A stretch of DNA of 41,910 bases from positions 1-41,910 of the IMG/VR virus record IMGVR_UViG_3300020180_000043; one strand, written 5' to 3'. Positions within the stretch are counted from its first letter, which is position 1. Every line of letters starts with the position of its first letter. Source of the DNA: a virus. The position numbers were made by a program, and so were the translations under genes. A model generated the notes under the pieces. That model worked only from the letters and a program-made list of their open reading frames with translations. It did no database searches and was not told the DNA's origin. Positions 1 to 41,910 of the stretch are shown piece by piece.

Positions 1-2
1 CC

Positions 3-218
3 GATGGAGAGTTCTACGTCGTTACAGATCACAATCGAATCTTCTACGGTCTGTTCGACGATCTTGAAAAGGCAAAGGCGAGTGTCGCTTTGTCTCATCA
101 AGCAACTGGCGGACAATGGGTTGCCGATGACCAGTTTCGTGTTAACAACGTAGCTGGACTCGTAGTGCTTATCAGCAAGCATAAGATCCAGAATGTTAGT
201 CAGACGTTTCAGAAGTAA
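3..218 (+). CDS. C-terminal part of an unrecognised small protein (cut by window edge)
   Basis: The reading frame is open from base 3 to a TAA at 216-218, giving 71 residues that begin DGEFYVVTDHNRIFYG and end SQTFQK. There is no internal start with a ribosome-binding site, so the 5' end lies outside the window. The segment has alternating hydrophobic and polar residues and a central basic-acidic helix (DDLEKAKASVALSHQ). I recognise no family. It is the first member of the rightward block. If the window were circular, the frame would reach back only to a TAG at 41880-41882, with a TTG at 41883 as the sole start and no Shine-Dalgarno, which suggests missing upstream sequence. Confidence 0.6.
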   Translation, partial: DGEFYVVTDHNRIFYGLFDDLEKAKASVALSHQATGGQWVADDQFRVNNVAGLVVLISKHKIQNVSQTFQK

Positions 219-282
219 ACAGAAACAGAAACTAAACCGTTTAATATCCTTCAACTTGGATTCAACTTGAATTGCTGGTATC

Positions 283-612
283 ATGCTAACTCTCAAACAA
301 ACAATCTATCGCGACCTTGCTTCTGCCAATGTTTCACTCAAACCACGTCAGGTAACCTACACCTGGATGACTGGTTTCGGGTGTCGCATTATCAGTATCA
401 GCACCGCCCTGGGTCGTGCTCAGATTCAAGCTTGGGGAGAGAAGATATCCAGCAACGGTCAAATTCTTCAGTTTCCTATCTGGCTTCTGGTAGAAGAGAT
501 CGAGCTGTACGTGCGAGATGGGTTAGCGAGAATCCAACCCGATGACGATTCTGTCTTAGAAACGTCCAAAAGTGATTCTCAAGAAGAGTGGGGTCTGAAA
601 AACCCTTTCTAA
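283..612 (+). CDS. Hypothetical protein, 109 aa
   Basis: The protein starts MLTLKQTIYRDLASANVSL and is mixed alpha/beta with a central hydrophobic stretch (ILQFPIWLLVEEIELYV) and an acidic C-terminus. No family is recognised. The start is not well supported, since only weak purine content precedes the ATG at 283. A direct repeat TTCAACTTG occurs twice just upstream, at about 249-270. A competing frame (267-545) in the same stretch is Cys/Ser/Arg-rich in an unprotein-like way, so this frame is preferred. The 3' part of the gene contains one copy of the recurring TTAGAAACGTC dyad element (544-566), so that element is here inside coding sequence. Confidence 0.6.
   Translation: MLTLKQTIYRDLASANVSLKPRQVTYTWMTGFGCRIISISTALGRAQIQAWGEKISSNGQILQFPIWLLVEEIELYVRDGLARIQPDDDSVLETSKSDSQEEWGLKNPF
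544..566 (+). promoter_or_regulatory. Copy 1 of a recurring phage dyad element
   Basis: GACGATTCT and TAGAAACGTC flank a short loop. The arms pair over nine positions with one A/A mismatch. The right half TTAGAAACGTC recurs exactly at 7932, 14236 and (minus strand) 28051. This copy lies within the 283-612 gene, about 70 bases upstream of the next start. It could be an operator or an RNA hairpin. The function is inferred only from recurrence and symmetry. Confidence 0.45.
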
Positions 613-613
613 A

Positions 614-624
614 GAGCTATGCTC
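614..624 (+). promoter_or_regulatory. Dyad abutting the ribosome-binding site of the 636 gene
   Basis: GAGC-tat-GCTC forms a perfect 4-bp stem with a 3-base loop, followed directly by AGGAG at 625-629. Similar but sequence-unrelated dyads sit in the same place before several genes of this block. Confidence 0.4.
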
Positions 625-635
625 AGGAGTAAGTT

Positions 636-1217
636 ATGCCTCGGAAATTCAACAGTGAAGTTGTCAAGTCTGCTCAGCAGGTTGTTGGTCGTGTCTCGAC
701 ACCGGATTTCGGTCCGATGGACGACAGCAACTTGGATGCAGTTATTCAGTCCATGTCACCGGAAGATCGTCAACTGGTGGCAGGTTTCATCGACTGTGGA
801 AGTTATCTTCAACAGAGTACTGAATCAGCAGGCGGTGGTTTGCTCGGTACGTCTGAGGGTCGTGTCGTGAACGGACTTGGCTATGCCTTGTCTTTGGTCA
901 CGACTCAAAACTCGACGAACAGCAAGAACAGAGTCCGTTCGCAGTTTAATCAGCCTGTAAGTCAGGAGAAACTGAAAGAGCAGGCTCTGGGTGAGTTCTT
1001 CAAACTTGCTCAAACTGATCTCGAGAAGATGAAAGAGATCGCTGGTCAACCTGGTGGCGGTGAAGCTTGGGTTGCTGGTCGCATGAAAGAACTCGAAGGC
1101 GAGCATGAGTCTCGCCGTAAGGAAATGATTGCACAAGCAGCACAGCAGAACTCACAAGCTGATGCCAACGATGCCGCTGACACAAGTGATCAGCAGGGTG
1201 GTATCGCGGGTCAGTAA
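636..1217 (+). CDS. Hypothetical helical protein, 193 aa
   Basis: The ATG at 636 has AGGAG at 625-629. The protein begins MPRKFNSEVVKSAQQVVG. It has a central glycine-rich stretch (SAGGGLLGTSEGRVVNGLG, residues about 64-82), then a long amphipathic charged helix (about 110-170) with probable coiled-coil character. It ends in a disordered Gln/Ala/Asp-rich tail (about 170-193). There are no signal peptide or membrane segments. No family is recognised. The gene is followed by the hairpin array, terminator and tRNA-like element, so it is probably the last gene of its transcript. A small early regulatory or nucleic-acid-associated role is possible but unsupported. Confidence 0.75.
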   Translation: MPRKFNSEVVKSAQQVVGRVSTPDFGPMDDSNLDAVIQSMSPEDRQLVAGFIDCGSYLQQSTESAGGGLLGTSEGRVVNGLGYALSLVTTQNSTNSKNRVRSQFNQPVSQEKLKEQALGEFFKLAQTDLEKMKEIAGQPGGGEAWVAGRMKELEGEHESRRKEMIAQAAQQNSQADANDAADTSDQQGGIAGQ

Positions 1218-1233
1218 CGGTAACACTTAACCT

Positions 1234-1298
1234 CTCCGGGTAGACTAAAACACTACCCGGAGAATTACAAGTCTGCTGCTATTAGCCTCGCGGCAGAC
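1234..1298 (+). other. Two stable stem-loops upstream of a terminator
   Basis: Stem-loop one is CTCCGGGTAG (1234-1243) paired perfectly with CTACCCGGAG (1253-1262) over a 9-base loop. Stem-loop two is GTCTGCTGC (1271-1279) paired with GCGGCAGAC (1290-1298, one T-G wobble) over a 10-base loop. Neither is followed by a T tract. With the next hairpin, which has one, they make three stem-loops in about 100 bases of non-coding sequence directly ahead of a tRNA-like fold. They may be a structured small RNA, processing sites or a stabilised 3' end. No RNA family is recognised. Confidence 0.5.
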
Positions 1299-1303
1299 AA
1301 GTA

Positions 1304-1336
1304 CCACAGGAGTCTGAGCCTCTCCTGTGGGTTTTT
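1304..1336 (+). terminator. Rho-independent terminator
   Basis: CCACAGGAG (1304-1312) and CTCCTGTGG (1322-1330) form a perfect 9-bp stem with a 9-base loop, followed by GTTTTT. It ends the transcript carrying the 193-residue gene. Its T tract abuts the first base of the tRNA-like element, which would therefore need read-through or its own promoter. Confidence 0.75.
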
Positions 1337-1421
1337 GAGACCTTAGTTTAACAGACGGTAAAAACAAGATCGAGTACTCATCACATTGATCTTATACGTG
1401 GTTCGAACCCCGTAGGTCTCA
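1337..1421 (+). tRNA. tRNA-like element with an abnormal anticodon loop
   Basis: The 85-base stretch folds as a cloverleaf. The acceptor stem GAGACCT (1337-1343) pairs perfectly with AGGTCTC (1414-1420), with discriminator A and no encoded CCA. The D arm is GTTT/AAAC with a 12-base loop containing GG. The T arm carries the canonical G-TTCGAAC-C (1401-1409), and its stem has one bulged T. The anticodon stem AGATC/GATCT (1367-1371 and 1388-1392) is perfect, but it closes a 16-base loop rather than 7, so no anticodon can be assigned with confidence (a CAT occurs in the loop). It may be a decayed tRNA, a tRNA with a very short insertion, or a tRNA mimic. Isotype is not assigned. Confidence 0.45.
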
Positions 1422-1434
1422 CTTTACCTTTAAC

Positions 1435-1447
1435 GCAGCTTAGCTGC
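1435..1447 (+). promoter_or_regulatory. Perfect dyad abutting the ribosome-binding site of the 1459 gene
   Basis: GCAGCT-t-AGCTGC, immediately followed by AAGGAG (1448-1453) and then ATG at 1459. As RNA the dyad would be a tight hairpin or a loop-closed palindrome. As DNA it would be an operator-like site. Confidence 0.4.
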
Positions 1448-1458
1448 AAGGAGTCTGT

Positions 1459-1713
1459 ATGAAAGTCCTAGAAGTATCGTTTGTCACGACGTTGCCGGAT
1501 CCTATTGATCCGGACGGGGAAGATGTAGATATCGACGTTTGTGCGACTTGTGTTGTACGATCAGCAGAGCCGGATGTCGGTTATGATTCGGAGTATATCG
1601 ACGATGTCGAAGTTGACTGTACCGACCAGAACGGTAATCGAGTTAGTCCGACAGGTCGTATCTACGACGAAGCTATGAAAGAGCTTTGTTTTAAGCTCGA
1701 AAGTGGTTGCTAA
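1459..1713 (+). CDS. Small acidic protein, 84 aa
   Basis: The start ATG follows AAGGAG with good spacing. The protein is strongly acidic (DPIDPDGEDVDIDVCA, DYDSEYIDD-like stretches) and has five cysteines, ending in LESGC. No family is recognised. Its high negative charge resembles DNA-mimic and host-takeover proteins of phages, but that is only an analogy. It follows the tRNA-like element and is the first gene of a closely spaced run of rightward genes. Confidence 0.7.
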   Translation: MKVLEVSFVTTLPDPIDPDGEDVDIDVCATCVVRSAEPDVGYDSEYIDDVEVDCTDQNGNRVSPTGRIYDEAMKELCFKLESGC

Positions 1714-1727
1714 ACTAAACCCGTTTG
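1711..1727 (+). promoter_or_regulatory. Short stem before the ribosome-binding site of the 1743 gene
   Basis: TAAAC (1711-1715) can pair with GTTTG (1723-1727, one T-G wobble) over a 7-base loop, directly ahead of AGAGGAG. This is a weaker member of the hairpin-before-SD pattern. Confidence 0.25.
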
Positions 1728-1742
1728 AGAGGAGTTGTTGTT

Positions 1743-2120
1743 ATGTTATGGTGTACGCATCAGAATCGTAGGTTTGTTTTATCAAAAAGACTGGAAGATT
1801 ATGTCGAACTGGTAGAACCAGACACAGGTGAGCTGGTAAAAACAAACGTGTCTGGTATTAGTGATATCAAACCACTGTACAAACCTACGATTCCGGATGT
1901 GTTATCATTCTATGACAGACCGAGATCGTTTGTCAATGATCTTCAGAGTCATCGAATGGTTGTAATCCAATCGCTTGTCAAGCGGCGGAAGACCAGGCAA
2001 CCAAAAGACCCCAACGCACCGAAGAAACCTCGTGGGTTGGGTGGTAAACGTGGTAAGAAGGTAACAGACGTAGCCGCTGAAGTCGCTAAGATCATGGCGA
2101 TGTTTAACCAGAAAGTTTAG
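1743..2120 (+). CDS. Basic-tailed small protein with an HMG-box-like motif, 125 aa
   Basis: The ATG at 1743 is chosen because AGAGGAG lies 8 bases upstream. The longer frame from a TTG at 1725 would put that site inside the gene. The N-terminal 85 residues form a small mixed domain (MLWCTHQNRRFVLSKRLEDY). The tail from about residue 83 is very basic (VKRRKTRQPKDPNAPKKPRG, then GLGGKRGKKV). KDPNAPKKP matches the opening motif of eukaryotic HMG-box proteins and resembles lysine-proline tails of nucleoid proteins. No full HMG domain follows. Binding of nucleic acid through the tail is likely. The family is unknown. Confidence 0.7.
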   Translation: MLWCTHQNRRFVLSKRLEDYVELVEPDTGELVKTNVSGISDIKPLYKPTIPDVLSFYDRPRSFVNDLQSHRMVVIQSLVKRRKTRQPKDPNAPKKPRGLGGKRGKKVTDVAAEVAKIMAMFNQKV

Positions 2121-2129
2121 GAAACTATT

Positions 2130-2390
2130 ATGACAAACGAAACAGACACACTAACCGCAACAGACACAACAACTATCGTTACTTCAATGGAATCTGGATG
2201 GCTTTATAAGATCGAAGTCCATGAAGTGAAAAATTGTTCCTCAGAAAAAGATCTATCCGCAGCTATCAGGAAGATTTTAACTACACCTGACGGAAAGGTA
2301 GTTATTCATGCCGTCATTCATGGACGATCTGTTAAACCAGAGCATGTTAAACTTCTCGTCGGACAAGATCTTAAACATCTCGTATTTTAA
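2130..2390 (+). CDS. Hypothetical protein, 86 aa
   Basis: The start ATG is preceded by TTAGGAAAC. The protein begins with a Thr/Asp-rich segment, then a small alpha/beta stretch (WLYKIEVHEVKNCSSEKDL, later VVIHAVIHGRSVKPEHVK). No family is recognised. The last 83 bases overlap the start of the next gene in another frame, which suggests coupled translation. Confidence 0.6.
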   Translation: MTNETDTLTATDTTTIVTSMESGWLYKIEVHEVKNCSSEKDLSAAIRKILTTPDGKVVIHAVIHGRSVKPEHVKLLVGQDLKHLVF

Positions 2391-2850
2391 CTACCTATGC
2401 GGTGAAATAAAACGATGGGTCAGGCCACCGTTTGATGTAGAAGATCTAGCTCAAAACCTTTGGATACGAGCTATCAAGCTCGATCGTCCACTCTATAGGA
2501 TAGAAATCAAACATGCAACGTATGATGCATTAAGATCTATGCTTAGAGAACAAGTCGCGAGAGAAAACTCTGGCTTAGCTAACAGGCACGTCGACTTAAG
2601 AATACAAGACGACGACGACGAACTCAGCGTAACGGTTGAACAGTTAGAAACTTTAATCGAAAACACGAATCTCGGTGTTTTAGAAAAGATGGTTATTCTT
2701 TTCTCGTTTTATTACGATGATAACGATCAGGTTGTATCTGAAAAGATCAACAGATCTCGACAGTTTGTCGGAATAATAAAACGTGACATCATAATCAAGC
2801 TTCGTATGACAGCGTATCGAATCTTCTCACAGGATACACAAAATGAATGA
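2308..2850 (+). CDS. Sigma-70/ECF-like transcription factor
   Basis: This 180-residue protein resembles a small sigma factor. Residues about 27-82 (YLCGEIKRWV, FDVEDLAQNLWIRAIKL, TYDALRSMLREQ) follow the region 2 pattern of helices 2.1-2.3, with the typical D-L-Q-x-x-W-x-A core. Residues about 115-170 (VLEKMVILFSFYYD, VVSEKINRSRQFVGIIKRDI) look like region 4 with a helix-turn-helix. An acidic linker (DDDDE, 101-105) lies between. The start at 2308 follows GGAAAGG, but in-frame ATGs at 2323 and 2344 are possible. The gene overlaps the previous gene by 83 bases and the next by 8. If it binds host RNA polymerase it could direct a later gene class. Assignment is by pattern only and homology is not tested. 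Confidence 0.55.
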   Translation: MPSFMDDLLNQSMLNFSSDKILNISYFNYLCGEIKRWVRPPFDVEDLAQNLWIRAIKLDRPLYRIEIKHATYDALRSMLREQVARENSGLANRHVDLRIQDDDDELSVTVEQLETLIENTNLGVLEKMVILFSFYYDDNDQVVSEKINRSRQFVGIIKRDIIIKLRMTAYRIFSQDTQNE

Positions 2851-3940
2851 AACTCAAAACCAAGCTCTCAGTCTACCTCAAGTACACGACAAAATCGGCA
2901 CTATAACACTGGACCCAGATCTTCTCTCCGAATCCGAAATGGATGGCTGGCAGTACGCTGAGGAGTTCAAAATCCTTTCAACCACAGGGTTGTCTAAATT
3001 CGCACGATGTCCCAGGTTGTTTTTCTACACCCATGTTTGTGGACTAATGTTCCCGAGCGAGGCTTTACCGTTAAAATTCGGTGAAGCGATCCACGCAGGG
3101 CTTCCGTATGTATTAGCGGAGTCAAACATAAAGCTCGCGATTAAGAAGTTTGAGGACGTTTGGGGAACTCGTGACCAGTTTAACGACGACAAGCGTAACA
3201 CCGGCGTGGCGACACGTATCTTTATGCATGCGTTGTTTAATCACTCGAATACGGCTAAATATCAAATGTATCAAATCAAGAAACCTTTGATATCTAACCT
3301 AGCCGTAACCGGAGATCAAAACGAATACGAGATCCCGTTTGTGCTCAGAATCCCAGGATGTAAATTCCTAGTAGGATCTCGCATCGACGCTCTTAGTGTG
3401 TTGTTGTCAACAGGAGAAGAATGGGTAACAGAGTTTAAGACCGCGAGTAGTCTCGCCGACTGGACGCTTAACTCATTTGAACTCAACACCCAACTGATGC
3501 TCTACGTCTTAGCTGCCAGAACGCTTTATAATCAGTCTTGTCCTGGAGTACTCTTACACGCATTCCATGTAGCGAAGGCGGTATCAAAGACGACACCTGA
3601 GAGTATCGTAAAACCTATTTACATAAAACAAAATGTTCTCGATGATTTTGTCCGGTGGGTTATCTTCCAAGCAAAGATGATCGAGTTCTACATCGAACGT
3701 AAAGACTTCCCCAAGCAATTCAGTGGTTGCTCACCGTATTCGATGTTCGGTGTACCTGGAGGCGTGTGTGAGTTTAAGAATTTGTGTTACATACCAAATT
3801 GGACAACCATGCGGAATTTCTTGGTTAAGTCGGATTACAAACCATTTCGACTTCTCGAAGAACAAGCGAGTGATACTAAAGCAAGCGATGCGTCGTACAC
3901 TGTGAACGAAGATGGTAAGGGTATCACAATCACACTTTGA
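2843..3940 (+). CDS. Cas4/AddB-like PD-(D/E)XK nuclease with probable Fe-S cluster
   Basis: This 365-residue protein has the ordered motifs of the PDDEXK_1/Cas4/RecB nuclease group. Residues 46-61 are STTGLSKFARCPRLFF, with GEAIHAG (80-86, His84). GSRIDAL supplies Asp182, EWVTEFKTAS supplies Glu197 and Lys199, and Gln217 with Tyr221 forms the Q-x3-Y-like motif. Cys56 in the first motif with Cys296, Cys309 and Cys315 near the C-terminus fits the four-cysteine [4Fe-4S] staple of Cas4 and AddB. It probably processes DNA ends during phage recombination or replication. A RecA-like ATPase and an ssDNA-binding-type protein lie 0.8-3 kb downstream. The start ATG overlaps the sigma-like gene by 8 bases. 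Confidence 0.8.
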   Translation: MNETQNQALSLPQVHDKIGTITLDPDLLSESEMDGWQYAEEFKILSTTGLSKFARCPRLFFYTHVCGLMFPSEALPLKFGEAIHAGLPYVLAESNIKLAIKKFEDVWGTRDQFNDDKRNTGVATRIFMHALFNHSNTAKYQMYQIKKPLISNLAVTGDQNEYEIPFVLRIPGCKFLVGSRIDALSVLLSTGEEWVTEFKTASSLADWTLNSFELNTQLMLYVLAARTLYNQSCPGVLLHAFHVAKAVSKTTPESIVKPIYIKQNVLDDFVRWVIFQAKMIEFYIERKDFPKQFSGCSPYSMFGVPGGVCEFKNLCYIPNWTTMRNFLVKSDYKPFRLLEEQASDTKASDASYTVNEDGKGITITL

Positions 3941-3941
3941 C

Positions 3942-3952
3942 GGTTCTGAACC
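3942..3952 (+). promoter_or_regulatory. Dyad in the leader of the 3977 gene
   Basis: GGTTC-t-GAACC is a perfect dyad. The wider sequence begins GACGGTTCT and ends AAAACTGTC, so it may be a degenerate sixth copy of the recurring GANRRTTCT/TAGAAWCGTC element. Confidence 0.35.
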
Positions 3953-3976
3953 AAAACTGTCGGGTTGGAGGGTGTC

Positions 3977-4342
3977 ATGGCACAGTTTAACAGACAACAC
4001 TTACGGTGTTTTAAGTTTAAGTGTTATGTATGCGATGTGACAAGAACGTACCGACACTTTACTATGTTTTCGTCGAGTGTTGATCATTTTAGTTTTGACT
4101 TAAAAGATTGGAGACTATTCTGTGAATATGTACATGATTGTCAGCAGAAGAGTTTGACAAAGTCGAACCGAGACTTTCTTTGTCAAACTACTGGTATGTT
4201 TGGTATCGGGTTTGAGAACAAACAAGACTCGAAACTGATAATGTGTCAATCTTGTTGGTATTCAAACATGACGCAGGTGTCACTGAAACTTGACTTACAT
4301 TACTTCAAGGACAACGGAGTGTCTACTGGAGTGTTTAGTTAA
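3977..4342 (+). CDS. Putative zinc-ribbon protein, 121 aa
   Basis: The start at ATG 3977 is chosen because GGAGG ends 5 bases upstream; the in-frame TTG at 3965 lies ahead of that site. The protein starts MAQFNRQHLRCFKFKCYVCD. Cys16-x2-Cys19 and Cys90-x2-Cys93 (MCQSCW) make two CxxC knuckles suited to one zinc ion, with further cysteines at 11, 49, 55 and 69. It is basic and aromatic-rich. It may bind nucleic acid or protein; no family is assigned. The gene directly precedes the ArsR-like regulator. Confidence 0.65.
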   Translation: MAQFNRQHLRCFKFKCYVCDVTRTYRHFTMFSSSVDHFSFDLKDWRLFCEYVHDCQQKSLTKSNRDFLCQTTGMFGIGFENKQDSKLIMCQSCWYSNMTQVSLKLDLHYFKDNGVSTGVFS

Positions 4343-4355
4343 CCGCAAACTTAAC
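4338..4355 (+). promoter_or_regulatory. Stem-loop abutting the ribosome-binding site of the 4368 gene
   Basis: GTTAA (4338-4342) and TTAAC (4351-4355) pair over an 8-base loop. The next bases are C then AAGGAG (4357-4362). The stop codon of the previous gene lies within the left arm. Confidence 0.35.
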
Positions 4356-4367
4356 CAAGGAGTCGTT

Positions 4368-4715
4368 ATGAGTAACCCAGAACTTTCTGGTACTCTAGTT
4401 TTGACTAGTGAAAAACTAGAAGAAATAGCTGATGTGTTCAAAGGATTAGGAGCCGGTGTAAGACTTAAGATATTCTTGTATCTCTGTTTTGGGAACAAGG
4501 CAATCTCTGTCTCTACAATCTGTGATAATCTTGCACTTAGCGTGCAACTAACAAGTCATCACTTACGTGAACTTAAACGAATAGGGTTGGTCGGATCGAG
4601 ATCTAACTCACCGTTTGAGTTGTATTACCCAAAGCGGGAGATACTAGGTATCGTGATTAACTTGTTAAGTGACGCTAAGAAGAAGATCGAAACACGACCT
4701 GTTGAAGATGTCTAA
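4368..4715 (+). CDS. ArsR-like winged-helix DNA-binding protein, 115 aa
   Basis: The start at 4368 has AAGGAG 5 bases upstream; an extended frame from 4290 has no such site. Residues about 20-90 follow the ArsR/HTH_5 pattern: VFKGLGAGVRLKIFLYL, then SVSTICDNLALSVQLTSHHL as helix-turn-helix, then RELKRIGLVGSRSNSP and FELYYPKR as the beta wing. No metal-binding CxC motif is seen in the recognition helix, so it is probably not a metal sensor. It may be the phage regulator that binds one of the dyads in this block, but there is no direct evidence for its target. Confidence 0.7.
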   Translation: MSNPELSGTLVLTSEKLEEIADVFKGLGAGVRLKIFLYLCFGNKAISVSTICDNLALSVQLTSHHLRELKRIGLVGSRSNSPFELYYPKREILGIVINLLSDAKKKIETRPVEDV

Positions 4716-4724
4716 AGGAGTCCT

Positions 4725-5567
4725 ATGCCTACTATCGAAGATGCTTGTAACAACAATTTGTTGAGGCCACCTAAGATTTTGCTCGTAGGATCATATGCGA
4801 GCGGGAAGTCAAGTCTTGCGTTTACTTTGGGAGCCGAAGCGGAAGTCCTTGACATGGATGGTAACGTAAGACCACCATTATCAGTAGTGGATCAGTTCAG
4901 CTCGGCGAGAAAGCTAGTTGAGTGGAATCAGCTTATAGACAAAGATGCTATGAACCCTGATTCATGGGAGACCTTTAAGGCTCGTGTCGTTGCGATACAT
5001 AATAGTATTATCTCCAAATCGTATAAGAAGAAAGCCGTGATACTTGATTCATTTACGACAATGGGAGAGTCTGCTATGCGTATGATTCGTAAGCAGAAAA
5101 GGAAACTGATGGATCCATCACAGCCGACACAACCGGAGTGGGGACTAGCGTTTAACGAGGTACAGTTTATCCTGAGCATGATACGAACCTGGCCGATTAT
5201 TGTTATTATGAACTGTCATGAAATGGTAATAACAGAAGAAGATAAAGACGAGTCTGGAAACTCTGTCACAAAAACAACACGACAAATTCTTGGTATCGGA
5301 AGAAAACTTCCAGCAACACTCGGTGCTTATTTCAGTGAGATATGGTATATGAAACTGGTTATAGGTGCTGGTAACTCGGTAGCTTATAAAATCCAAACCC
5401 GATCTAACGGAAGTGTTGTGGCGAGGTCAGGGTTGGCAATCGCTGATATGACAGACACCAAGATCGGCATGAAAGCGATACTAAAATCAGGTGGGTTTGA
5501 TACTGACTCGATCTCGTTAGTACCTGCCCCAGTTAAACCCTTAACGCCGTTGAAAGGAGGTGAATAA
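4725..5567 (+). CDS. RecA-like AAA ATPase (AAA_24/Sak4-type), recombination
   Basis: This 280-residue protein has Walker A GSYASGKSS (22-30) after the beta strand KILLV, and Walker B KKAVILDSF with Asp108. Later come a sensor-like strand (IIVIMNCHEMV) and an IGRKLPATLGAYFSEIWYM segment. This is the layout of phage AAA_24 and Sak4 proteins, RecA-core ATPases that promote single-strand annealing or serve replication. The start ATG follows AAAGGAG. The gene ends in a perfect AAGGAGGT ribosome-binding site for the next gene, with which it overlaps by one base. An ssDNA-binding-type gene shortly downstream supports a recombination role. Confidence 0.75.
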   Translation: MPTIEDACNNNLLRPPKILLVGSYASGKSSLAFTLGAEAEVLDMDGNVRPPLSVVDQFSSARKLVEWNQLIDKDAMNPDSWETFKARVVAIHNSIISKSYKKKAVILDSFTTMGESAMRMIRKQKRKLMDPSQPTQPEWGLAFNEVQFILSMIRTWPIIVIMNCHEMVITEEDKDESGNSVTKTTRQILGIGRKLPATLGAYFSEIWYMKLVIGAGNSVAYKIQTRSNGSVVARSGLAIADMTDTKIGMKAILKSGGFDTDSISLVPAPVKPLTPLKGGE

Positions 5568-5833
5568 TGTTAGACCAAATGGTAGATGTCGTGGTAAAGG
5601 TTAACAGAGTTATTATGGAGACTGACGGTGTAGTCATAAAAGTAAAGCTGTATCAGCTTAACTGTAATGACCTTGTCGCAAGCATTGAAAGACACGCAGA
5701 CATCGTAAAGCTGCTACAAGCTTTGTACGACGAAGATGATGATCTTAATATCCGAGAGAGTATCAAAGAAGTTTTTACTCTCGAAGAGCCGGAAGATCTG
5801 CGTGATCGTAGTAACGATAGTGATAGTGATTAA
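5567..5833 (+). CDS. Small acidic-tailed protein, 88 aa
   Basis: The ATG at 5567 shares its first base with the stop codon of the ATPase gene and has an ideal AAGGAGGT 7 bases ahead, so it is probably translationally coupled. The protein begins MLDQMVDVVVKVNRVIMETD, is helical, and has an acidic tail ending DRSNDSDSD. No family is recognised. Its position between the RecA-like ATPase and the ssDNA-binding-type protein suggests an accessory of that module. Confidence 0.7.
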   Translation: MLDQMVDVVVKVNRVIMETDGVVIKVKLYQLNCNDLVASIERHADIVKLLQALYDEDDDLNIRESIKEVFTLEEPEDLRDRSNDSDSD

Positions 5834-5902
5834 CAACAGTGCTTGGCGGTGCTGCTGTTGATAGTTTTGGTAGTCTTAGTAACGGGTAAGGTGTTCTTAT
5901 CC
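5834..5902 (+). terminator. Two stem-loops, the first terminator-like
   Basis: CAACAG (5834-5839) pairs with CTGTTG (5855-5860) around an imperfect inner stem, followed by ATAGTTTT. GGGTAAG (5884-5890) pairs with CTTATCC (5896-5902) over a 5-base loop. The first may be a weak terminator or attenuator between the ATPase pair and the ssDNA-binding-type gene. Strength is uncertain because the stem is interrupted. Confidence 0.35.
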
Positions 5903-5923
5903 AATTCTTTGTCTGTAGTTTTT

Positions 5924-5938
5924 AACGGTTAAACCGTT
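5924..5938 (+). promoter_or_regulatory. Perfect dyad abutting the ribosome-binding site of the 5950 gene
   Basis: AACGGTT-a-AACCGTT is a 7-bp perfect dyad, directly followed by AGGAG (5939-5943) and ATG at 5950. It would occlude or frame the ribosome-binding site as RNA, or serve as an operator as DNA. Confidence 0.4.
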
Positions 5939-5949
5939 AGGAGTTCGTT

Positions 5950-6372
5950 ATGCCACTGATTGAAGGAAATTTTGTCGAAGTACCTGATTCAATCCCACCA
6001 GTTGCAGTAGGAACGTACACGTTCAAGGTGAACAACTGCGAAGTTGCAGCTAACAATGCTGGTGATGGTCAGAACCTTGTTATCGAATACGAAGTCGCCG
6101 ACGAAGGTGAAAGCAAGGGTCGTGTGTTGACTAAGTATTACAGCCTCAAACCCAGGTCGAAGAATCTGCATCTTGTTCAGATCAAGCGTAACTTCTTGTC
6201 TGCACAAATGGAACTGTCTGACTCTGGCGTAGATACGGACTCACTCGTGGGTAAGATGGTTCGTGGTGAAGTTGAGCAGAACGACTACGTCGACAAGCGT
6301 AGCGGAAAGGCTATCACAGGGACAGCTCTCAACAAGATTCTCATCCCCGGTGACGATGGTTATCAGGTGTGA
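5950..6372 (+). CDS. DUF669-like putative ssDNA-binding protein
   Basis: This 140-residue beta-rich protein starts MPLIEGNFVEVPDSIPPVAV, followed by GTYTFKVNNCEV and a QNLVIEYEVADEGESKGRVL segment. The order of strands and the P-x-G-x-Y and NL-x-x-E/Y-E pattern recall the phage DUF669 group, annotated as single-strand DNA-binding or recombination accessory proteins. The C-terminal half has KMVRGEVEQNDYVDKRSG, an OB-like strand pair. It has no acidic SSB tip. The gene lies between the RecA-like ATPase and the ParB-methyltransferase and is closed by a terminator-like hairpin. Function is inferred from fold pattern and context. Confidence 0.55.
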   Translation: MPLIEGNFVEVPDSIPPVAVGTYTFKVNNCEVAANNAGDGQNLVIEYEVADEGESKGRVLTKYYSLKPRSKNLHLVQIKRNFLSAQMELSDSGVDTDSLVGKMVRGEVEQNDYVDKRSGKAITGTALNKILIPGDDGYQV

Positions 6373-6408
6373 TAAAGTTTGACGTGGTTTGACACGTTTC
6401 TTTTACAC

Positions 6409-6441
6409 AGGGACACTGAAGAACATTTAGTGTCCTTGTTT
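6409..6441 (+). terminator. Probable rho-independent terminator
   Basis: AGGGACACT (6409-6417) pairs with AGTGTCCTT (6429-6437, one G-T wobble) over an 11-base loop, followed by GTTT. It separates the ssDNA-binding-type gene from the ParB-methyltransferase gene. The T tract is short, so termination may be partial. Confidence 0.5.
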
Positions 6442-6443
6442 AA

Positions 6444-6520
6444 GTATCTTGTATCTTGTATCTTGTATCTTGTATCTTGTATCTTGTATCTTGTATCTTG
6501 TATCTTGTATCTTGTGTCTT
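6444..6520 (+). repeat. Heptanucleotide tandem repeat GTATCTT
   Basis: Ten perfect head-to-tail copies of GTATCTT (6444-6513) are followed by one variant GTGTCTT (6514-6520), ending 20 bases ahead of the ParB-methyltransferase start. Such arrays change length by polymerase slippage. Here it would change the spacing between any upstream promoter or terminator and the gene. The frame through it is open (repeating LVSCILY), so a longer N-terminus is formally possible, but no start with a ribosome-binding site is seen upstream. Confidence 0.95.
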
Positions 6521-6540
6521 GTTTTATTGAGGAGCTGAGT

Positions 6541-7917
6541 ATGTCAGAGACATCTACTGCTGGTTTAATTCCTAACTCTAACCGATCTGCACCGACAGAA
6601 GTCGAAGAGTTATTGGTTTCTATTAACGATATCGTTGTGCCTCCAGATCGGGCACGAAAGGACTACAAACAGATTCGTGAGTTGGCTGATAGTATTCAAG
6701 CAATCGGTCTAATGCACCCTTTGTTTTGCAAAAAGCTTGAGGATGGAAAGTATCAACTTGTCGGCGGCGGGAGACGGTATCGGGCACTCATGGCTTTGGG
6801 TTGGAAGCAGATTCCGATTCGACTCGGTAAAGAACTGACAGAACTTGAAATCAAAGTCGCCGAGCTTGCCGAAAATGTTGATCGTGACCAACTCTCCTGG
6901 CCGGAACAGCTTGAAAACCTACGTCAAATCCACGAACTCTCGATCAAACAGTACGGTGCAGGTGGAGCTGGGCAAGCATCTACGTCTCTCGCGTGGAATC
7001 AAAACAAGACCGCGGAGATGACTGGAGAAAGTAAGTCCCAAATCAGTACCAAGCTAAAACTTGCCAACACACTCAACGCTCGTCCTGATATCAAAAAGAT
7101 GGTTAGTGATCTTCCGATGTCTGCAGCGATGCGACGTACAGCCGAGATCCTAGACACAGAAGCACTACACAAAAAGCACAGCGAACAAAAGCTCGAGATC
7201 CGTAACGAGCTTAAACTCGGCGATGCTAGGGAACTGATTAAATCAATCAGTTCAGATACAGTCGATCTACTTCTCAACGATCCGCCGTTCGGCATGAACG
7301 AACTGCAAGACTCTATCGGTGAGACACTCGATACGAATGCAAACTACACAGCGTTTCTAAAAGAAACTGATAACCTATCGTTTGCGGACTCTTGTTCTTT
7401 ATTACAAAACCTGTTGCCTGAATACTACCGTGTCATGAAGCACAACGCCCACGGGTACATCTTCGCTTCGATGGAGTTGTATCGAGACTTTTTGTTTCAG
7501 GAACTTCGTAAGGTTGGTTTCACAGTGCCCGAGCAACCTGTGATCTGGTACAAAGGAAGGCAGACAACTAACTTTACAGGAAATGATTATCCTTCAAGTT
7601 ATGAAGTTATTTGTTTCTTTCAGAAGCCTGGACTTTCTACGACACCAGCACGGAAGTTACTAAACCCGAAGCTGCACAACGTACTTACGCACTCTCCGTT
7701 GTCTGCTCAAAAGAAGATTCACAGATTCCAAAAGCCGTCAGAACTAATCGTCGCTCTAATAGAAAACTCATCTCGACCTGGAGAGTTAGTTCTGGATCCC
7801 ACAGCTGGGTCTGGTATCGTTGTTAAGATGGCCGCTATGCTCAAGCGGAACGTGATCGGATTCGAGTACGACAGCGACAACTTTGTACGTGCCCAAGCGT
7901 TTCTCGTAATGCCATAG
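6541..7917 (+). CDS. ParB-domain/DNA methyltransferase fusion
   Basis: The start ATG 6541 has GAGGAG upstream; the frame extending to 6379 runs through the tandem repeat and is not used. Residues about 24-125 form a ParB/Srx-type domain: the strand IVVPPDRARKDYKQIRELAD, then QLVGGGRRYRALMALG (72-87) and AELAENVDRDQLSWPEQ (107-123). Residues about 125-190 are helical like the ParB DNA-binding part. Residues about 240-458 form an amino-methyltransferase of the N4-cytosine/N6-adenine group, with DPPF (247-250, motif IV) before the SAM site DPTAGSG (419-425, motif I), which is the beta-type order. It probably methylates phage DNA, either against restriction or as a replication mark. The ParB part may supply nucleotide binding or targeting. 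Confidence 0.85.
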   Translation: MSETSTAGLIPNSNRSAPTEVEELLVSINDIVVPPDRARKDYKQIRELADSIQAIGLMHPLFCKKLEDGKYQLVGGGRRYRALMALGWKQIPIRLGKELTELEIKVAELAENVDRDQLSWPEQLENLRQIHELSIKQYGAGGAGQASTSLAWNQNKTAEMTGESKSQISTKLKLANTLNARPDIKKMVSDLPMSAAMRRTAEILDTEALHKKHSEQKLEIRNELKLGDARELIKSISSDTVDLLLNDPPFGMNELQDSIGETLDTNANYTAFLKETDNLSFADSCSLLQNLLPEYYRVMKHNAHGYIFASMELYRDFLFQELRKVGFTVPEQPVIWYKGRQTTNFTGNDYPSSYEVICFFQKPGLSTTPARKLLNPKLHNVLTHSPLSAQKKIHRFQKPSELIVALIENSSRPGELVLDPTAGSGIVVKMAAMLKRNVIGFEYDSDNFVRAQAFLVMP

Positions 7918-7919
7918 TT

Positions 7920-7942
7920 GACGGTTTCTGTTTAGAAACGTC
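7920..7942 (+). promoter_or_regulatory. Copy 2 of the recurring dyad element, before the helicase gene
   Basis: GAC-g-GTTTCT pairs with AGAAAC-GTC over a 4-base loop, with one bulged G. It starts three bases after the methyltransferase stop and ends 24 bases before the helicase ATG. ATTAGTTTTT follows, so it might also act as a weak terminator. Confidence 0.5.
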
Positions 7943-7966
7943 ATTAGTTTTTACTTTGAGGTTACA

Positions 7967-9181
7967 ATGTCTGAAATTACAACGTCTGATAAACCTAACA
8001 TCGTTTTAAGTACGCAACAGGAGTTCGCTGTCAAGCATATCATTGAGTATGTTAAAAAAGCTTCACAAGACCAGCAGTATCTAAAGAACAAACCGGCGTG
8101 GAAACAAGCTGGATATGCAGGTACTGGAAAAACTACACTACTCAAAGAAACGATACACCGTCTTAGTAAAGATGGGATGTTATGTCAACCGATGGCGTTC
8201 ACCGGCAAGGCTGTGATAGTAATGCGGGAGAAGGGTGTTTGGGATGCAGTTACTATTCACTCTTATATTTATACACCAGTCGGAACAGGTGATGACTTAG
8301 AGTTTATCCTCAAAAGCCGAGCTGAGATTCTAAGTTCTGGCGTTAAATACTTCATGATCGACGAAGCATCTATGCTCTCGTTAGAGTTGTATCAAGACCT
8401 GTTATCTATCGGCTTACCGATGGTGTTTGTCGGTGATCCGGGACAGTTAGAACCAGTCGGAAAAGATCCGAATCTTATGCGTAGTGCTGACTACACTCTG
8501 ACAGAGATTCACAGGCAGGTTGCAGACTCACCAATTCTGAAGTTCGCTACGGCAGCCAGAGCTGGTAAGAGTAACGTATTTCCTTGGGGAAATCCTAGTG
8601 AGTCTGTATCTAAAACGACAGGATCTTCTGTCATAATCTACCCGAAAAACAGAGACGGTTTTTACAGCGTCGAGTTGGGTCTGATAGACAAAGTTGACAT
8701 AGTAATTGCTGCTACAAACATAGAGCGGATTAAGATTAACCATCTTGTCAGAGAGAAGAAGGGTTTTAAGAGTGGACCTTTACTTGTCGCAGGCGAACGG
8801 ATTATTTGTCAAGAGAATAGTCGAAAGTTTGGTATATTCAACGGTCAGATGATGACAGTTACACGTGTAGACAAACACGGTTGGGATGATTCCAAACTCT
8901 GGATCGACGCGACAGATGACAACGGTAGATCTTACTACAAACTTCCTCTTTTAATAGAAGGACTCGACTGGGTTAAGACAAACGGTGTACTCGAATACGA
9001 TCGTAGAAGTACAGCAATCTTTGACTACGGATACTGTCTCACAGCACATAAAGCACAAGGCTCTGAGTGGAAAAGAGTGTTGGTTCTTGAACAATGGGTT
9101 CCGATGTTTGACATGCGACGTTGGGTTTACACAGCTGCTACACGGGCATCACAAGAACTTTATTACGGGAGGAAGTTGTGA
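7967..9181 (+). CDS. SF1 DNA helicase, Dda/RecD-like
   Basis: This 404-residue protein has Walker A AGTGKTT (51-57) in KQAGYAGTGKTTLLKETI. Motif II is FMIDEAS (Asp132, Glu133) and motif III VFVGDPGQLEPVG (153-165). CLTAHKAQGSEW (about 357-368) is the UvrD_C_2/RecD motif V and YTAATRAS (388-395) is motif VI. This is the compact SF1B arrangement of Dda and RecD2-type helicases, 5'-3' translocases that serve replication and recombination. Length matches Dda (about 440). The gene ends in GGGAGGA, which is the ribosome-binding site of the polymerase gene, and the two overlap by four bases (GTGA). Confidence 0.85.
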   Translation: MSEITTSDKPNIVLSTQQEFAVKHIIEYVKKASQDQQYLKNKPAWKQAGYAGTGKTTLLKETIHRLSKDGMLCQPMAFTGKAVIVMREKGVWDAVTIHSYIYTPVGTGDDLEFILKSRAEILSSGVKYFMIDEASMLSLELYQDLLSIGLPMVFVGDPGQLEPVGKDPNLMRSADYTLTEIHRQVADSPILKFATAARAGKSNVFPWGNPSESVSKTTGSSVIIYPKNRDGFYSVELGLIDKVDIVIAATNIERIKINHLVREKKGFKSGPLLVAGERIICQENSRKFGIFNGQMMTVTRVDKHGWDDSKLWIDATDDNGRSYYKLPLLIEGLDWVKTNGVLEYDRRSTAIFDYGYCLTAHKAQGSEWKRVLVLEQWVPMFDMRRWVYTAATRASQELYYGRKL

Positions 9182-11619
9182 TACATGAAAACGCTCTACC
9201 AACTTGGGCTGATAAAAACAACTACGTCCCACCAAGTGGCCCGACTAACGCAAAGATCGTCTTAGTCGGAGAAGCTCCAGGTGAGCAGGAGGTAAACAAA
9301 GGCGCTCCGTTTATCGGTGGGTCAGGGCAGTTACTTCGTCAGTTAATGTCACAAGTCGGGCTTGTCCCGGCTCAATGTTACATGACCAACGTAATCAAAC
9401 ATCGTCCACCAAAGAATGACTTCTCTTTGTTATACACAGATTTACAGCGTCGCATGAATCCGTCGGATTATTTAATTCAGTCTCAACAACAACTGATAGA
9501 GGAAATCAATCGTGTTTCACCAAATATCACAGTTCTCCTCGGAGCCGAAGCTCTCAGGGCAGTCACAGGATACCGTCAAATCGGTAATTGGAGGGGGAGT
9601 ATACTCGAAACTAAGGTTGGAAAGTGCGTGCCTACCTTTCATCCTTCGTATGTCTTACGCATGTATGATGACTACCCAATCCTCCAGCTTGATCTTAAAA
9701 GAGTACGTGACGAGAGCACAAATGCTGGAGTCAATGTTCCCAAACCACGATTTATCGTCAACCCTTCGTTCAGTGATGTCATCACTTACCTTAGTCGACG
9801 ACCAAAACGACTTGCGTTCGATATTGAGACTACAGGAAGTCTTATCCGATGTCTTGGACTAGCTAGTAGTAAGGACGAAGCGATCTGTATTCCGTTTATC
9901 TCCAACCCGGCACGACCTAGAGTTGGTAGTGGTATGATGATCTTCAACACGGAAGCTAACCAGCCGCTCAGCCAGAATCACTGGACACCAGAACAGGAAT
10001 ACGAAATCTGGCGTCGTATCGCTGATCTAATGTCCGACGAACGTGTACAAAAGGTAGCACAAAACGCACCGTTTGATATGGAACGTCTTGCTCGACAAGC
10101 TGGTGTGTTTGTAAAAAACCTCCACATGGATACGATGATTGCATGGCATACACTCTACCCGGAGTTACCTAAGGGGCTTGATTTTCTGTGTTCGATCTTG
10201 ACTCGTGTACCGTATTACTCAGGCTACGATGCCAGTGACGACTACTCGACCTGGGTATACAACTGTTGGGACTGTGTTGTAACGTATGAATGTTCCGACG
10301 TAATAGAAAAAGATGTCAACAGTTTACCACTAGTAACACAGAGCTATTATCATTTTGTGAAGAAACCTGCGGTTGAGACGTTTTTGTTCGTCGAACAAGA
10401 GGGTATCTTAGTAAACAATGAGTTAAAAACTAAACGGAGACTAGAAGTTCAGGAGGTAGCGTTAGACTTAAGCAACAAGATTAAAGGAATGTCAGGTGGG
10501 CTGGTAGCTAATCCGTCAAGCGATACACAGATTAAGAAGTATCTGTATCAGACTTTAGGTCTTAGTGTAATCTACAACCGCAAGACAGGATCACCTACGA
10601 CAGACAAACATGCTCGTGAAAAGCTTGCTAAGAAATACCCTGAACACAAACTTCTATTCGACGTGCTCGATGAGTATTCTATTATCGACACGTTACTAAC
10701 AGGGTTCTTAAACAAAGAACTTAACACCGACGGTCGAATGCGTACGCATTATAACGTGGGCGGTACTTTAACAGACAGACTTAGCTCATCCGGCGAGGGT
10801 GTAACCCAATGGATAGCTACTAATCTGCAAAATGCACCCCGCGGGAAGGACAAAACACAAAAGTATTCTTACCGTTTTCGTGAGATGTTCATCGCTGATC
10901 CCGGTGAAGTGTTGCTCAAGTGTGATCTATCGCAGGCAGAGTTTCGTCTCGTAGTCTGGCTTGCTAGAATTGAACGGCTTATCAAACGGTATCAAGTGGA
11001 ACCTAACTTCGACGTGCATAAGATGGTAGCGTCGATGATCTTTAACAAGCCTGAATCTGAAATCGGAAACGATTCTCCAGAACGATCGTTAGCTAAGAAT
11101 GGAGTTTATGGTGGGAATTATGCAATGCAGTACCAAACAGCTGCAAAAACTTACAGGATGCCATTGGAAACTGCCAAGTTTATTCTTGACAGTTACAGAA
11201 GAATCATACCAGAGATTCCTATCTGGTGGACAACAGTGGATAACAAACTACGACAAAACAGAACGCTCATCAACGCGATGGGACGCAGGCGTATATTCTT
11301 CGGGCGACTTGACGATCAAGACACTTTTAGAGCAGCTTATTCGGACGAAGCCCAGTCGCTCGTATCTGGTATCATCAATCGTGCGGCTGTACTCGCAAAC
11401 GAGACGTTTAAGAGAAGTGAGTGTAGGTTGCTCTTGCAAGTTCACGACGAGCTAGTTTTTGGGTGTAAGAAAGAATTGGTTAACACGTACACACCGAGAA
11501 TTAGAAACTTAATGGAGTACCCGTTGTTATTTCCAGGTGTCGTTGAGCCACTGGTGATTCCAGCAGACATTAGTATGGGCGACAACTGGCACGACCAACA
11601 GAAAGTCATTTTACTTTAA
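9178..11619 (+). CDS. Uracil-DNA glycosylase/DNA polymerase I fusion
   Basis: The start is the GTG at 9178, five bases after GGGAGGA and overlapping the helicase stop. This gives 813 residues. Residues about 24-170 match family 4 uracil-DNA glycosylase: VLVGEAPGEQE (28-38), KGAPFIGGSGQLL, TNVIKHRPP (70-78) and the HPS motif (155-157). The iron-sulfur cysteines of that family are absent (only Cys67 and Cys150). Then come a 3'-5' exonuclease (AFDIETTG, Asp215 and Glu217; AQNAPFDME; later NCWDCVVTYE) and a family A polymerase: motif A CDLSQAEFR (Asp583), motif B R636SLAKNGVYGGNY and motif C HDE (756-758). It is the replicative polymerase. The fused glycosylase may bind or remove uracil during synthesis. 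Confidence 0.9.
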   Translation: MIHENALPTWADKNNYVPPSGPTNAKIVLVGEAPGEQEVNKGAPFIGGSGQLLRQLMSQVGLVPAQCYMTNVIKHRPPKNDFSLLYTDLQRRMNPSDYLIQSQQQLIEEINRVSPNITVLLGAEALRAVTGYRQIGNWRGSILETKVGKCVPTFHPSYVLRMYDDYPILQLDLKRVRDESTNAGVNVPKPRFIVNPSFSDVITYLSRRPKRLAFDIETTGSLIRCLGLASSKDEAICIPFISNPARPRVGSGMMIFNTEANQPLSQNHWTPEQEYEIWRRIADLMSDERVQKVAQNAPFDMERLARQAGVFVKNLHMDTMIAWHTLYPELPKGLDFLCSILTRVPYYSGYDASDDYSTWVYNCWDCVVTYECSDVIEKDVNSLPLVTQSYYHFVKKPAVETFLFVEQEGILVNNELKTKRRLEVQEVALDLSNKIKGMSGGLVANPSSDTQIKKYLYQTLGLSVIYNRKTGSPTTDKHAREKLAKKYPEHKLLFDVLDEYSIIDTLLTGFLNKELNTDGRMRTHYNVGGTLTDRLSSSGEGVTQWIATNLQNAPRGKDKTQKYSYRFREMFIADPGEVLLKCDLSQAEFRLVVWLARIERLIKRYQVEPNFDVHKMVASMIFNKPESEIGNDSPERSLAKNGVYGGNYAMQYQTAAKTYRMPLETAKFILDSYRRIIPEIPIWWTTVDNKLRQNRTLINAMGRRRIFFGRLDDQDTFRAAYSDEAQSLVSGIINRAAVLANETFKRSECRLLLQVHDELVFGCKKELVNTYTPRIRNLMEYPLLFPGVVEPLVIPADISMGDNWHDQQKVILL

Positions 11620-11628
11620 GGAGCTATT

Positions 11629-12153
11629 ATGCAAGAGGAGCGTATGGAAACGTTTGCACGAATTAAATCAAACCATCAGACGATGATTGAAAACTTCATG
11701 ACACACGCCGAGCAGGATGTTCCTAGGATTCCCACAATCCCACCACTGGAAGTCAGACTTCTGCGAGCGAAGTTGATCTTAGAAGAAGCTGTGGAGACTA
11801 TAAAAGGCTTAGGTTTTAAGGTGACTCCAGCGTGTCTTAACCGTGTCGCACATAACGGTGTTCGTTTAGACAACTGTGAGTTTACAGCAATTTATACTCC
11901 TGATCTCGTCGAAATCGTAGACGGTTGCGGAGACCTAAGCGTGGTAACAATAGGTACGCTGTCTGCGTGCGGAGTGAGTGATGTGTCTGTCTTACGTATA
12001 ATTGACATAGCTAACTTGAGAAAGTTTGCACCTGGTTCGTATCGTAGAGCAGACGGGAAGTGGGTTAAACCACCTGGGTTCACTCCGCCCGATATACATA
12101 ACCTGCTCGAGCATCAGAAAAAGATTGCTGCAAACTTAAACAAAAACGATTAA
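11629..12153 (+). CDS. MazG-like nucleotide pyrophosphohydrolase
   Basis: This 174-residue protein has ATG after AAGGAG. Residues about 40-65 (LRAKLILEEAVETIKGLGF) and about 90-112 (LVEIVDGCGDLSVVTIGTL) carry the E-x2-E and E-x2-D/D-x3 metal-binding pattern of all-alpha NTP pyrophosphohydrolases (MazG/PRA-PH superfamily). The tail NLRKF, RRADGKWVKPPGFTPPDI is the conserved C-terminal signature of phage members annotated as phosphoribosyl-ATP pyrophosphohydrolase-like. It probably hydrolyses a nucleotide such as a non-canonical dNTP or (p)ppGpp precursor. It follows the polymerase by 9 bases in the same operon. A role in dNTP pool cleaning would suit a polymerase with a uracil-recognition domain. 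Confidence 0.75.
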   Translation: MQEERMETFARIKSNHQTMIENFMTHAEQDVPRIPTIPPLEVRLLRAKLILEEAVETIKGLGFKVTPACLNRVAHNGVRLDNCEFTAIYTPDLVEIVDGCGDLSVVTIGTLSACGVSDVSVLRIIDIANLRKFAPGSYRRADGKWVKPPGFTPPDIHNLLEHQKKIAANLNKND

Positions 12154-12165
12154 CGGAGTATTACA

Positions 12166-13395
12166 TTGAGTGATCATAAAGATCTCAATTTCGTTCAAGG
12201 ATTCATGAACTTTTGTGCAAACACAGAAGTTCCACAGATGTTCGCAGCGTGGTCTGCCATTGCTGGGATATCAGCGATACTAGGACGACGCACGTATATC
12301 GAATTTGGTGCAGGCAACATCTACCCGAACATGTACATCACGCTTGTAGCTGGTTCAGGACAGATGCGTAAGTCTACATCTATTGATATGATCTCAGACA
12401 TGTTAAGAGAAATCAAACCTGGACCAAACATTGTCGCTCAAAAGCTGACACCGGAAGCTCTTATTGATTCACTCAAAGTTGTACACACAGAAGACCCGGC
12501 TCATTTCATGAAAGTGACATGCACCGGGTTCATCCTCGCTGATGAGTTAGCCACGTTTCTGAACAAACAAAGTTACGAAGCCGGTATCGCACCGTTACTA
12601 ATTCAGTTCTTTGATTGTAAAGCGTCGTGGGAATACCGCACGAAATCAGGCGGGTCACAGGTTCTTACAGACTTATGTCTCGGTATGATAGCAGGTTCGA
12701 CTATCGACTGGTTGAGTTCTGCGATCCCTACCAACGCCGTCGGTGGTGGACTCACGTCGCGTATCGTGTTTGTTTATGTCGATCAACCTGCGGCTCCAGT
12801 ACCATATCCGGTTATGTCCGATGAGACTCGATCACTAAGGTTGACTTTGATAAACCATCTCAACAGACTAGCTCGACTCGAAGGAATGTTCAAACTTACA
12901 GATTCTGCTATGTCTTTTTATAAGAAAGAGTACATGCGATTCTATAACGGAGATGACGGACATACGTTCTTCAACAACCCTACACTGCGAGGGTATGCCA
13001 GTCGTAGACATATCCACCAACTAAAACTTTCAATGCTTTTATCAGCTGCTGAAGACGATGCTAGGATAATAGAAGATCGTCATATCGCGGGAGCGACACA
13101 ATTTCTCTCCTTATCAGAAAAGCATATGTCTACAGTTCTCAACATGATTACAAGCACAGAACTTGGTCTATTACAAAAACAGTTTATCGACATGATAATG
13201 CGATCTCCAGTCAACCCAGTAACAAAAGAACGGAGAGTATCCAAGTCTCTCATCTTACGTGTGATGGGACACCGGGTTACTCTCCGTGAACTAGATGAGA
13301 CTATTAACAGTCTCAAAATCTCTCATGGTCTAACAGAAGTTATTTCCGGTAAAGAGATCTTCTACGTGTTAAAGGACCGAAACGATCCTGGATGA
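12166..13395 (+). CDS. DUF3987-like ATPase, probable replicative helicase
   Basis: The start is a TTG at 12166 following ACGGAGT with normal spacing, giving 409 residues beginning (M)SDHKDLNFVQGFMNF. Residues about 25-62 (PQMFAAWSAIAGISAILG, YPNMYITLVA) lead into Walker A GSGQMRKST (63-71). Walker B is GFILADELATFL with Asp126 and Glu127. A TSRIVFVY segment follows and the C-terminus is winged-helix-like (about 330-400). This is the layout of DUF3987 proteins found with primase domains in phages and plasmids. It is probably a helicase or initiator ATPase. I see no separate primase in the window. The last 56 bases overlap the convergent gene on the other strand. Confidence 0.65.
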   Translation: MSDHKDLNFVQGFMNFCANTEVPQMFAAWSAIAGISAILGRRTYIEFGAGNIYPNMYITLVAGSGQMRKSTSIDMISDMLREIKPGPNIVAQKLTPEALIDSLKVVHTEDPAHFMKVTCTGFILADELATFLNKQSYEAGIAPLLIQFFDCKASWEYRTKSGGSQVLTDLCLGMIAGSTIDWLSSAIPTNAVGGGLTSRIVFVYVDQPAAPVPYPVMSDETRSLRLTLINHLNRLARLEGMFKLTDSAMSFYKKEYMRFYNGDDGHTFFNNPTLRGYASRRHIHQLKLSMLLSAAEDDARIIEDRHIAGATQFLSLSEKHMSTVLNMITSTELGLLQKQFIDMIMRSPVNPVTKERRVSKSLILRVMGHRVTLRELDETINSLKISHGLTEVISGKEIFYVLKDRNDPG

Positions 13396-14206
13396 GTCCC
13401 CATGTGTCGGCAATGGCAGGCATCAAGTCTATCCTGTACTGCTTATCCTCTACAGAGATAGCTTGAGCTGTCATCAGAGTGTACTCACACGCAACACTTA
13501 GTGTGTCAGGACTGAATCCTGTCGCCACACCCAGGATGGTGTCACATGTCTCATAAAGTTTCCCCGCAGACTGTTCTGTATCCAACCGCCACCAATGCCG
13601 CTTCCCGCTCAGAGCCTCTATGTCTACCATCGTTTCGAGCTTCGTCTTTTTCTCATACGGCCAAGGGTAACGTGATACCGCGAGAGCCGTGGCCCATGTC
13701 TCGGAGAAGTGTACAGTAAGTGGGTTCTCCAACCAAGGTACCAGAAGGTCAGGCGATAACGTCGCCAACAGTGAGTACATACCATAAAATGGAACCCCTT
13801 TAATAGCCCAGAGAAAGTTATGCTCACTATCATAAGCCCAGCAAACATAACCAACATAATCAGTTTTTATGAGGTTGTTTAACAGTTCGGGTGTGTGTTC
13901 TATCGATTCTGTTAGTACGATCGTATCGACGTATCGAGTACCACAACCGACACAACACTTCGCTCCTAAGTTCCCTGGCATCATTCGTGTAATAGGGATC
14001 AACACAGAAACCTGATCACTAAACGATCCTTTTGCGTAAGCAGCCACCACACAATACTCGACATCTTTCCCCTTACCAGGTACTTCGAGAAATACCGGGT
14101 CTGGTATCTTCAAGATAGCATCAGGTACTTCCCGACAACCATAACTCGACACCAACCTGTAACCAACACCACGAACGTCAACCGAGCTACCTGTAGTTAC
14201 GTACAT
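13340..14206 (-). CDS. Unrecognised protein at the end of the late block, 288 aa
   Basis: The ATG at 14206 is chosen because AAAGG lies 8 bases upstream; a GTG at 14215 sits too close to it. The protein starts MYVTTGSSVDVRGVGYRL. It has a CCVGCG cluster near residue 84-89, many aromatic residues (HWWRLD, SRYPWPYEKK), and ends in a basic tail RRRSLYRK. I see no signal peptide or transmembrane segment and recognise no family. As the last gene of the leftward virion block it could be a virion, lysis or host-related protein. Its end overlaps the convergent ATPase gene by 56 bases and no terminator lies between them. Confidence 0.65.
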   Translation of the reverse strand: MYVTTGSSVDVRGVGYRLVSSYGCREVPDAILKIPDPVFLEVPGKGKDVEYCVVAAYAKGSFSDQVSVLIPITRMMPGNLGAKCCVGCGTRYVDTIVLTESIEHTPELLNNLIKTDYVGYVCWAYDSEHNFLWAIKGVPFYGMYSLLATLSPDLLVPWLENPLTVHFSETWATALAVSRYPWPYEKKTKLETMVDIEALSGKRHWWRLDTEQSAGKLYETCDTILGVATGFSPDTLSVACEYTLMTAQAISVEDKQYRIDLMPAIADTWGLIQDRFGPLTRRRSLYRK

Positions 14207-14223
14207 ATCAAACACCTTTAGTT

Positions 14224-14246
14224 GAGAGTTCTAACTTAGAAACGTC
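14224..14246. promoter_or_regulatory. Copy 3 of the recurring dyad element
   Basis: GAGAGTTCT and TAGAAACGTC flank a short loop, and the core TTCTAA-c-TTAGAA is a perfect dyad. It fills the 43-base gap between the start of the 288-residue gene and the end of the giant gene. The consensus orientation here is rightward, opposite to the flanking genes. Confidence 0.5.
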
Positions 14247-14249
14247 AGA

Positions 14250-17200
14250 TCAGTTTTGTGACGGAACCAATGCATTAACCATCCCAACGTATCTCGCATT
14301 GGCTTGTAGATACACTCGACGTTTGTGCTTTGGTAGACTTTGGATAAACCCTGGCAAGCGACGCTCGTTTAAGTTAATCGGTCTGCGTGACATCAAACTC
14401 TGTCTCAGATTCTGTACAATCTCTTCCGGGTCACGACCATCCGCGATGTACATCTTAGGTGCGATTTTCATATAAGCACCGATTGACTTCTGTGCTTGCT
14501 TCAAATCACCGCGTGCAACGTGCTCGAATATCTCATACGTCAGTGGGTCGACAGCGTATTGGTTTGCGTTCGGTTCGTACCAAGACTGTCGCTGTGACCA
14601 ACGCTGGACATCCTTACGCAGGTTATCAAACACCTCCCGCCTGGGATGTACATAGTATTCGAGATACTTGTTGCTCAACTTATACGCAGGAAGGATGTCT
14701 AGGTACGACTTCCCTAGTCTCGTATAAAACGGATACTTAGAATACTTCCCACCACCATACGCCGCAGTCAAAAATTGACTAACAGTCGAAGCTAGTGGAG
14801 ATTGTGCTAACAGTGCGTTTTGCGTACTCTGAGGATGATCACCAATCTCAAAGAACCTGGCAGCGTGTCCGATTGCTTGATACTCCATTAAGTCGTTCTT
14901 CATCCGCTGCCACCATTCTTCGTCGTCACGTTCTGGTGGTCGACGGTGAACAGAGTCTTTCAACAAACGGTTTAACTCACCACCGCTTACAGCAAAACCT
15001 AAACCGACAATCACAGCTCCTGTCGCAGCGAGTAGCTTATCCGCCGAAGCGAGATTCTTAAGAGACTTGAAATCTTTATACGACTTATGCAACTCTGTCA
15101 TCGTCGCTTCTGCACGACGATTCTGCAAATTCATATAACTAGAAAAGCTAAACGCCATTTTGAGCCAGGGGTTGTTCTCTATATACCCTTTTCGATGCTT
15201 AGCTTCTGTGTTACCTTGAGTGATTTTGATAAAGTTCTGTAGGATTTTGTTGTAAGTTAAGCTACCAGGTTCCAATTTACCAGCAGCTATCTCAGCAATT
15301 TCTGCTTCTTTTAGTCGGAGACGTCGTGCTTGTGCTCCACTCTTACGTGGATCAAACTTAGTCTGCCATCGTTCAGCCATGTGCTGAGCCATACGCAAAC
15401 TAAACACATTCAAGAACTCGGACATTCTTGCAGATCCGAATATCGTTCCGGTTGTACCACGGATGAACTGACTAGCTCGTGTCATCCAATAGTTGGAGTC
15501 CGTAGTATATCTCTGCAATGTAGGCTTCATAGCACCGGCGTTAAAACCCTCTTTTCTAACAAGATCATAATCATCAGCAAGTTGATAAAACGACTTAACA
15601 GTGTCCACCAACGCTCTAGGAATGTTTCTTAACCTTCCTTCAGTCGACTCATTGACAGCAACTAGAAACTGAAACGCGTTTGATAACACATTCAAACTTG
15701 TCATAGAACTTTCAACTATCGTCGATGCTAGTTGAATAGTTCTTCCTGTCCCCGTAGCACCTGGGACAGCCAGCGGGCGGTCTTGAAACACGTGCCAGAC
15801 ACGATCCATATCTGCAGGATTACCGCCTTGTCGATAATGCCCTTCTCGCAGCTTATCGTACACGTCGTCCATGATTTTTTCATTCATTCTATCTTTAAGC
15901 TCATACATAACACGACCCAAATTGTCTGGATCAATCTCACGTTTGATCTTTCCAGTACTGGTCTTACCTTTAACGATTGTCAAATCTGTATCAACCCCAC
16001 CGATTTTACGCCCAACTTTTATGATAGCAGCTATTGCTTGGTTTTTAAGTTTCGCATTAGCGTTGGCGTCTAACGAATAAACATGATCCGTGAAGTCTTT
16101 GTGCGAGAGTTTGTTAAACTGAGCAAGAACTTCAGCGTGTGTTACGCGAGTTTCAAGATCAACGCTATCTGAGTACTTAATTAACTCCGCAACAGTTTTT
16201 TTGTTAAGACTAGTTTTGTCCAAAATCCTATGATCCACCAACTGCTGTACCATCTCTACTTTGTTTAACGGTTTTAGTTTCTTACCAATCAAACCGAGGA
16301 TGTTATTCATGTATGACTGTGTCTCACCGACATCTTCTAACATCCCACTTCCGAGCATTTTGATAGTAGCAATTCGACGAAGCCCACTCTCAATCCATCT
16401 GCTGCCGATCTCGTAAGGATCAGTATGAAAAAAGCTGAAAGATTTACCATCCACATCGACTGTAAACGGAACATATTTTATCTTACGCGAACCTTCGACA
16501 AACCCTTGTCGCCTTGTTATAGCTTCACCGTACTTGAACCCGTCGTCCGCTTTGAATCCGATTTCTCTCTTAGACCACTTTTCCAGATCCTCTCTCGTTA
16601 TACCTGGATTACGCTCTAAAATCTTATTTATCCAAGCCTGGTATTCCTTACTTCCTGGATCCTGAATCTTCGCATACCCTTCGCTTGTCAGAATATGCGG
16701 CACTGTACGTTCCATTGATTCACGAAACGGTACTGTATCACCACTAGGTAGTCTGCGATACCCTTGTGCAGTCTCCATGTGATGAGTAATCAAGTCATGA
16801 ATCGCTGTGAACATCCTCATCGTGTTCTTAGCCCAGTCAGGTGGAGCAAGTTTATCTGCCGAGGTTACAGCTTTCTGGTCAAACATTCTTACGATACTCG
16901 GCAGTCCTGTCTTATTATCATTCACACCTAACACTTTTCTCTGAGTATAACTTAGCTGGTCAAACAGTACATCCACCAGAGCGTCTTGATATGGCACCGC
17001 TTGTGCAGAGTAATCCGCCACCATATCATCCAAACCCTGCATGAATATGTTTGCAGCATCTGTCTTGTGCATGATGTTTGAGATATCATAAAGCCCACGT
17101 GCCCAGCGGATGAAGTGTGAGTCTGAAAAACTCCTACGCTGTTCTCGTGACTTATTAGCCAGCTCATTTACATACGCATACTTGTTAGCACGTTCTTGAG

Positions 17201-20200
17201 CAAGTGTGCCAGTACGCGGATTAAACTCACGATTGATCATGTCTTGCAACTGATCACGAGCTTCTTTCAAATCCTTTCTCAGTTCAGCATTTCGTGCTTG
17301 AATTTTTGGATCACCCCTGGGATCAGTTTTAAGAGCATGGTTTAACTGATCTTCAAGCAGACTAACCTGATCTTCTGAGTACTTAAGTTGTGTTGATTCG
17401 TCAACAAACATCCTACGAACAGCACCCTCAAATTCGGTATTGATAGGTTTCGCACCTTTGATATCATCCGCCTGCTTATAAACCTCACGCATGAATTCTT
17501 GAATCGTCTTAAAGATTTCGACAGTTCTTGGATCTTTAATCGTGTCGTATCCAATCTTACCGCGAAAGAACGCTTCAAATGTTCTCGCAAAAGATTCTTC
17601 AGCTTTCGTTGTCCAGATACCGTGCTGGACTCCAAACATACGCTCGATACCAGCTACGTCTTTAGAATCTAAAAACTGACGGCGTGCGATGTGTGCGAGT
17701 TCGTGTACGATACTAGAGAAGTCCGGATTTGTCAGTGCCTTGATAATAGCACGTGAGTCGTTTAGAAATCCGACAGATGCTTTGTTGTCCTGGTACATTA
17801 CAAGTCCGTCATCACGGAGTTTAGTAATGTTCTCAGGCGTGAAGTCGTATGAGTAAACAGCTGGTCCTGGTTTTACAATCGTGACTTCTTTTATCAGATC
17901 TTTTACTTTAGCTATCTCTGCGTTTAAGTTAGGAAAAAGTTTAGGATTCTCAGCGTGTACGAATCTAAGTGCTTCAATAAGATATCTTTCAGCAACTTTG
18001 ACACCCTTCGAATCCCGATCCACAAACTGTAACATATCCCGTACACTGTTTTCAATATACTGCGTACGATTTTTTATTGGGGTCGGAGCGTAGTCAACCT
18101 CTAAACCTACCAGCTCAATTACTTTTTGTATGAACGCATCACGGTCTGGTACAGTCGTTACCGTCTCAGACATACTATTAAGATTTGACTTTTCAAGCTT
18201 TGCGTTTTTGTCAATCTTCTTGAGAATCCCATTCATATCAGAGGTCAAAACTTTGTCGTAATAAATTTCACGACCTAGTTTAGACTCCTCATCATGTGTT
18301 CCCATTTGATACGTATTGAGAAACTCTCCGCTCGGCAACGCAATCCTAGTAGCCCCACGCTTAGCAGCTTCGAGAGTTATCATCTTCAAAGCGACTTCAT
18401 TCCAGTCGAACATAGCAGGTGTGTGGTGTGGGTTTAGTATCGTATTTGTCGCGAAATCTATACCACTGAGCATGGTAAGTGGTTTTACCGTACCATCTTT
18501 GGAGTTGTTCGCCTTTTTGATACGTTTGTTCAACGCACGCTTTATGTTGTTTATTTCTAAGTTTCTCATGTCCTCCGGAACCTTAGCAAAGTGATCAGCC
18601 ACAGTTTTCTGCTTGAGTAAATAATCTATAACTGGTTTAGCGTCAGTGATAGGTTCCTTACTATCTTCGGACTCATAATGACCCTTAAGGTCTTGTAATA
18701 CCTTCTGAGTAGCGTCATCGACACCTATACGTGACTGCTCGATATCACCCTGCAACTCTTGAACAACCATTGTCTTTTTTCCGTCAACCAGCTCCATAGT
18801 TCCGCGAATCCAGAAGTATGGGTTAATAGTCTTTTCTCCCGCCCCACCAAACTTGTGCGTACTTCCACGCTGAACATCCTTCAGTGCTATACCATGAAAA
18901 AAGCTATCCTCGGGAAACCTCGCAACGTACTCAAAATACTCAAGCACGCCAGGCCGTTTAATGCTTGCATAATTCTCATACGTAGGTGTGAAAAGACTTC
19001 TCAGGCTTCTTACCTCACTGATAATAGCATCACTCTCTTTCTGTAACTCGTCGAGTTTAGCTCCAACTTCTACCCTCTCGTCGTCAGTTTTTGCTTTGTC
19101 ACCTTGTTCACGAAGACGGAAACGTTCAACTGCCAGCTCAGAATAACTATTATTAAGCTCTGACAGTCTCTGTACTTGTTCTGGTGTTCGAGTTCTGATT
19201 GATTCCAGTTTCATCAGCGAATTTTTTAACGCATCTCGAACCTGCGTAGCGTTAACAGTAATTTGTTTGATGTCGTCAGGACTTTTACCTGTCATATCCC
19301 CACTATCACTGATGTCAGAAGTCTCGAGCCGATACCACTCGTCAAGACCACTCGTCCACAATGCACGACGACCCAGTTTATTCTCGAGATACCCGTAAAC
19401 CTCAGAAATAGGTCTCGGCTTCTTAAACTGACTCATAAACTCTTGACTCAACACGACATCTTCTGCTTTGTAATGATGAGCAAAAAACTCTTTCGAGTCT
19501 TGAAACAGCACAGTCTGTGGTGTGATATCATACTCACTCTTGTTCGCCATTACAGCAGCCCAAGCTTCCTTCGGATCTACCCCGTCTTTCTTAGCTTTGT
19601 GTCGGATAAGATTATCCATCAACGTTGCACCGATAACAGCTTTTCGTTTATCAAGCCCGAAGTCATTAACAAGCGAGTTGTACATACTACGCATGTCGGT
19701 CGCGTCTGGATCAACACCACGCTTCTCAATCTCATCCAAGACATCAACATGTTTGCTCCGGTCATACGTCTTTCTGATAGCACTGAGACCACCAAAAAAC
19801 ATACCACTAAGTGCTCCAGTTCCGGCAGCAATACCCACTTCTCTCAATGACTCTTTAATAGACTGTTTGTTCCAATCACCGACAAGTGTGTTGTACTCAA
19901 CCTGTCTCCAAGACTCATCTGCACCGTTTTGAAACACGTCAATCGCAGCACCTCTAATAATCATAGGCACGAAGTTATTGATAACTTTCCTACTACCTAT
20001 CGCAAGTGATCCTTTAGACAACAGTTGTGTCTGCGGATCAATCTTATTGAGTGCGTATGCAACTGGTGAATACAACGCTGCGACAAAATCTCCTCTCGCG
20101 GCTGCATCTTCTTCAGACCACCCTTGCTGTTTAAGACTTTCTCTCGTATGCTGGTTAACCTGCCCCATACCGACAGCAGTCATAGCTGCTGCTGTAGAGT

Positions 20201-21176
20201 TTCTGAGAAACTTTGTCTGTTCAGCGGGTTTTAACTTAGATACCCCTCTTAACGTACCAGCAGCTTTACCAGCCAGACCGAGTGCAAGAAACTGACCTAC
20301 AAGATTACCACTAAACTGAGAAATACTAACAGGACTGTACCACGGATCTGGGCCGAATTCTTTGTCATCCCATTCGTATCTAAGATAACCATCTTCCATT
20401 ATCTTTTTGTATTCTCGGTTCGGGTCGGCGTTGATATTTGTTAAATCCTGAAAGTAATGATACTTAACAGAATCCATAGTCTTTTGTAAAGTTTTTCGAG
20501 CACTATAGAAAATGCTTTTATCACCAGCTCCGGCAAAGTTATCATACACATACATACCGGAAGCGTATGATGATAACGCTAACGCAGTGTCAGCCATGTA
20601 ACCGATTCCAGATGTGAAGCTATCCTGCACTCCTAGCAGATTACCAGCTATGGTGTGACGTGCATTTTGTGGGAGCTTGTCGATTTGTCTGTTAATAAAA
20701 TCGACGGTACCTAGTGTCATCACTTGTGAGTACAGATTACCATGCTTCAGTTTAGTTTTAGAATCATACCGTTTCCAGTATGGATCACCACGAAGTCTAG
20801 CTTCTGTCTCACGTTGTTGTGATGTAACAGGAATCTCAGAGTCTACCTTCTGATCTATATCAATTTCATCAGCTGGAGTAAGCTGACCATCCCACGAACC
20901 GTTCAGCTTGTAAAGATGTTCTCGCTCGTACTTGTAGGCTTGTCTACGTGTTTCACGAGACTTATAAAACTCCAACTGTTCTGGTTGAAGCTCTCTTGTG
21001 ACATACGCACCTCTTGACGGTTTTGTGTTAAAATCGTCAGACGATTGTTCTGCAGAATCATACCGGCTGTTTAACTTATCTGCGAGCCTTTCCATACGCT
21101 GAAAAGCTGGTTCAGCGTCAGCAAGCATCTTGTCCATACGCGATTCTGCAGCTGTTAGTTTATCTTCTGAGTTCAT
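14250..21176 (-). CDS. Giant phage polyvalent-type virion protein with zincin domain, 2308 aa
   Basis: This single frame of 6.9 kb is the largest gene of the window. Residues about 800-960 (VVQELQGDIEQ, then DWNEVALKMITLEAAKRGATRIALPSGEF read in pieces) match a domain common in phage polyvalent proteins that has a QSD-W-like and G-x-x-R-I-A-x-P-x-G signature. Residues 1158-1162 are HELAH, an HExxH zinc-peptidase motif, with EESFARTFE about 31-39 residues later offering the third ligand. A long coiled coil runs about 1265-1350. Hydrophobic Gly/Ala-rich stretches occur near 190-215, 300, 460 and 2050. The C-terminus resembles the terminal large-polyvalent-protein-associated domains. It is probably packaged and ejected with DNA, acting on envelope or host proteins. 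The start follows GAGAG, and the upstream gene stops six bases before it. Confidence 0.75.
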   Translation of the reverse strand: MNSEDKLTAAESRMDKMLADAEPAFQRMERLADKLNSRYDSAEQSSDDFNTKPSRGAYVTRELQPEQLEFYKSRETRRQAYKYEREHLYKLNGSWDGQLTPADEIDIDQKVDSEIPVTSQQRETEARLRGDPYWKRYDSKTKLKHGNLYSQVMTLGTVDFINRQIDKLPQNARHTIAGNLLGVQDSFTSGIGYMADTALALSSYASGMYVYDNFAGAGDKSIFYSARKTLQKTMDSVKYHYFQDLTNINADPNREYKKIMEDGYLRYEWDDKEFGPDPWYSPVSISQFSGNLVGQFLALGLAGKAAGTLRGVSKLKPAEQTKFLRNSTAAAMTAVGMGQVNQHTRESLKQQGWSEEDAAARGDFVAALYSPVAYALNKIDPQTQLLSKGSLAIGSRKVINNFVPMIIRGAAIDVFQNGADESWRQVEYNTLVGDWNKQSIKESLREVGIAAGTGALSGMFFGGLSAIRKTYDRSKHVDVLDEIEKRGVDPDATDMRSMYNSLVNDFGLDKRKAVIGATLMDNLIRHKAKKDGVDPKEAWAAVMANKSEYDITPQTVLFQDSKEFFAHHYKAEDVVLSQEFMSQFKKPRPISEVYGYLENKLGRRALWTSGLDEWYRLETSDISDSGDMTGKSPDDIKQITVNATQVRDALKNSLMKLESIRTRTPEQVQRLSELNNSYSELAVERFRLREQGDKAKTDDERVEVGAKLDELQKESDAIISEVRSLRSLFTPTYENYASIKRPGVLEYFEYVARFPEDSFFHGIALKDVQRGSTHKFGGAGEKTINPYFWIRGTMELVDGKKTMVVQELQGDIEQSRIGVDDATQKVLQDLKGHYESEDSKEPITDAKPVIDYLLKQKTVADHFAKVPEDMRNLEINNIKRALNKRIKKANNSKDGTVKPLTMLSGIDFATNTILNPHHTPAMFDWNEVALKMITLEAAKRGATRIALPSGEFLNTYQMGTHDEESKLGREIYYDKVLTSDMNGILKKIDKNAKLEKSNLNSMSETVTTVPDRDAFIQKVIELVGLEVDYAPTPIKNRTQYIENSVRDMLQFVDRDSKGVKVAERYLIEALRFVHAENPKLFPNLNAEIAKVKDLIKEVTIVKPGPAVYSYDFTPENITKLRDDGLVMYQDNKASVGFLNDSRAIIKALTNPDFSSIVHELAHIARRQFLDSKDVAGIERMFGVQHGIWTTKAEESFARTFEAFFRGKIGYDTIKDPRTVEIFKTIQEFMREVYKQADDIKGAKPINTEFEGAVRRMFVDESTQLKYSEDQVSLLEDQLNHALKTDPRGDPKIQARNAELRKDLKEARDQLQDMINREFNPRTGTLAQERANKYAYVNELANKSREQRRSFSDSHFIRWARGLYDISNIMHKTDAANIFMQGLDDMVADYSAQAVPYQDALVDVLFDQLSYTQRKVLGVNDNKTGLPSIVRMFDQKAVTSADKLAPPDWAKNTMRMFTAIHDLITHHMETAQGYRRLPSGDTVPFRESMERTVPHILTSEGYAKIQDPGSKEYQAWINKILERNPGITREDLEKWSKREIGFKADDGFKYGEAITRRQGFVEGSRKIKYVPFTVDVDGKSFSFFHTDPYEIGSRWIESGLRRIATIKMLGSGMLEDVGETQSYMNNILGLIGKKLKPLNKVEMVQQLVDHRILDKTSLNKKTVAELIKYSDSVDLETRVTHAEVLAQFNKLSHKDFTDHVYSLDANANAKLKNQAIAAIIKVGRKIGGVDTDLTIVKGKTSTGKIKREIDPDNLGRVMYELKDRMNEKIMDDVYDKLREGHYRQGGNPADMDRVWHVFQDRPLAVPGATGTGRTIQLASTIVESSMTSLNVLSNAFQFLVAVNESTEGRLRNIPRALVDTVKSFYQLADDYDLVRKEGFNAGAMKPTLQRYTTDSNYWMTRASQFIRGTTGTIFGSARMSEFLNVFSLRMAQHMAERWQTKFDPRKSGAQARRLRLKEAEIAEIAAGKLEPGSLTYNKILQNFIKITQGNTEAKHRKGYIENNPWLKMAFSFSSYMNLQNRRAEATMTELHKSYKDFKSLKNLASADKLLAATGAVIVGLGFAVSGGELNRLLKDSVHRRPPERDDEEWWQRMKNDLMEYQAIGHAARFFEIGDHPQSTQNALLAQSPLASTVSQFLTAAYGGGKYSKYPFYTRLGKSYLDILPAYKLSNKYLEYYVHPRREVFDNLRKDVQRWSQRQSWYEPNANQYAVDPLTYEIFEHVARGDLKQAQKSIGAYMKIAPKMYIADGRDPEEIVQNLRQSLMSRRPINLNERRLPGFIQSLPKHKRRVYLQANARYVGMVNALVPSQN

Positions 21177-21182
21177 TGTATC

Positions 21183-22331
21183 TTACTCTCTGTTGAAGTC
21201 AGGCCTGAAGTCACGAATTGTTGACGACATAGGATTCGCGTTAGTGTTAGCGGGTTTTTGAGTCTCGTTCGGTATCGTAAAAGTAATGCCATTCTTCCCA
21301 ACTCTGGAATTCTTAATCATGTTGATGATACCACCACCAGTGAGACCATGCTCAGTAATACGTGATTTCTTCACTGGTCTACTTTGCATTACACCATTTG
21401 TGTCCAAATACTCCTCTGTACTCTTCTCAAGCTGCATGTCTGGTAAGAGTGTTTTAGCTGTTTCAAGACCAAACGTAGATGTTACATACAAAAATGCAGC
21501 AGTCTCTGGATCAGTGTCAACAATACTCTTAGCAGCCCCTATCATCAACTCTTTAGGACTCTTCACCAGTTCGGGATGCTTTTCTCGAAACGCACTCATA
21601 ACTTTCATCACAGGTAAGTGACCATACTTCGCGTTCATCATCTCAAACCCAAGATCACCTTGCATCGCAGTCGTAACTATCGTCGCTTCTCTGTCGATCT
21701 CGAGCTTCTCATTCTCAGCATTAAACCCTTTAAGCATAGCAGTTTGCTTGGCATTATCGTTTACGATATCCAAGTTCTTCTTATTAAGATCAGCGACCTT
21801 GTTAAGCATGTCGAGCATGTAACTAGACGAGGTATTCAACCTTCTCACACGACGTTCTTCCGCGTTTGGTGCTGCTTCGATATATTCCTTGATTGCGTTT
21901 TTATGGTGTTCCGCCTCATCTTGCATCAACTTAGCACTGTAACGGTGTTGTTCAAGCTCTGTAGTACCAGTTTTGACACCAAGCTGTGCTCGTTCTAAAT
22001 CAAGTTTAGCAGACTCAAACTTTAACTTATTTATTTCTGGAGCTAAGACAGACTCTTGTTTAGCTTGCTCCAAATCAAACTCAGCCGTATTAGCATCTGC
22101 CGCCATCATTCTGATACGACTCGGAGCCATCTGCTGTTCGGTCATAGCTGTTTGTTGACGCAGTTGCATATCAGCAGCACTGGCTGCGATCTGTGTTTTT
22201 AACAGCTGATTCTGCATAGCATTGTTTTGCACAGACTGAACCAGGTTCAATATCTGTGATCCACCACGAATCGCTCGTTCAAGTGGTGTAGTATCTGAGT
22301 CACCTGGACCAGGTATGAATTGAGTAGGCAT
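21183..22331 (-). CDS. Putative internal virion protein, coiled coil, 382 aa
   Basis: ATG at 22331 with AAAGGA upstream. Residues about 20-215 are long Gln/Ala/Glu-rich helices (QNNAMQNQLLKTQIAASAAD, EQQMAPSRIRMMAADAN, KLDLERAQLGVK) typical of a coiled-coil rod. Residues about 230-330 are a compact helical segment (GHLPVMKVMSAFREKHPELV). The tail is polar and disordered (TQKPANTNANPMSS). It has no cysteine, signal peptide or membrane span. Its position between the Gly/Ala-rich gp14-like protein and the giant protein mirrors the gp14-gp15-gp16 internal-core order of T7-like virions. That parallel is by position and composition only. Confidence 0.6.
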   Translation of the reverse strand: MPTQFIPGPGDSDTTPLERAIRGGSQILNLVQSVQNNAMQNQLLKTQIAASAADMQLRQQTAMTEQQMAPSRIRMMAADANTAEFDLEQAKQESVLAPEINKLKFESAKLDLERAQLGVKTGTTELEQHRYSAKLMQDEAEHHKNAIKEYIEAAPNAEERRVRRLNTSSSYMLDMLNKVADLNKKNLDIVNDNAKQTAMLKGFNAENEKLEIDREATIVTTAMQGDLGFEMMNAKYGHLPVMKVMSAFREKHPELVKSPKELMIGAAKSIVDTDPETAAFLYVTSTFGLETAKTLLPDMQLEKSTEEYLDTNGVMQSRPVKKSRITEHGLTGGGIINMIKNSRVGKNGITFTIPNETQKPANTNANPMSSTIRDFRPDFNRE

Positions 22332-22360
22332 GACAAATCCTTTACGATGTTATCGTATGT

Positions 22361-23383
22361 TTAACCGAGCAATCCGGTAAGACCGAGCAATCCACCAATC
22401 CCCATCCCGATCGGACCTAAAAACGATCCGAGACCAGCACCGGCAGCAGCCGCACCGCCAGCACCAGCTGCTGCAATACCAGACCCCATCAAACCAAACG
22501 TGCCACCGAGACCTGCGAGAGCTGATCCTGCCGTCGCCGCAGCCGTACCAGCTGCTGCTGCTGCACCACCACCAAACAGCCCACCAAGTGCTCCACCTGT
22601 AGCCATCCCACCAAGTGCTCCACCAATCCCACCACTCTGCCTAGGATTGTAAGTAACACTCTGATTACGTCCAAGATAATCCATACCATACTTAAGCCAC
22701 GGTGAGTTCTCCTGAGCAGTTCTCTGAAACTCATTAAACTTCGTATCCAACTTACCCTGCTCAAAGTTCTGGAACGGTGCTAACGCCTGGGTCATCATAC
22801 TTGCACTAGCTAACGGGCTGTTAGCAACCTGTTGAGCTAATTGAATAGACTGCAACATTCTACCTTGAGCATTTTCCTGACCTTGAAAATCATAAGCTGC
22901 TTGCTGTTGTTGATTCTTAAACTGAAAGTCACCCAACTGACCGAGAAGAGAGTTGTTCATATCAGACAATGCTCTCGCCTTAGCATCACCTTGTCTCGAT
23001 GAGAACGCACCCACACCGGCGAAGCCTTGATCAATTTGAGGTGCAATCTTCCTCAAATAATTGTTCATCGCAGGACTCGCTACGTACTTATCAAAGTACT
23101 TCGCGGTTGTATGTGGGGACAGATCAACTCGACTCTGCTTCCCCGAGAGGGCCTGGCCCAGAGCTGATTTTATAAGCTGGTCGTAGGCTGTCGTATCCGA
23201 CCCCTGGATCAACTGCATCGCCTTCGAGAATGGGCTTAGCAATTCCGCTGTCAGCTGACCCGGATACGACTCCGCTCTGTTCAGCAGCTTCCCCTTTATG
23301 TAAGGTCCCAGTTTCTTGTCGATCTCTTTCTGATAACCCGATAGGGCCGATATTGTTTTCGGTCCGCCGCCGAAGAGTCCCAT
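22361..23383 (-). CDS. gp14-like internal virion protein with Gly/Ala-rich hydrophobic tail
   Basis: The ATG at 23383 (MGLFGGGPKTISALSG) has AGAGGA upstream at good spacing; an ATG at 23392 lies too close to it. This gives 340 residues. The N-terminal 200 residues are helical and Gln-rich (FKNQQQQAAYDFQGQENAQG). From about residue 250 the chain is a run of Gly/Ala-rich hydrophobic segments (GGALGGMATGGALGGLFGG, later GPIGMGIGGLLGLTGLLG) able to insert in membranes, as expected of an ejected pore or internal core protein. Its first 87 codons lie inside the 3' end of the acetyltransferase-like gene in a different frame. Confidence 0.65.
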   Translation of the reverse strand: MGLFGGGPKTISALSGYQKEIDKKLGPYIKGKLLNRAESYPGQLTAELLSPFSKAMQLIQGSDTTAYDQLIKSALGQALSGKQSRVDLSPHTTAKYFDKYVASPAMNNYLRKIAPQIDQGFAGVGAFSSRQGDAKARALSDMNNSLLGQLGDFQFKNQQQQAAYDFQGQENAQGRMLQSIQLAQQVANSPLASASMMTQALAPFQNFEQGKLDTKFNEFQRTAQENSPWLKYGMDYLGRNQSVTYNPRQSGGIGGALGGMATGGALGGLFGGGAAAAAGTAAATAGSALAGLGGTFGLMGSGIAAAGAGGAAAAGAGLGSFLGPIGMGIGGLLGLTGLLG

Positions 23384-23861
23384 TGTCAACATCCTCTGAC
23401 ACTATGTCAGTGTTAATTTCCTCGATTACCTTATAATCCTCAAACACGAGTTCCATTGTTGTCGAGATAGGTTTGAAGTCATACTTTTTGACGAAACCGT
23501 TCGGGTCGTGAGAACTTTCCATACGTAGTTTGGTTCTATCACGTTGTTTAGCCCAGATCTTAATATGATCCAAAAACCTGCTTGCGAGATCAAACTTCTG
23601 TCCTGTAACACTACACCACACCTGCTCGACAAGAGCATACCTCATTTGTGGTGGAGCAACTGCGATACAAAACCCATGCAAGGTGTCGTCATCGTCAGTC
23701 GCAACGATTACAAGAATCAAGTCTGGATTATTACTTATCAATCTCTTACAAGCTTCGACAGTGTTCTCAGCACCATCAATCAGATCGTTATCTGGTAACA
23801 GATAAGGTTTGATATAATCCATCACAACAGGATTAGACGCATTACGCAAAGCGATTCCCAT
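23124..23861 (-). CDS. GNAT-acetyltransferase-like protein, 245 aa, with overlapping tail
   Basis: ATG at 23861 follows GAGG. Residues about 1-150 have the strand-helix order of a GNAT fold: ILVIVATDDDDTLHGFCIAV, MRYALVEQVWC, LASRFLDHIKIWAKQR, TKLRMESSHDP and FVKKYDFKPISTTMELVF. The acetyl-CoA loop (Q/R-x-x-G-x-G/A) is not clear, so activity is uncertain. Residues about 155-245 are polar and low in complexity. This tail is encoded by the 260 bases that also encode the N-terminus of the next protein, so it may exist as a by-product of the overlap. Similar GNAT-like proteins occur in podovirus tail regions. Confidence 0.6.
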   Translation of the reverse strand: MGIALRNASNPVVMDYIKPYLLPDNDLIDGAENTVEACKRLISNNPDLILVIVATDDDDTLHGFCIAVAPPQMRYALVEQVWCSVTGQKFDLASRFLDHIKIWAKQRDRTKLRMESSHDPNGFVKKYDFKPISTTMELVFEDYKVIEEINTDIVSEDVDNGTLRRRTENNIGPIGLSERDRQETGTLHKGEAAEQSGVVSGSADSGIAKPILEGDAVDPGVGYDSLRPAYKISSGPGPLGEAESS

Positions 23862-23879
23862 AAAAACCTCAAGTAAGAA

Positions 23880-24602
23880 CTACCAAGTGATTCTAATCAC
23901 TCTTAAATACATGCCCTGAATAACACCTACATCAGGACACACAACAATAAACTCGTTATTTCCAGAAACAAAGTTTGCTCCTGTAATAGTAAACTGATGC
24001 ATTGCGTTGTATCCCGGATCAGGAACTACAACAATCCCTTGTGAGACACCGTTTACATAGATTCCGTTAATTGCCTGATCCGCGGCTATCTCAACAACTA
24101 TAGACAAAGTCGGTCTGTTGACAAAACTCAAAACCTGAACGTTTGTCTTATATTGAACATCGTCAACACCACCAGATTTATCACTCCGCTTACTAATCCA
24201 TGACAACCCTGTACTAGGAACTGCCCAAGCACCATCCGTAGTAAGAAAACCATCTGTATACCCACCAGTATAGTTCTCCTGGACACTCCACTTTTTGTCA
24301 GCATTAAAAGCACCACTAGGTGCATAAACAGATCCGGTGTCGTACATTAACACACCGTTCTGACATTTAACAAACAGCTTACAAATATCACCGAAGACAG
24401 GGTTTGTTTCGTTGATATTTGTTATCTCATTCAGAATGTTAATCGAGGTAAACGCTCCAGTCAACGTCTTGAGATAATCAATAAGCTGTCGGTTAAACCT
24501 TTCCTGCTCCAACTGAACTTTATACAGATCCCACTTGGCGTCAGGCCTAGGTGGGATTGGCATTGGGTATCCGCTAAGTAATGACTGCAATCCTGTTTTC
24601 AT
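23880..24602 (-). CDS. Tail-associated fibre-like protein, 240 aa
   Basis: The start is the ATG at 24602, which overlaps the nozzle gene's stop as ATGA; the longer frame from 24653 is not used. The protein begins MKTGLQSLLSGYPMPIPPRP. A helical segment DLYKVQLEQERFNRQLIDYL (about 25-44) is followed by a beta-rich region (about 70-240) with Gly/Asn/Tyr-rich turns (YTGGYTDGFLTTDGAW). The end has a beta-sandwich, carbohydrate-binding-like look (INGIYVNGVSQGIVVV, FVSGNNEFIVV). Translational coupling to the nozzle gene suggests it is part of the tail, perhaps a tip or fibre attachment. Confidence 0.55.
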   Translation of the reverse strand: MKTGLQSLLSGYPMPIPPRPDAKWDLYKVQLEQERFNRQLIDYLKTLTGAFTSINILNEITNINETNPVFGDICKLFVKCQNGVLMYDTGSVYAPSGAFNADKKWSVQENYTGGYTDGFLTTDGAWAVPSTGLSWISKRSDKSGGVDDVQYKTNVQVLSFVNRPTLSIVVEIAADQAINGIYVNGVSQGIVVVPDPGYNAMHQFTITGANFVSGNNEFIVVCPDVGVIQGMYLRVIRITW

Positions 24603-26206
24603 GCAGCACCGCCTGGAGTAACCCATAACCTCAACCAACGTCCCTGAATCCAACTAGACGGACAATCATTTTTGACTTTTATCCGTAAGTTCTTCGACAT
24701 TACGTCGATGTTTACCTTATACTTAGTCCACTGGTTTGTCAGTGTAAGTTTCTTAACAAACGTGTACGACTGACCTTGATCTTTTGTGTAGTAGATCTCT
24801 GCTTCAAACCCACGAAGCTCGAGTTCTATTTCAATCCACCTACCGTACTCAGACTGATAACCTGACGGCACTGTGAAGTCTATCGAATCCCACCAAGCGT
24901 CGACTGCTGTGTTTGCATCGTTTTGAGCCGTATCGTCCAGTAACACCACCCTACCACTTGACGTTCCGGCAACTCTAACAGGAAACCCACCTTTAATAGA
25001 CCCCTGTGCCCAACTTGTTAGTGACTGATCCCAACCAACTCCTGCGATTTGTGGTGAGTTCCATTTAAGATTTTGATCTCGCGAGAAAAACCCCATTGAG
25101 ATAAATCTATCTTTATACTTAAGTCTCGACCACACACTGTTGGACATATCTCCGACCTGATACTCGACGTTGTAAAAGTGACTCTCGTCGTTCGCGGTTG
25201 GGTAACAAAAGTAGACTTGTCTTTTAGCTGCGTCGTGAAACGCAAAGGAGAAGTGTCTTTTGGACGCGTATAGTTCATCGCGATACCCTCTGTAAATACG
25301 ATCACCGATCTCACGTGTAAGAGTCGTCCCGTCAAACAGGACAATGTTTTCTTGACTCATGTACAAAAGATACTGACCTATATTCACCACCGACCTAGAA
25401 CTTAACAGTCTAGATTCTTGCATTAGTTTGACAAACGTCATCCCAATAGCACCACCAACATACTGCATCGCATGTATACTATTTAACGTAAAGATATAAC
25501 ATCTATCCGCTAATGGAACCAATCTTTGAATCGGTCCATCAACGTCTGTCATAATAGCGATACCAGTACCACCATCACTAACAGACGAATCAAAACTTAT
25601 CAAAGACTGTAAATTACTCCAGTACACAGCTGTGACATTATCAGACGCTGTCTTTACATTCCCCATAACGACCTGATTAAAATAACCAGTAATCGTTTTG
25701 CAGGTTACGAAACCTGTAATCCCGGCAGGAGCATACAATGCGAACTTAGCCGCAGCACCGTCCCAATACCGTGGTTGATCCTTCCCGTTTGTAATCACCA
25801 CCCATTTTTTGAACACACTAGACCCATCAAGCCCACTAACTATCGCGTAATCAAGTGTGTCTGACTCAACCCCAGTCCAATTAACATCAACTCCACCAGA
25901 CTGGTATGTTATATTAACCCAGTCAAGAGTACTTGTGTCAAACTTGTACTGTTTCTTGGTTGTAAACGCGAGGAGTGTTTTAGTTCCTGTAAGACTCTCA
26001 TACTCCACTACACCAATAACAGGATCGGTAAGCGTTGTTCCGAGGTATGAGTACCCAGTACGCTTCTGCACAATACCCTTAGTAAACACCATGTTTTTGG
26101 TGTCTGGACTGGTGTGTGGGTTAGCCTGAGGTGACGGATCGAGTGTATTCAACCCGATAAGCGGGTAGATCTCGTCTTTTGGTAGATATCGTTTTCCTGA
26201 TTTCAT
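24599..26206 (-). CDS. Tail nozzle protein (T7 gp12 / tail tubular protein B-like)
   Basis: This 535-residue protein begins with the motif common in podovirus nozzle proteins: YPLIGLNTLDPSPQANPHTS, DTKNMVFTKGIVQKRTGYSY. The remainder is a repeated beta-strand pattern consistent with the beta-propeller of gp12-like nozzles (TLLAFTTKKQYKFDTSTLDW, VVITNGKDQPRYWDG, LVPLADRCYIFTLNSIHAM). The end is a beta-sandwich (WIEIELELRGFEAEIYYTKD). Its position after the adaptor and fibre genes agrees. It would cap the short tail and gate DNA release. The start lies seven bases after the preceding gene's stop. Confidence 0.75.
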   Translation of the reverse strand: MKSGKRYLPKDEIYPLIGLNTLDPSPQANPHTSPDTKNMVFTKGIVQKRTGYSYLGTTLTDPVIGVVEYESLTGTKTLLAFTTKKQYKFDTSTLDWVNITYQSGGVDVNWTGVESDTLDYAIVSGLDGSSVFKKWVVITNGKDQPRYWDGAAAKFALYAPAGITGFVTCKTITGYFNQVVMGNVKTASDNVTAVYWSNLQSLISFDSSVSDGGTGIAIMTDVDGPIQRLVPLADRCYIFTLNSIHAMQYVGGAIGMTFVKLMQESRLLSSRSVVNIGQYLLYMSQENIVLFDGTTLTREIGDRIYRGYRDELYASKRHFSFAFHDAAKRQVYFCYPTANDESHFYNVEYQVGDMSNSVWSRLKYKDRFISMGFFSRDQNLKWNSPQIAGVGWDQSLTSWAQGSIKGGFPVRVAGTSSGRVVLLDDTAQNDANTAVDAWWDSIDFTVPSGYQSEYGRWIEIELELRGFEAEIYYTKDQGQSYTFVKKLTLTNQWTKYKVNIDVMSKNLRIKVKNDCPSSWIQGRWLRLWVTPGGAA

Positions 26207-26212
26207 TAGTAT

Positions 26213-27061
26213 TCACAGGAGTTTATAAATTTCAACAACAGCGAACACTTCAACACCACCTAACGACGTCGCAACACCCATCCCACTAGTCGACTTAAGC
26301 GTTCCGCATATGTGTTGCAGCTCAAACACCGAATCAACAGCGAGATCAAGATATGTCTCGACCTCGCTGTGATTCATATCACCATCTGTGGCATTAGATG
26401 TTGACGGTGTCCCGTACGCTGCTGTTGCTCCAGATGTGATGTTAGCTAACCTCACCTGGTGCTGATCACACCTGTATCCAGCAGCTCTGGCTTTTACTCT
26501 ATACGTTCCGGCGACCAAAGTAAACTGATTAGCCGCCAATGTAACAATCGCACCGACATCGGTATGTTCTGTTTGGAGTGTCCGAGTTCTCCACCCACCG
26601 GGCGTAAACGTCCCACCGTTTGACCCGTCAGCTTTCTCATCCTTGATGATTGCATACGGATAAATACCGAGTGTAAACCCAGTCGCAACTTTATCCTTCG
26701 TCAACAACCCGTCAAGAACCTGATCAACGTCAACGACTTTCATAGACTGCCAACCAGTACCGTCCCAATAATGAAACGCACCGGTCGTGTCTTTGACAAA
26801 AATTCGTCCGTCATCTTCAGCGTTTAACGGTGTAGTTCCATCTGGACGATTACTTGGAAACGCTGTTTGATAATACGCAACAGCTGAACCATTTTTGTGC
26901 TCACCACCAACACTACTCGCTGCTGGTAATACATGCTCTTTCTCAACCCTGATCCTAGTACCTTTTCTAAGATCACGAAATTCCTTTGGTCCATCTGCTT
27001 GATCATCACTGTCTGTAGGAAGTGTTTCATCCCAACCAGTTCCATCACCACTACTAGGCAT
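26213..27061 (-). CDS. Tail fibre-type protein, 282 aa
   Basis: ATG at 27061 follows AGGTG. Residues 1-60 form a polar attachment segment (DETLPTDSDDQADGPKEFRD). Residues about 60-120 carry a fibre-tip-like strand cluster (DDGRIFVKDTTGAFHYWDGT). Residues about 150-282 resemble a C1q/TNF-like jelly-roll head: GGWRTRTLQTEHTDVGAIV, FTLVAGTYRVKARAAGY, EVETYLDLAVDSVFELQHIC and GVEVFAVVEIYKLL. That domain is common at the receptor end of phage fibres. The gene sits between the adaptor and nozzle genes. Confidence 0.65.
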   Translation of the reverse strand: MPSSGDGTGWDETLPTDSDDQADGPKEFRDLRKGTRIRVEKEHVLPAASSVGGEHKNGSAVAYYQTAFPSNRPDGTTPLNAEDDGRIFVKDTTGAFHYWDGTGWQSMKVVDVDQVLDGLLTKDKVATGFTLGIYPYAIIKDEKADGSNGGTFTPGGWRTRTLQTEHTDVGAIVTLAANQFTLVAGTYRVKARAAGYRCDQHQVRLANITSGATAAYGTPSTSNATDGDMNHSEVETYLDLAVDSVFELQHICGTLKSTSGMGVATSLGGVEVFAVVEIYKLL

Positions 27062-27069
27062 TGATCACC

Positions 27070-27756
27070 TCAAGTTCGTGTAAAATCGTTAAGTCGGTAA
27101 TCTTGCATTCCAGGTCGTGGTTGTCCGTGCTGTTGTGCTCCACGCATACCACGCTTTTGTGCTGTACGACTCGAATCAGCTCTGCGTGTAATATCAAAAG
27201 CACGTTCATACTCGACGTTCCAAAACTGTGCGTCACTCAACATCTGAATGCTTTTATAAACATACGCAGTTGCGTAAGCAATCAAAGCTTCGTCTAGATT
27301 CGCACTAGCTGGTGAGTCTGTTGTTTCTTCGAGCAACTCGATAGAATCATACGTCAACTCTAACGTATAACTACCATTCGACCTCGGTACGAAAAATAAC
27401 TGCCCGTTCTGCTCATACGCGATTGTCGGTTTACCGCTACTTGACGTATCCTCGTCACCAAGTGCCGGAAAATTCTGCACCAGATAAGACTTAGAATACA
27501 CATTCACAACCTGTGCACCTGTCACAGTCCCATCGTCTTTAATCCTCACAGACACAAGCTGTAATGCGTCTGTCGGTAAACTAATACTGACCTGATCCTC
27601 GACAACAGCTGTGTCGACAACGATTCTTGTCTGCTTAAAAGGCCAACGCATGTTGATCTGTTTAAGTCCTAAGTCAATCGCTGTGTAGATAAGATCAGTC
27701 TTGTCATCCCTGTTTGTATGAAGAACAACGACGTCTTTGATTTCTTCTTTTGTCAC
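27070..27756 (-). CDS. Head-tail adaptor (T7 gp11 / tail tubular protein A-like)
   Basis: Start GTG at 27756 with AGGTG upstream; 228 residues. The order is an N-terminal helical region (TAIDLGLKQINMRWPFKQTR), a central beta region (DALQLVSVRIKDDGTVTGAQ, QNGQLFFVPRSNGSYTLELT) and a C-terminal helix pair (LDEALIAYATAYVYKSIQML, FWNVEYERAFDITRRADSS) with a basic Gln-rich tail. This is the layout of podovirus gp11-type adaptors, which dock on the portal and connect to the nozzle. Location just after the capsid genes and before the nozzle agrees. Confidence 0.7.
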   Translation of the reverse strand: MTKEEIKDVVVLHTNRDDKTDLIYTAIDLGLKQINMRWPFKQTRIVVDTAVVEDQVSISLPTDALQLVSVRIKDDGTVTGAQVVNVYSKSYLVQNFPALGDEDTSSSGKPTIAYEQNGQLFFVPRSNGSYTLELTYDSIELLEETTDSPASANLDEALIAYATAYVYKSIQMLSDAQFWNVEYERAFDITRRADSSRTAQKRGMRGAQQHGQPRPGMQDYRLNDFTRT

Positions 27757-27766
27757 AAATCACCTA

Positions 27767-28039
27767 TTAAGGTGTAACCTTAGCCCAGGTAAACGTAGTT
27801 GCATTCGTCCATGACGAGCAGATATAAACAGCACTGTTAGTAACATCGAGACACATCATGCCTTGCCTGTCTGGATTATCAGCAGGTGTATCCGTAGCAG
27901 GTGCTCCAGCTTTATGCACAATTGAGTCTTTCAAGTTAACATTGTGAGCGCTCGTCTTAGGCAATTTCATGTACTTGTTTGCCAGTGCAAGTTTACGCTT
28001 TTGTAAACCACTTACTTTGAGATTTGCTCCGAGTGCCAT
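27767..28039 (-). CDS. Small virion-region protein, 90 aa
   Basis: ATG at 28039 follows AAAGGTG. The N-terminal half is basic (NLKVSGLQKRKLALANKYMK). The C-terminal half is a short beta segment (GMMCLDVTNSAVYICSSWTN, then FTWAKVTP) like the small fibre or collar domains that display a Trp-rich strand end. No family is assigned. It lies just downstream of a strong leftward terminator and a copy of the recurring dyad element, so it may begin its own transcript. Confidence 0.65.
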   Translation of the reverse strand: MALGANLKVSGLQKRKLALANKYMKLPKTSAHNVNLKDSIVHKAGAPATDTPADNPDRQGMMCLDVTNSAVYICSSWTNATTFTWAKVTP

Positions 28040-28050
28040 ATTTCACCTTT

Positions 28051-28073
28051 GACGTTTCTAAACCAGAACCCTC
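28051..28073 (-). promoter_or_regulatory. Copy 4 of the recurring dyad element, leftward
   Basis: On the minus strand GAGGGTTCT, then a short loop, then TAGAAACGTC, followed directly by AAAGGTG and the ATG of the 90-residue gene. It lies between a strong terminator and the gene start, the expected place for a regulatory leader. Confidence 0.55.
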
Positions 28074-28110
28074 AAAAAAAGGGGTGGGTCGTGTGTCATA
28101 ACCCACCCCC
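28074..28110 (-). terminator. Strong leftward rho-independent terminator
   Basis: On the minus strand GGGGTGGGT and ACCCACCCC form a perfect 9-bp GC-rich stem over an 11-base loop, followed by seven T. It ends the transcript of the head genes (terminase to decoration) before the tail genes. Confidence 0.85.
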
Positions 28111-28123
28111 CAACCAAGGACAA

Positions 28124-28606
28124 TTACAGTGCGTTGATATTCGCCCAGACAGTACCAGTAGCTGACGAATTCGCTTCCAACGAAATCGCACCTTTACGAT
28201 ACTTAGGTGCAGTCGCTGCTGCTGTATCATTCTCCATACGAACAGTACCGGTTACTAGGAGCAAGCTACCGCCAGCAGTCTGTGCCGAACCATCACCCTT
28301 AACCTTTACCTGAGCAAGTCCGAGACACTGAACCCAGCCATAATACTGAGTTACAATAGTCGTACTCTTAACCACACCAGCAAACAAGGCTAGATTCACG
28401 GCCAACGGCAGTTTGACAGACTGCAACACTGTCGTAGTGTTTGCAATCGTATGACAAACCGGCTCAGTAGCGTTGATCGTAGATGCGTCGAGATTCTGCA
28501 CCCAACGGTAGACGTTTCCGTCGTCTTCGAATCTCAACGTACCCACACCTTCTACGTCGGTCACTTTGCTGTCTGTCAGATAAGTCTGAAACAAATGTTT
28601 TTGCAT
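28124..28606 (-). CDS. Putative capsid decoration protein, 160 aa
   Basis: The start at 28606 (MQKHLFQTYLTDSKVTDVEG) is chosen because GAGG lies upstream; the frame to 28705 runs into the capsid gene's end. The protein is beta-rich and Thr/Ala/Gly-rich (TLRFEDDGNVYRWVQNLDAS, YYGWVQCLGLAQVKVKGDGS, TGTVRMENDTAAATAPKYRK), the composition of small head-stabilising or decoration proteins. It directly follows the major capsid gene in the same direction, which is the usual place for a decoration gene. Function is inferred from place and composition. Confidence 0.55.
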   Translation of the reverse strand: MQKHLFQTYLTDSKVTDVEGVGTLRFEDDGNVYRWVQNLDASTINATEPVCHTIANTTTVLQSVKLPLAVNLALFAGVVKSTTIVTQYYGWVQCLGLAQVKVKGDGSAQTAGGSLLLVTGTVRMENDTAAATAPKYRKGAISLEANSSATGTVWANINAL

Positions 28607-28664
28607 GATAAAAACCTCAAAAATTCCTGTTGAACTCACTCCTAAACCAAGCCGCAAGACAAAA

Positions 28665-29672
28665 TTAAGTGGTATACAACCGACCGTGTCGTCGTGGCTC
28701 ATCACAAACGATATTCAATCTCGTGATGATATACGCAATACGTTCGAGCTGACCTGGAATGTCACGCCAGTCGGTCATCGCAAACCACAGCATTGGATCA
28801 TAAACAACCTCAATCTTTGAACTATTCAGGAACAAGATGTCCTGGACAGTTAGATTGGGAGTCCACATCATATCCGCACCCCGGAATTTCAAAGTCTGAA
28901 ATCCAAGATTCAGAAGTTTCTGATCTCCCAGGATTTGAATCTGATCCAACCCGACAGCTGAATATGTCTCGTACAGAGTTTTAGTCGTAATCAACCCGTC
29001 AACCGGTGTCTGGTTGTTAGTCACGGTGTTGAAGAAACTATCCATATCCGTAACAAGGTTAATCTCAGGGTTCGCTGTGAGTATCTTGTATCTCGGAGTC
29101 CAGAACACGTTTCCAACAGTTGGTACGTCACTCGTGAACGTGGTAGGTCGTGCGATACGACCATACGTTCCAGTGTTTCTGGTTCCCGAAGGAGGAACCA
29201 AATCATTAAGTCCCTGCAACGACTTACCAGTCTCGGCAGCCACGTGTGCAGTAAGCAGCTTACTCTCATAAGTCTGCTTCATCGTCTCCATCGCGACTTT
29301 GATCCCACGATCAACATAGTCAACGATCTTAAACTTTCCTCGGTTAGCTGCGTCTTTCAGCAGGTCACGTTGGACATTGGTTGCCGTATTCCTGAAATCC
29401 CAGAACGCAGCTGTGTGTGTTTCCTGAGTACCAGTCGGCAGAACATCACCACGACCGATGTCTTTCGTAGTTCCCAGGTTATACCACACTGTACGTTCAA
29501 TAGTGTCGCCACCGGCTTGCTGCTGAAAACAACCCTTCATCTTAAGCCAAGCCCAGAGAATAGTTGATTCAAGCACGTTGTCGGCTGCTTCTGCACGGAT
29601 TTCATACCAAGTATCCGTGAAAGCATTGTCAATCGTTTTCGAAAATGTCGGTAATGTTGATGCTGCTGGCAT
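28665..29672 (-). CDS. Major capsid protein (HK97-fold candidate)
   Basis: ATG at 29672 has GGAG five bases upstream; the GTG at 29678 overlaps that site. The protein has 335 residues and begins MPAASTLPTFSKTIDNAFTD. A charged helical segment (DYVDRGIKVAMETMKQTYES, about 118-137) resembles the spine helix. It is followed by P-domain and A-domain-like beta strands (KILTANPEINLVTDMDSFFN, LDQIQILGDQKLLNLGFQTL) and a C-terminal strand and helix (WRDIPGQLERIAYIITRLN). Length and position between scaffold and decoration genes suit a podovirus major capsid. The fold is inferred, not proven. Confidence 0.75.
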   Translation of the reverse strand: MPAASTLPTFSKTIDNAFTDTWYEIRAEAADNVLESTILWAWLKMKGCFQQQAGGDTIERTVWYNLGTTKDIGRGDVLPTGTQETHTAAFWDFRNTATNVQRDLLKDAANRGKFKIVDYVDRGIKVAMETMKQTYESKLLTAHVAAETGKSLQGLNDLVPPSGTRNTGTYGRIARPTTFTSDVPTVGNVFWTPRYKILTANPEINLVTDMDSFFNTVTNNQTPVDGLITTKTLYETYSAVGLDQIQILGDQKLLNLGFQTLKFRGADMMWTPNLTVQDILFLNSSKIEVVYDPMLWFAMTDWRDIPGQLERIAYIITRLNIVCDEPRRHGRLYTT

Positions 29673-29686
29673 TGTCACTCCATTAT

Positions 29687-29712
29687 AACAAAGGACTGAA
29701 CTATATCAGTCC
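29687..29712 (-). terminator. Hairpin between scaffold and capsid genes
   Basis: On the minus strand GGACTGA and TCAGTCC (29706-29712 and 29693-29699) pair perfectly over a 6-base loop, followed by TTTGTT. A TATAAT lies just downstream (29682-29687) but without a good -35 partner. It may be an attenuating terminator or an RNA processing or stability hairpin that sets the high expression of the capsid gene. Confidence 0.5.
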
Positions 29713-29719
29713 TCAAGAC

Positions 29720-30553
29720 TTACTGCTCGAGAAAATCGTTTGGATTGGCATCAACCAACCCGTTAACGGTATTCCGAACAGCCATCCGAATCGCTTCGGA
29801 CGTGTGTGAACGTGGCTTACGATTTTGAGAGTTTGCTATTACCGTCGAGGGTCGCTCTGACGCTGCTCGACTTGCTTTCGGTACAAGTTGTCCGCTTCTA
29901 CTCTTAGCGAGAATGTACAAGTCCTCAGCAGTCAAATTGGGGTTTGCTTCGCTCATCGACACCATCGTGTCGGCATATGAATCGAAATCATTATACTTCT
30001 TACGGACACCGTCAACCTGCTGACTAATCTGCTGCTGCTCGTGCTGTTTTGCATAACCCTTCACTTCTTGCAACTCTTGCACGACCGGAGTTAGCATCGA
30101 TTTGATAGTACCCTGCAACATAGGTTTGACAGTCTTAAGAAAATGACCCATCAATTGACGATTATTCATCTCGTCATAATTAGGTTCTTCTTCTAAACCA
30201 GTCAAACCAGCTTGATTCTGATCTTGATCTTGTTTGCCTTGACCACCTGATCCATCATTCGGATCGAGACTGCTAATCTTTACTTTGCGACCCTCTGCTC
30301 GAGCTCTAAGTAGCTCGGCAAAGTCTGCATCACGCATAAACTCTGCAAGCACTTCTTGTTTGACTTGTGCCTGCGTAGCACGTGTGATCTTGTCAAGTGC
30401 AATCTTGGTAACCTGATTGTTAACACCTTGATCTTCTTGTCCGCCATCACCCTGGTCATCACCTTCACCCTGATCACCGTTTAGCTCGGCACCAAAGTTT
30501 GTAGGCCTACGACCACTATTTGCCATGATACTGCTATTATCAAAACGACCCAT
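29720..30553 (-). CDS. Putative scaffolding protein, 277 aa
   Basis: ATG at 30553 follows AGGAG. The N-terminal 120 residues are very acidic and Gly/Gln-rich (GDQGEGDDQGDGGQEDQGVN, later DPNDGSGGQGKQDQDQNQAG) with a charged helix between them. Residues about 120-215 are helical (LMGHFLKTVKPMLQGTIKSM, KGYAKQHEQQQISQQVD). The C-terminus is basic (KASRAASERPS, RKPRSHTSEAIRMAVRN). Acidic disordered, helical and basic C-terminal parts in this order, directly upstream of the capsid gene, are typical of phage scaffolds. Confidence 0.7.
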   Translation of the reverse strand: MGRFDNSSIMANSGRRPTNFGAELNGDQGEGDDQGDGGQEDQGVNNQVTKIALDKITRATQAQVKQEVLAEFMRDADFAELLRARAEGRKVKISSLDPNDGSGGQGKQDQDQNQAGLTGLEEEPNYDEMNNRQLMGHFLKTVKPMLQGTIKSMLTPVVQELQEVKGYAKQHEQQQISQQVDGVRKKYNDFDSYADTMVSMSEANPNLTAEDLYILAKSRSGQLVPKASRAASERPSTVIANSQNRKPRSHTSEAIRMAVRNTVNGLVDANPNDFLEQ

Positions 30554-30595
30554 GACTAACTCCTAATAAAAATAAAGAAACTGTCAGTTTGACTA

Positions 30596-30862
30596 TCACA
30601 CCACATCAGATGGTTCTTGTGTTCTGACCTGAGTCAGATCACGTAACATACTATCCTTACGGTATTGTGCAACAAGTCTGCGTTGGATTAACTGCAAACT
30701 TCGAATTAAAAGCGTCGTATCTCGTCCGTTGAAAGGAACTCCGTCCTTCACGTCGAGTGTTACAATCCACTGTCCTCGAACGTTGATAGCCGTAACGCGT
30801 TTAGTAGCGTCCCGCACATCTTCGCTCGTAACAGTTGGATTTACAATGTTACTAATTAACAT
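30596..30862 (-). CDS. Hypothetical protein, 88 aa
   Basis: ATG at 30862 follows AAGGAG. It begins MLISNIVNPTVTSEDVRDAT, is alpha/beta, and has a basic helix (SLQLIQRRLVAQYRKDSMLR). No family is recognised. It is encoded between the portal and scaffold genes, so a small head-completion or assembly role is possible. Confidence 0.65.
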   Translation of the reverse strand: MLISNIVNPTVTSEDVRDATKRVTAINVRGQWIVTLDVKDGVPFNGRDTTLLIRSLQLIQRRLVAQYRKDSMLRDLTQVRTQEPSDVV

Positions 30863-30884
30863 CTAAGATCTCCTTAAAAACCAG

Positions 30885-31151
30885 TTAACTGAAAGTATCA
30901 CTTACCAGTCCTTTAGACTCCAGAAACTGTTTTGCCTGCTTACTCGAACTGATCATAGGCCCTTTACCATCAGGTGTTGCATGTTTGAACACAAACGGTC
31001 TAAACAACGGAACACCGCGTTCATACTTCGCACTCTTGTAATTATTCACCTCCGACTTGTTTACAAGTCTATATCTGCCCGGTCGAATTTCCAGAAACAC
31101 CTTGTCCGGGTTGACCGACGGCAGCGTCTTGACCTTGCGGGGCTTGTCCAC
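30885..31151 (-). CDS. Small basic protein overlapping the portal gene end, 88 aa
   Basis: The start is a GTG at 31151, six bases after AAGGAG, so the site is convincing even though it lies inside the portal gene in another frame (83-base overlap). The sequence is basic (DKPRKVKTLPSVNPDKVFLE, YKSAKYERGVPLFRPFVFKH). It ends SKQAKQFLESKGLVSDTFS, a possible SAP- or LEM-like or Lsr2-like short helix pair, but this is not certain. No family is recognised. Confidence 0.65.
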   Translation of the reverse strand: MDKPRKVKTLPSVNPDKVFLEIRPGRYRLVNKSEVNNYKSAKYERGVPLFRPFVFKHATPDGKGPMISSSKQAKQFLESKGLVSDTFS

Positions 31152-32790
31152 TTAGAACTCCTTGCTTAAAGATTGATGTAAACCCTGGATCATTAAACGC
31201 GAATGACAAATGTCTACGCAGTTGAACAGGATCGACTAACGGATCTTGTCTCAACATCATGTACATGTTCATAGCATTTTGACGGCGTTGTGCTAATCCC
31301 TCTGGTGGGTTGATGGAGAATCCTACGTCATACCTAAACTCTCCTTTAATCTGATCACCAGTAATCTGTTTGTACATCATCTCACCGTCTGGACCAAGAA
31401 TCTCTACAACCTGTGGTGTCCTCCAAAACTCCCAACAGATTGGATTAAGTTTCTTAAAAATAGCTTTGTAAGAAAGTGCAATCTGACCTTGCCTGCGATT
31501 CATCCGCATGTTTGACGCGTTACTTACAATAGTAGCTTCTGTCGCAGATCTACGACTACTGGAATCAAACTCACCAGCTTGATTCGCTGATAATCCAACC
31601 ATCTCTCGCGAATTCCTACGGACATGTTCAGCTTCCATCAACACACCCGTGTCTGCCTGAACTTGCATCGGAAACACTTTGTCTCTAATAGACCCCTCAG
31701 TAACACGTTTGAACTGAGCTAGTGCTCCAACATCAGCACTGAGAAAATTCTCTATCTCAGCTTCATCCATCAACCCTTCTTCCATTAAGAATTTAATCAC
31801 CCTGGCTCTACGATGCTTCTGACCCTGCAACGCTATATCAGCCAGTTCTAGTTGAGCGTTCAGTAGATACTCAGCGTCGCTGGTGACCCAGATTTTTCCT
31901 GACTTCGGATTAAATCCCATCTCAACAAACGGAAGTCCGTCTATCTGCAACAGATCTTCTTCGTTTCTCAAAAACGATTCATGCCCTGTCGCGATAACAT
32001 AAATCTTTGCGGTACGTTGATCGTGAATTTCCCACAACTCAACATATTCAGTATTTCCACGAACACCACCAATCCGATACATTTCCTTCCCAATCCTGTA
32101 AGGACGCATCGGACTCTCATACGACTTAACAGCATCCTGAATTGTAAGAGATGCCTGAACACTTCGACCACGATACTTGACATCATCCCGAACTTCATCA
32201 ATATGTCGTACGACTCTGTGTGCTATCCAAGGAGCGTGTTTAAGATCACGTGTCCCCCAGGGTACTACGATGTCGTGTGGTTGGATTGCTTTAATCCACG
32301 GCATACCAGCTTGTGCTCTAAACTCAATCCTTTGATTCTTAGTGTTAAACTGAGTCATGCTAAAACCCATCTCTTTATTATGGACCTGACCATAATCAAA
32401 CTTCTTAGCATAACCAAACTCAGAATCATACCCAAGCTTAAAAAACGCCTTACCCCACAGAAACGCATAATGTGTAGCGTTAACAACTTCTTCGCAGATG
32501 TCTAAGTCGTCCATTAGTGTGTTATCCAACCTCTCTTGGATAACAGCGTTTGCCAGAGAACTACTATCTCTCGCCTTTACCGTGATGTAAGGATACGGTA
32601 CTGTAAGAGCACTTAGTAACGAATCACCTGTCGCGATCATCAAGTTTGGTCCAGCGATTACTTGACTCGGATGTCTGTTAGAGAACAACTGTTCTAACGT
32701 ATTCCAACCGTCCTCTCGTGCGTAGAGACGACGGTATTCTAAACCCTTGTCAATCTCATCAAACCATTCAGATACAGTGAGTTCTTTCAT
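31069..32790 (-). CDS. Portal protein, 573 aa
   Basis: ATG at 32790 follows AGGATG. The protein begins MKELTVSEWFDEIDKGLEYR. It has the usual helical and beta wing order of podovirus portals: LMIATGDSLLSALTVPYPYI, ICEEVVNATHYAFLWGKAFF, PHDIVVPWGTRDLKHAPWIA, LLNAQLELADIALQGQKHRR, then the helical stem and crown (REMVGLSANQAGEFDSSSRR, SATEATIVSNASNMRMNRRQ) and a Gln/Gly-rich tail (APQGQDAAVGQPGQGVSGN). It forms the DNA entry ring for the terminase encoded upstream. Length is within the portal range. Confidence 0.85.
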   Translation of the reverse strand: MKELTVSEWFDEIDKGLEYRRLYAREDGWNTLEQLFSNRHPSQVIAGPNLMIATGDSLLSALTVPYPYITVKARDSSSLANAVIQERLDNTLMDDLDICEEVVNATHYAFLWGKAFFKLGYDSEFGYAKKFDYGQVHNKEMGFSMTQFNTKNQRIEFRAQAGMPWIKAIQPHDIVVPWGTRDLKHAPWIAHRVVRHIDEVRDDVKYRGRSVQASLTIQDAVKSYESPMRPYRIGKEMYRIGGVRGNTEYVELWEIHDQRTAKIYVIATGHESFLRNEEDLLQIDGLPFVEMGFNPKSGKIWVTSDAEYLLNAQLELADIALQGQKHRRARVIKFLMEEGLMDEAEIENFLSADVGALAQFKRVTEGSIRDKVFPMQVQADTGVLMEAEHVRRNSREMVGLSANQAGEFDSSSRRSATEATIVSNASNMRMNRRQGQIALSYKAIFKKLNPICWEFWRTPQVVEILGPDGEMMYKQITGDQIKGEFRYDVGFSINPPEGLAQRRQNAMNMYMMLRQDPLVDPVQLRRHLSFAFNDPGFTSIFKQGVLSGQAPQGQDAAVGQPGQGVSGNSTGQI

Positions 32791-32843
32791 TTTGTCAGCA
32801 TCCTATAAATACTATCACCGCAACCCAAACTCGAACTCACGAC

Positions 32844-33224
32844 TTACAACGAATCTTGTACTGCATTATGTGCATCACTGGTTTTCTCAGCGACAGCAGC
32901 AGCTTCAACGTTGGCTTTTGTCGGTTGGACATGAGCAATCTTTTGGAGAGCTGTAGCAAGTTCTTTCAGTAGCTCTCCTCGTGCACCATTTACCAACCTA
33001 TGAATCTCAACATTCGACTGCTTGATTTCAGCAATATCATGCCCAGATACTACCTTAGAGTTAATCAAATCAGCTTTAACTTCTTCCACCCTCCTTGCAG
33101 TCTGCCGTTGGATACGGATAAGTATAGCTGGCCACACCAACACAGCTAACGCCACCACAGCGTTCATTACCACATTGAATCGATCATCAGACATTCCAAG
33201 AATGAATTGTGACAAAACACTCAT
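32844..33224 (-). CDS. Single-span membrane protein, possible holin or inner-membrane spanin
   Basis: ATG at 33224 follows GGGTAGG, which contains the stop of the upstream gene. In the 126 residues, residues about 17-37 (NVVMNAVVALAVLVWPAILI) form one transmembrane helix, followed at once by basic residues (RIQRQTARRVEEVK) and a long charged helix to the end. One N-terminal span plus a coiled coil is the layout of i-spanins and of some holins. The neighbouring lipobox protein makes a lysis or envelope pair plausible. Neither function can be fixed from the sequence. Confidence 0.6.
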   Translation of the reverse strand: MSVLSQFILGMSDDRFNVVMNAVVALAVLVWPAILIRIQRQTARRVEEVKADLINSKVVSGHDIAEIKQSNVEIHRLVNGARGELLKELATALQKIAHVQPTKANVEAAAVAEKTSDAHNAVQDSL

Positions 33225-33230
33225 ATGAAC

Positions 33231-33737
33231 CTACCCTTTTCTAAACAAAAAACGCGAAACTGTTATCAGAAGTCCTGGAATACTCAACCTAGTAAAACTA
33301 AGAACGAGAGCTAAAATCGTTAATGGAATCCCGAGTCCAAGAACCCATCCGATATACTTCTTAGATCGATCACCGACAAACTGACTTTCTTTTTGTATCT
33401 TCAACAGGTCGTGCTTAACCTTGAAAATCACTGCCTGATCATGCTCCTCTATCGCAGCTGTGTTCTTCCTATCATACCAGTACTGAGATTCAACAATAGA
33501 TTGTTGAGCCGCTTCAAGGTTACTCAACAAAACATTGACAAGATCGACAAGACTCTTGTCAACACGTTCTCGAACTATCAACGCAGCATTCTGTCCAGCA
33601 GCGACATGCCCAGCGGCCTTTGCAAGTCCTGTTCCAGGTTGTTGGATGTCAAGATGTCGTCCACTCGGACCTTTAACAGAAGACCCGCAACCTAGAAACA
33701 AAAACAAAATACTGGTAACTAACATAGTTGATCTCAT
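33231..33737 (-). CDS. Lipoprotein-like membrane protein, 168 aa
   Basis: The ATG at 33737 has AAGGAG five bases upstream. The signal-like N-terminus MRSTMLVTSILFLFLGCGSS places a lipobox-type cysteine at residue 17, although Phe at -3 is not ideal. Residues about 25-125 are polar helices. Two hydrophobic segments end the protein (YIGWVLGLGIPLTILALVLS and SIPGLLITVSRFLF). A lipid anchor together with C-terminal membrane spans is unusual for an o-spanin. It could be a membrane or lysis component, or a superinfection-exclusion lipoprotein. It is tightly linked to the single-span gene (overlapping ribosome-binding site). Confidence 0.6.
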   Translation of the reverse strand: MRSTMLVTSILFLFLGCGSSVKGPSGRHLDIQQPGTGLAKAAGHVAAGQNAALIVRERVDKSLVDLVNVLLSNLEAAQQSIVESQYWYDRKNTAAIEEHDQAVIFKVKHDLLKIQKESQFVGDRSKKYIGWVLGLGIPLTILALVLSFTRLSIPGLLITVSRFLFRKG

Positions 33738-33746
33738 CACAACTCC

Positions 33747-34460
33747 TTAAGCTAGTGTCAACGCGTATTTATTCGCCAGATAACTTTTGATCCTGGTTCT
33801 GTCCGCATCACTTAAAACAGACCCGTAGATAATAAGCTCAGATATTCTGGCATTACAAAACGCTCCACCAGTTCCAGCACCCAATATAGGTGTCGCAGTC
33901 CAACCTACGGTATTACTCGCTGACGTGTAGAAATCTGTCCCATTCAGGTTACAAACATAACTACCAGATGCACTGCGAACATTGTACAAATTCCAGACGT
34001 TCAACGCCCCGGCAGAAGAGCCGCAATCAGATCTCAAAGTAGACCCGAATGACTCATAAATAACTCCATTAGTGAATCTATAATGTGGTGTATTAGTAGT
34101 ACCGGCAATTATCCCCCAAGTAGCTTGAGTGGCCGCTGGTATGTCAAGGTCATTCTTGATAACCAAAAACAACTCAGCAGCCGTAGGCGTTGTCCAACCA
34201 CTGAAGTTAAAACAATCCCCACCAGCAAAGATTACACATGGTTTACTATTAGATCCACCACTTACGTGATACTGTGGATACAATCCAGGCGTAGCTTGTA
34301 ATCCATTCCTACCATTCCCACTCATGTCAAGCCAAATATTTATCGACTCAAGATTAAACGTACCAGTAATTTGACTCGCGTCAAGCCATGCATACAACCC
34401 AGCTACTGATGTAGGTAGGTTGTTCCCGGTAGATATTACACCGTATGGTGCTAGCAGCAT
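33747..34460 (-). CDS. LamG/concanavalin-like lectin domain protein, 237 aa
   Basis: ATG at 34460 follows GAGG. Almost the whole chain is one jelly-roll lectin-type domain: VAGLYAWLDASQITGTFNLE, INIWLDMSGNGRNGLQATPG, then strands ELFLVIKNDLDIPAATQATW and WNLYNVRSASGSYVCNLNGT. The closing signature is ARISELIIYGSVLSDADRTR, then IKSYLANKY, typical of LamG/laminin-G-like domains in phage adhesins. It probably binds surface glycans as part of a tail or head fibre. It lies among small beta proteins downstream of the large adhesin. Confidence 0.75.
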   Translation of the reverse strand: MLLAPYGVISTGNNLPTSVAGLYAWLDASQITGTFNLESINIWLDMSGNGRNGLQATPGLYPQYHVSGGSNSKPCVIFAGGDCFNFSGWTTPTAAELFLVIKNDLDIPAATQATWGIIAGTTNTPHYRFTNGVIYESFGSTLRSDCGSSAGALNVWNLYNVRSASGSYVCNLNGTDFYTSASNTVGWTATPILGAGTGGAFCNARISELIIYGSVLSDADRTRIKSYLANKYALTLA

Positions 34461-34465
34461 CTGTG

Positions 34466-34834
34466 TTACCTCAAAACGTACCCGAACAAATTAACAAATC
34501 CATTAGCAGTTCCGACATATTTAACGCTAGACCCTACAGGTAGGATGTTTGGCATTTCAGGTGAGATATGAGCTATCCCACCACCACCAGACGACGGACC
34601 AACAACCACCAAAATCGGTTGGCTGTTAGTAACTGTCTGAAGCTGAAACGTACCTCCGGCCCCAACGGCATCCCCAACAGCAGCACCGAAGATCACCAAC
34701 TGATCGGTAGCCGACATTGTAACAGTGGTACCAGCGTTATCTTTCAACGTAACAGTCGTACCTGTCGCAATGCTGGTATGCATTGCAAATACCTGAAGCT
34801 TTCGTTTGCCTGTCGCAAATCCTTGTCGTGCCAT
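34466..34834 (-). CDS. Small beta-rich virion-region protein, 122 aa
   Basis: ATG at 34834 follows AGGAG. It starts MARQGFATGKRKLQVFAMHT and is rich in Thr/Val/Gly strands (ATGTTVTLKDNAGTTVTMSA, FQLQTVTNSQPILVVVGPSS, SSVKYVGTANGFVNLFGYVL). No membrane or catalytic motif is seen. It resembles small decoration or fibre-associated proteins by composition only. Confidence 0.6.
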   Translation of the reverse strand: MARQGFATGKRKLQVFAMHTSIATGTTVTLKDNAGTTVTMSATDQLVIFGAAVGDAVGAGGTFQLQTVTNSQPILVVVGPSSGGGGIAHISPEMPNILPVGSSVKYVGTANGFVNLFGYVLR

Positions 34835-34843
34835 CTGAGTCTC

Positions 34844-35083
34844 CTAGTTATCAACCAACGCTTCTGTCTTTTCAGCGGTAATGATATACTCATCACCAAC
34901 CTTACACGTATCACCAAACTTCGGGTTAGTGATGTCCAATCTCAAGTCAAGATTACTCTGACCTGTATCAGACACTCTTTGTGCTTCCGGAATACTATCA
35001 TCAAACTTAGGTGATAGTACCATAGTCTTAACACCGCTTGCATACTCACGCATCTCGACAACCTTGTAACGTGATTTGATCAT
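34844..35083 (-). CDS. Hypothetical protein, 79 aa
   Basis: The start is the ATG at 35083, two bases beyond the adhesin stop, with GGAAGG upstream inside the adhesin gene; the longer frame to 35167 lies in the adhesin and is not used. It begins MIKSRYKVVEMREYASGVKT, is alpha/beta, and ends TEALVDN. No family is recognised. Confidence 0.6.
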   Translation of the reverse strand: MIKSRYKVVEMREYASGVKTMVLSPKFDDSIPEAQRVSDTGQSNLDLRLDITNPKFGDTCKVGDEYIITAEKTEALVDN

Positions 35084-35084
35084 A

Positions 35085-37820
35085 TCAATAACTTCCTTCC
35101 ACAGCACCAGCAACCCAGCTAGATGCAGTCTGTAAACGACTCGTCCCGTAGTAATCCTCAAACACACCGAGAACAGGTCTAGCTAGTGTCTTAGCCTGAC
35201 TTGCTACCGGAACTTTATACAACGTATTAAGAACAGCATTCTCAAGTACGTTGTTTGAAAAATTAGTCCGTTTATTCCAGTTAGTCACCGACTCAGCTGT
35301 ATACGAACTACCTATAATAAACTTGTTAAACGTAGCATACGTATTGCGTTGATTATGCACTGTCGACGTGTCTGTTGATTTCAAATACGCACATGCAGTT
35401 TGCGTACTGGCAGATCCGTTTACTTCAAGACTAGAACCCTGAAAGATGTTGTTCTTGATATACGCTTCTGTCAACCCGTTAGGGTTTCTCAACAACTGGC
35501 CTGATTTGTTAGTAATCCTCACAGTGTTGTTGTAGATATAAAGATGGTGAAGTGACCTACCTGAGTAATTCACGTTATCAGCATCTTTATCAGATGGGTT
35601 TCTTGTATGCTTATCTAACTGAAATGGTTGACCACCGTCTTTTGTGATAATGTTATTCCTAATCATCACATAACTAGACCCACGTTGAATATCCATCGAA
35701 GCTTGAATGATTTCATTCCGCTCCAAAACAACATACTTAACATACTCCTCAACATGACCAGTCGTCTCGTTTAACGGTCCGATTTGTATCGTACCAGTTT
35801 GAGTCGCTACAGCTAACGAGATAGTTAGCTTGTTATGACAAGCATAATGATGATACCCTTGCTGGATATCCAACACCGTTTTGGCATCATCTACTACGTC
35901 CAGATCTTTCCAAGGACTCAATGTTGCGTTGTACTCCATGTTTCTCAAATCACAATACGCAACAAGCGTCCTGCAACTCGGAGCATATCTGATACAATGT
36001 TCGTTTCGACTATTCGACATCTTACAACCAAGAATTACAACATCATCAGCTTTGATGTACATAATTCCGTTCTTAAGTGCTTTGTTTCCGAGTGTTCGAC
36101 AGTCCTCAACCAATACATAACGAAGATCTTTTACGTCAGAACTCTCTACGAGACTACCAAACTTTGTAACATCAATACCACGAACCAACGTGTTTGTCGA
36201 TCCAGATAGTCTGATCCCGTAATCTTTCTTCAACTCTCCGCCTGTATAACTAGCGTCTAGAGTTACGTTTTCAATCACAGCATTGGTTGCAGTCGTCTCG
36301 ACATAAAACAGGTTACGACCTGACCCAGCCACATTGTACCCAATAACAGGCTTCGTAGTAACTCCGCCTTTATTAAAAGTACTCTCACTCGTAACCATCT
36401 GATTCGCTTTTTTGAATCGAACCCCACCACCGCTTAACCAAAAGGTATCTCCACATCTAAGCACCAGCTTAACCGTTGCTGTCGTAGACAACAGTGCGAT
36501 CGCTTTGGAGAGATTCATAGGTGATGAACTAGAAGTTCCAGTCCCAGTACCGTCTGAACTAACATAATACTTAGTTCTCGTATCGGCAGCCAAGACTACT
36601 TTCGACTCAAACGTATCAACTTTACCAGCTTCGTCCGTGCGTGTTAACCGCACCGTATACGTTCCGGCAGTATTATACGCATGAGCACCGTTAAACCCTC
36701 TCAACTGCGTGTACTTATCTTTAACCTCGTTGACACCAGCAGCAAAATCCCAATCGTATTTCGCAGTCAGAACAGAACCACTCGCAAGTGCTGTGAAATC
36801 TTCTGTCTCGGTAGCAGTTACATCTCCATCGTCAGATTCGTAGGTATACAACCCTACGCCTCTCGCATGTACAACACACGGAACCATCGCACCCTGTTTG
36901 ATAAATCCACTAAGTGTTTGTGCTGTCGGTGCTGCTCGCAAAACCGCGTTTGACGTTCCTGATTTAGAACTCTCATTAGGCACTGCGTCAAGTGCCGTTA
37001 CTTTGTACGAATACGTTATCCCAGTAGTAGCAGTAGTATCCAAATAAGTACTGCCGACAGTACTGAGAACTGTACCAATAGAAGCAGCATAAGCATCGTG
37101 CGACCTATAGATTTTATAACTTGCAAGGTCTGGCTCCGTGTTAGGTGTCCAAGTTAGTCTGATTCCAGTACTTTCGTTAACACCAACAGGTGTACTAGGA
37201 ATCGCAGGAGCAGTCACGTCTGTCCCAGGCACTGCAATCGATACTGTAGCTCCTGTACTCTCGTTTCCAGTCAAATCTAGTGATGTTATCTTATAATCCC
37301 AGGTACTCCCAGCTGTAGCAGCAGTGTGTGTATACTCCAACACACTAACCGTAACACTGTTCAGCTTAACGTATGCTGCTGGAAAGATTCTAGCATACAC
37401 ATTAAACCCAGCAAGATCATTATCTGTTGGTGATGTCCAAGTATTCTTAACAGCAGTCGTACCGACAACAGTCGTTGTTGTAATACTAGGGTTGCCTGGA
37501 GCAGTTACATCGGATGTAAACGAACCCTCGACATCTGTATACGACCCCTCCCCGCCGATATTAACAGCTGTTATCCGATACCAGTAAACAGTATTCGATG
37601 TTGCTGATGTATCTGTGTACGTTGTATTAGCTGTACTGCTGATAAACGTAAACGGACCACCGCGGTTTGTGGATCTATAAACCCTGTAAGACGACACAGC
37701 CTCAGCCACAGCATTTGCTTCCCAAGCAAGTATGACACCAGTCACACCACCATTCGCAACGAGTCCGGTTGGTGAACTTGGCAGTGTAGCAGCTACGATT
37801 GTACTACGGCAGTCACTCAT
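35085..37820 (-). CDS. Large adhesin/tailspike: three FN3 domains, PKD domain, beta-helix
   Basis: This 911-residue protein has an ATG that overlaps the terminase stop (ATGA) with GAGGAAA ahead of it. Residues about 13-105, 108-205 and 206-300 are fibronectin type III repeats (YRVYRSTNRGGPFTFISSTA, VYWYRITAVN; FNVYARIFPAAY; YKIYRSHDAYAAS, YSYKVTALD). Residues about 310-415 are PKD-like (YDWDFAAG, HAYNTAGTYTVRLTRTDEAG). Residues about 420-870 are a right-handed parallel beta-helix with repeated short turns (NLFYVETTATNAVIENVTLD, LRYVLVEDCRTLGNKALKNG, YVMIRNNIITKDG), as in tailspikes and pectate-lyase-type enzymes. It probably binds and perhaps cleaves surface polysaccharide. The catalytic residues cannot be assigned by eye. 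Confidence 0.8.
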   Translation of the reverse strand: MSDCRSTIVAATLPSSPTGLVANGGVTGVILAWEANAVAEAVSSYRVYRSTNRGGPFTFISSTANTTYTDTSATSNTVYWYRITAVNIGGEGSYTDVEGSFTSDVTAPGNPSITTTTVVGTTAVKNTWTSPTDNDLAGFNVYARIFPAAYVKLNSVTVSVLEYTHTAATAGSTWDYKITSLDLTGNESTGATVSIAVPGTDVTAPAIPSTPVGVNESTGIRLTWTPNTEPDLASYKIYRSHDAYAASIGTVLSTVGSTYLDTTATTGITYSYKVTALDAVPNESSKSGTSNAVLRAAPTAQTLSGFIKQGAMVPCVVHARGVGLYTYESDDGDVTATETEDFTALASGSVLTAKYDWDFAAGVNEVKDKYTQLRGFNGAHAYNTAGTYTVRLTRTDEAGKVDTFESKVVLAADTRTKYYVSSDGTGTGTSSSSPMNLSKAIALLSTTATVKLVLRCGDTFWLSGGGVRFKKANQMVTSESTFNKGGVTTKPVIGYNVAGSGRNLFYVETTATNAVIENVTLDASYTGGELKKDYGIRLSGSTNTLVRGIDVTKFGSLVESSDVKDLRYVLVEDCRTLGNKALKNGIMYIKADDVVILGCKMSNSRNEHCIRYAPSCRTLVAYCDLRNMEYNATLSPWKDLDVVDDAKTVLDIQQGYHHYACHNKLTISLAVATQTGTIQIGPLNETTGHVEEYVKYVVLERNEIIQASMDIQRGSSYVMIRNNIITKDGGQPFQLDKHTRNPSDKDADNVNYSGRSLHHLYIYNNTVRITNKSGQLLRNPNGLTEAYIKNNIFQGSSLEVNGSASTQTACAYLKSTDTSTVHNQRNTYATFNKFIIGSSYTAESVTNWNKRTNFSNNVLENAVLNTLYKVPVASQAKTLARPVLGVFEDYYGTSRLQTASSWVAGAVEGSY

Positions 37821-39472
37821 ACCAGTTTCCTCTTATTAAAAAATCTCGTACCCATATCTTGCGACACAGTACTCAACGACGAAGATTTTACATCCAACAA
37901 GTCACCAATCGGACCATGCCTGGCAATGTTATTAGTTCTTCCGTTAGTCAACGACTTGATAGCCCAATCAAGTGTGATACCATCATTTCCGTTAGCAAGC
38001 TCTTTCTTGTTTTTAATTACCTCACCAGTAGTTCTAGGCAGAATAGTAAGTTGCATTGACAATGCATCTGCCATATCATCGTGCTTACCATACGGAAACG
38101 TAAGCAACTCATTCCTGAGTGCTTCATGGGTTGTCCTAATAAGCAGGTGACCGTTAGCAAACAACGGTTGCAAACCCATGATTCTTGAGTTTTTTGATCT
38201 TTTTTGGTGTTGTATCGGTTCGATAACCTGAATCTTTTTCTCGGCTTTAAGTTTCTCTTTTACGTAATACATGAGAGACTTTTGATACTGAACAGCTTCA
38301 ATCCCCACCTTCATAGGCTTGTACAGTTCAATATGCTGGAAAATAGACTCAATAAGCTGTCCTGGATTCCACTTCCCACGACTGATCTCAACAACATATA
38401 TGATACCAGTACGCATGTCTTTCGCACAGGTGCACACTACGTTCCAATCAGGCTCCCCCATTGTCTCCTCAGGGTCTCCGCCAGGATCAACAGTCGTGTA
38501 AAAGAACAGATTGTTACTTTTAGGAAGCACATCGTAGTAACTAAACCACTCCGGTTGAAACAACATATCACCGGATCTGATCGGAGTGTTCATGTACAAA
38601 CAACTGTACATGTACGGTCCCATTGACTTCTTTAATGCGTCTAGAATATCAGCTGGAAACTCCTCAGGAAAGCTTGGTTCACCTGATTCACTAGGTGCTC
38701 CGTTTGGATCTTCTGTCGCAGCTCTGTTGTAACTGTGATAGATGTCTCCTTCATTCTCGTCGATCCAACTTAAAAGATCTTTCTCGAACCAACGAGTTCC
38801 TATGACAATTATTCTCGCTGTTTTGAGATCTGTGAGAAGTGGGTTAGCCAGTTTGTGCCAACCAATCGCCTGACCAATATCTTCCTTTGTAGGAAGCATG
38901 TTATCTTCTGTGATTTCGTCCAGATCAGGGGACACCGTATCATCTTCGATGATTACGTCATAGTGACGCGATACGACCTTAGTTCTCGTCCCGGCTGCTT
39001 CATACGTACTTTCAGGCCAAGCACTTTCTCGCCTCAAACATTTTGACTCCTGTGTCCACGTACACCCATCGTCTGGCAGAACTTCCGGAAACAGCGTTCT
39101 GATAATCTGGTTCTGCTTGAAATGAGCATCAATCGAACTCAGCTTAGTGATCGCATTGTTATGTGTGTTCATAACAACTAACATTCTGATATTAGGATCA
39201 CAACACCCAGCCCAGATCATAAACGCATTTACAAGCGTACTCTTATACCACCCACGTGGTAGAGTAATCTTAACTCTACGTTTAGCCCAATCTTCGAGTA
39301 ACTTACAAATCGGACGATGAATTCTCCTATTTAACTTACTATACCCACACACCCACTTAGCGAAGAAGTACAACGACTCCTTAGCTTTCTTTTTGATCTT
39401 AGCGATCATATGCGGAGCTAAGACAACAGGCTGGTTGTCTTGGTTACCTGGTGGTTTGTGGGGTATTTGCAT
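37817..39472 (-). CDS. terL: Terminase large subunit
   Basis: This 551-residue protein has an ATPase domain with Walker A LPRGWYKST (71-79), the variant P-loop of terminases. Walker B is DVIIEDD (172-178), and the coupling motif region is ARIIVIGTRWFE (219-230). The RNase H-like nuclease has TTVDPGGD (Asp329), GIEAVQYQK (Glu392) and HDDMADALS (Asp465, Asp466 and Asp469). It cuts and pumps DNA through the portal. The start at 39472 lacks a clear ribosome-binding site, and a later ATG (MIAKIKKKAK, residue 22) is possible. Its gene is separated from the small subunit by a 123-base repeat-bearing gap. Confidence 0.9.
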   Translation of the reverse strand: MQIPHKPPGNQDNQPVVLAPHMIAKIKKKAKESLYFFAKWVCGYSKLNRRIHRPICKLLEDWAKRRVKITLPRGWYKSTLVNAFMIWAGCCDPNIRMLVVMNTHNNAITKLSSIDAHFKQNQIIRTLFPEVLPDDGCTWTQESKCLRRESAWPESTYEAAGTRTKVVSRHYDVIIEDDTVSPDLDEITEDNMLPTKEDIGQAIGWHKLANPLLTDLKTARIIVIGTRWFEKDLLSWIDENEGDIYHSYNRAATEDPNGAPSESGEPSFPEEFPADILDALKKSMGPYMYSCLYMNTPIRSGDMLFQPEWFSYYDVLPKSNNLFFYTTVDPGGDPEETMGEPDWNVVCTCAKDMRTGIIYVVEISRGKWNPGQLIESIFQHIELYKPMKVGIEAVQYQKSLMYYVKEKLKAEKKIQVIEPIQHQKRSKNSRIMGLQPLFANGHLLIRTTHEALRNELLTFPYGKHDDMADALSMQLTILPRTTGEVIKNKKELANGNDGITLDWAIKSLTNGRTNNIARHGPIGDLLDVKSSSLSTVSQDMGTRFFNKRKLV

Positions 39473-39522
39473 GTGAGGTACTTAAGAAGTGGAGAGTGAG
39501 AAGTGGAGAATAAGATATTGGG

Positions 39523-39554
39523 TGGATAAGTGGATAAGCGGATAAGTGGATAAG
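39523..39554. repeat. Four tandem (T/C)GGATAAG repeats between terminase genes
   Basis: The copies are TGGATAAG at 39523, TGGATAAG at 39531, CGGATAAG at 39539 and TGGATAAG at 39547, with no gaps. Just upstream AAGTGGAGA occurs twice (39486 and 39500), and TTTAGATCAC occurs twice nearer the small subunit end. This is a plausible pac or terminase-binding site, or a regulatory repeat. Confidence 0.7.
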
Positions 39555-39595
39555 CGGCGTCTGACGACATTTACCAGACCACTTTTAGATCACCT

Positions 39596-40150
39596 TTAGA
39601 TCACACTCTCTACAGACTCCTCCGGAACTCTCGACTCCAAATCTTCATCCAAAATTGACTCAAGTTCTTTCAGTTTGTCAGTGTTAATAGACAAGTTCGC
39701 TGTAACTGACACACTCCGTTCGATAGACTTTCCGTATGTCCGATCAAAAATCTCTTTGATCCCGGCAAGTCTGACCTTATCATTATCTCCACCAAGTGCG
39801 ATTCGTTGTAGTTCGTGTGCGGCAGCTGGAAGTGCGTCGTACAATATCTCCGCAGCTTGATCTCTCGGCTGCATACTCGCTAGATCGAGAACTTTTTGTC
39901 TCTGCTTCCTTCTGACAGCGAGTTCATTCTGAAACAACGGCTGATTTACAATCAAACTTACAGTATTCGGAGCGTATTCCATCTCTCGTGCAATCTCAGC
40001 CTGGCTATGCCCGTCAAGGATTAAGTCAACCATTCTCATATGCTCATGCTTGAGCATCTTCACCCCTTCATACGCACTGCCGGCTCTCGGAACATACCCA
40101 CCAGGCATGTCAATAAATCCCGAAAATTCTGGTTGAATCTGTTCGTCCAT
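39596..40150 (-). CDS. terS: Terminase small subunit
   Basis: ATG at 40150 has GGAGGT upstream. In the 184 residues, residues about 33-70 (LKHEHMRMVDLILDGHSQAE, IAREMEYAPNTVSLIVNQP) form a helix-turn-helix of the terminase small subunit type. Residues about 70-130 are an oligomerising helix pair (VRRKQRQKVLDLASMQPRDQ, AAEILYDALPAAAHELQRIA) and the tail is acidic (LKELESILDEDLESRVPEE). It recognises the packaging site and hands DNA to the large subunit encoded next. It is the first gene of the leftward block. Confidence 0.8.
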   Translation of the reverse strand: MDEQIQPEFSGFIDMPGGYVPRAGSAYEGVKMLKHEHMRMVDLILDGHSQAEIAREMEYAPNTVSLIVNQPLFQNELAVRRKQRQKVLDLASMQPRDQAAEILYDALPAAAHELQRIALGGDNDKVRLAGIKEIFDRTYGKSIERSVSVTANLSINTDKLKELESILDEDLESRVPEESVESVI

Positions 40151-40261
40151 TTTACTACCTCCACTTAAACAAAGTGTTTACTGTTTATACTACATTCCAA
40201 CACGGTAGCGAGACATAACACGGTAAGAGCACTAGCTTGTTTATTTTATCCGAAGTGTTGT

Positions 40262-40317
40262 GTACGTTGTGGGTCATACATTGTGGGTCGTACGTTGTAG
40301 GTCGTACGTTGTAGGTC
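40262..40317 (+). repeat. Four 14-base tandem repeats, consensus GTACGTTGTRGGTC
   Basis: Copies start at 40262, 40276, 40290 and 40304. The last two are identical, the first differs by one base and the second by three. Partial copies (TGTGGGTGAGTC, TAGGTGGGTTGTGGG) continue to about 40350. The 14-base period and position in the divergent region resemble iterons or operator arrays. Confidence 0.85.
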
Positions 40318-40497
40318 ATGTGGGTGAGTCATAGGTGGGTTGTGGGTGGATGATTAAAAATTTTTTGTGTATTTTGAGGGGTGTAATAACAGTTATATGA
40401 CGGACTACCCCTGGGGAGGGGGAGCCGCCCGACCAAATGTCAATCTAGGCAACTTAACCATATCCTACGTTAGTGTTTACTACAGCATGATTCGGAC

Positions 40498-40639
40498 ATG
40501 CTTAGTTTCTACCCATACTTTACCCTTACAAACAAGGCGGAATGGGTAACAGATACCTTACAAATTGGTGATTGTAGGCCTACTTTGCCTAATAGTTAAG
40601 CAATCGGCGTTTTAGGCGTGTTAAATGCTTAGTTTCTAC
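40498..40639 (+). repeat. Direct repeat pair ATGCTTAGTTTCTAC
   Basis: ATGCTTAGTTTCTAC occurs at 40498-40512 and 40625-40639, 127 bases apart. Each copy is near a GCATG-x-x-TCGG motif (before the first copy at 40485, after the second at 40641). Possible protein-binding sites or duplicated promoter parts. Confidence 0.7.
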
Positions 40640-40791
40640 GCAGCATGGATCGGATAAAGTGCAGTTTCCGGTGAAATAATGCGGATTCGTTGTTGTGGCA
40701 TGGGGCTTGCTATGTATTCATTATCGTGTAGCGAGGCGGACCATACGGGGCTTAACCTGATGGACGCAGACCGCTACCGATATCAGGCTCT

Positions 40792-40818
40792 TTGACAAGT
40801 GAATAGGTGTGCTACGCT
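40792..40818 (+). promoter_or_regulatory. Candidate sigma-70-type promoter for the 40939 gene
   Basis: TTGACA (40792-40797) is a consensus -35. TACGCT (40813-40818) is a fair -10 with an extended TGn in front, at a 15-base spacing that is shorter than the optimum. It would read rightward into the 172-residue gene through the dyad at 40887. This is the only consensus TTGACA I found in the divergent region. Confidence 0.35.
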
Positions 40819-40886
40819 TGTAGTGATGTTAAGTCACGCTACAGGTTAGGCTGGACGTACCATAAACCGTCCTACATACGTCAACG

Positions 40887-40909
40887 GATGATTCTACGTT
40901 AGAATCGTC
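40887..40909 (+). promoter_or_regulatory. Copy 5 of the recurring dyad element, before the 40939 gene
   Basis: GATGATTCTA and TAGAATCGTC form a 10-bp stem (one T-G pair) with a 3-base loop. This is the most nearly perfect hairpin of the family. It ends 29 bases before the ATG. Confidence 0.55.
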
Positions 40910-40938
40910 AGAACTAGGGTTTCTTTTGAGGCTATGTT

Positions 40939-41457
40939 ATGACAAGTGAACTTAAGACGTTGTTTGTTTCTCGCATCTCCCCCAAAGGCGTCGATCAATT
41001 TGCAGCACTGAGACTTGACGATATCGTCAAGGACGGTGGCAAGTTTGTCAAGCGTATTGGTAAGGATTGGATTGAAACCAATCAGGACCATGCAGAAGGC
41101 TTACAAATTCCTTACAAGAGTTATACGCCTACTACACTGGATGATGTTCCTGACATGGTCACTAAGATCGTGTCGGTAATGCGGGATCAGTATGAAGTCG
41201 ATGATGATTCGATACTTAAAACTATCACATCGAACCTGGATTTGTGTCTAAACAAGTCTGTCAGGGATTCATACGGTGTCGAAAAGAGTGGTGGTCGTGG
41301 TCGTGGCGCGAAGATCGCTGCGGCGAGCAAGTGGGTTATGAACCTGCCGTTTGATCAAATGGTCGAGATCGCTAAGGAAGCGAACGAGATTCTTAAGACA
41401 GACGGGCAGAAAGCGAAGGATGAATTTATCCTGGCAAGGCATTTGGCAGCCAAGTGA
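40939..41457 (+). CDS. Hypothetical early-type protein, 172 aa
   Basis: ATG at 40939 follows GAGG. The protein begins MTSELKTLFVSRISPKGVDQ. It has a central helical region (VTKIVSVMRDQYEVDDDSIL), a Gly/Arg-rich segment (SYGVEKSGGRGRGAKIAAAS, about 112-131) that could contact nucleic acid, and a C-terminal helix pair ending DEFILARHLAAK. No family is recognised. It has its own promoter candidate, a dyad in the leader and a strong terminator, so it appears to be a single-gene transcript, probably highly or independently expressed. Confidence 0.7.
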   Translation: MTSELKTLFVSRISPKGVDQFAALRLDDIVKDGGKFVKRIGKDWIETNQDHAEGLQIPYKSYTPTTLDDVPDMVTKIVSVMRDQYEVDDDSILKTITSNLDLCLNKSVRDSYGVEKSGGRGRGAKIAAASKWVMNLPFDQMVEIAKEANEILKTDGQKAKDEFILARHLAAK

Positions 41458-41473
41458 AAGTGAGGATTACAGT

Positions 41474-41508
41474 TCCCTGCAGGGTTTAACCGCCCTGCAG
41501 GGATTTTT
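41474..41508 (+). terminator. Strong rho-independent terminator
   Basis: TCCCTGCAGGG (41474-41484) and CCCTGCAGGGA (41493-41503) pair perfectly over an 8-base loop, followed by TTTTT. Each arm is itself palindromic. It ends the 172-residue gene transcript. Confidence 0.9.
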
Positions 41509-41564
41509 ACGTTCCGGGTTGGGTTTATCGGGGTAGGGTTTGAGTTATAGTCGTGAATAAGAAT

Positions 41565-41606
41565 GAAGTGTCGGAAAACAAAGTGTCAAAGAATACGAAG
41601 TGTCGG
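41565..41606 (+). repeat. Three iteron-like repeats of RAAGTGTCRR
   Basis: GAAGTGTCGG at 41565, AAAGTGTCAA at 41580 and GAAGTGTCGG at 41597. The last copy touches the left arm of the large inverted repeat. Spacings of 15 and 17 bases are irregular. Confidence 0.6.
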
Positions 41607-41904
41607 TGTATAACGTACTATATACAAGTATAAAATAACTGTTGCAATAGAATTAGGCCTACCCATAGCTATACGGATTGATTTGACGTTAGACTTGCTC
41701 TCAGATTAACCTGTACTGTCTACCTTCTAGAGAGATAATATATATATATTAATATATACAATACACACTCTCTCTCCCCCACACTCTCCATTCCCACACT
41801 TCTCAATCATCAGATTTCAATCGTCAAATGGAAGCGTACCGCTATGGGTAGGCCGAGATCTATTACAACAGTTATTTTATAGTTGTACGCGGTACGTTAT
41901 ACGC
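41606..41904. repeat. Large inverted repeat around an AT-rich core; candidate replication origin or control region
   Basis: The left arm 41606-41676 and right arm 41834-41904 are inverted copies. They align without gaps over 71 bases with 58 matches; the longest exact blocks are TATAAAATAACTGTTG and GGCCTACCCATAGC. The 157-base spacer contains an alternating AT run (about 41744-41760) flanked by GAGAG and CTCTCTC, and ATTTGACG continues the symmetry inside both arms. No gene lies in 41509-41910. Large inverted repeats, AT-rich cores and neighbouring iterons are typical of origins. A duplicated operator pair is the alternative. The right arm ends 6 bases from the window edge. Confidence 0.8.
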
Positions 41905-41910
41905 TAAGGT

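Follow-up and report, generated by a model that had tools for sequence, protein, structure and literature searches.

The window analysed here is the whole IMG/VR virus record IMGVR_UViG_3300020180_000043, 41,910 bases in length. Its layout is podovirus-like, with early and replication genes on the + strand (about 1-13395) and late genes on the - strand (13340-40150), and the late and early arms diverge between the terminase small subunit gene (terS) and a small early-strand gene, ORF172 (Table 1). Genes for DNA polymerase A, a primase/helicase, a Sak4-like protein and an exonuclease are held in the early arm, and the virus also encodes a Dda-like helicase. The DNA polymerase A (9121-11619) bears an N-terminal uracil-DNA-glycosylase-superfamily domain, and shortly upstream of it a ParB-like N-terminal domain is fused to a DNA methyltransferase (6379-7917); gene order around the latter gene is similar in Desulfofustis phage LS06. 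Physical ends or divergent promoters could lie in the ORF-poor gap between terS and ORF172. Direct repeats of the GTACGTTGTRGGTC type occur near 40255-40320 in this gap. Between terS and the terminase large subunit gene (terL), four tandem 8-base TTATCC(A/G)C units resembling DnaA boxes are found on the - strand (39522-39553), and no such tandem cluster was found in the close relatives fetched. The record has no direct terminal repeat, a search of cellular genomes found no relatives that would provide a host link, and a nucleotide search of the palindrome region described below against phage records gave no match.

Table 1. Features at the terminase end of the window and at the palindrome.
Feature	Position	Strand	Remarks
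Terminase large subunit	37817..39472	-	PHROG 38, 6e-80
Terminase small subunit, late operon start	39596..40150	-	PHROG 2538, 5.6e-10; 31% to L004
ORF-poor late/early divergence region	40151..40938	.	~790 bases without convincing ORF
ORF172, small early-strand gene	40939..41457	+	position of relatives' ORF1
Intrinsic terminator	41474..41503	+	between ORF172 and palindrome
Three GAAGTGTCGG-like (RAAGTGTCRR) repeats	41565..41606	+	at 41565, 41580, 41597; abut left arm
Palindrome left arm	41608..41693	+	best arms, 86 nt
AT centre	41736..41763	.	alternating, with small inner inverted repeat
Two inverted copies of RAGTGTSGG motif	41778..41801	-	at 41778, 41793; right of AT centre
Palindrome right arm	41817..41902	-	complementary to left arm at 69/86 positions

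Beyond ORF172 and the intrinsic terminator, positions 41608-41902 form a single imperfect palindrome of about 295 bases, gene-free and with an alternating-AT centre. The original prediction, made from the letters alone, had described arms of 71 bases with 58 matches, and the complementary positions between 41606-41676 and 41834-41904 number exactly 58 of 71, with both of its exact blocks (16 and 14 bases) present. The best arms are longer (80% matched, with a gap of 123), and the self-alignment spans the whole palindrome with a score of 194, compared with a maximum of 66 for 1500 shuffled sequences. The BLAST E value of the inverted repeat is ~3e-15 and its folding z-scores are -9.4 (DNA) and -11.7 (RNA); the existence of the inverted repeat is confirmed, at a level far above chance expectation. 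It is a single locus within the 41910-base genome, and no ORF of at least 80 aa overlaps it. The strong terminator, the three repeats and the gene-free stretch with its alternating-AT centre had all been described correctly, and the claim that the mismatches are non-randomly distributed proved borderline, with clustering at p 0.055. The inverted repeat had also been placed next to iterons; the repeats do precede the left arm, but they lie outside it, and no 8-mer is repeated within the window's own arms. The tandem iterons that an iteron origin has inside the site are thus absent from the window's arms, and such iterons were found in many relatives. The motif RAGTGTSGG, which was picked after the fact, matches exactly at 41566 and 41598, and four of its five exact genome matches fall within 41566-41801, in both orientations and partly outside the arms. 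DnaA-box-like sites near the palindrome are weakly enriched (8 observed, ~3 expected). A search of viral contigs for the exact arm motif found none.

Uncultured relatives were collected using terminase and portal proteins and then scanned for self-complementarity, with a palindrome called at a score of at least 90 and with downstream sequence serving as an empirical null for real genomes. In the first set a palindrome was found upstream of terL in 17 of 55 loci (216 kb), while none was found in 525 kb of downstream sequence. The scan was then applied to an independent second set of contigs, retrieved later using another TerL profile; here 8 of 37 loci had an upstream palindrome (147 kb), and the 279 kb of downstream sequence contained none. 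Among loci with 4 kb or more of upstream sequence, the palindrome was present in 13/21 from set 1 and 7/14 from set 2, and was missing above the threshold in 8/21 and 7/14, respectively. The palindromes of the relatives are ~140-440 bp long and imperfect, mostly with an AT-rich centre, and lie on the early-gene side of terS-terL. By inspection their arm sequences are unrelated between viruses and the symmetry is kept; what is conserved is the architecture, that is symmetry and position rather than sequence. The usual order, determined from mechanical ORF calls, is terL-terS, the divergence, one to a few small early-strand ORFs, the palindrome and the early operon, and terS is separated from the palindrome by anything between less than 1 kb and several kb.

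A palindrome is also located directly upstream of the terminase genes in MW202554.1, a distant complete metagenome genome (35672-36100), and another in MW202489.1 (38395-38621). The large palindrome was absent from the five named viruses compared (Pam1, ICBM1, ANMV-1, Lbo-JY12 and Mel-JY34), indicating that it is not generic to such genomes. No cultured relative was found. A literature search with subscription papers and preprints outside its scope, and weak to that extent, turned up no account of an element of this kind, and the conserved palindrome appears to be undescribed in the sources searched. Second large palindromes were observed near the first in two relatives (L066:3868-4033 and L102:2077-2333).

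The central 60 nt of 18 palindromes averaged 78% AT, compared with 57% for the loci (p 1.5e-5); the AT-rich centre is missing in a few (L014, L074). More than half of 27 palindromes had single arms with internal tandem repeats, at a level exceeding most control windows, and these arm repeats are mirrored in the opposite arm, for example GACTACC (L165), GTCCTAC (L074) and TTATGGA (L023). The window is an exception, in that inverted copies of its outlying repeats are instead found right of the AT centre. A terminator universally preceding the palindrome was considered and rejected, as a scan found one in 6 of 27 cases (the window, L022, L072, L074, L173 and L150). Terminators before the palindrome were also seen by eye in L106 and L004, and in the window, L004, L106, L022, L173 and L150 the terminator is located between ORF1 and the palindrome.

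The palindrome is recognisably shared by two relatives, L173 and L150, with 2 substitutions in 175 aligned bases as well as a change in the length of a T-run and small indels. The adjacent ORF1 shows 52 substitutions in 476 and the terminase region ~13% differences; relative to the ORF1 gene, substitutions in the palindrome are approximately tenfold rarer. As the loop is conserved as well as the arms, sequence-specific protein sites would suit this pattern better than base pairing alone. In the strain pair L128/L129 the few arm differences are too few for co-variation. Homology between L173 and L150 ends near the early-side border of the palindrome, a stop that marks an exchange boundary. The window contig stops 8 bp beyond the palindrome edge, and both it and L020 probably end at the palindrome because of this boundary, for which an assembly break would suffice.

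It may well be that the palindrome is the phage's DNA replication origin, with an AT core opened between inverted binding sites, a reading to which we would give an even chance. An origin would best account for the site's constant location at the start of the replication arm, its AT core, the mirrored repeats and the strong constraint. An origin or cruciform-forming control site had been among the original proposals, and the conserved position, AT core and kept symmetry fit a site of that kind, its function being putative. A putative initiator, either phage-coded or consisting of host factors together with the phage DUF3987 primase-helicase, would bind the mirror-image sites in both arms, the AT centre would melt or extrude, and replisomes would be loaded at the opened centre. 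We infer these three steps of initiator binding, melting and replisome loading from the anatomy of the site. The terminator that follows the small upstream gene, present here and in some close relatives, may keep transcription out of the site. Cumulative GC skew, which had been proposed as a check, did not single out the palindrome; its minimum adjoins the divergence region and is at least ~1.4 kb away from the palindrome, and since it tracks transcription divergence and is confounded by gene direction, it is not decisive for the origin. Also weighing against an origin are the loci with ample upstream sequence that show no palindrome above the threshold, the lack of repeated 8-mers in the window's own arms, the weak enrichment of DnaA-box-like sites and the few palindromes whose centre is not AT-rich.

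More tentatively, and with rather less than an even chance, these palindromes could constitute an undescribed class of phage origin, in which an imperfect palindrome of 140-440 bp contains mirrored putative initiator sites and an AT core. Such origins would be fixed ahead of the early operon in a large uncultured podovirus-like clade, and would undergo fast sequence turnover with symmetry kept, probably co-evolving with the putative initiator. The origins of environmental phages are mostly unknown and cannot be found through sequence similarity, and symmetry, here conserved at a fixed place, offers a simple locator of the candidate origin (or end-processing site) across an uncultured clade. 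The palindrome is also a direct experimental target.

In HSV OriS, inverted initiator sites flank an AT-rich spacer, and the unwound form makes a hairpin (PMC12543377). A palindrome with an AT-rich centre, as in OriS and OriL, is found here, and by analogy the phage palindrome may work like OriS, as an origin of the inverted-site/AT-spacer type. However, OriS and OriL belong to a eukaryotic virus with a named initiator (UL9/OBP), and the phage arms are longer, imperfect and different between relatives. The iteron origins of lambda and P4 combine tandem initiator sites with an AT-rich segment near replication genes, a combination seen in many of the relatives, but there the iterons do not form a near-complete palindrome of 140-440 bp, and the window's arms are without tandem repeats.

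In the T7 model, a hairpin has been proposed for concatemer cutting and terminal repeat duplication. The palindrome could similarly be a concatemer junction or packaging-end site, whose hairpin is used to cut concatemers and duplicate the terminal repeats; we regard this as unlikely, and as the strongest rival to an origin because the physical ends of cobaviruses lie in the equivalent region. Cobaviruses share the two-arm layout and have direct terminal repeats (DTRs) of 159-173 bp in an ORF-free inter-module region (PMC6775973). A T7-like junction or DTR region and the palindrome share their location, at the meeting of the late and the early arm. The position upstream of terS is consistent with packaging, as are the two contigs (the window and L020) that end at most 8 bp from the outer edge of the palindrome and L106, which begins inside an apparent palindrome core. 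However, the cobavirus ICBM1 has DTR ends without a comparable large palindrome there, the contig ends can be accounted for by the stop in L173/L150 homology near the border, with no need for physical ends, the separation from terS is variable, and a packaging-end role does not need mirrored tandem repeats.

Somewhat less probable is a transcription-control site, serving the early operon through paired operators or promoters or as an insulator. The site does have a terminator on one side and the early operon on the other, and dimeric operators can be inverted repeats, but a symmetry of 140-440 bp far exceeds ordinary operators and the palindrome region has no sigma-70 promoter above chance. 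A long hairpin non-coding RNA is improbable, despite the strong RNA fold. A functional RNA should give excess G-U pairs on one strand, and in set 1 (the first 18 palindromes) late-strand G-U versus A-C stood at 146:75 and the late strand folded better than controls; this wobble signal was not replicated in the independent set (53:54), the palindrome region has no Rfam match, and it is the antisense strand of the early genes that is favoured.

A protelomerase-type telomere, a mobile inverted-repeat element or an assembly fold-back, which an inverted repeat near a contig end might suggest and of which the original prediction had raised a telomere-like end and a contig-end artefact, is highly improbable, since the arms are 20% diverged with mixed substitutions (8/17 transitions), an argument against a fold-back chimera as well as a protelomerase-style dyad, and since the element is internal in many relatives, is present in a single copy in the window and has a fixed rather than scattered position. 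An N15-type telomere, a near-perfect dyad at a chromosome end, and a MITE-type transposon, with several copies at variable positions, were rejected on the same observations.

In relatives, the palindrome is adjoined by a gene for a small early protein of the diverged ORF1 family (L070:6720-7142, L076:5255-5668, L020:644-1036 and others). ORF172 had no relatives in viral contigs, phage records, PHROGs or Pfam, and what it has in common with the ORF1 family is position and predicted helix order alone. The predicted fold of the ORF1 family, for which no structural match was found, is a three-strand meander plus helices (confident model). In some viruses, a second copy of the small early protein is encoded deeper in the early arm.
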